This document shows, piece by piece, positions 1 to 29,652 of a stretch of DNA of 29,652 bases (positions are counted from its first letter, which is position 1; the number at the start of each line of letters is the position of its first letter). This stretch comes from a virus: positions 1 through 29,652 of the IMG/VR virus record IMGVR_UViG_3300046006_002872, one strand, 5' to 3'. The notes beneath the pieces are model-generated. The model made no database searches, was not told the DNA's origin, and was given only the letters and a program-made list of their open reading frames with translations. A program made the position numbers and the translations under genes.

Positions 1-193
1 AACAACTAGTTAGTTTCCACGATTTATTATCTCCGTGTAATCCTCTTATTACATTTTGTCTAGATGATGATATTTTATCATGTTTAAAATTTAGTTTTGG
101 TTCAAAGTCATCCTGATTCCAAATAGTTAATAAATCGCCCCTAAAATCAGTAAAAATATCTGGCTGATATACGGTAACTTCTGGAAATATCAT
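1..193 (-). CDS. RmlC-like sugar epimerase/isomerase (cupin), N-terminal part
   Basis: The reading frame opens with ATG at 193 and runs off the left edge, giving 64 residues. It contains DFRGDLLTIWN at the N-terminus and then SSSRQNVIRGLHGDNKSWKL. This is the layout of dTDP-4-dehydrorhamnose 3,5-epimerase (RmlC) and related 3,4-ketoisomerases, where a DFRG segment is followed by S-x-S-x-x-x-V-x-RGLH. The family acts on nucleotide-linked deoxysugars in the cytoplasm. The start overlaps the stop of the upstream GT10-like gene as ATGA, so it is the last visible gene of the glycosyltransferase operon. It probably supplies or tailors a sugar used by those transferases. Epimerase and ketoisomerase cannot be told apart because the catalytic C-terminal part is outside the window. 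Confidence 0.7.
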   Translation of the reverse strand, partial: MIFPEVTVYQPDIFTDFRGDLLTIWNQDDFEPKLNFKHDKISSSRQNVIRGLHGDNKSWKLTSC

Positions 194-1044
194 AACGTAG
201 TAAATATATTTTTAAACAACCAATCTTCTGTCACTGCATATTGTTTTGCTAATTCTAAATTTTCATATGCATATTTTAATTTTAATTCATATAATTCTGG
301 AGTAAGTGATGCCAAAATATCATCTAGTTCATCAGTTGAGGTAAAACAAATAAAACCATCGGTATTAAAAAATTCTGATATATTGGGACAGCCCCAATAT
401 ATTGGTATTGTTCCTACAACTAAACAATCTACAATTTTTTCGGTAAAATAATTTAATTGATTCGAATTTTCTATTATTATTGAAAACTGATAATCTTGTA
501 ATCCATCTTCTTTGTTGACTAATGGTCTGGCAGATCCATGTCCATAATAATCAATCCCAGATGATTGAAATCTATTTGCAATTACGTGTCGTAATCGATG
601 TCCAGTTAATTGTTGTCGTCCCGAGTATATCATCGAAACTAACTTTGTTTTGTCATGAATTTTCCAATTGGATTCATTAATCCAACAGCCGCCAATTGGG
701 TACATTTTAGTTTTCTCCGGATAGGTTTTTAATAAGTCAGGATCATGGGTTAGTACAAAATCATAATGATCTTTATATTGATCAAACGTATTATAAAAAT
801 GAGGATGTAATTCTCGAGACTCCATTAACCAACCAATCTTGTATTTACTATTAATTCTGGTAGCAGTGCCTGAATTTATAAAACTATCAGTAAACAATGT
901 AATTCCTTGCCAATTACTTTGATTTTTTACATATGTTGTATAGTTTGTGCTTTTAGAGAAAACGTGTGAATATTTGCCATCAGCTGTTACTAAATGATCA
1001 AATGCCGTATCAAATAAGTTAATTTCCATAATTATGTTATTCAT
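190..1044 (-). CDS. GT10-like (alpha-1,3-fucosyltransferase family) glycosyltransferase
   Basis: A 284-residue protein whose C-terminal half has the GT10 signature. Residues 184-219 read roughly DYQFSIIIENS, then NYFTEKIVDCLVVGTIPIYWG, matching the family pattern of an acceptor/donor-loop F-x-x-x-x-ENS followed by Y-x-TEK and a G-x-x-P-x-x-x-G turn. GT10 enzymes transfer fucose from GDP-fucose to a GlcNAc-type acceptor. No signal peptide or membrane segment is seen, so a cytosolic enzyme is likely. The start overlaps the end of the GT11-like gene by 8 bases, and a second ATG at residue 6 is possible. GT10 and GT11 members side by side suggest a fucose-like branched glycan, but the donor sugar is inferred from family only. 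Confidence 0.75.
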   Translation of the reverse strand: MNNIIMEINLFDTAFDHLVTADGKYSHVFSKSTNYTTYVKNQSNWQGITLFTDSFINSGTATRINSKYKIGWLMESRELHPHFYNTFDQYKDHYDFVLTHDPDLLKTYPEKTKMYPIGGCWINESNWKIHDKTKLVSMIYSGRQQLTGHRLRHVIANRFQSSGIDYYGHGSARPLVNKEDGLQDYQFSIIIENSNQLNYFTEKIVDCLVVGTIPIYWGCPNISEFFNTDGFICFTSTDELDDILASLTPELYELKLKYAYENLELAKQYAVTEDWLFKNIFTTL

Positions 1045-1837
1045 TAATACATACCCAATTTTCTGGGAACATATCTATTGTTGATAAATTATTAATAGTT
1101 ATAGGCCCAAACCATCGATTGGGATATATTACTGTTTTAGTTGGATTACAATTAAGCCATGCACCCCACCAACTAAAAGTGGAATTTGCTATAATATTAT
1201 GTTTGCATAAAGACATCAAGTATAAATCTTTTATATCAGATTCTGATTCTATGAATATATAATCATTTCCAACAAACACAGTTTTACACCAATCAATATC
1301 ATCACTAAATACTAAATACCTTGTTCCTGCAGGAAATTGTTTAATCGCATTTAAGTAATACGAAATAGATAAATTATGATGAAAATCCGATAATGTTAAA
1401 TAGTCGCCTCGACGTATATGCAATGAAACGGTGTTTTCTTGTAATACTGGATATTTGTTATTTAATTTAGTTAATATAATATCATTTGGTGCAAATAATT
1501 TTTGTATTTCATTATCAAAATCATCAAAATATTTATAAGATTGATAATATCCATGTAATATAATATTAGATGCAATATTGACAATTGGCGTATATCGAAA
1601 ACTTGGTTCGTGAAATTTAATTAGATTATGGTTATGAGTATATGGGATAAGTTTATTAAAAATTGTATCTAGATAATCACTCGGTGGTTTTGGTCTTGAA
1701 TGTCCATGGCCAATTTTTGTATATTGTGTATTGATTAAATATTCAGATTCTGTTCTTTTTGATAATGCATATCCTGCTGCAATTTGGAATAGCATATTGC
1801 CTAAACCACCCATTAATTTCGAAGTAATCATTTTCAT
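1037..1837 (-). CDS. GT11-like (alpha-1,2-fucosyltransferase family) glycosyltransferase
   Basis: A 266-residue protein with the two hallmark GT11 motifs. The N-terminal LMGGLGNMLFQIAAGYAL (residues 8-25) is the usual start of the family. The HIRRGDY box (residues 140-146) is the GDP-fucose binding motif shared by alpha-1,2 and alpha-1,6 fucosyltransferases. NSTFSWWGAWL (residues 218-228) is the third conserved block. Length is slightly below the usual 280-300 residues but all core motifs are present. The product would add fucose, or a related 6-deoxyhexose, in alpha-1,2 linkage. It sits in the five-transferase operon between a GT2 and the GT10-like gene. Either the first or third methionine could start it, since related proteins begin just before the KLMGGLGN motif. 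Confidence 0.85.
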   Translation of the reverse strand: MKMITSKLMGGLGNMLFQIAAGYALSKRTESEYLINTQYTKIGHGHSRPKPPSDYLDTIFNKLIPYTHNHNLIKFHEPSFRYTPIVNIASNIILHGYYQSYKYFDDFDNEIQKLFAPNDIILTKLNNKYPVLQENTVSLHIRRGDYLTLSDFHHNLSISYYLNAIKQFPAGTRYLVFSDDIDWCKTVFVGNDYIFIESESDIKDLYLMSLCKHNIIANSTFSWWGAWLNCNPTKTVIYPNRWFGPITINNLSTIDMFPENWVCINE

Positions 1838-1842
1838 ATCAT

Positions 1843-2466
1843 CTATAACGTATCGTAATAGTTATTTTGTTTTTCTTGTTTATCTATTGTTTTCGGGTGA
1901 TGTAAACAATACTCTTCTTTCGAAGGTAATGTAGACATTATTTTATAACCGGCTAACACCTCATGTACTTTATTTTTCCATTTAATTTCTGGTTTATTTT
2001 GCCATATGCGCCATTGATAGTCGGGGAAATTTACCCATCCATTTGAATTAACATTCCATCCCCATTGTTGAATATGTTTATCTGTTAATCCTTCTACTGT
2101 GTTAATTCGAGGTACTAATAACACATCTACTGTTGGGTTACCCTCAATAATATCAGGTAAATATTCTAGTAATGTTTTAGTAGGTAGTTCATCTGCATCT
2201 ATTTGAAAAATATAATCTCCTGTACAGTAGCTAGTTAGTTTATTTTTCCAATTAGCAAAATGGCCTTCAAACTCACTCTTGTGCCACATAAATTCTCCAT
2301 TTACGCTATGTGACCGGAGAAATGTTTCAATATCAGCATTTCCGTTTTTAGAGTCATATAAGATAACAATGTCATCCTGTGCTCGTTTATTCTTAAGTAA
2401 GTGATGCACAAGTCTTTGAATTTCAATAAACTCATTACATACCGTAACGGCATATGTTATTTTCAT
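1843..2466 (-). CDS. Family 2 (GT-A fold) glycosyltransferase
   Basis: A 207-residue protein opening with MKITYAVTVCNE, the first beta strand of GT2 enzymes. DDIVILYDS follows at residues 31-39, and a DxD-type metal/nucleotide-sugar site QIDADE lies at residues 89-93. The C-terminus has an aromatic and basic segment with the pattern WRIWQNKPEIKWKNKVHE, typical of short family 2 transferases. It is shorter than many GT2 proteins, close to the minimal GT-A domain. The start codon overlaps the stop of the upstream GT-B enzyme. Donor and acceptor sugars cannot be deduced. It probably takes part in assembly of the same glycan as its neighbours. Confidence 0.75.
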   Translation of the reverse strand: MKITYAVTVCNEFIEIQRLVHHLLKNKRAQDDIVILYDSKNGNADIETFLRSHSVNGEFMWHKSEFEGHFANWKNKLTSYCTGDYIFQIDADELPTKTLLEYLPDIIEGNPTVDVLLVPRINTVEGLTDKHIQQWGWNVNSNGWVNFPDYQWRIWQNKPEIKWKNKVHEVLAGYKIMSTLPSKEEYCLHHPKTIDKQEKQNNYYDTL

Positions 2467-3698
2467 ATCTTTTGCAATTTAGGTAATTTTAATTCAATAG
2501 CCTTTGGAATCTTGTTAACGCCGTCATCAATAACACTCAACACAGTTTCATATGTTTTAGCAACAGCTGTACGAGTAAATGTAGTATTAACAAAATATCG
2601 TTGACGTTTTGCTAATTCACACCATTTTTTATAATTTTTTTGTACATCTTGCATCATAGCCATGGCTTGCCCGTAATCAGGAGTAAACCATTTTGCTTCA
2701 GCAATTAAAAATTCATTTGCAGCAGACGGATGAATTGGTGTCAATTGTCCCGGTAAGGCACATATAAAATCTTTTTTCAAAAAGTCTGCTTGGCCGGAAT
2801 AATGTGGAGCAATGATTGGCTTGCTGGTAGTTGAAAACTCTAATAATGGTCTTCCAAATCCTTCTGCTTTTGTAAAAGAAACCATTGCTTTAACTTTTGG
2901 ATGATTATACAATGCATTCATTTCTTCATCTGTTAATTCTCCATGAACTAAGTATACATTTGGTAATTTTGCATTAGGAAACATATCACGGAATTGATTG
3001 ATTCTATTTTCAATATCCATTTTGTCCATAATACTATATGTTGCGCCACTAGTTTTCATGATTAAAGCAGGTGGATTTTTAGTATCTTTAAATGTATTGA
3101 AGAAACAATGCAACATACCACTAATATTTTTGCGGTCTTCTCCAGCATCACCTTGCAACCAATGTCCTACCGATAGGAATGCAAATGATTCTTCAATTGA
3201 ATTTAAGTCTGGTATAGAAGCTGTAATTGATTTGTTGTTGTATATGGTTTCATCAAAATATTCTGGGACTACTTCTATAGGCGTCGTAATTAATTTGTTC
3301 TTTTGTTTTGCTGTGTTTTCAAATACTGCTTTAGTAAATTCAGACGGTACAATAATTAACTGCATTGCATTAAGATTATCGATCCATGCTTCTGGACAAA
3401 TATCTCCTTCGGTGCCGGCAGTAACTCCAATATTATATTTTCCAACCGGTTGAAATTCATTTGGCACTGATACTTGAATCCAAACTTCAGGCTGTTCATT
3501 TAATGGCAATGCAATTATACGTAATTGTAAATCTACGGAAATTGGATATGTCATTGGAGTATGTCCCCATGGCAATGAAACTAGTTTTACGTCCCATTCA
3601 GATCCTCGTTGTTCAATAATATTTGTTATAATTTCACGCGCGTGATGTCCATAACCTGATTGTGTCGCTACTGGCGACGCTATAACTACTTTTCTCAT
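2463..3698 (-). CDS. GT4-like (GT-B fold) glycosyltransferase
   Basis: A 411-residue two-domain transferase. The N-terminal Rossmann half contains GYGHHAREI (residues 15-23), the acceptor-side glycine loop seen in group 1 transferases. The C-terminal half carries FLSVGHWLQGDAGEDRKN (about 174-191) and then VSFTKAEGFGRPLLEFSTTS (273-292). The latter is the E-x7-E motif of GT4 that contacts the nucleotide sugar. No membrane segments are evident. Start and upstream stop overlap as ATGA, indicating translational coupling to the larger GT4 gene. Its last residues (ELKLPKLQKI) resemble the first residues of that upstream enzyme (MELPKLQKF), which hints at a shared origin. Substrate unknown. Confidence 0.75.
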   Translation of the reverse strand: MRKVVIASPVATQSGYGHHAREIITNIIEQRGSEWDVKLVSLPWGHTPMTYPISVDLQLRIIALPLNEQPEVWIQVSVPNEFQPVGKYNIGVTAGTEGDICPEAWIDNLNAMQLIIVPSEFTKAVFENTAKQKNKLITTPIEVVPEYFDETIYNNKSITASIPDLNSIEESFAFLSVGHWLQGDAGEDRKNISGMLHCFFNTFKDTKNPPALIMKTSGATYSIMDKMDIENRINQFRDMFPNAKLPNVYLVHGELTDEEMNALYNHPKVKAMVSFTKAEGFGRPLLEFSTTSKPIIAPHYSGQADFLKKDFICALPGQLTPIHPSAANEFLIAEAKWFTPDYGQAMAMMQDVQKNYKKWCELAKRQRYFVNTTFTRTAVAKTYETVLSVIDDGVNKIPKAIELKLPKLQKI

Positions 3699-5188
3699 TG
3701 TGCTACTATTCCTGTTCGTTCATATTTAATTGTTTGTGTTTTAGTTACAGTGTATAACGGTCTAAATTCTCTATTCATTGCAAATAAATCGCGATACATT
3801 GAAATCATTTTTTGTCCCATTTGTTCTGCCGTTAAACCATTAGCTAATGCCCATGTTCTTCCTTCGAACCCACACGCTGCACGTTTTTCTTGAGAAAGTT
3901 CGTACCAATATGCAATTGCGTCTGCAACATCTTCATATTTTGCGCGGTCATCAAAGATATATGGTGTTTGCGGTGATCCTTGCAAACTTCTATTGCTAGG
4001 AAATACTGGTTTAACCCATATACCATGTTTCTTGTATTTGCCGGTATGGTTAGTTGCAAAATCGCCATCGAATCGAAGCCATTCTCCGTTTTCATCTTCA
4101 AATCCACATTGATCCTGCAATCCTCCTGTTACATTGTTAATAATCGGTGTTCCTGACAACATTGCTTCAGTTGAACTAAGTCCCCATCCCTCATTAGACC
4201 CAATGTTTATTACTACATCTGCAACATTATACATTGCATTAAGATCAGGTGTTGATAATTTTTGTTCTGAAAAAATTACTTTACAATTAGGAGCTATAGC
4301 TTTCCAAACAGCCTTAAGGTCTGTTCCATTTTCATCAACCGGTTGTGTATGCATTAATAATGCTACTTTGCTTTGTTGATCGGTTGGTAACAAATCTACA
4401 AATGTTTTGAATGCTAAAATAACATCGCCTGGTTGTTTTCTTCTTATGTTTCGATTATTCCACATTACAACAAAATCAACTTTGTTTGCATCTTTAATTT
4501 GTTTGTGCATTGCAATATATCCGGCATCGTTTGAATCTAATGGTTTAAACATGTTATGATTCAATCCGTGAGGTACATATCCGGTTAAAACAGAGTTCCA
4601 TTTTTTTATTGCCGGTAAATCGTCTGATTCATCATAATTAATCACCCCAAATCCGTTCTGTTTAAGAACTTCTCTATGTATATTATCTGATTGTTTGCTT
4701 ATTCCCATAATCATATCGCAGCTACCGTAAAAAGGAGCATTCCACATAGGATATGGTAAATCATCCCAAATAGAATAATATGTAATTGGAATATTGAATG
4801 TTGTTTTTATTTCATGTTCGATTGCATATAACCATGTCCAATAACGAGGATCTGTAAAGTGTAGGATTGCGTCTGGTTGTTCTCGATTGATAATTGCAAA
4901 AAGAATATTTCGATCTCCATAACCGTTCCATGGAATCAATTTAACAGATGCATCTTCAATGCCTGTTTCTTTGACGACTTCAGCAGAAAGGTCAAATGCT
5001 TGCCCTGCATCAGGATGTTGCATTGCGGCTCCTAATTGAACCCAATCAAATTCTTTAACTGTATTAAAAATAATTTCTTTGCTGATTGTTCCGATACCGG
5101 ATGGTAAACGAAAATCATCGCCTAACAATAAAATTTTCTTTTTTGTTGGTTTGTTCGGATCGAACTTTTGTAATTTCGGTAATTCCAT
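3695..5188 (-). CDS. GT4-like (GT-B fold) glycosyltransferase, first gene of glycan operon
   Basis: A 497-residue glycosyltransferase. The N-terminal domain begins KKKILLLGDDFRLPSGIGTI (residues 17-34 region), with the glycine-rich acceptor loop. The C-terminal domain has an ADVVINIGSNEGWGLSSTEA segment (323-342), which then reads AMLSGTP. This is the conserved E-x7-E nucleotide-sugar motif of family GT4. The start at 5188 has a good ribosome site (AAGGAATAG, about 9 bases upstream), one of the clearer ones in the window. A 42-base gap upstream contains a TATAAT box and marks this as the first gene of the operon running to the left edge. The sugar and acceptor are not deducible. Confidence 0.75.
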   Translation of the reverse strand: MELPKLQKFDPNKPTKKKILLLGDDFRLPSGIGTISKEIIFNTVKEFDWVQLGAAMQHPDAGQAFDLSAEVVKETGIEDASVKLIPWNGYGDRNILFAIINREQPDAILHFTDPRYWTWLYAIEHEIKTTFNIPITYYSIWDDLPYPMWNAPFYGSCDMIMGISKQSDNIHREVLKQNGFGVINYDESDDLPAIKKWNSVLTGYVPHGLNHNMFKPLDSNDAGYIAMHKQIKDANKVDFVVMWNNRNIRRKQPGDVILAFKTFVDLLPTDQQSKVALLMHTQPVDENGTDLKAVWKAIAPNCKVIFSEQKLSTPDLNAMYNVADVVINIGSNEGWGLSSTEAMLSGTPIINNVTGGLQDQCGFEDENGEWLRFDGDFATNHTGKYKKHGIWVKPVFPSNRSLQGSPQTPYIFDDRAKYEDVADAIAYWYELSQEKRAACGFEGRTWALANGLTAEQMGQKMISMYRDLFAMNREFRPLYTVTKTQTIKYERTGIVAQ

Positions 5189-5207
5189 TTGTAACTATTC
5201 CTTTTTT

Positions 5208-5236
5208 ATTATAACTTTTATATAAATATATCAACC
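5208..5236 (-). promoter_or_regulatory. Probable promoter of the glycosyltransferase operon
   Basis: Minus strand shows GGTTGA, 17 bases, TATAAT, about 19 bases ahead of the start at 5188 and its ribosome site. It can also be read as GTTG-N18-TATAAT. The -35 part is weaker than in the other promoters of this window and overlaps the end of the SLOG-like gene. Confidence 0.45.
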
Positions 5237-5635
5237 CAATATAACAACCGGTTTTTTTAGTTTATTTATGTTGTTGAATGCTGTTTTTAATACTGGATCC
5301 AATGTATCTTCATTTGTTAGTATCAACATATGATCACATTGCTCTGCAATAAGTTTCATGCGGTGATGCAACTGAGAAAAATGATATGGCTTTCCATAAT
5401 ATGAATCAGGCATTGCTGAATACATGTTGCGTCCTGAAAATGATGGATTATATTCTTTGTATTGTATCCCAAACTCTAATGAATATTTTCTAACCATACT
5501 ATTTGCTCCTTCAGTGCCTCCTGCACCAACAACTATTAAATCTTCGTTAAATCGTTTTTTTAGTTCCTGAAGTGTTTGTTGTACTTTGCGTTTGTTTTGC
5601 CAATCTGTATTTCCAATTATTGCAATTTGTGTCAT
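5231..5635 (-). CDS. SLOG/DUF2493-like nucleotide-binding protein
   Basis: A 134-residue single-domain alpha/beta protein. It opens with a beta strand and polar turn (IAIIGNTDW), then has VVGAGGTEGANSMVRKYS at about 36-53, and ends with VVILG. This layout resembles the YspA/DUF2493 branch of the SLOG superfamily, where G-x-x-x-GAD binds a nucleotide or nucleotide derivative. Here the Asp is replaced, giving EGANS. SLOG proteins act as sensors or processors of nucleotide ligands in phage and defence loci. It is the last gene of the operon with the Fe-S nuclease and overlaps the preceding small gene as ATGA. The family call is by pattern only. Confidence 0.5.
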   Translation of the reverse strand: MTQIAIIGNTDWQNKRKVQQTLQELKKRFNEDLIVVGAGGTEGANSMVRKYSLEFGIQYKEYNPSFSGRNMYSAMPDSYYGKPYHFSQLHHRMKLIAEQCDHMLILTNEDTLDPVLKTAFNNINKLKKPVVILG

Positions 5636-5844
5636 TTCTTTTCATATAAAAATTTAACATACTTTGGCATAAACCCATAAATTGTACGTAACATGTGTTC
5701 CAACAATGTTTTATTTTCTTTGTGATTCGGATCAGTTATGTTTGTGCATAATACATAATTCATATTGCATGTATGTTTGCCTGGCCAGGTACTATGATTA
5801 TTCATTTCAAATTGATAAACATAAACATGTTGGTGCTTGTACAT
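5632..5844 (-). CDS. Small protein of unknown function (70 aa)
   Basis: A 70-residue ORF filling the space between the Fe-S nuclease and the SLOG-like gene, and overlapping the latter's start as ATGA. This supports it as a real coupled gene. It is rich in His, Asn and Tyr, with two Cys (CNMNYVLC) and a basic C-terminus (KYVKFLYEKK). No known motif, signal or membrane segment is recognised. The ribosome site is poor. Real gene likely; function unknown. Confidence 0.55.
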   Translation of the reverse strand: MYKHQHVYVYQFEMNNHSTWPGKHTCNMNYVLCTNITDPNHKENKTLLEHMLRTIYGFMPKYVKFLYEKK

Positions 5845-5862
5845 ATATTATTATAATGAATT

Positions 5863-6819
5863 TTATTCACGAATCCTAGCATCTTTAGGACAATTTTCAT
5901 AATCTGTTTTGAATGCACAATACTTGCAATTTTTATCGCCTTTACCTGATATTGCCATATATTTTTTTTCGGCATTGCGATTTCCGTCCAAATCAAAACA
6001 TGATTCAACAAATGCATCAATTTGTTTTTGTACTTTGCGTTGTGTTACTGTTCCTGATGCAGGTTTAAAGTTTTGCACTCGCTTTTGTGGAAACATTGAT
6101 TCTTCAATCATCTTTCGTTTCACAATAAAGAATTCAACATCAATTTTTTCTATAGGCGTACCAAATTGTTGTGCAAAGTAATTTTTATATGCAATTAGCT
6201 GTGCTGCTTTTAAATTGTCTGCTTTTTGATATTTGTTCCAACCTTGTCGGGATGTTTTTATATCATATATTTCAATGTTGCCGGTAGGAACGTGTCTAAT
6301 AACAACATCAATAAACCCATACCAAAATACAGATGGATTTGCTTTTGATGCTGGAGTACATAGTTCCATTTCAATTGCTACTAATTCATAATTTTTGCTA
6401 GAAAAATATTGTGAACGTCTTTTTGCAAACCAATCAAAAATGGCAACGCCATCTTCTAAATATTCTGCCATTTGCAAGGCAGTTGAAAAATGAACTCCTC
6501 CTGACTCTGCAACACATCGAGCATATTCTTCGCGAAGTTTATTTGTCAATACTTCTTGAAAATTTATGTTTTCTGCTTTCTTAACTGAATCTGTATACAA
6601 TACCGTTAGAAAGTGTTGAAATGTTTCGTGAAAGGCAGTTCCAAAACATGTATCAATTGATGCTTGGAATGGGGCTAGTCCATCAATGTATGCCAACTTC
6701 CAGGATAGGGGACATCGTTCATACATGGACCATTGAGAATATGATATCTTTCTAGGTACGGTTGCTGCATCTCGTATTGATAAACGATATATAGGAGCTA
6801 AATAATTTCCGGATTTCAT
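5863..6819 (-). CDS. PD-(D/E)XK nuclease with predicted Fe-S cluster (RecB/Cas4-like)
   Basis: A 318-residue nuclease of the PDDEXK_1/RecB class. The N-terminus has YSQWSMYERCPLSWKL (27-42), the usual entry of RecB-type nucleases. The catalytic set is visible as H64 (AFHETF), D171 (GFIDVV), D186 and K188 (IYDIKTS), followed by the QxxxY motif (Q207, Y211). C36 plus C298, C301 and C310 (CKYCAFKTDYENC) match the one-plus-three cysteine arrangement that holds a 4Fe-4S cluster in AddB and Cas4. The protein likely processes DNA ends during recombination, replication or packaging, or degrades host DNA. It is translated with the upstream YubB-like gene through an ATGA overlap. It stands alone without a helicase domain and is not next to cas genes. 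Confidence 0.85.
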   Translation of the reverse strand: MKSGNYLAPIYRLSIRDAATVPRKISYSQWSMYERCPLSWKLAYIDGLAPFQASIDTCFGTAFHETFQHFLTVLYTDSVKKAENINFQEVLTNKLREEYARCVAESGGVHFSTALQMAEYLEDGVAIFDWFAKRRSQYFSSKNYELVAIEMELCTPASKANPSVFWYGFIDVVIRHVPTGNIEIYDIKTSRQGWNKYQKADNLKAAQLIAYKNYFAQQFGTPIEKIDVEFFIVKRKMIEESMFPQKRVQNFKPASGTVTQRKVQKQIDAFVESCFDLDGNRNAEKKYMAISGKGDKNCKYCAFKTDYENCPKDARIRE

Positions 6820-7382
6820 ATGGTTGGAATAATATTGTTAATACATGTATCTAACAATTCTTGTTTTTTGCTAATTATATCATTATAGAATTCATCAGTA
6901 AAACAATCATCCTCATCTTTATATTCGGAGCCTTCAAAAAATTCTTCATCTGGATTAAAATATTCAATATTGCGTGATTGTTGATTTGATGCACATGCAC
7001 CTACAAAGCCAAATCCTTCATCTTCAAATGTTCCTTGTATTTTTGCACCTGGGTATTCAATACGAAGAAAATCAGATAATTTCCAAAATAATTTTTCTGG
7101 GAAGTCCCATGCAGTTGTCCATGAAATATGCATAGTAGTTTCAGACTGATCTACATCATCAAAATAAATCCATTTAGCACCTAAATTTTCAATGTAGTAT
7201 GCATTGGTATCTTGTTTGTCTGGATATAAATTATCTAACATGATATTGCAACATGCTTCAATGCGTGCACCAAACGTTGTATTTTCAATAGTAGGAGTAT
7301 GTCCAATCCATTCCGAAAATTTTGCTGTATCTTGCTGATTTATAAATTCAATGTCTAATTGAGTATAAACATGATTTGCCAT
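6816..7382 (-). CDS. Hypothetical protein resembling the YubB ferredoxin-like domain
   Basis: A 188-residue acidic protein. The middle region GAKWIYFDDVD, then SWTTAWDFPEKLFWKLSDF and FEDEGFGFVGA, resembles the YubB/DUF1281 ferredoxin-like domain of phage and plasmid proteins, which have GTKWD, a TAWSPP block and a Y-x-DEG block in the same order. The C-terminus is strongly acidic (FEGSEYKDEDD). No enzymatic motif is seen and the family has no firmly known function. It is the first gene of an operon with the Fe-S nuclease and has a promoter 13 bases ahead. There is no clear Shine-Dalgarno, only AAAAAAGTT before the ATG. Confidence 0.55.
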   Translation of the reverse strand: MANHVYTQLDIEFINQQDTAKFSEWIGHTPTIENTTFGARIEACCNIMLDNLYPDKQDTNAYYIENLGAKWIYFDDVDQSETTMHISWTTAWDFPEKLFWKLSDFLRIEYPGAKIQGTFEDEGFGFVGACASNQQSRNIEYFNPDEEFFEGSEYKDEDDCFTDEFYNDIISKKQELLDTCINNIIPTI

Positions 7383-7395
7383 AACTTTTTTATAT

Positions 7396-7424
7396 AATAT
7401 ATAAAATTTTATTGCATATTCAAA
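7396..7424 (-). promoter_or_regulatory. Promoter of the nuclease operon (TTTGAA-17-TATATT)
   Basis: Minus strand reads TTTGAA, exactly 17 bases, TATATT, ending 13 bases before the ATG at 7382. It lies just after the terminator at 7438-7465 and within a 34-base direct repeat shared with the promoter at 7953-7981. Confidence 0.75.
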
Positions 7425-7431
7425 CCTATAA
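7398..7431 (-). repeat. 34-bp direct repeat, copy 1 (promoter cassette)
   Basis: These 34 bases are identical to 7955-7988. The unit on the minus strand begins TTATAGGTTTGAATATGC and covers the -35 element, the spacer and the first four bases of the -10. It looks like a copied promoter cassette. Confidence 0.85.
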
Positions 7432-7437
7432 AACAGT

Positions 7438-7465
7438 AAAAAAGTGCAACCGTTAATGATTGCAC
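7438..7465 (-). terminator. Rho-independent terminator after 7499-7921
   Basis: On the minus strand GTGCAA, a 10-base loop and TTGCAC form a 6-bp stem, followed at once by TTTTTT. It lies about 34 bases after the stop at 7499 and so ends that single-gene transcript. Confidence 0.75.
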
Positions 7466-7498
7466 CGTATCTTAGTTTTAAAAAGTATTAATTTTAAC

Positions 7499-7921
7499 TT
7501 ATTGTCTTGATGTAAATATAATTAGTCGCCCGCCTCCGGCTCTGTCTAAAATTTCAATATAGCGTATATTAGATTGATTTGCTGCATTGATAATATCGCT
7601 AATATCATTACCTCGAAGCTCATATGGTGCTACTAATGCAGTATGTTGATTAATTCCTAATTTTTTTAATGCTGACGCATATTGTGATGGGAGATAATTA
7701 ACATCTAAGTTATCAAACCAATCTACAGAATCTTTACCTATTAGTTTAATAAATTGTTTTACTTTATTCCCGGTGGATCGTTTAATACCATCAATTCCAG
7801 TTCCGCCTTTAAGGACTGATTCGGAATCATCTGGGTATCCATTGTTATTTTGATCTTCATCTTCGTTTAAGTTTTTCGTACCAAATCGGCGCATATTTTC
7901 TGCTAAGATGTTTTTTTTCAT
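7499..7921 (-). CDS. Putative capsid-targeted internal protein with EF-hand-type loop (140 aa)
   Basis: A 140-residue protein. Residues 1-20 form a leader, MKKNILAENMRRFGTKNLNE, that contains two L-x-E sites (LAE at 6-8, LNE at 18-20). Thirteen of these residues plus flanks recur in the unrelated protein at 14606. By analogy with T4 internal proteins, such a leader would direct the protein into the prohead and be removed by the prohead protease. A perfect 12-residue EF-hand-type loop follows (D23, N25, N27, G28, D31, E34). The rest is a small alpha/beta domain of unknown type ending GGGRLIIFTSRQ. It is monocistronic, with its own promoter, a strong AAAGGA ribosome site and a terminator. Packaging is inference; no homolog is recognised for the mature domain. 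Confidence 0.55.
   Translation of the reverse strand: MKKNILAENMRRFGTKNLNEDEDQNNNGYPDDSESVLKGGTGIDGIKRSTGNKVKQFIKLIGKDSVDWFDNLDVNYLPSQYASALKKLGINQHTALVAPYELRGNDISDIINAANQSNIRYIEILDRAGGGRLIIFTSRQ
7861..7903 (-). repeat. 43-bp leader repeat, copy 1
   Basis: These 43 bases are identical to 14830-14872 and encode AENMRRFGTKNLNE in both genes. Homology stops abruptly on both sides and the rest of the two proteins is unrelated, so the leader moves as a module. Confidence 0.9.
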
Positions 7922-7952
7922 AATACTATCCTTTAAATTTTTATATAAATAT

Positions 7953-7981
7953 AGTATATAAAATTTTATTGCATATTCAAA
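7953..7981 (-). promoter_or_regulatory. Promoter of 7499-7921 (TTTGAA-17-TATACT)
   Basis: Minus strand TTTGAA, 17 bases, TATACT. The element begins right after the TAG stop of the upstream gene. A 31-base stretch containing TATTTATATAAAA and AAAGGA separates it from the ATG at 7921. Confidence 0.7.
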
Positions 7982-7988
7982 CCTATAA
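7955..7988 (-). repeat. 34-bp direct repeat, copy 2 (promoter cassette)
   Basis: Identical to 7398-7431. In this copy the TTATAG at its edge also supplies the last sense codon and stop codon of the gene at 7983-8252. Confidence 0.85.
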
Positions 7989-8252
7989 CGGCATTACATC
8001 TGTAGAAATAAATGGATCATCGAGCTCTAGGTAATCTGGCGTTACCTTGATATATTTATGTTGTTGCTCTTGTAGATAAATGTCAATTAAGTCTTGAGTC
8101 TTTGTTAAGTCTTCCGTAAAGGAACCTTTGTGTCGACATCTTACAACACGTTTAATGATATCAAATTCATAGGCGTTTAATGCCCACTCTTCAGCAAATT
8201 TATAAAGGCTGTCTTTACCTCTGTAATGTGATTGTGTATGTATATTGCTCAT
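7983..8252 (-). CDS. DUF3310-like small protein
   Basis: An 89-residue protein. The segment SHYRGKDSLYKFAEEWALNA, followed by YEFDIIKRVVRCRHKG and EDLTKTQDLIDIYLQ, resembles the DUF3310 pattern. That pattern has an HY near the start, an F/Y-D/N-x-I-K-x-x-x-R block, then a K and a DL-x-K-x-x-x-x-I-x-x-Y-L helix. DUF3310 is common in phages, often fused or next to nucleotide-metabolism enzymes, and its function is not settled. The start overlaps the end of the gp62-like gene by four bases. It is the last gene of the long operon beginning at 14485. Confidence 0.5.
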   Translation of the reverse strand: MSNIHTQSHYRGKDSLYKFAEEWALNAYEFDIIKRVVRCRHKGSFTEDLTKTQDLIDIYLQEQQHKYIKVTPDYLELDDPFISTDVMPL

Positions 8253-8722
8253 TTGATTCCTTTTAATAATTTTTTCTTGTCGCCATCACTATATCCATAT
8301 AACGTTAAGATTCGTTCACATTCAGCCGTATCCATTAATTCCACGTAATCTGCAGCTTCATACAAACTAATTTGATAATGTTCTGCAATTTGAGCAACTA
8401 ATGCTTTATCGAATTTATCTTCGGATTTGCCTTTTATGTATTTTGCATATGTTTTGTTAGTAGGCAATAAATCATAATACAATCGATAAGTTTCTTGTGG
8501 CCGTAATAATCCAATTGTATATGTTTGAAACTCATTAATAAGTTCCGTAAGCTCCATACGCATTGATAAGAATCGATTTGTCATGAATGGACTAAATGCT
8601 TTTTGATCCATATCAGTCCAGGCAGACCATTCTTTCTTTTTATGAGTAACACCATCAATAAAATCAAACAATGTTGCCGCTTTAATAGTATTAGCTGATT
8701 TAATAACTTTTTGCTTTGCCAT
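8249..8722 (-). CDS. 62: Clamp loader small subunit, gp62-like
   Basis: A 157-residue protein. The order and content of FSPFMTNRFLSM, ELINEFQTYTIGLL, YRLYYDLLPTNKTYAKYIKG and VAQIAEHYQISLYEAADYVEL match T4 gp62, where similar blocks (KFMVENALS, AVYAMNLIG, YLMAAVPRGKRYGKWAK, LAKRYQVNTNDAINY) occur in the same order. It is shorter than T4 gp62 (187). Gp62 joins a gp44 tetramer to form the loader that opens the gp45 clamp at primer ends. Its placement just after the gp44-like gene, with one small gene between, supports the call. The N-terminal part is basic and lacks ATPase motifs, as expected for this subunit. Confidence 0.75.
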   Translation of the reverse strand: MAKQKVIKSANTIKAATLFDFIDGVTHKKKEWSAWTDMDQKAFSPFMTNRFLSMRMELTELINEFQTYTIGLLRPQETYRLYYDLLPTNKTYAKYIKGKSEDKFDKALVAQIAEHYQISLYEAADYVELMDTAECERILTLYGYSDGDKKKLLKGIK

Positions 8723-8937
8723 TATAATTTATATCGTTTTCTGTATTGATATTCTAATTCTTTGCCGATTCCTAATTCCAAAATAATTGAAGTCTCTGGA
8801 ATTCCTATTATTCGTTTAGCCGATAAAATATCATCAATTGATTTGTTGCGAAACGTTTTTATTTTTGTTTTAGCATTAGCTCTATTAGATGTTTTAAATA
8901 TAACAGTTACCATGCTTTTGTGATACGATATCGACAT
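8722..8937 (-). CDS. Small basic protein between clamp-loader genes (71 aa)
   Basis: A 71-residue basic protein located between the gp44-like and gp62-like genes, a few bases from the first and overlapping the second start by one base (TAATG-type). It contains VTVIFKTSNRANAKTKIKTF, then IIGIPETSIILELGIG. No known motif is recognised and it does not resemble T4 RegA, which sits on the other side of gp62 in T4. The tight coupling makes a real gene likely and a role in the replisome possible, but this is only positional. Confidence 0.55.
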   Translation of the reverse strand: MSISYHKSMVTVIFKTSNRANAKTKIKTFRNKSIDDILSAKRIIGIPETSIILELGIGKELEYQYRKRYKL

Positions 8938-8941
8938 TATT

Positions 8942-9868
8942 TTAAATTTCTCCTAGTATGTTTACAAACATTGCCATTATATTAATTTCTTTATCAACCA
9001 CGCTAGCATCTTTAAATTGCGATTCTGCAATAATCAAAATGCATGGAGCAATGTGGCCGTGAGCAAATTCATCCAAATTATCATACAAGAAAGTATACAT
9101 TGGAGTAAAGTCTCTAACTTTGCTATCAGCAATGCATTGTCTAATGTTAGTGAATGCAACTTTTTTGTCTTTAGCATTCTTAAGCATTTCAAGTACTTCG
9201 GTCATGTAATTTGCTTGTATTGCACTTGCCTTATCCAATGTTAATCGATTTTCAATTACACAACTTTGAGCTGTATTAATTGCTCTACGAATATCTGGAT
9301 ATGATGCATTAATGATTGCTGCAATATCTTTGATGTCATACTGCACTTGTTTTTCTTCTAATACTGATACTAGTCGCTTTGCTACATCTGTTTTGTTGGG
9401 AGGCATAATAGCAAATGTTTGACAACGTGATTGAATTGGATCGATAATCTTTTCAACATAATTGCATGTTAAAATGAAACGTGTTGTTTTGCTATATGTT
9501 TCCATCAAGTTACGAAGAGCTGCTTGGGCATTTGGTGTCAAATAATCTGCTTCATCTAGAATAATGATTTTCCAACGTTTAAATCCTACTGTTGATGCAT
9601 AACGTTTAATTTTATCTCTAACTGCATCAACTGAGTTTTCATCTGATGCATTAATATACATTAGATCAGCATCGACGCTATTTGCAATAATCTTTGCCAA
9701 TGTAGTTTTACCGGTTCCTGCCGAGCCGTAAAATAATAGATGCGGCACATCACCATTGGCAATAAATATTTTAACTTTTTCGATGATATGTTCATTACCG
9801 ATATATCCTTCTAATGTGTTAGGACGGAATGATTCTGTCCAAAGTGTATTTTCTTGTTGTCCGTACAT
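8942..9868 (-). CDS. 44: Clamp loader large subunit, gp44-like AAA+ ATPase
   Basis: A 308-residue RFC-type AAA+ ATPase, close to the length of T4 gp44 (319). It has the RFC entry box LWTESFRPNTLEGYIG (9-24), Walker A FYGSAGTGKTT (46-56), Walker B IILDEADYL (102-110), sensor 1 FILTCNY (131-137) and the SRC arginine-finger motif at 147-149. The C-terminal collar helices follow. It uses ATP with the gp62-like subunit to load the gp45-like clamp onto primed DNA. It sits directly after dUTPase and the clamp, so the three clamp-system genes are cotranscribed. Confidence 0.95.
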   Translation of the reverse strand: MYGQQENTLWTESFRPNTLEGYIGNEHIIEKVKIFIANGDVPHLLFYGSAGTGKTTLAKIIANSVDADLMYINASDENSVDAVRDKIKRYASTVGFKRWKIIILDEADYLTPNAQAALRNLMETYSKTTRFILTCNYVEKIIDPIQSRCQTFAIMPPNKTDVAKRLVSVLEEKQVQYDIKDIAAIINASYPDIRRAINTAQSCVIENRLTLDKASAIQANYMTEVLEMLKNAKDKKVAFTNIRQCIADSKVRDFTPMYTFLYDNLDEFAHGHIAPCILIIAESQFKDASVVDKEINIMAMFVNILGEI

Positions 9869-9871
9869 ATG

Positions 9872-10297
9872 TTATTTTCCTGTTGATCCAAATCCTCCAG
9901 TGCCACGTTTTGTTCCAGTTAATGAATTGGATTGGTTCCATTGTATTATTTCAATTTTATTCAATACAATTTGTGCAATTCTGTCTCCTGGCATAAACTC
10001 AACAACAGTTGAACTATGATTTATTAATATTACTCCTATTTCTCCTCGGTAGTCAGCATCAATAGTGCCGGGAGTATTCAATACAGTTATTCCTTGTTTT
10101 AATGCTAATCCGCTTCTAGGTCTTACTTGTATTTCATATCCAATTGGAATTTCTACATAAAGTCCCGTTTTTGCTAATATTCGTTCGCCTGGGTTTACTG
10201 TAAGTTTATCCACACAACGAACATCCATTCCTGCGCTACTAGGAGTTTCATATGCCGGTAGCGCATTGGGTGATTTATTTACTATATCTATCTGCAT
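9872..10297 (-). CDS. dut: dUTPase
   Basis: A 141-residue trimeric dUTP pyrophosphatase with all five family motifs. These are SAGMDVR (21-27), RPRSGLALKQG (59-69), NTPGTIDADYRGEIGVILIN (74-93) with the catalytic Asp, PGDRIAQIVL (103-112), and the C-terminal P-loop-like RGTGGFGSTG (131-140). It hydrolyses dUTP to dUMP and pyrophosphate, keeping uracil out of DNA and feeding dTMP synthesis. Its place between the clamp and clamp-loader genes is unlike T4. Length and motifs are complete, so it should be active. Confidence 0.97.
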   Translation of the reverse strand: MQIDIVNKSPNALPAYETPSSAGMDVRCVDKLTVNPGERILAKTGLYVEIPIGYEIQVRPRSGLALKQGITVLNTPGTIDADYRGEIGVILINHSSTVVEFMPGDRIAQIVLNKIEIIQWNQSNSLTGTKRGTGGFGSTGK

Positions 10298-10298
10298 A

Positions 10299-11009
10299 TT
10301 AATTTTGTAACATTACTAACCAATAGCTAGATTCAAAATCAGTTCCAACAAAATCTATTCGAGATAATCCATCGGGAGAAACATGCAATTGTCCTACGTC
10401 GCCTTTATTTGCAACTAATACTTCTTTTAATTTGTCTGCCGAAAAGCATACAGGCTCCATATCGTCAGCCGTTGTTGTTCCTACTTCAAAAGTAATGTTA
10501 TCGGAATTAACTGTTGTATAATTGATAATAAATTTAACAACTCCTGATTTAACTTGTACTGCAAAATTCTTTGCGTCTGGTAATGCATTTTTTGCTTTAA
10601 TGAATTTGTTAATAAAGTCATCATTAACGGCAACTTGTACAACATATTCTGGTTCTGCATTAATGCTTGGAACTGCTGGAATAACCGTTGTATCTGCTAA
10701 CATGAATGTTGCGCGGGTGCTTCCTTCCGAAATACACATTGCATAATTCTTGCCGGCTGCATCTTTAACTTCAATTTCAATTTTTTCACCTAATGCACTT
10801 AACATCTTAGTTAATGCACCTGTATGATTGATACCTAACATGCCTTTCATGAAAGGAGTTGTATTCCATTGAATCTTTCCAACTACGGTTTGATCCATGT
10901 CGATTAATTCACAGCCGACACCTGTTTCGTTTTCTTTAAGGATAACTGCCTCGCAATTTCCTGCTAAATAATAACGATTAATAAATGATTGTAATTTGCT
11001 TTTTTCCAT
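10299..11009 (-). CDS. 45: Sliding clamp, gp45-like
   Basis: A 236-residue protein, close to T4 gp45 (228). It has the expected two similar halves of mixed beta strands. The first half includes IQWNTTPFMKGMLG, and the mid-protein linker holds ADTTVIPAVPSINAEPEYVV, resembling the interdomain crossing in T4 gp45 (SAVVAPNKPIPFPVAS region). No enzyme motif is present, as expected. The trimeric ring tethers polymerase to DNA and in T4 also activates late transcription. The call rests on length, fold pattern and position immediately ahead of dUTPase, gp44 and gp62 homologs. Sequence identity to known clamps is low. Confidence 0.75.
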   Translation of the reverse strand: MEKSKLQSFINRYYLAGNCEAVILKENETGVGCELIDMDQTVVGKIQWNTTPFMKGMLGINHTGALTKMLSALGEKIEIEVKDAAGKNYAMCISEGSTRATFMLADTTVIPAVPSINAEPEYVVQVAVNDDFINKFIKAKNALPDAKNFAVQVKSGVVKFIINYTTVNSDNITFEVGTTTADDMEPVCFSADKLKEVLVANKGDVGQLHVSPDGLSRIDFVGTDFESSYWLVMLQN

Positions 11010-11023
11010 TGTTTTATTTGTTT

Positions 11024-12286
11024 TTAAAATGTAAAGTATTTATTGAAATTTTCGGCATCGGTGGTTGATATACTACTTCCACCAAACTTTTTATATGTTT
11101 TAATATATTTTTCATATGTTTGTAATGCTGCGTCAGGATCGGCAAACATTTCATGCAGTGACAAGATAACATCATACAAGTCTCTTGGTATTACTGTTTC
11201 TAGCAATTCTACATGGCTGTCTACTAGTTGATTGATTTCTTCTGCACATTGCACATATAAATGCACATTGTGAACAACCATTCTAGGCATAGCTTCTTGT
11301 GAATATCGATCTAATCCAGCATCTGTTTTTCCTCCTAGCAAATCATATGTAAAGTCGGTGCATGCTGGACAATGTAATGCACATGGTACATGTTGTGATA
11401 GATCAATAGATACTTCTCCAATTTTTCCTTGACGAATATGAGCTTGTCTTCTATATTCAGCATTTTTAGGAAAATACAATTCCGAAAAGGTTTGTGTTTT
11501 ATAATTTGCTGAATGAAGATATGTTCCAAATACCGGATATTGTCCTGGCGATGATGAATCCGTTGTTACATAGATTCTATTGCCATAATTTTTATTCATT
11601 AATTTTTGCAATGTTGCTAGAATAAAAAAGTCGGATATTTTGCTAATACCCAATAAGTGCAAATATTCTAGTCTAGGATTTTCAAATGTTTTTTCTTTGA
11701 GCATCAATGCAACCGCAAACATAAAGTCTACTAATTTTTGTGGACCTCCAATTGCCCAACCTTGAAAATCAAAATGTTTAAATTTATGATACCACCAAGT
11801 ATATTCATCAGTGTTAGAGCCTTGCAACATGTTAAGGTATTTTGTCTTACCGCTTTGATGTTTTTCAAAATAAGCAAAATTGTCATAACTAATGTCAGCA
11901 CATTCTGCAAATTTATTTCGATATTTTGTTTTAGGTGGAATATCTAAGTTTGCTGCTACATCACTATTAGCTTCTAACCAATGAAATATTTTTTCGCGCA
12001 ATTCGTTGCTATATGGTAATGCTCCTGTTGCTATTTGGTATCCTCCTGAATCTCCAAATACTAGAACATCTTTTTCTAAGCCCATCGTGTCTCGGAAATC
12101 CATTTTCTTGTAATGGTGTCCTGCTGTGATTAGAAAATATGGGTGCCTCCACTTATCTGGATATCTTGAGTCGAAGAACTTTACCGGGTCTCCATTTTCA
12201 AATTTCATATCTTTCTTGAATGCCGAGACCATTGAGCCTGCAGACAACGACGGAAAATATATGAACCGCTTATCTTGTTCTTTCAT
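11024..12286 (-). CDS. dpdA: TGT-family guanine transglycosylase, probable phage DNA transglycosylase (DpdA-like)
   Basis: A 420-residue protein of the tRNA-guanine transglycosylase superfamily. FGDSGGYQIATG (77-88) matches the D-SGG-F/Y-Q active-site motif, with D79 at the general-base position. GWAIGG (176-181) is the substrate-pocket glycine motif. TTDSSS (241-246) has D243 where the nucleophilic Asp is expected. C302, C306, C309 and H339 form C-x3-C-x2-C-x29-H, almost the canonical zinc motif C-x-C-x2-C-x29-H, followed by NVHLYVQ. DpdA members swap guanine in DNA for a 7-deazaguanine made by FolE, QueD and QueE, all encoded elsewhere in this window. A tRNA substrate cannot be excluded from sequence alone, but the phage context and pathway genes favour DNA. 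It overlaps the preceding glycosyltransferase gene by 17 bases. Confidence 0.82.
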   Translation of the reverse strand: MKEQDKRFIYFPSLSAGSMVSAFKKDMKFENGDPVKFFDSRYPDKWRHPYFLITAGHHYKKMDFRDTMGLEKDVLVFGDSGGYQIATGALPYSNELREKIFHWLEANSDVAANLDIPPKTKYRNKFAECADISYDNFAYFEKHQSGKTKYLNMLQGSNTDEYTWWYHKFKHFDFQGWAIGGPQKLVDFMFAVALMLKEKTFENPRLEYLHLLGISKISDFFILATLQKLMNKNYGNRIYVTTDSSSPGQYPVFGTYLHSANYKTQTFSELYFPKNAEYRRQAHIRQGKIGEVSIDLSQHVPCALHCPACTDFTYDLLGGKTDAGLDRYSQEAMPRMVVHNVHLYVQCAEEINQLVDSHVELLETVIPRDLYDVILSLHEMFADPDAALQTYEKYIKTYKKFGGSSISTTDAENFNKYFTF

Positions 12287-13307
12287 TGTTTTTATATTCT
12301 TTTAGTAAATTAATTAATCTTGTTGCTGAAAAAAATCGGTCATGTAAATAATTTGTTAATTTAGCAATATCATTTGTTAAGTCTTGTTGTTCATATTTTA
12401 ATATTGCAGCCACAGCCTCATTTACTGAATCTGCATGTTTAAACATAGGATGATACATTTCCATATATGATAATCTATTAGGAACAATTGTACATGCTCC
12501 TGCACAAGCTGATTCATACATTGAAATTCCCAATGTTTCTTGATCTGCAAATGATACTGCAAACTTTGCTCTTTGAAGAAGTTCATGATATTGTGTTTTA
12601 GTCAAATTTAGATCCATTGCTACAATAAATTGATAATGTGCTAATTCTGGCTGCGATGCTAATTCTTGAAACAAATCTAATCGTTTTTCAGGTGCTATTC
12701 GGTGCGGGAAAACAATAATATTTTCTTTTTCATTAAATGGTTTAGGCGTAATCATATTATGGGTATATTCCATTGGCCAGCCTGTTTGATCAAACGTTGA
12801 ATTTAAAAATACATCATATGTTTTACATATCATTTGAAAATGTGCTGCGGTTGCAATCCAATTATGATCTAGTGCTCCAATAAAGGCTTGTTCAGCGTGC
12901 CTAATCCATGGTTTATCTCCTACGAGCCGACCTAAAAAATCATTCGGGTCATATGAACCCGCGTGCCAAAGTCCGTGCATTACAACCGGAATATTTAGAA
13001 GTTCACTCATATATTTTACATTGATAATAGCTGGGTGCCATGCATCTGTAAAAATGATATGGTCTCCTGCGGTAATCTTACCTAATGTAAATAATTCAGA
13101 CAACTTGTGAAGCTGTGTTGCTTTGTACATGTTAGTACCACCAAAGTTCAAAAATGCACCAGGTGTTGTTGATTCTGGAATTGTATGATCTCCTTCTATA
13201 ACTTGAACATCAAATCCATTATCACGCAATAATTGTGGAACATGTGTCTTCCACTCGCAAGTATATCGTGTCGGTATTGATTCTAAGTCTACTAAAAATA
13301 TTTTCAT
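12270..13307 (-). CDS. GT4-like glycosyltransferase coupled to dpdA
   Basis: A 345-residue GT-B enzyme starting at the ATG at 13307, with GAAAG upstream. A TTG four codons earlier is less likely because the upstream stop TAA lies one base before this ATG. The C-terminal domain has IVFPHRIAPEKRLDLF (198-213) and ETLGISMYESACAGACTIVP (257-276), the GT4 E-x7-E region. The N-terminal domain is unusual, with FTDAWHP and MHGLWHAGSYD in place of the common glycine loop. It is separate from the five-transferase operon and overlaps the dpdA-like gene by 17 bases. Either it glycosylates a virion or cell-surface target, or it acts with the modified base. The sequence does not decide. Confidence 0.7.
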   Translation of the reverse strand: MKIFLVDLESIPTRYTCEWKTHVPQLLRDNGFDVQVIEGDHTIPESTTPGAFLNFGGTNMYKATQLHKLSELFTLGKITAGDHIIFTDAWHPAIINVKYMSELLNIPVVMHGLWHAGSYDPNDFLGRLVGDKPWIRHAEQAFIGALDHNWIATAAHFQMICKTYDVFLNSTFDQTGWPMEYTHNMITPKPFNEKENIIVFPHRIAPEKRLDLFQELASQPELAHYQFIVAMDLNLTKTQYHELLQRAKFAVSFADQETLGISMYESACAGACTIVPNRLSYMEMYHPMFKHADSVNEAVAAILKYEQQDLTNDIAKLTNYLHDRFFSATRLINLLKEYKNNERTR

Positions 13308-13308
13308 A

Positions 13309-13659
13309 TTATCTTTCAATTATTGCTCCATTCTCCCAATCTTCCCAAACTTCTACTTTATACAACGTTGGAAATGATTCTAACAACCATTCTCCAATCA
13401 TTTCACACGACATTGATCCAAATTCTAATACATTTGTTTCAGATCCAGAAAATCCAATTCGCAATCCTTTTTGTATTTTTCTGTTTAACAATATAAATTC
13501 CTCATCGCGATCAGTATGTGTTACGTTTGCATAACAACGGAATCCAAACATATGTCTATGTCTATCCGATAAGAATGCTACTTGTGGAAATATTTCTTTT
13601 GCATCAGGCCAATTATGAAATCCTTCAATGTTAAATGTTACTACTACGCTGTATTTCAT
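13309..13659 (-). CDS. Second T-fold (QueD/PTPS-like) protein
   Basis: A 116-residue protein resembling 6-pyruvoyltetrahydropterin synthase/QueD. H15 (GFHNW) with H34 and H36 (RHRHMFGF) match the three zinc histidines (H...H-x-H). The C-terminus CEMIGEWLLESFP, then LYKVEVWED, matches the family end (S/T-x-E-x-I-A-x-W ... V-x-V-x-E). The QueD catalytic Cys four residues before the H-x-H is absent (L30). It lies in the operon that ends with dpdA, clamp and clamp loader, while the main queD lies near 20 kb. It could be a pathway enzyme acting after QueD or QueE, for example on 7-carboxy-7-deazaguanine, or a folate/biopterin enzyme. The exact reaction is unknown. Confidence 0.55.
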   Translation of the reverse strand: MKYSVVVTFNIEGFHNWPDAKEIFPQVAFLSDRHRHMFGFRCYANVTHTDRDEEFILLNRKIQKGLRIGFSGSETNVLEFGSMSCEMIGEWLLESFPTLYKVEVWEDWENGAIIER

Positions 13660-14057
13660 TTTAATGAATCTGCTATTAATTGTTTGTATTTAGTTGTTGA
13701 CCATCCATGGTCTCTGTTTAGGTATTTTATAGGAATGTTTAATTCATAACCGGTATAAGTTTTTCCTACATAATCATCGCCTAAGAACCTAACATCAAAG
13801 TCTCCTTTAACTAGAGCTTCATATAGATCAGCTTCTGTTTGATATGGAAATACAAAATCAACTTGCCTAAGTGAATCAAGTATCTTTACTCGGTCGCTCC
13901 AATGTAATATTGGTTTAAGTTTTTCTGGTCGTTCAACGGATGGATCTTCATGTAGACACACTATTAATCTATCGCAGTGCTTTTTGCATTCATCAAACAT
14001 GGCAATGTATCCTGGATGTATTACATCAAAGTTTCCTGCTATAACTCCTCTTATCAT
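13656..14057 (-). CDS. Cytidylyltransferase-like protein (TagD family)
   Basis: A 133-residue single-domain nucleotidyltransferase of the glycerol-3-phosphate/ethanolamine-phosphate cytidylyltransferase type. GNFDVIHPGYI (8-18) is the nucleotide-binding entry motif and RDHGWSTTKYKQLI, near the C-terminus, is the counterpart of the RTxGISTTxI motif. Length fits TagD (about 130). The usual HxGH is HPGY here, so the second catalytic histidine is replaced by Tyr, which could lower or change activity. If active it would make a CDP-activated alcohol or sugar. Start and stop overlap both neighbours as ATGA, so it is tightly coupled to the unknown 14054 gene and the T-fold gene. Confidence 0.75.
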   Translation of the reverse strand: MIRGVIAGNFDVIHPGYIAMFDECKKHCDRLIVCLHEDPSVERPEKLKPILHWSDRVKILDSLRQVDFVFPYQTEADLYEALVKGDFDVRFLGDDYVGKTYTGYELNIPIKYLNRDHGWSTTKYKQLIADSLK

Positions 14058-14485
14058 TGTTTATCTCTATCAAATTTATACATATCTGGGACAACATGTT
14101 GCATATTATGTACCGTTGTACAATACAAAGAATAATCTGCATATACAACCTTAATGCTGTCTGATTGTTTTAACAATGCGGCATCAGTACAATTTAACAT
14201 TAACAAGATGTGTGCGCGAATTCGAATCATTGGTGGTATCTTTTCTAACATACCGGGAGTAACTTCGATTGTTATGAAACTAGTATCAGAAATCATTCTG
14301 AATACCGTAGCCCATCGATCATCGTCGATCAATTGGGCGGTTGCACCGGAACAAAAATAAACGTGTGGATTTTTTCCTGCTACAATTCTGTCTAGTGCTT
14401 TAATGTCTGCAATAAACAATGTTTCGATATCAGTGTAACGGCCTTCTATTTCTTTGCCGTACCAATGTGTTTTATAACCAATCAT
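14054..14485 (-). CDS. Hypothetical protein heading the dpdA-clamp operon (143 aa)
   Basis: A 143-residue protein that I do not recognise. It shows alternating hydrophobic strands and helices (TLFIADIKALDRIVAGKNP, IRAHILLMLNCTDAALL) suggesting a small alpha/beta domain. There are four Cys but no clear metal motif, and no signal or membrane segment. Its ATG lies only five bases after a TATAAT box, so it heads a long operon with the cytidylyltransferase, T-fold protein, glycosyltransferase, dpdA, clamp, dUTPase and clamp-loader genes. It overlaps the cytidylyltransferase start as ATGA. Confidence 0.6.
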   Translation of the reverse strand: MIGYKTHWYGKEIEGRYTDIETLFIADIKALDRIVAGKNPHVYFCSGATAQLIDDDRWATVFRMISDTSFITIEVTPGMLEKIPPMIRIRAHILLMLNCTDAALLKQSDSIKVVYADYSLYCTTVHNMQHVVPDMYKFDRDKQ

Positions 14486-14490
14486 ACTAT

Positions 14491-14519
14491 ATTATAATAA
14501 ATGTATTTATATTATCCAA
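14491..14519 (-). promoter_or_regulatory. Promoter of the dpdA/clamp operon (TTGGAT-17-TATAAT)
   Basis: Minus strand TTGGAT, 17 bases, TATAAT, ending five bases before the ATG at 14485. The spacer also contains TATAAATAC (14503-14511), identical to the core of T4 late promoters, so both host-type and late-type transcription are possible. A start point 6-8 bases after the -10 would give an almost leaderless mRNA. Confidence 0.65.
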
Positions 14520-14532
14520 CCTTTATAACAGT

Positions 14533-14563
14533 AAAAAAGTACTAACATTGCTGCTAGTACTTT
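14533..14563 (-). terminator. Rho-independent terminator after 14606-14896
   Basis: On the minus strand AAAGTACTA, a 10-base loop and TAGTACTTT form a perfect 9-bp stem running into TTTTTT. It lies about 40 bases beyond the stop at 14606. The bases that follow (TTTTTTACTGTT, then AGGTT) also follow the terminator at 7438. Confidence 0.85.
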
Positions 14564-14605
14564 AATTTGTCATTTTGGTTCTTTATCTTACATATAAATA
14601 ATTAT

Positions 14606-14896
14606 TTATTTTCTAGTTAATTCGATCCATGGACCAAATTTTTCATAAACATGGGTAACAGTTTTTAACGCTTCATCTGCAGATACATTATGTTTATCCA
14701 TTAAATACTGAACCGCTTCATCGGCGTTTTCTCCGTCTTTATCTTTTCTTGCAAATTCTAAAATAGTAAGAAAATCAACCATCGCATCAGTTTTTCCTAA
14801 TATACTTTGTAAAAAATTACTGAACATTCCTTCGTTTAAGTTTTTCGTACCAAATCGGCGCATATTTTCTGCAAGTACGGTTTTTAATTTTATCAT
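14606..14896 (-). CDS. Putative capsid-targeted internal protein (96 aa)
   Basis: A 96-residue protein with the leader MIKLKTVLAENMRRFGTKNL, then NE. It has L-x-E sites at residues 8-10 (LAE) and 20-22 (LNE). The first ten residues match the MIKLKxLLxE leaders of two other proteins here, and residues 9-22 match the leader at 7921. The mature part (from residue 23) is a helical acidic domain (FLTILEFARKDKDGENADEA, DEALKTVTHVYEKFG) of unknown type. The T4 analogy predicts delivery into the capsid and cleavage by prohead protease. It lies between DNA polymerase and the next operon, with strong ribosome site AAGGA and a terminator after it. Confidence 0.55.
   Translation of the reverse strand: MIKLKTVLAENMRRFGTKNLNEGMFSNFLQSILGKTDAMVDFLTILEFARKDKDGENADEAVQYLMDKHNVSADEALKTVTHVYEKFGPWIELTRK
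14830..14872 (-). repeat. 43-bp leader repeat, copy 2
   Basis: Identical over 43 bases to 7861-7903. It encodes the AENMRRFGTKNLNE part of the leader of the 96-residue protein. Confidence 0.9.
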
Positions 14897-14944
14897 AATT
14901 TTCCTTATTTACATATAAATATAACACAAAAAAAAAACAATTTG

Positions 14945-17464
14945 TTATCCAAAGTTAAAAAACTTTTTTGCATTGTTATTTTCTGGTAATGCACCCCAAC
15001 TCATTGCTGCATAGAAATCATTGAATTTGTTGCTTAGGTCTGCCGTGAACATTTTATTGTGATCAATGTATTGTTCTGCAAATGCAACTATTTCGGGTGG
15101 ATCTAAATAACCTCGTAATGCAATAGTTTCAAACCCGTACGGATTGCCTACTAAATAGCCCCACTTTACTTTTTCGCCGTCTGATATAGGTAATATATCC
15201 GTAGTTAATGTACTCAATAAATCATTAAAATTAATTGCGGCTTTTACGTGTGCTGTCGATCCTTTTATATAACCGGTAAACGGTTTACGTTTTTTGATAT
15301 ATTTAGATAATTCTTTAACACTTGAATTCTTCATTACATTCAATACTTTGGAACTTTTAATGTTATTTTTAAAGTTATGTATCAATGTTGAAGTATCTTG
15401 CTTGTTTCTTCCTTTAAGGATATACCACAATGTTTCTTTCATTATCTTTTTGAAATCTTCCGGGAAACTGGATCTAACAACATCTAATCCTTTTACATCC
15501 AATTTATCCGTAGATTTGCCTTCTTTGAATATAACCCATTGGGCATATCTTTTTTTGGCAATCCATAAACCGGATTTTGCAATATATTCTTGTTTAATTT
15601 GGAATCGATGTGCGGTTGTATTATGGAATACTTTTGCATATTGGTCATACATTGTATTAACCGTTGTTTGTATTTCAGATGCAATTGCATTAGTTTGTTC
15701 AATCATGAATGTTTCATCGTTAGTGTCACATCCAGGAAATCGGTGTTCAATTAATGGCAAACTGCTACAAAAGGTTGAATCCGTATCAGTGTAAAATGCA
15801 AATTCTGCTTTGTCTCCGCTATCATTAATAAAGTGGTCAACTCCCAATTCTTTTTTGTAATAGTTATTAATAACCTTAGCTGAAAATTTTATTACACTTT
15901 GACCTACTGCTGTAATAGCTCCGGCATTATCTAAATCATAGAAACGAAATGTTTTAAGTCCTAAAACTCCATAAAATGAATTAAGCAATACTTTTTGTGT
16001 TAATTGCAATGCATCATAAAATTTATATTCTTCTGTACCAAATTTAAATGTGTCACGCTTATCTTTAAAGATAACACGTTCATTAAACCATTTTTCTAGA
16101 ATAGTTGGAAGAAACCCTCGTTGTTCATTGTTATATGTAGCGCCGTTGCTAGCAATACTATAATTGTGTTGTGCCAACCATGTTTTAACATTATCAACTT
16201 GTTGTGTTTTACCAGAAGCCAATGTTATTGTAGCCGGCATTGAATCTGAGTTTAACATGCATTCTTGATTCCAATTTTCTACAACTCCTACTTTAGTTTC
16301 TGGAGATATATTTGCAGTCATAATGATGCTTGGATACAATGAAGTTAAATCTAAGTCATATATCCATTTATACAGGCCAGGTACAGGTGCCATTACATAT
16401 GCACCAGCTAATGCATCTGCCATTGTTTCTTCTTCAATAAATCTAAATTGCTTGTTCGGTGCAACAAATCCATTGCGTTTTAAATCAACAATGGCAGCAC
16501 CATCCAAATATTTGGATGCATAATATACATCTTCATATGGAACATGCCCTTTGTGACAAATCGATCTTGCTAAATTTAAAAGTTGAAGCTTTTCATCCAT
16601 TTCATAAACAAGATCAACATCCGTCATATTATAATATGCAAATTTATGAATATCTTGGGTAAACAATGTATCCAAGTCTCCATCATATTCAACTTTACCT
16701 CGATCCAATTCTTTTTTAGCAACTGTGTCTAATCGATAATTAGGTAGTTCGGTATATGTAAAGTTTTTATACAATTTAATGTAATCTAAACTAGAAACTC
16801 CAAGTATCTTCCATTTACCGGTTCTGCCTTGTTCTACTATGCCGGCAGGAGAAAATTTCTTGATTGCTTGTGCACCCAATACTTTTTTGCATCGGCCTAA
16901 CAAATAAGGAACATCATATCCGTCTGTATTCCACCCGGTTATAACTGTTGGTTGTATTTGTGCAAATATGTTGATAAATCTAGTTAATAGATCTTTTTCA
17001 TTGCGGAATATTTCTATTGCATATCCTTCGCCTTGTATTTCACGTTCTTTGATGCGACCTTGTTCGTCTAAGATCAATACTCTTCGATCTTTTCCTGCTT
17101 TATCATAATATGCAATCGAAGTAATTGCGGTGCGAACATCTTGTATTGTGCTGAAGCCATTTTCATCTTTTGCAGTTTCAATATCAAAAAAGAAATCTTT
17201 ATGTCCTTTAGACGGCTCATCTGATTCATAATATAAATCAATCAATGTTCTAACTTCTTCATTTAAGTCAGATTCATATGATTTAGGATTATCTCGATGA
17301 TTGCCAGGTACTTGATTCAATCGTGTTCCGTCAAGTGCTTGATATGTTCCATTTGGATTTGGTAAATATCCATATGCCTGAAAAGGAAATTTGCGATGTC
17401 CTAATTCATCATCCCAAACGTGCATGATGCCCGCTTTTTTATCATAACCGATTGCTTTATACAT
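14945..17464 (-). CDS. 43: Family B DNA polymerase, gp43-like
   Basis: An 839-residue replicative polymerase (T4 gp43 is 898). The 3'-5' exonuclease motifs are FFFDIETAK (91-99, D94 and E96), VITGWNTDGYDVPYL (174-188) and YYNMTDVDLVYEMD (277-290). Polymerase motifs are A, DLDLTSLYPSI (370-380), B, KVLLNSFYGVLG (491-502), and C, YTDTDS (558-563). The C-terminus is aromatic (ALPENNNAKKFFNFG) and probably holds the clamp-binding end. It copies the phage genome with the gp45-like clamp and helicase. Start and Hpt stop overlap as TAATG. It is the last gene of the operon that begins with folE. No intein or intron is seen. Confidence 0.98.
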   Translation of the reverse strand: MYKAIGYDKKAGIMHVWDDELGHRKFPFQAYGYLPNPNGTYQALDGTRLNQVPGNHRDNPKSYESDLNEEVRTLIDLYYESDEPSKGHKDFFFDIETAKDENGFSTIQDVRTAITSIAYYDKAGKDRRVLILDEQGRIKEREIQGEGYAIEIFRNEKDLLTRFINIFAQIQPTVITGWNTDGYDVPYLLGRCKKVLGAQAIKKFSPAGIVEQGRTGKWKILGVSSLDYIKLYKNFTYTELPNYRLDTVAKKELDRGKVEYDGDLDTLFTQDIHKFAYYNMTDVDLVYEMDEKLQLLNLARSICHKGHVPYEDVYYASKYLDGAAIVDLKRNGFVAPNKQFRFIEEETMADALAGAYVMAPVPGLYKWIYDLDLTSLYPSIIMTANISPETKVGVVENWNQECMLNSDSMPATITLASGKTQQVDNVKTWLAQHNYSIASNGATYNNEQRGFLPTILEKWFNERVIFKDKRDTFKFGTEEYKFYDALQLTQKVLLNSFYGVLGLKTFRFYDLDNAGAITAVGQSVIKFSAKVINNYYKKELGVDHFINDSGDKAEFAFYTDTDSTFCSSLPLIEHRFPGCDTNDETFMIEQTNAIASEIQTTVNTMYDQYAKVFHNTTAHRFQIKQEYIAKSGLWIAKKRYAQWVIFKEGKSTDKLDVKGLDVVRSSFPEDFKKIMKETLWYILKGRNKQDTSTLIHNFKNNIKSSKVLNVMKNSSVKELSKYIKKRKPFTGYIKGSTAHVKAAINFNDLLSTLTTDILPISDGEKVKWGYLVGNPYGFETIALRGYLDPPEIVAFAEQYIDHNKMFTADLSNKFNDFYAAMSWGALPENNNAKKFFNFG

Positions 17465-17970
17465 TAATTTAATTTATATATGTGTGGTAATTCTCGTTGT
17501 GTTCCATTATTGTCAAGCCCATAGCCCACAACCCATTCTTTGTCGATAGTAAATCCGCAAAAATCAGTCATATCGACACCATCTTTGCGTTTCAACAATG
17601 TAACAACTCTAACTTCTTGTACTAATTTACTATTGCACATAAACAGTGCTTCTAATAGTGTGCTGCCAGAATCGCAAATGTCATCAACAATATATGCTCG
17701 ACGACCTTTTAATTCTAATTCCAATCCTTTAAGGACTTGTATACCGCCTGAATTATCTTGTCCTTTGTACGATTTTAATCGAATGAAATCAATTTCACAA
17801 TCAATTTTCATTGCCCTAATTAAATCTGAAAAGAAATGTATAGAACCATTTAATATGCAAATCATTATTGGTGGCAACGTGTTACCGCTTTGTATATGAT
17901 CTTTTGAAATTTCTTTTGCTAACCGTTTTACTCGGTGTGCTATTTTTTCTTGACTGATAAGTTTTTCCAT
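17464..17970 (-). CDS. hpt: Hypoxanthine-type purine phosphoribosyltransferase
   Basis: A 168-residue type I phosphoribosyltransferase. The PRPP motif AYIVDDICDSGSTL (92-105), the substrate loop ICILNGSIHFFSDL (37-50) and the purine-ring segment DKEWVVGYGLD (143-153) match bacterial hypoxanthine-guanine phosphoribosyltransferases (Hpt) in order and length. It converts hypoxanthine or guanine plus PRPP to IMP or GMP. In this phage it could salvage host guanine for nucleotide synthesis, including guanine released by the transglycosylase reaction. It overlaps the membrane protein gene by 31 bases and the polymerase start by one. Confidence 0.9.
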   Translation of the reverse strand: MEKLISQEKIAHRVKRLAKEISKDHIQSGNTLPPIMICILNGSIHFFSDLIRAMKIDCEIDFIRLKSYKGQDNSGGIQVLKGLELELKGRRAYIVDDICDSGSTLLEALFMCNSKLVQEVRVVTLLKRKDGVDMTDFCGFTIDKEWVVGYGLDNNGTQRELPHIYKLN

Positions 17971-18176
17971 AATCTATAAATTCCGTAAACATTAATTGCT
18001 ATAATAACTAAACTTAATACAAGATGACTAAAATTATCAATAAAAAAGTCATACGTAATCCATCCAGTATCTCCTATAATCCAGGTAATCATGGCTGTCT
18101 TAGTCCACCCTCTAGCATTTGATACATATCCAGCTAAAACTAAGGTTGTACTAAGCCACCCTAAGATTTCAATCAT
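17940..18176 (-). CDS. Small inner-membrane protein, three predicted segments
   Basis: A 78-residue hydrophobic protein with three likely membrane segments (about 3-20, 27-46 and 49-68) and a positively charged end (RLWKNLSVKKK). The opening ILGWLSTTLVLAGYVSNARG resembles the small PnuC/CBU_0592-like membrane family, in which a short helical hairpin is repeated. The substrate, if any, is unknown. It lies between a GroES-like gene and hpt, so nucleoside or cofactor handling is possible but not shown. The start overlaps the GroES-like stop as ATGA. Confidence 0.6.
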   Translation of the reverse strand: MIEILGWLSTTLVLAGYVSNARGWTKTAMITWIIGDTGWITYDFFIDNFSHLVLSLVIIAINVYGIYRLWKNLSVKKK

Positions 18177-18472
18177 GGTTTTGTATTTATCATAGCAATT
18201 TCATGTTCTCGAACCAAAATAAAATCGTTATTTTCTACTTGCACTTTCTTTTGTGCTCCTAAATTTCCGGAATAGATTTTTATGCGATCTCCAACTTTAA
18301 CAGTCATTGGTATTTTTGTACCTGTTTGCGTAAATAACCCGTCTCCTGCGGCCATAACATCACATTCAATATAATCATCCAATGAGTTCATTATAATGAT
18401 ACCACTCTTTGTTTTGTCTTGTTTTTCTAGTTGTTTTAGGAGTACTTGATCTCCAATTGGTTTCCAATTCAT
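18173..18472 (-). CDS. GroES-like co-chaperonin
   Basis: A 99-residue protein with the chaperonin-10 layout. It starts with WKPIGDQVLLKQLEKQDKTK, then SGIII (mobile-loop region), VMAAGDGLF, VKVGDRIKIYSGNLG and EHEIAMI, matching the P-x-x-D-R-V-L, SGI, V-x-A-V-G-x-G, V-K-x-G-D and E-x-D-I-L-A blocks of GroES. T4 gp31 plays this role for capsid folding with host GroEL, and this gene probably does likewise. No GroEL is visible. It follows thioredoxin by 16 bases, after a run of ten A residues. Confidence 0.8.
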   Translation of the reverse strand: MNWKPIGDQVLLKQLEKQDKTKSGIIIMNSLDDYIECDVMAAGDGLFTQTGTKIPMTVKVGDRIKIYSGNLGAQKKVQVENNDFILVREHEIAMINTKP

Positions 18473-18488
18473 AACTGATTCTTTTTTT

Positions 18489-18740
18489 TTATTTGTTATA
18501 TAAATTTATTACTGATTGTTTAGATATATTTGATCCAACCAATCTTCCATTTTCTTGGCCATTTAAATCAATTAATATAGCACAAGGTATATTTTTAACA
18601 TTGTATCGTTCTGCGGTTGATGAATTTGTATCTACATCGATAAATGTTATTGATATTTGATTAGAAGCTTCTAGAAGCTGTGGTTTAATCATTTTGCATG
18701 GTCCGCACCAATCTGCTGTAAAATAAAGTATCTTTTTCAT
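18489..18740 (-). CDS. Thioredoxin / glutaredoxin-like reductant
   Basis: An 83-residue thioredoxin fold protein with active site WCGPC (11-15) and the cis-proline loop NIPCAIL (49-55). It is shorter than E. coli thioredoxin (108) and lacks the N-terminal extra strand and helix, as in many phage thioredoxins. It likely reduces the C-terminal cysteines of the phage ribonucleotide reductase at 22363-24219. The start overlaps the stop of the preceding micro-ORF as ATGA. A promoter-like element ends eight bases upstream. Confidence 0.93.
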   Translation of the reverse strand: MKKILYFTADWCGPCKMIKPQLLEASNQISITFIDVDTNSSTAERYNVKNIPCAILIDLNGQENGRLVGSNISKQSVINLYNK

Positions 18741-18802
18741 TTTGTTATAATATATGTAATTTTTACGTTATTTCCAAATGTTGTTGTTACTGTGTAGTTC
18801 AT
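18737..18802 (-). CDS. Micro-ORF (21 aa) linking queE to thioredoxin
   Basis: A 21-codon ORF beginning MNYTVTTTFGNN. Its ATG overlaps the queE stop as TAATG and its stop overlaps the thioredoxin start as ATGA. A strong GAGGAG lies four bases ahead. This double overlap plus ribosome site suggests it is translated, either as a small peptide or to pass ribosomes to thioredoxin. The composition (Thr, Asn, Ile) gives no function. It also overlaps a promoter-like element, so it could be accidental. Confidence 0.4.
   Translation of the reverse strand: MNYTVTTTFGNNVKITYIITK
18749..18777 (-). promoter_or_regulatory. Promoter-like element before thioredoxin (TTGGAA-17-TATATT)
   Basis: Minus strand TTGGAA, 17 bases, TATATT, ending eight bases before the thioredoxin ATG. 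It fits the spacing of the other promoters here, and would allow trx, groES, hpt and polymerase to be made independently of folE/queD/queE. Confidence 0.5.
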
Positions 18803-19575
18803 TATACTCCTCGTTTAGTGTCAAATGCAATTATATGGTCTCTGCCGGTCATGTTATATCCCTTCTCAGCACACATATCGAATACGAGTGGATACATCTC
18901 TACAAGAGTTTCTCTAGTATCTCCTGCGGGCATGATATATGTTTTGTCTTTTGGGATATTAAGTAGAGTGCGAATGTTTTCAATTTCTTGTAGATTCTTG
19001 TCCGTTCCGTCCCATACTGGTTTAAAATGGTAATCTGTATGGAAGTGAATCATCTGGCTCATTGTAGCAAGCTTCATTCTAAACTTGTTATGTTGATCAA
19101 TCATTCTTTGATCCACAATCGCTCCTTGAGGCGTAACAGCACCAAGTACGGGTACAGAATTACCAAACTTTGGACTGAGAGATATAAGGCCAATAGGATA
19201 GTCGGTAGGTACGAAATGGCTACCTTCAGTTTCAATAGTAATGAGTATATCTCTTTCATGTGCAAAGTGTGTTAGTTCGTTTACCAATGCTGGATGCATT
19301 GTGGGTGATCCACCCGTCAACATCATTTCTTTAATGTGTGGGTTCTCATCATAAATGTTAATAATGTCCTGGAACGTAAATGTTCCTTTTTCCGGATGAA
19401 TACTTGTGTACCAGCTGTCGCACCACCCTCCTTCACCAAAAAAGCATCGGTGAGTACATCCGGTAGTTCTTACTGCGATTGTTGGACGTCCAAATCTTGA
19501 ACCTTCACTCTGTATACAGCGGTATAGTTCTAGAATTGGTAGTGTCTTGTTGTAATCTTCTATTCTTTTATTCAT
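18802..19575 (-). CDS. queE: 7-carboxy-7-deazaguanine synthase QueE
   Basis: A 257-residue radical SAM enzyme. The QueE entry RCIQSEGSRFGRPTIAVRTT (19-38) is followed by C40, C44 and C52 (GCTHRC ... GGWCDSW) for the 4Fe-4S cluster, spaced C-x3-C-x7-C rather than the standard C-x3-C-x2-C. MMLTGGSPTMHP and ETEGSHFVPTDY are the SAM- and substrate-binding strands of the family. It converts 6-carboxytetrahydropterin to 7-carboxy-7-deazaguanine (CDG). Base composition is markedly richer in GC (about 40-48 per cent in sampled 60-base lines) than its neighbours (25-32 per cent), a sign of separate acquisition. It lies three bases after the SSB-tail gene. Confidence 0.92.
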   Translation of the reverse strand: MNKRIEDYNKTLPILELYRCIQSEGSRFGRPTIAVRTTGCTHRCFFGEGGWCDSWYTSIHPEKGTFTFQDIINIYDENPHIKEMMLTGGSPTMHPALVNELTHFAHERDILITIETEGSHFVPTDYPIGLISLSPKFGNSVPVLGAVTPQGAIVDQRMIDQHNKFRMKLATMSQMIHFHTDYHFKPVWDGTDKNLQEIENIRTLLNIPKDKTYIMPAGDTRETLVEMYPLVFDMCAEKGYNMTGRDHIIAFDTKRGV

Positions 19576-19577
19576 AA

Positions 19578-19979
19578 TTAAAATGGTAAATCGTCGTCTT
19601 GTGTATCTTCTGCTGTTAATTCAATTGTTGCATTTGGCAGTAGTTTAATTAACTCTGCATAATTTTTTTCTAGGGTATCAATTCTTGCTTGTACTATAGT
19701 TAATGCAGATCTTCGTACAAATGGCGTCATATCATGTTCTAGATTATTAGCAAAGTATTCATCTAAGAATGACATTGGGTATGCTTGTACTGAATTAAAT
19801 TCTGGCCTTTGCATTTCTTTAGGCAGCAATTTAACTTGAGGTTTAATACCACGTTTTAATGCTTCGGCCGAAACTAGTTTTCCAACTCCGGTGTCTCGAG
19901 ACCCTTTACCTAAATATTCATAAAGTGATACATACGTATCATTATTCACTGTAGCTTGCGCTGTTTCGTTCGTGTTCAT
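19578..19979 (-). CDS. Unknown protein ending in an SSB-like acidic tail
   Basis: A 133-residue protein I do not recognise. It has a conserved-looking segment VSLYEYLGKGSRDTGVGKLV, a middle with HDMTPFVRRSALTIVQARID and a coiled-coil-like helix (DTLEKNYAELIKLLP). It ends EDTQDDDLPF, very close to the acidic tip of bacterial SSB (DDDIPF) that recruits DNA-repair and replication proteins. There is no visible OB fold, so it is not an ordinary SSB. It sits between queD (38-base overlap) and queE, which hints at a link between base modification and the replication machinery. Confidence 0.6.
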   Translation of the reverse strand: MNTNETAQATVNNDTYVSLYEYLGKGSRDTGVGKLVSAEALKRGIKPQVKLLPKEMQRPEFNSVQAYPMSFLDEYFANNLEHDMTPFVRRSALTIVQARIDTLEKNYAELIKLLPNATIELTAEDTQDDDLPF

Positions 19980-20406
19980 AAACTTCTACTTTTATTGCTT
20001 TTACTCTACTTTGTGTTTCTTCTTTTAAGAATGCATTGATTATATAATATAAATGTTCTGCAAATTTTTCACATCCTGTTGCCGGTAGTATGCGTAATTG
20101 TATGATACCATCTTCATCCATTTGTTGAAATTTCTCTAAATATGGATCATCAATAGCTACAACTGTAGTATGATCTAACAAAAATGAAAAATATTCTATA
20201 GGAGACATTCCAGCAATTTTAGTTTTAGATCGCTTCATACCACCAAAGTCCCATACCCAATTACGATGATCTAATTCGCCTTCGAACCAAACTTTAAAAG
20301 ATACTGCATATCCATGTAAGAATTTGCAATGAGTATCCTCTGCTCGCCATTGCCGGAAACAAGTTGAGTAACCATCAAATAATTTTGTTGAATTATACTT
20401 TGCCAT
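19942..20406 (-). CDS. queD: 6-carboxytetrahydropterin synthase QueD (phage-type variant)
   Basis: A 154-residue T-fold enzyme of the QueD/PTPS family. It has C27 and H31 in THCKFLHGYAV, WVWDFGGMK (50-58), LLDHTTVVAIDDP (77-88), PATGCEKFAEHLYY (108-121) and the catalytic Glu region VEVYEHERNSASY. The E. coli zinc ligands H16 and H33 appear to be replaced by C16 (STCFRQWRA) and Y33 (HGY instead of HGH), a variation that keeps the catalytic Cys. It converts dihydroneopterin triphosphate to 6-carboxytetrahydropterin. It lies three genes into the folE operon. Confidence 0.85.
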   Translation of the reverse strand: MAKYNSTKLFDGYSTCFRQWRAEDTHCKFLHGYAVSFKVWFEGELDHRNWVWDFGGMKRSKTKIAGMSPIEYFSFLLDHTTVVAIDDPYLEKFQQMDEDGIIQLRILPATGCEKFAEHLYYIINAFLKEETQSRVKAIKVEVYEHERNSASYSE

Positions 20407-20409
20407 AGT

Positions 20410-20709
20410 TTATTTTATTATTTGTAAATCTTTAAGTTGCTTCGATGTAAGTTTTACTATCGGTTCAACATTATCAATATTAGGAACTGGTTCAGCTAAA
20501 AACATTTCTTTGGCTGATCTTGGAGCTCTAGAAGCTTGTATTCTAGAAATTGGTTTTTTCTTAAAGAAATATCCGGATATATCAACATATCTTAATAGTT
20601 CAATATCTCCTTCAACAGTTGTTGTTCCGTTTGCTGCTTTAAGCATTGCAATCTTGTATCCAAATTTATTGGATATCCATTTAATTAATTTTACGTGTAA
20701 TCTTTTCAT
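20410..20709 (-). CDS. Hypothetical basic protein between folE and queD (99 aa)
   Basis: A 99-residue basic protein with no family recognised. The N-terminal helix MKRLHVKLIKWISNKFGYKI is amphipathic and positively charged. The middle is strand-rich and holds RAPRSAKEMFLAEPVPN, and the end is helical (SKQLKDLQIIK). Its start overlaps the folE stop as TAATG and it is three bases from queD, so it is likely a genuine operon member. A structural or DNA-binding role is possible, but this is a guess from charge only. Confidence 0.55.
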   Translation of the reverse strand: MKRLHVKLIKWISNKFGYKIAMLKAANGTTTVEGDIELLRYVDISGYFFKKKPISRIQASRAPRSAKEMFLAEPVPNIDNVEPIVKLTSKQLKDLQIIK

Positions 20710-21398
20710 TAATAACCTTTTACAAATTGATAAAATTCAGACCTAGCATTTCCATCATCTAAAAAGGCTCCGGATAATTTTGCGGTCTTCATTGAAGCGC
20801 CTATATGTTTTACTCCCCTACAAGATACACAATTATGAGTTGCTTCAATCATTACAGCAACACCTTTGTTATCTTCTATAAGTTCATCAATTGCATGTTG
20901 TATTGCTACAGTTAATTGTTCTTGTATAGCTCCGCGTCTGCCGAAATGTTCTACTACTCGATTAATTTTACTTAATCCAACTACATTTCCATTTTCTGCT
21001 GGAATATATGCAACATGAACTTTTCCGGAAATGGTTTGGTGATGATGGCTACACATTGATGTTAATGGAATACCGCCTTCGAATACAATTCCGTCATACC
21101 CATCACTTGGAAATGAAGTAATGTCTGACATTGGTTCATATCTGCCTTTCCATAAATCGTTTACATATGCTTTTGCAACTCGATTAGGAGTATTAGATGA
21201 ATTTGGATCTGATTCCCAAGATACTCCTAGTGCCGTTAAAAATAAACCGTAATGATATGCAGCGTTATCAATTATTTGTTGTTTTTCTTGCTGAGTTAAT
21301 TGAGCGTCAGGACCTTCTAAAGTTTGCTTTACTGCTAATTGCAATGATATACCGTTCGCATATCCAGGGGCAACTGTTTCTAGATGTTTTCTTGTCAT
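20709..21398 (-). CDS. folE: GTP cyclohydrolase I (FolE)
   Basis: A 229-residue FolE. PLTSMCSHHHQTISGKVHVA (111-130), then YIPAENGNVVGLSKINRVVE, is the zinc and active-site core, with C116 and H119 as ligands. The usual CEHH reads CSHH here. FGRRGAIQEQLTVAI (152-166) and EATHNCVSCRGVKH (185-198) give the conserved RR/QE block and the third ligand C190. It opens the GTP ring to give dihydroneopterin triphosphate, the entry step to 7-deazaguanine (with QueD and QueE downstream) and to folate. It is the first gene of its operon and lies 16 bases after a promoter. Confidence 0.95.
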   Translation of the reverse strand: MTRKHLETVAPGYANGISLQLAVKQTLEGPDAQLTQQEKQQIIDNAAYHYGLFLTALGVSWESDPNSSNTPNRVAKAYVNDLWKGRYEPMSDITSFPSDGYDGIVFEGGIPLTSMCSHHHQTISGKVHVAYIPAENGNVVGLSKINRVVEHFGRRGAIQEQLTVAIQHAIDELIEDNKGVAVMIEATHNCVSCRGVKHIGASMKTAKLSGAFLDDGNARSEFYQFVKGY

Positions 21399-21414
21399 AA
21401 CTTGTTCTTATATT

Positions 21415-21443
21415 AATATAATATATTTTATTGGAATTTCAAA
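21415..21443 (-). promoter_or_regulatory. Promoter of the folE-queD-queE operon (TTTGAA-17-TATATT)
   Basis: Minus strand TTTGAA, 17 bases, TATATT, ending 16 bases before the folE ATG. The spacer shares CAATAAAAT with the promoters at 7396 and 7953. Confidence 0.75.
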
Positions 21444-21459
21444 GTTTTATGCAAACTTA

Positions 21460-22140
21460 TTACATGTTAGGATTGCCAGGTGTATCAATGCCTGATGCAT
21501 CATATTTTGTTGTATCGCCGATTATTTTTAATATTATCTGATCGACATCATTGCCATATTTTCGTTGTAGATATTGTATAATTTCCGTAGAATCAGCATC
21601 TTCTAATGCAAACCTAGCATTTAATACTGTATCGTACCGTTTAATGGCTTCAATATCATTAGAATCTTCTAAATCATTTAATAACTCTTCTAGCCAATCC
21701 AAATACATCTCAATAAAATTTTGAGGTCCTATTTCCTCAATTTTATTGATATTTGATGCATCATATTTTGTTTTTTGAATATTATTAAAGAATTTAGTAT
21801 CTAACCAATCAGTGCCATATTTTTTTATAGCTCGTTGAAAATGCGGCAAATTTATTAATTTTGTTGTACCCGTAGTCATTTCAGCATCATAAAATTTATT
21901 ATTTAATTTTACCCACGAATGTCCATTTGGATCATTTGGAAAATCAAAAGACCATTGATGATCTCCGCCAAAACGATCCACAAACAATGAAGCCCACATA
22001 TCACAATAACCATCGTTAATTTCTTGTGGTGTTAATGATTTGTAATCTTCCCTATACTCATCATTTATCCTATCAATTAATTCACGTTGGAATTTGTTAT
22101 CAATATGTACTTCTAATAATAAATTTTTTAGTTTAATCAT
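21460..22140 (-). CDS. Putative capsid-targeted protein with Cys-His-Asp (papain/transglutaminase-like) core
   Basis: A 226-residue protein beginning MIKLKNLLLE, the same leader type as those at 14896 and 29463, with an LLE site after residue 10. The next domain has C46 in DGYCDMWASLF, H74 in NGHSWVKLNN and D85 in KFYDAE, the order and spacing of papain- or transglutaminase-like cysteine enzymes (protease, deamidase or acyltransferase). The C-terminal half is helical and acidic, with a repeated TKYDAS-x-I motif near 124 and 213. If packaged and injected, it could act on a host protein early in infection. It lies one base after the DUF5522 gene. The catalytic role and packaging are inferences. 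Confidence 0.5.
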   Translation of the reverse strand: MIKLKNLLLEVHIDNKFQRELIDRINDEYREDYKSLTPQEINDGYCDMWASLFVDRFGGDHQWSFDFPNDPNGHSWVKLNNKFYDAEMTTGTTKLINLPHFQRAIKKYGTDWLDTKFFNNIQKTKYDASNINKIEEIGPQNFIEMYLDWLEELLNDLEDSNDIEAIKRYDTVLNARFALEDADSTEIIQYLQRKYGNDVDQIILKIIGDTTKYDASGIDTPGNPNM

Positions 22141-22141
22141 A

Positions 22142-22363
22142 TTAATAAATATTATTCAACTTGGTATTATTGGTCTCATGTTTTGGCGTGTATGGACAAT
22201 GCAAACAACCATTACCACAACATGATCCGCGTCGTACATGATATGATTCAGTCATTACACGATATCCGTCTTCATTATAGTAAAAGTCCGTAGCCAGGAG
22301 CTTGTTTCCAAACTCCCTTACAAAGGTTTGTTGTATCCAATCTTTTGATGCTGGTTGTATCAT
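22142..22363 (-). CDS. Cysteine-rich DUF5522 protein
   Basis: A 73-residue protein with the DUF5522 signature. YNEDGYRVMTESYHVRRGSC leads directly into CCGNGCLHCPY, a cluster of four Cys (C-C-x3-C-x2-C) likely to bind a metal. The family is small, frequent in Bacteroidota and of unknown function. The start overlaps the ribonucleotide reductase stop as TAATG, so the two are cotranslated. The C-terminus is short and Asn-rich. Confidence 0.75.
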   Translation of the reverse strand: MIQPASKDWIQQTFVREFGNKLLATDFYYNEDGYRVMTESYHVRRGSCCGNGCLHCPYTPKHETNNTKLNNIY

Positions 22364-24219
22364 TATTTAATCTCACACGCTCCGCCTGCACAAGCCAATT
22401 CGCCTGATAGGTCTGTATTATCATCCAATTCAATTACTTGACTCAAATCAATACCCTTCAAAGATTTCATCATTGATTCATATGTTTCTTTGGTGCAATC
22501 TTCAAATGGGGCTTGAATATAGGTTCCGCCATTATATGGTAAAACTGATAGGCCGTTATAATGATCTCTATTGTTCCACATCCAATCACCTGCTAATTCC
22601 CATTCATCATCTTTCAATGAAACTGTTGCCGATACATTGTGTGTATTGTTTCCTGATCTATGACCTGGCTTCACCCATTCTAAATGAACTTTTTTGATTC
22701 GATCTAATAATTGAAATGGTGACTCGAATCTCATAATTGCTCCTTCTGGTGCCTGTTGTGGTATAGAAATTACTGCCGTGTCGTGTGGACGGAAATATTC
22801 ATCTTCAATTAGCTCGGGATGATTTTTTGCTAAATACGTGTAAATTGCTTCATTTTTTCCAACACGGATTCTACGAATATAATAATCATTGTGCCAAGCA
22901 TGTATTCCTGAACTTGTGCCTAATGTTAATGATGTTGTTCCTGCAGGCTTTACTGTGGTTGTTCGTGCGGATCGATTAATACCAATAAGTGCAGCAACTC
23001 TTTCATTTTCCGTTTTAACCGTTTTTGCTGCAGCTTTCATGTCATATCCCAATACTGTTCCAGATCCAATGCCTGTCATTGATACTCCAATAAGTGCATC
23101 TTTTTCAGTTGTACGTTGCCAAATTGGACGTAGGTAATGAAAGTTGGTATATCCTGCTTGCAATGTTCCAATAAATGCTGCTGCTCTAACTCGATTTTCA
23201 AAATCTTCTTGAGAATCAATGTCAGATGCATTTACTTCACACAAGTTACAGAATTGAAATGGACGTAATGCAATTTCACAACATGGGTTAGTTCCCCAAT
23301 CTTTATCATTTGTAAGATATATACCAGGTTCTCCTGCTCCAGATAATTCAACACGCTTCCAAAGATCCATAAAGAATTCTTTTGTTAATTTGTGTCTCAT
23401 TAATGTAGCTGAATTATTAGCACGACCTCTTTGTGGATTGATTTCCCACCAATTACCTGATTTGCATGCAATCATTTCTTCATCATCTGCTGAAAATAAT
23501 GCTATAAGTGCTGCTCTACGAATACCACCTGCTAATACTGCATCTGCAACATGGCAAACCATATCATGAACTTCAATTGGAGATAATTTGTCGCCATCTT
23601 CTTTTGTATCTAAAATTCCTTGCAGTTTCATCAAACATTCTTTTAATGGTTGAGGTCCTGGAGCCTTTCCTCCTGAAGTAACAAGTCTTGCACCTTTGGC
23701 ACGAATATCTGAAAAATCAAAATTGTAAGATGATCCGCCAACAAAATATGATTTAACAAGCATCTTAACTGCATCGGCCCATCCTTCAATTGAATCTGCA
23801 ATCAAATAACGACGCATCTTTTTTGGATTTGGTTTATGTATTTCTGGTAATAATTCTACATGATGTTTTTGAACCGAATATCCAACACCCGTGCCTCCTA
23901 ATAAAAGAAACATTGCTTCTCCAAATGCACGGTGGTCATCAATTGGCAAATATGCACAATTGTAAATTCGGTTGGGTGATATATCAATTGATTTCCCACC
24001 AAATTGCAAACTACGCATTGATGGCAATACTTTTTTTGCATATACAAATTCATATGCGGCATTGATTTCATCAACTAACGCCGGATATTTTTTAATATGC
24101 ATTTGTTTGTTTCTTGTAACTAGTTCTTCCCAAGATTCTCTTCTATTGAGGTTTGGAAGATATTTTGCATACTTCATGTATACCGTAATTTCACTTAAAA
24201 TTTTGTTTGAAATGTCCAT
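22363..24219 (-). CDS. nrdJ: Adenosylcobalamin-dependent (class II) ribonucleotide reductase
   Basis: A 618-residue class II reductase resembling the monomeric Lactobacillus leichmannii enzyme (739 residues). C88 (NRIYNCAY), C313 (NPCCEI) and C324 (FQFCNL) match the active-site cysteines 119, 408 and 419; the 11-residue spacing of the last two is identical. C610 and C615 (CAGGAC) near the end match the reductant pair with the same five-residue spacing. GGTGVGYSVQ (108-117) and RTTTVKPAGTTS are conserved barrel segments. It reduces ribonucleotides using coenzyme B12, so infection depends on host cobalamin. The phage thioredoxin at 18489 may recycle it. The ribosome site AAGGAG is strong. The gene starts after a terminator and its promoter is not obvious. 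Confidence 0.93.
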   Translation of the reverse strand: MDISNKILSEITVYMKYAKYLPNLNRRESWEELVTRNKQMHIKKYPALVDEINAAYEFVYAKKVLPSMRSLQFGGKSIDISPNRIYNCAYLPIDDHRAFGEAMFLLLGGTGVGYSVQKHHVELLPEIHKPNPKKMRRYLIADSIEGWADAVKMLVKSYFVGGSSYNFDFSDIRAKGARLVTSGGKAPGPQPLKECLMKLQGILDTKEDGDKLSPIEVHDMVCHVADAVLAGGIRRAALIALFSADDEEMIACKSGNWWEINPQRGRANNSATLMRHKLTKEFFMDLWKRVELSGAGEPGIYLTNDKDWGTNPCCEIALRPFQFCNLCEVNASDIDSQEDFENRVRAAAFIGTLQAGYTNFHYLRPIWQRTTEKDALIGVSMTGIGSGTVLGYDMKAAAKTVKTENERVAALIGINRSARTTTVKPAGTTSLTLGTSSGIHAWHNDYYIRRIRVGKNEAIYTYLAKNHPELIEDEYFRPHDTAVISIPQQAPEGAIMRFESPFQLLDRIKKVHLEWVKPGHRSGNNTHNVSATVSLKDDEWELAGDWMWNNRDHYNGLSVLPYNGGTYIQAPFEDCTKETYESMMKSLKGIDLSQVIELDDNTDLSGELACAGGACEIK

Positions 24220-24261
24220 TGTTCGTAATCTCCTTGTTTGTATATGTAAATGATTTTAGAT

Positions 24262-24292
24262 AAAAAAAGGGCGGAAATCACTTTCCTAACCC
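24262..24292 (-). terminator. Rho-independent terminator after the helicase gene
   Basis: On the minus strand GGG, TTA bulge, GGAAA, GTGA loop, TTTCC, G, CCC form a hairpin running into TTTTTTT. It starts about 20 bases after the helicase stop at 24312. Confidence 0.75.
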
Positions 24293-24311
24293 ATTTTATA
24301 TAAATATGTTT

Positions 24312-25667
24312 TTATCCTAAAGTTCCGCCTAAATCTTTGAACTTTTGTGCTAAATTTTTCTTGACCATGTTTTCTCCTGTTTTCATGATTTGTGTGGTTT
24401 GTTTTCCTTGTTGAGTTTGTGGTTCAAAGAATTGAAATTGTCCATTATTTGTATTAATTTTGCATGGCAATGTTATGCCATCTGGTCCAAATCTATTTTT
24501 AATAACGTGACCTCTACCCGTTCCTGACATTTTGTCTTCTACCTTTCTAGAAAGCGACATTAAAAAGTCAGCAACCATTACTTTTCCATATGATGATGCA
24601 ATTTTGTCTGCTTCAATAATATCCTCTTCTAAGGCGCTTCTTCCTGCTTGTGATGCGGTCCATACTGGAATTTCATATTCCCCTGCCATACCACGTAATT
24701 CTTCGTACAAGTCCTCTAAGGCTTCGTGCTTGTCCTTTTTAATGTTAACTTTAAGCAAATCACCATAATCCACAATTACCAGATCTGGTTTTTTGCCGAG
24801 CATTATTGTTTTTTCTATATGAGCCTTTAAGCCCATTACTCCTACTGATTTGGTAGGAAAATATTTTACAATTAAATCGCCTTTAAGTGTTAGCATTTTT
24901 GCTTCAATGTCGTCTCGATAATTTTTTAAATTTTGTGCTGGAATTCCTGTAAATACTGAATCATAGCGTTGGCCTACATAATTTTCATTGAGTTCCAATG
25001 TATAATGTATAACTGTTTTTCCGTCTTTTACTGCATTTGCTCCAATATTGATAAGAAGCCAAGATTTACCAATTCCCGCAGGTGCCATTACAACTCCTAA
25101 TTCTCCTGGGGCTAGTCCACCATCCATCAAATCATCAATTACATCCCAACCGGTTGTTATTGTATGTCGTGCTGCTTCATTGTATCGTGCAGCAACATCC
25201 GTTACATATTCTAATCCAATATTGGTATCGGCGCCAGCTTTCATGGCACTATCAATTTTGCTTTTTATTTCGTCAAAATTTCCATGTTTTAACAAACTAA
25301 CCGAATCCATTATAGCTTGTTTAATTTCCTGATTCTTGCAAAATTTTAAAATTTCATCTTTTACAAATGTCAAGTCATCTGACTCCATATATCTGAACAC
25401 ATCTTTCAATTGTTCTAATACGGTTGCCTTTAATATGTCATTTTCAATTTCCGTTATTTTTACTTTTAAAACATCTTTGCTAGGCGGTGTTTTATATTCT
25501 CGGAAATGTGTTAATATGATATCTAATAACCAACTGTTTGCATCAGACTCAAAATATTCAGCACGTATAATATCTGAAATTTGCTGTAAAAATAGTCTAT
25601 CCGTAAACATAGCAGCAAGAACTTTAACTTGAAAGCCCCAACCGTAGTCCGATAATTTATCTGTCAT
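24312..25667 (-). CDS. 41: Replicative DnaB-type helicase, gp41-like
   Basis: A 451-residue helicase, near T4 gp41 (475). The N-terminal helical domain (1-150) is followed by the RecA-like motor. Walker A APAGIGKSW lies at 195-203, HYTLEL at 221-226 holds the catalytic Glu, and Walker B VIVDYGDLL lies at 297-305. WTASQAGRS, the conserved Gln motif, comes next, and the end is short and basic. It unwinds DNA ahead of the fork with the gp43-like polymerase. No separate primase gene is seen in this window. The gene has its own promoter, which ends only seven bases before the ATG, and a terminator after it. Confidence 0.9.
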   Translation of the reverse strand: MTDKLSDYGWGFQVKVLAAMFTDRLFLQQISDIIRAEYFESDANSWLLDIILTHFREYKTPPSKDVLKVKITEIENDILKATVLEQLKDVFRYMESDDLTFVKDEILKFCKNQEIKQAIMDSVSLLKHGNFDEIKSKIDSAMKAGADTNIGLEYVTDVAARYNEAARHTITTGWDVIDDLMDGGLAPGELGVVMAPAGIGKSWLLINIGANAVKDGKTVIHYTLELNENYVGQRYDSVFTGIPAQNLKNYRDDIEAKMLTLKGDLIVKYFPTKSVGVMGLKAHIEKTIMLGKKPDLVIVDYGDLLKVNIKKDKHEALEDLYEELRGMAGEYEIPVWTASQAGRSALEEDIIEADKIASSYGKVMVADFLMSLSRKVEDKMSGTGRGHVIKNRFGPDGITLPCKINTNNGQFQFFEPQTQQGKQTTQIMKTGENMVKKNLAQKFKDLGGTLG

Positions 25668-25673
25668 ATAACA

Positions 25674-25702
25674 ATTATAAGTAAAATTACTGTAAATTCA
25701 AA
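25674..25702 (-). promoter_or_regulatory. Promoter of the helicase gene (TTTGAA-17-TATAAT)
   Basis: Minus strand TTTGAA, exactly 17 bases, TATAAT, ending six bases before the helicase ATG in the 36-base gap after the exonuclease gene. It predicts an mRNA with little or no leader. Confidence 0.7.
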
Positions 25703-25703
25703 T

Positions 25704-26768
25704 TTATTTGTGCGTTTGTTTTGCAAATGCATTTAACGATAACCAGGTATTAGTTATCCATTCAGGAACATTTTTCATTATTGCCCACAGCTTATCTTCA
25801 TAAAACATGCGTTGGAATTCTGCCCTATTTAATTCAGGTATTGGTTGTTCCATTATCCCACGTATTTTTGTGGCGGTCTGCGCAGGAATGTCCAACAATT
25901 TAATATTCATTAATTCACAATTTTGTTTTAGCGTATGTGAATTTTCTAATATTTTTGTAAATGTTTTGTAATTAGGTGACTTTGCAGATACTGATTCAGT
26001 GCTTAATGCAAATAAATTATCCAATGTATATTCCGTAGATTCTACTAGTTGTGGAATTACTTTTAAAATGGTTTTTGGTCCTATACCATTAACTCCAGGA
26101 ATATTATCTGACGCATCGCCTGTAAATGATCGATACACAACCATATTGTTTGGATGAACACCAAACTCTTCTATTACAGTATCAACCGAATACATTTTCT
26201 TTTTAATTGGAGACCAAACTTGAATTCGATCATCTACTAGTTGATAAAAATCTCTATCCGTAGAAACAATTGTCATTTTTTTGCAAGTGTCTTCATACAT
26301 TTGAGCAATATATGCAATTGTATCATCTGCTTCAATTCCATCCATTGAAATGAATGTAACAGGCAAATTATCTAGATATGAAATCAATCGACTAAATTGA
26401 TGTCGCATTGATTCTTGTTCTTGTTCCAATGTTGACTCATGATGATCGTGTCTGCGCAACTTGGTTTTGTTTGCTCGGTTCCCTTTATAATCTTTATAAA
26501 TTCGTTTTCTTTTTGCCGAGCCGCCTCGACCATCAAACACAATGATGCATCGAGTAGGTTTAAAGTCTCTGATTGTTTTGCCGACTGAATACAAGAATCC
26601 GGAAATACCACCTACGTGATCACCATCTTCGTTATATGCCGGAGTAGCACCAAAACTTCTTATAAAGGTGTTTAAGCCATCAAACACCATGAGATGATCA
26701 TTGACGTTTGATGGACCTAAACTTCTTTCTTGTTGTAACTCGTTAAATAATTTTTGAAACTTGTTCAT
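25704..26768 (-). CDS. 5'-3' exonuclease / RNase H (FEN family)
   Basis: A 354-residue FEN/PIN nuclease (T4 RNase H is 305). Metal-binding acidic residues appear in order: D30 (VFDGLN), D79 (VFDGRGG), E146, D148 and D149 (GIEADD), D171 and D173 (STDRDF), D218 and D221 (GDASDN). The helix-hairpin-helix GVNGIGPKT (225-233) contacts DNA. It removes RNA primers and flaps from lagging strands. It is translated with uvsX through a TAATG overlap. All catalytic residues are present. The basic stretch RKRIYKDYKGNRANKTKLRR near 87-106 is typical of the helical arch. Confidence 0.92.
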   Translation of the reverse strand: MNKFQKLFNELQQERSLGPSNVNDHLMVFDGLNTFIRSFGATPAYNEDGDHVGGISGFLYSVGKTIRDFKPTRCIIVFDGRGGSAKRKRIYKDYKGNRANKTKLRRHDHHESTLEQEQESMRHQFSRLISYLDNLPVTFISMDGIEADDTIAYIAQMYEDTCKKMTIVSTDRDFYQLVDDRIQVWSPIKKKMYSVDTVIEEFGVHPNNMVVYRSFTGDASDNIPGVNGIGPKTILKVIPQLVESTEYTLDNLFALSTESVSAKSPNYKTFTKILENSHTLKQNCELMNIKLLDIPAQTATKIRGIMEQPIPELNRAEFQRMFYEDKLWAIMKNVPEWITNTWLSLNAFAKQTHK

Positions 26769-27931
26769 TATCCTTCTTCATCAATTACTTCATTGACAAT
26801 GATAACATCATCAATTCCACCATCGACACCTGCTTGATATTTGAATATGTAAGCATCGCAAATTCTTTTATATAACCTGTCTTTCATTTCCGGGTTGTTG
26901 ATTACCTTTTCAATGAAATCTTTGCTTTGGAATTTAACGTCTCCAAAGGTTTCTCCAGTTTCATGATCTACATCTTGCATTGTATACCATGCACCTGATT
27001 GTGCAACTATATCAAATGTTTTCATTACGCCTAGCCATCCGCCCCAATTATCAATTCCACTATCATAATAAATTTCATAATCTATTTTACGATGTGGAGG
27101 CCCCATTCGGTTTTTAACTACTTGCACATTTGTTTTGCTTCCTACAATTTGTTCAGCTCCATTTACCTTTGCTTTGATTTGCCCCGTATTTTTAAGACGA
27201 AGACGAACCGATGCATGGAATGGAATTGCTTTACCACCCGACGTTGTCCAAGCATCACCAAATGATACGCCCATTTTGACACGTAATTGATTGGTAAATA
27301 TCAAACAAATTCGTTCACGTGCAATCCAATTGGTAACTTTACGCATTGCCTTTGATAAAATAATAGATTTGCTGGTTGCATATCCATCTTTATCATATTC
27401 AGCTGACATTTCAATTTTTGTGGATGCACCCATAATTGAGTCTACTACAATTGTAACTAAACGGTCTTTGTCTGATTTGCGTACACCTTCAACAATTGTT
27501 TCAATGGTTTCAAATATTTCTTCAATTGTTTCTAATGGAACATACAACATGGTTTTTAAATCAACACCAATTGCTGATAAAAATTCGGAACTAGTAGCCG
27601 ACTCAGTATCAATATATACAGCCAATCCACCTTTCTTTTGCGTTTCTGCTAAAGTGTGTGCTGCTAATAATGATTTACCAGATGCTTCTAATCCGGTAAT
27701 TTCAGTAATCCGTCCAACAGGAAATCCACCATATGGACGGTTTGAAATTGCTAAATCGAGCATTGAGCATCCCGATGATATCCATTCTTTAACATTGCTG
27801 GGTGAATCATCATCACCATCTAAAAAGAATGCAGTTTTTAATGCCTGCCCTTTAAATTGCTTGTTAATGCTTTCTGCTAGGGTATTTGCTAAACTGTCTT
27901 CCAGTTCTGACTTGCTTTTGCTCTTTGCCAT
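26768..27931 (-). CDS. uvsX: UvsX/RecA recombinase
   Basis: A 387-residue RecA-fold recombinase, close to T4 UvsX (391). Walker A GLEASGKS (80-87), VYIDTESA with the catalytic Glu (105-112) and Walker B VTIVVDS (159-165) are clear. IFTNQLRVKMG is the conserved Gln/L2 region. The acidic C-terminus (DDVIIVNEVIDEEG) matches RecA-type regulatory tails. It forms filaments on single-stranded DNA coated by the gp32-like protein and drives recombination-dependent replication. It sits 10 bases after the ssb gene and overlaps the exonuclease gene. Confidence 0.95.
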   Translation of the reverse strand: MAKSKSKSELEDSLANTLAESINKQFKGQALKTAFFLDGDDDSPSNVKEWISSGCSMLDLAISNRPYGGFPVGRITEITGLEASGKSLLAAHTLAETQKKGGLAVYIDTESATSSEFLSAIGVDLKTMLYVPLETIEEIFETIETIVEGVRKSDKDRLVTIVVDSIMGASTKIEMSAEYDKDGYATSKSIILSKAMRKVTNWIARERICLIFTNQLRVKMGVSFGDAWTTSGGKAIPFHASVRLRLKNTGQIKAKVNGAEQIVGSKTNVQVVKNRMGPPHRKIDYEIYYDSGIDNWGGWLGVMKTFDIVAQSGAWYTMQDVDHETGETFGDVKFQSKDFIEKVINNPEMKDRLYKRICDAYIFKYQAGVDGGIDDVIIVNEVIDEEG

Positions 27932-27941
27932 TTGTTACTCC

Positions 27942-28703
27942 TTAATTAAATAGATCGTTAAATGCTGATGCAACATCCTCTACTTTACCAGCAATTGGTT
28001 TTGCGGTTTTAGTTGGAGTTGCTGGTGCTTCTTCAGAATCAACATCTGCGTCTGCATTTTCAGGATTCATCCATTCTTTAAGAGCTGTTTCTAGTTCTTC
28101 ATAAGTTGGTTCAGGAAATAAATCTGTAATCTCTGGTTGAGTCATGATTTTTGTTGCAATTTCTTTGTCTTCCGTTGCTGCACTAGTTGCAGGCTTAACA
28201 CGAATTGTTGTTTTTGGAAAATTTGCACCTTCTGCTGGAGTAAATTCAACATCAATATCACGTCCATTCATCAAGTCTGTAATGTCACCATAATCTGGAT
28301 CTGAAACAATGCTTAATAATTCCGTGTAAATTTGTTTGCCGAATCCCCAAAATTTAACTCCTTCGGATTCTTTACCACGAACAATTACGGGAACATATGT
28401 ACGCATTTTTGGTTCAATCTTGCGACCCATTAACCATTCGTCTTTGTCACCCGTCTTTTTTAGTTTTTCTGCAAACTCTACAATTGGATCTGCATTACCG
28501 AATGAAATCGGAGATAGCATAGATCTTTTGCTAATGTCATAATGAAAATACAATTCTAAGAACGGATTGTCTTTGCGGTGTATATAAGGAACGATCCTAA
28601 TACGAGTTTTGCCTGTTTCAGGTTTCCACAAATTTTGTTTTTTGTCATCCTGCTTATTCAGCTGGTTGAGCTTCGCTTTGATAGCGTCTAAATTTAAAGC
28701 CAT
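27942..28703 (-). CDS. 32: Single-stranded DNA-binding protein, gp32-like
   Basis: A 253-residue protein with the gp32 layout. A basic N-terminal arm (KAKLNQLNKQDDKKQ) precedes the OB-fold core with TRIRIVPYIHRK, PFLELYFHYDISKRSMLSPI and FWGFGKQIYTELL, then DVEFTPAEGANFPKTTIRV, and an acidic tail ends ASAFNDLFN. T4 gp32 uses one His and three Cys to hold zinc; this protein contains no Cys, so it lacks that site. It coats DNA at the fork and organises UvsX and helicase. It heads an operon with uvsX and the exonuclease. Its promoter contains a 20-base palindrome, possibly an operator. Confidence 0.8.
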   Translation of the reverse strand: MALNLDAIKAKLNQLNKQDDKKQNLWKPETGKTRIRIVPYIHRKDNPFLELYFHYDISKRSMLSPISFGNADPIVEFAEKLKKTGDKDEWLMGRKIEPKMRTYVPVIVRGKESEGVKFWGFGKQIYTELLSIVSDPDYGDITDLMNGRDIDVEFTPAEGANFPKTTIRVKPATSAATEDKEIATKIMTQPEITDLFPEPTYEELETALKEWMNPENADADVDSEEAPATPTKTAKPIAGKVEDVASAFNDLFN

Positions 28704-28745
28704 TTTTTGCCTTTTGTTAAGTTGTTAATAATATATTCTGTTTAC

Positions 28746-28765
28746 TTATTAATTATAATTAATAA
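28746..28765. promoter_or_regulatory. 20-bp perfect palindrome over the ssb promoter (possible operator)
   Basis: TTATTAATTA followed by its exact inverse complement. It covers the TATAAT box of the ssb promoter, about 43 bases before the ATG. A regulator or the SSB itself could bind here. AT-rich palindromes also arise by chance, so this is moderate. Confidence 0.5.
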
Positions 28766-28780
28766 ATGGGTTAATTCAAA
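28752..28780 (-). promoter_or_regulatory. Promoter of the ssb-uvsX-exonuclease operon (TTTGAA-17-TATAAT)
   Basis: Minus strand TTTGAA, 17 bases, TATAAT. A longer leader of about 40 bases separates it from the ssb ATG, unlike the near-leaderless promoters elsewhere. Confidence 0.75.
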
Positions 28781-28803
28781 GTAATTGGTTAAGTTTTTTT
28801 TGT

Positions 28804-29463
28804 TTATTTTTTAATGATATCAAATGTTAAAGTAACGCCGTCTTCATCTCGATATCGATCAATAGTGTCTTTGTCTATCTCAAATAATGGATGTTTTTTT
28901 AGTATAACGTTAATGGCTTGGACAATTTCTTTTTTGAGTTCACTTGGATAAATGCTTACAGTTATTTCCATTGTTTCGTCATCGTCTTCATATGTTATTT
29001 CTTCACCATTATATGCCTTTAAATCAGACTCTAACGATGATAACAATGCTGTAAATTCATTATTTGAGGATCCTTCCGTTGAATCTGGATAACCATTATT
29101 GTTTTGATCTGTATCTTGTGAGTCTTTAAGTTTCCAATGATTTAACATTTTGTTGTAGGAACCAAAATAAAAATACTTTGTATTAGCGTTGATTGTGACT
29201 CCTTTAAGGCCATAATCCATCTTCTTAGTACCTACTGCCTTAAGATTAGTAATCTCTATGCCTTTAGAGTCAATCTTTGAAATTGTACCAGTTACTCTAG
29301 GATCTTTATCCTTGCCATACCACTCTAATTCATCGCCAACTTTTACCTGTTTAGGATCAACTTTAAATTTGTTTTTATGTGGCGTTATTGCGTTGTTTGC
29401 TCTAATTGCAGCTGCTAGCATGCCACCAAATGATTCATCTAATAATGTTTTTAATTTTATCAT
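28804..29463 (-). CDS. Putative capsid-targeted protein with EF-hand-type loop (219 aa)
   Basis: I place the start at 29463, 16 codons inside the longest frame. There an AGGAA ribosome site precedes the ATG, and the protein begins MIKLKTLLDE, the leader shared by others in this window, with an LDE site after residue 10. The next part has a small beta-rich domain (KVGDELEWYGKDKDPRVTGT, then ISKIDSKGIEI) resembling an SH3/KOW-like barrel. An EF-hand-type loop lies at D119-E130 (D119, N121, N123, G124, D127, E130), almost identical to the loop at 7921. A C-terminal alpha/beta domain follows. The stop of the upstream short gene lies seven bases before the start. Packaging into the capsid is inferred from the leader only. 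Confidence 0.55.
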   Translation of the reverse strand: MIKLKTLLDESFGGMLAAAIRANNAITPHKNKFKVDPKQVKVGDELEWYGKDKDPRVTGTISKIDSKGIEITNLKAVGTKKMDYGLKGVTINANTKYFYFGSYNKMLNHWKLKDSQDTDQNNNGYPDSTEGSSNNEFTALLSSLESDLKAYNGEEITYEDDDETMEITVSIYPSELKKEIVQAINVILKKHPLFEIDKDTIDRYRDEDGVTLTFDIIKK

Positions 29464-29470
29464 GATGTTC

Positions 29471-29652
29471 CTATTCTGGCGGATAAATTTTAAAAAATGA
29501 TTCAATATCATTTCTTAAGTTGTTTGCATCTTTAAAGTTTATTGAAATTTCAGATCTATTATCTATTTGATATCCGCGGCTTTTCCACCAATTGATCATC
29601 TCTATTTGATTTTCTTTATCTTCAGTGTTAAATAAATCCATACGTTCTTTAT
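29471..29652 (-). CDS. C-terminal part of a small unknown protein
   Basis: An open frame enters from the right edge and ends at TAG at 29471-29473, just before the ribosome site of the next gene. An internal ATG at 29641 would give a 56-residue protein, MDLFNTEDKENQIEMINWWK, then SRGYQIDNRSEIS, ending FFKIYPPE. If the gene starts outside the window it is longer. Codon use and tight spacing support a real gene. No family is recognised. Confidence 0.5.
   Translation of the reverse strand, partial: KERMDLFNTEDKENQIEMINWWKSRGYQIDNRSEISINFKDANNLRNDIESFFKIYPPE

Follow-up and report, generated by a model that had tools for sequence, protein, structure and literature searches.

Bacterial O-antigen and capsule loci have fixed ends and a variable middle part, which is lower in GC and is exchanged between backbones. 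In serotype conversion by prophages a glycan is changed by phage-encoded genes, and the GtrABS system employed there works through a membrane flippase together with a transferase that is bactoprenol-linked. The side chain is added to the host O-antigen (PMC11990801). Mycobacteriophage virion glycosylation (Freeman 2023) is reported to place phage glycans on the capsid or the tail tube (summary in PMC12619734). Two mycobacteriophages are described with two glycosyltransferases each, in accounts that mention no sugar-synthesis cassette. Pelagimyophages and cyanomyophages have a host recognition cluster, a hypervariable island with many genes for glycosyltransferases and other sugar functions; it sits between VrlC and gp14 together with tail-fibre genes, and its glycosyltransferases are read as modifiers of the host O-chain (PMC7029224). 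Finally, in eukaryotic giant viruses, namely the Megavirinae and the chloroviruses, the capsid or fibrils are glycosylated with the help of virus-encoded nucleotide-sugar enzymes and glycosyltransferases. The clusters of the Megavirinae have a mostly conserved genome place and a clade-specific content, and in the chloroviruses the core of the glycan is conserved and the outer sugars are specific to the virus (PMC10117803, PMC9614988 and PMC7826918).

The locus described here lies at the left end of IMG/VR record IMGVR_UViG_3300046006_002872 (the window, i.e., the whole analyzed stretch of 29,652 nt). As in the giant viruses, nucleotide-sugar enzymes and glycosyltransferases are encoded by the virus itself; the giant viruses have, however, eukaryotic hosts and a demonstrated virion glycan, whereas we deal with bacterial phages whose virion glycan we infer. 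Sequence comparison identifies the six-ORF operon of the window as the fixed left end of a larger exchangeable glycan cassette in a common environmental phage family. We propose, with a probability of roughly 0.6, that this cassette with its conserved ends builds a strain-specific sugar chain, most likely on a phage structural protein.

The operon runs head to tail on the minus strand from 5188 to 2 and encodes GT4a, GT4b, GT2, GT11, GT10 and a truncated cupin (Table 1). The preliminary description had listed five transferases, including both fucosyltransferase families, and an RmlC-like cupin, and this gene content stands: all six minus-strand ORFs were confirmed from the window ORFs and their translations, and GT10, GT11, GT2 and the cupin exceed the Pfam cut-offs. 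The cupin matches PF00908 (dTDP_sugar_isom) with 38.7 bits (cut-off 27), and its complete copy in the related contig L004 reaches 130.9 bits. Since four of the five junctions overlap by 4–8 nt and the fifth, GT2/GT11, is a gap of 5 nt, the close packing is compatible with a single transcription unit. Between positions 1 and 7000 there are six terminator-like sites (3.0 ± 1.8 in shuffles), two of which are on the operon strand inside operon genes.

Table 1. Genes of the operon and of its left flank in the window
Feature	Position	Strand	Description
GT4a	3695..5188	-	497 aa; GT-B fold glycosyltransferase; conserved left-end cassette gene
GT4b	2463..3698	-	411 aa; second GT4-like glycosyltransferase; conserved left-end gene
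GT2	1843..2466	-	207 aa; small GT-A glycosyltransferase; usual third left-end gene (12/13 records)
GT11	1037..1837	-	266 aa; alpha-1,2-fucosyltransferase family; variable part begins here
GT10	190..1044	-	284 aa; alpha-1,3/4-fucosyltransferase family; variable part
Sugar-nucleotide 3,5-epimerase-like cupin, 5′ portion	2..193	-	64 aa, off contig end; 165 aa in L004:9487-9984
Left flank, SLOG-like (YspA-related) small protein	5231..5635	-	conserved beside cassette; PF10686 E 4.7e-6, 26.8 bits, below cut-off 28.2; 79-member cluster
Left flank, 70-aa ORF	5632..5844	-	conserved beside cassette; 71-member cluster
Left flank, PD-(D/E)XK nuclease, backbone gene	5863..6819	-	PF12705 76.8 bits

The architecture of the cassette was derived from 13 joined related records, which represent 11 distinct cassettes of 6.25–17.8 kb and 8–19 genes. 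The gene order is nuclease, GT4a, GT4b (adjoining GT4a in 13/13), GT2 (12/13), 3–15 variable genes and a semi-conserved GT2-family gene (cluster c2) that closes the variable middle in all 13 records. Beyond it, 11 of the 13 have a holin-like gene (cluster c7) and 6 an amidase-like gene; neither is present in immuto or Mel-JY01. The genes are tightly packed, with a median intergenic distance of -4 and 138 of 192 junctions overlapping or abutting. With the nuclease as an independent anchor, nuclease followed by GT4a was found in 58 of the 58 loci having at least 1600 nt downstream (from 80 loci kept out of 269 matches), and relatives of GT4a are encoded on at least 593 sequence stretches. No Pfam or PHROGs match at 0.01 was obtained for the 70-aa ORF of the left flank. 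The operon as the conserved end of an exchangeable cassette is absent from the preliminary description.

The 52 records fall into 31 cassette types, 20 of them found once. Eight pairs of records have cores at least 97% identical; five of these have the cassette in common and three share less than 15% of it (two independent cases). The latter are L006 and L004 (core 98.3% identical, 9% of the cassette shared) and L074 compared with L067 and L071 (core 97%, 0% shared). The reverse is also observed, in L057 and L083 (core 78%, cassette 98%) and in L009 and L022 (core 76.5%, cassette 92.7%). When G007 (51.8 kb) is aligned with G002, the longest unmatched stretch by far, 11.8 kb, lies inside the cassette and has 96% identity on each side. 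As the cassettes of near-identical phages can be unrelated and those of divergent phages the same, these alignments indicate an exchange of the block like that known from O-antigen or capsule loci of bacteria, and fixed ends with an exchanged variable middle are found here as in the Wzx/Wzy-type loci. Close phage relatives may bear quite different sugar coats. The exchange is a wholesale replacement between near-identical genomes, unlike in the giant-virus sets. The cassette appears to differ also from the pelagimyophage cluster, for which PMC7029224 describes one compared pair as diverging gradually and not by complete replacement: here a nuclease/SLOG pair is on the left and the holin-like gene (11/13) on the right, and replacement is complete between cores that are 97–98% identical.

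Both fucosyltransferases are assigned by family models. GT11 matches PF01531 with 95.1 bits (Pfam cut-off 23.9) and phrog_2644 (PHROGs, E 4.1e-56), and its translation contains HIRRGD, an instance of H-x-R-R-G-D (HxRRxD), which we take to be the motif of this family; its cluster has nine members among 83 sequences, window included. GT10 matches PF00852 with 40.7 bits (cut-off 23.9), contains E-N-S...Y-x-T-E-K, presumably the GT10 family motif, and has alpha-1,3-fucosyltransferases as its top three PDB matches (E 6e-11 to 9e-11). A look for further sugar enzymes to the left of the window had been suggested, and such enzymes are indeed encoded by L004, which is 99.99% identical to the window over 9679 bp and continues the operon beyond the window edge with transketolase halves, an epimerase, a ColD-like dehydratase and a GDP-mannose-dehydratase-like (GMD-like) gene. 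The latter, a candidate for the GDP-mannose 4,6-dehydratase of a GDP-colitose pathway, exceeds the cut-off of PF16363 (395.5 bits) and scores 397 bits with the curated model TIGR01472, below its cut-off of 415. ColD is the nearest match of the L004 DegT protein (phmmer, E 1.5e-60), and the His-His of this protein aligns with that of ColD; we assume that the ColD 3-dehydratase is recognized by a His in place of Lys. For the 338-aa epimerase, a candidate for the ColC epimerase/reductase of that pathway, NCBIfam models gave nothing at 1e-10 and the sole match was a putative nucleotide-sugar dehydratase (E 5.6e-14). A clear GDP-fucose synthase was not seen in L004. The ColD-like dehydratase suggests that the donor for GT10 and GT11 may be a GDP-3,6-dideoxy sugar rather than GDP-L-fucose. 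The GMD-like gene is present in 9/9 cassettes with GT10/GT11 versus 3/28 without (Fisher 1.8e-6, overstated since there are few independent cassette types).

Turning to the core transferases, GT4a matches PF00534 (29.9 bits, cut-off 26.4) and phrog_2170 (E 7.5e-21), and its AlphaFold2 model (pLDDT 86.2) resembles several GT4-type enzymes equally well (VIA-align Z 30.8–30.2, tied). By profile its top PDB match is a chlorovirus glycosyltransferase, B736L (E 2.2e-14), the acceptor of which is not settled according to PMC9614988. GT4b belongs to the same phage glycosyltransferase family (phrog_2170, E 1.8e-17) and scores 23.8 bits with PF00534, under the cut-off of 26.4. GT2 matches PF00535 (35.5 bits, cut-off 23.3) and its DAD motif is invariant in 18 aligned sequences. 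The nearest structures to its model (pLDDT 95.3) are ThuS (Z 19.0) and SunS (Z 18.0), followed by RmlT (16.7) and other polysaccharide or teichoic-acid enzymes, e.g., TarS and TarP; the nearest PDB sequences by profile are GmaR (E 5.3e-8, over a 61-residue alignment only) and then SunS (9.4e-4). As judged from sequence and model, the small GT2 most resembles peptide/protein glycosyltransferases and is a candidate for an initiating protein glycosyltransferase. GT-A and GT-B folds are widespread, which weakens any reading of the acceptor from the fold.

The protein acceptor could also be one of the host, such as a pilin, flagellin, gliding adhesin or immune protein, glycosylated to change adsorption or to block defence. 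The likeness of GT2 to GmaR, which glycosylates flagellin (PMC9638930), and a weak match of GT4a to "GT4-conflict", below the cut-off, are in line with this. We consider it very improbable, as the core glycosyltransferases are common to phages of different hosts and none of the inspected cassette genes indicates a particular host protein.

The cassettes are poor in membrane proteins. A hydrophobic segment was found in 2 of 205 cassette proteins (one segment each) versus 149 of 922 other proteins, and no polytopic protein was seen among the 13 cassettes. In the wider locus set 20 of 678 proteins encoded downstream of GT4a have such a segment; three of these have at least two segments, and each of the three is a homologue of the holin-like gene. 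Nothing exceeded the cut-off for the flippase PF13440 (0/22 records, many of them fragments; control positive in 14/14) or for the initiating polyprenol-phosphate sugar transferase, searched with PF02397 (0/20 records; control 9/14) and PF00953 (22 records; control 12/14); in two records PF00953 gave weak matches under the cut-off that contain an in-frame stop. In these points the cassettes are unlike O-antigen and capsule loci and, in having no polytopic protein, unlike GtrABS; sugar-nucleotide and glycosyltransferase genes clustered without recognizable membrane carriers are what virion glycosylation would look like. GT4a has relatives of 47% identity in Flavobacterium and Microcystis phages and one of 29% in a phage of Rhodothermus, and 8/8 relatives within bacterial assemblies are in the same phage gene order. 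Because no membrane or lipid-carrier machinery exceeds the cut-offs, the core transferases are common to phages of unrelated hosts and GT2 is nearest to peptide/protein glycosyltransferases, the acceptor is leaning to a cytoplasmic one of the phage's own.

The same three observations argue against the main rival, in which the cassette remodels the surface glycan of the host: in the cytoplasm, soluble glycosyltransferases would add to lipooligosaccharide or to a precursor linked to a lipid, and host export would bring the product to the surface, thus excluding competing phages or stopping re-adsorption of the progeny. The surface glycans of hosts as different as Flavobacterium, Microcystis and Rhodothermus should differ. 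On the other hand, O-antigen loci have similar sugar genes, a similar layout and a lower GC, and the GC of the variable part is below that of the rest in 12 of the 13 records; extending host lipooligosaccharide in the cytoplasm needs no flippase either, and pelagimyophage glycosyltransferase islands are so read in PMC7029224. We regard host surface modification as possible but unlikely. The preliminary description had left virion decoration and host-surface change side by side; the evidence now leans to the former, and cytoplasmic addition to host lipooligosaccharide is still compatible with it.

Phage glycosyltransferases often modify DNA, and the enzymes could glycosylate phage DNA bases against restriction, as in T-even and glycan-hypermodified phages. 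PMC12619734 cites a 2024 report titled on virus glycosyltransferases hypermodifying DNA with diverse glycans. Some kind of DNA modification is probable for the window, since it encodes QueE, QueD and FolE. Mel-JY01 has a C5-cytosine methylase, the only one in a set of 22 records of which many are fragments. PF00303 is present in 8/22 records, and the four thymidylate synthases examined, from three relatives and immuto (the window's own genome being incomplete), all have the LGLPFN motif with the Asn of dUMP enzymes, a residue we take as diagnostic versus dCMP hydroxymethylase. A T-even type dCMP hydroxymethylase or another hydroxymethyl-pyrimidine route was not seen in the relatives tested, and a Tet/JBP search gave no match in 22 records with a control that was equally silent. 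To our knowledge no described DNA glycosylation matches a hypervariable cassette of 8–19 genes. Base glycosylation is therefore improbable, and the earlier view that the operon is more than expected for simple DNA glucosylation is supported by the unusual-sugar pathways, the hypervariable content and the fact that no hydroxymethyl-pyrimidine route was seen in these relatives.

The likeliest product is thus an oligosaccharide assembled in the cytoplasm on a virion protein. The sequences show the gene content, the layout of the cassette, its exchange and the lack of recognizable membrane machinery, and from there we infer how transfer is ordered, which sugars and which acceptor are involved, and what the benefit is. 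In the host cytoplasm GT4a, GT4b and usually GT2 would begin a short sugar chain, most likely attached directly to a side chain, Ser/Thr or another, of a phage structural protein. The products of the variable genes would then supply unusual nucleotide sugars and attach these as the outer, strain-specific part, which in this phage probably includes GDP-linked 6-deoxy or 3,6-dideoxy sugars (fucose- or colitose-like) transferred by GT11 and GT10. Recombination between related phages swaps the whole block between the core transferases and the right flank, so that the sugar coat of the particle can change with the remaining phage nearly unchanged. The benefit may be altered recognition of the particle, e.g., by hosts, grazers or other lectin-bearing agents.

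We see about an even chance that the cassette is a true serotype locus, i.e., a polymorphic cassette that recombines via its conserved ends and gives the particle its sugar identity, whatever the remaining genome. If so, phage evolution would be driven to a major extent by diversifying selection on the glycans of the particle, and the glycan diversity of giant viruses would have its prokaryotic counterpart. Discussions of phage identity usually centre on tail fibres and DNA modification; a glycan locus that is exchanged at a fixed site would be a third trait, and a fast-changing one, which is testable at once as an isolated phage carrying the cassette exists (Flavobacterium phage immuto). The cassettes further provide a natural set of rare-sugar enzymes, apparently soluble, including those for nonulosonic-acid-type (NeuB is present in 6/22 records), 3,6-dideoxy and possibly branched sugars. 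GT10 is present in another cassette type too, as a fusion with a GT2 domain, and the pairing of GT10 and GT11 is not unique, as several cyanophages (e.g., S-SM2, S-T4 and S-SRM01) appeared in both protein searches.

All six ORFs that the preliminary description had grouped into a glycan operon at the left end of the window are present there on the minus strand, with an overlap of a few bases at four of the five junctions and a 5-nt gap between GT2 and GT11. By Pfam and PHROGs the operon encodes GT10, GT11 and GT2 enzymes, two GT4-like proteins (GT4a and GT4b) and a truncated sugar-epimerase cupin; GT4b scores under the Pfam cut-off, yet it matches the phage glycosyltransferase family phrog_2170. 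Since the window is the entire virus record, the operon simply ends at the contig end. The additional sugar enzymes for which a search further to the left had been proposed were found on L004, a near-identical contig which matches the window with 99.99% identity across 9679 bp and then continues. Here the cupin is complete and is followed by two transketolase halves, an epimerase, an FkbM methyltransferase, a DegT enzyme and a GDP-mannose-dehydratase-like enzyme, before the contig terminates inside another, partial ORF which we take from its sequence to be GT25-like. In G003, a joined record with the same cassette type as the window, the right end consists of a GT4-type protein, a rhamnan-synthesis (RgpF) protein and a GT2-family protein. 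A promoter scan gave no excess (35 observed versus 41.9 in shuffles), and an inverted repeat within the GT10 gene is probably due to chance.

Relatives of GT4a are frequent in the viral collection (at least 593), and the best 80 were retrieved. Across these loci the order nuclease, 70-aa ORF, SLOG-like protein, GT4a, GT4b is kept with few exceptions, and beyond GT2 the gene content varies. A search started independently from the nuclease found GT4a at most 2.5 kb away in all 58 relatives with enough sequence. Both cassette ends are present in 13 joined records, including the named phages immuto and Mel-JY01; as the cassettes of G001 and G005 and those of G007 and G009 are identical gene by gene, these represent 11 distinct cassettes. 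In all 13 the left core is followed by 3-15 variable genes and then by a GT2-family gene, c2, which in G002 is shortened to 262 aa with a separate 58-aa ORF. The GT2 of the left core is missing only from G012. Within 11 genes after c2 there is a holin-like gene in 11 of the 13 records and an amidase-like gene in six; immuto and Mel-JY01 have neither after c2. The cassettes span 6.25-17.8 kb, 138 of their 192 gene junctions overlap or abut, and the GC content of the variable part is lower than that of the rest in every record except immuto.

For the comparison of cassette types we used loci whose sequence continues for 3 kb or more past GT4b plus 700 nt, which gave 52 records (L166 and L218 are the same and were counted once), with L004 standing in for the window phage because the window is too short. 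These records contain 31 cassette types, 20 of them found once. Between the window and L006 the stretch from the nuclease to GT4b is 98% identical and part of GT2 89%, and the remainder of the window's cassette is unmatched; between the window and L009 the left end is 79% identical and GT11-GT10-cupin 94%. Eight pairs have cores at least 97% identical: in five the cassette is common and in three less than 15% of it is shared, the latter being two independent cases (L006/L004, and L074 versus L067 and L071). Conversely, in 26 pairs with cores below 86%, many of them from the same few cassette types, the cassette is more than 5 points more alike than the core. When the 51.8 kb record G007 is compared with G002, by far the longest unmatched stretch is 11.8 kb inside the cassette, whereas outside it no gap exceeds about 1.5 kb and the identity is mostly 86-99%. 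Judged from these alignments the cassette is replaced wholesale between phages, for which recombination within the conserved flanks is the simplest route. The two ends of G002 (L093-L100) join unbroken in the alignment to G007, and this 159.6 kb record may therefore be a complete, circularly permuted genome.

As to the sugars made, the nearest relative of the L004 DegT protein is ColD, the GDP-4-keto-6-deoxymannose 3-dehydratase, and it has His-His where it is aligned with ColD's. The L004 pathway is therefore likely to yield a GDP-3,6-dideoxy sugar, to which the transketolase pair may add a branch; the GMD-like protein scores under the cut-off of its curated model. Our Pfam tally covers 11 records, whose 171 cassette proteins were reduced to 131 by leaving out 33 left-end core genes and seven genes without a single-locus reference. 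Among the 25 families listed, of 79 in all, are NAD-dependent epimerases (19), GT2 (12), DegT (7), FkbM (4), NeuB (3), FdtA (2), C-methyltransferases (2) and cupins (2). Some cassettes probably make nonulosonic-acid-like sugars, since 6 of 22 records have NeuB, in one case as a weak match. Another cassette type (L006) has a GT10 domain fused to a GT2 domain, and a third (L014) contains GT17.

The glycan and its acceptor are predicted here, and four lines of evidence lean towards a phage protein as the acceptor. First, the cassette proteins look soluble: a hydrophobic segment is found in 2 of 205, versus 149 of 922 other proteins of the same records, and neither a flippase (PF13440) nor a lipid-carrier transferase scored over the cut-off in the cassette-phage records searched. 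Downstream of GT4a in the 80 loci, 20 of 678 proteins have a hydrophobic segment; only three of these have more than one, and all three are homologous to the holin-like gene. Second, GT4a is common to phages of different hosts, Flavobacterium and Microcystis, at 47% identity. Rhodothermus phage RM378 has a more distant relative (29%); the next genes there encode a weak GT4b-like protein (22% identity, E 7e-5) and, in place of a cassette, ribonucleotide reductase. Third, the closest folds to the GT2 model (pLDDT 95) are ThuS (Z 19.0) and SunS (Z 18.0), glycocin S-glycosyltransferases acting on peptides, with RmlT next (16.7). By profile GT2 is closest to GmaR, a flagellin GlcNAc-transferase (PMC9638930). 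GmaR is absent among the 50 matches listed for GT2 by VIA and likewise among the 50 by Foldseek, and within so crowded a fold the modelled likeness is a modest lead. Fourth, the PDB sequence closest to GT4a by profile is chlorovirus B736L (E 2.2e-14), and the glycan of chlorovirus capsids has a conserved core and outer sugars that are virus-specific (PMC9614988, PMC7826918); according to the former, B736L's own acceptor is not settled. The fold of GT4a does not indicate an acceptor, as MshA, sucrose-phosphate synthase, B736L and BshA tie at Z 30.2-30.8. With the limits applied, the profiles of GT4b, c2 and GT11 gave no match among PDB sequences.

The lack of a flippase match would also suit a host lipooligosaccharide, which could be extended in the cytoplasm where no flippase is needed, and the glycosyltransferase islands of pelagimyophages have been interpreted as modifiers of the host O-chain (PMC7029224). 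Glycosylation of phage DNA by the cassette enzymes is disfavoured as their main function. C5-methylases are rare, being found among 22 records only in Mel-JY01, and the thymidylate synthases examined (four proteins) carry the Asn of the dUMP type. Against this, a Tet/JBP search carries no weight, as its control was silent, and the window genome is incomplete. A search with PF01702 (TGT, the model for the enzyme that inserts deazaguanine) is uninformative as well: its only matches, in 3 of 22 records, were weak and under the cut-off, and even the DpdA annotated in immuto escaped it. The window carries genes of the 7-deazaguanine precursor pathway, as does immuto, whose annotation also includes QueC, QueF and DpdA.

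If the acceptor is a virion protein, as we consider probable, our guess for a candidate, or else for a small fibre, is c14, a cluster of Ser/Thr-rich (25-33%) proteins with TASFATTASYA-like repeats, variable at the end, which 10 of the 13 joined records encode at 3-11 kb past the cassette. It matched no named family, no PDB entry and no protein of the named phages.

Virus glycan gene clusters are already known from Megavirinae and chloroviruses (PMC10117803, PMC9614988, PMC7826918), GT-rich variable islands from marine myophages (PMC7029224) and glycosyltransferases from phages generally (PMC12619734). For the one pair of pelagimyophages compared, the island diverged gradually (PMC7029224), whereas the cassette described here is replaced as a whole. 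Among the matches listed by title and abstract start in the openly licensed literature there was no replaceable phage glycan cassette; within that scope, a phage locus with fixed ends that exchanges its entire glycan pathway while the genomes stay nearly identical seems to be new.

Coordinates of the glycan operon, the candidate acceptors and other features
Feature	Location	Strand	Remark
GT4a	window 3695-5188	-	
GT4b	window 2463-3698	-	
GT2	window 1843-2466	-	
GT11	window 1037-1837	-	
GT10	window 190-1044	-	
Cupin, cut	window 2-193	-	
Inverted repeat	window 375-405		up to 13 pairs, terminator-like on both strands
Dispersed repeat, about 95 bp	window 7861-7953 and 14830-14923	+	83.5% alike, partly between ORFs
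Second possible sugar module	window 11024-14485		among replication genes
420-aa protein	window 11024-12286		no Pfam match
GT4-like protein	window 12270-13319		second possible sugar module
Cytidylyltransferase-like protein	window 13656-14057		PF01467, phrog_7878
DNA polymerase	window 14945-17464		phrog_262
Family A polymerase (annotated)	immuto 37898-40231		near GroES
QueE, QueD, GTP cyclohydrolase	window 18802-21398		7-deazaguanine precursor pathway
c14 Ser/Thr-rich repeat proteins	L093:17843-18562; L104:10052-10567; L109:12229-13545		alike at start

Shine-Dalgarno sequences precede 12 of 40 genes, where the background rate is 11.6%, and this modest use, together with the kinship to the Flavobacterium phage immuto, fits a Bacteroidota host without proving it. 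A scan of genome contigs gave eight confirmed relatives, but all of their contigs are phage-like and the assemblies differ in taxonomy, so that no host can be assigned from them. A second possible sugar module lies elsewhere in the window, and comparing L004 and L005 with the window revealed a dispersed repeat which may be regulatory. The polymerases of the window and of immuto possibly reflect polymerase swapping among related phages.
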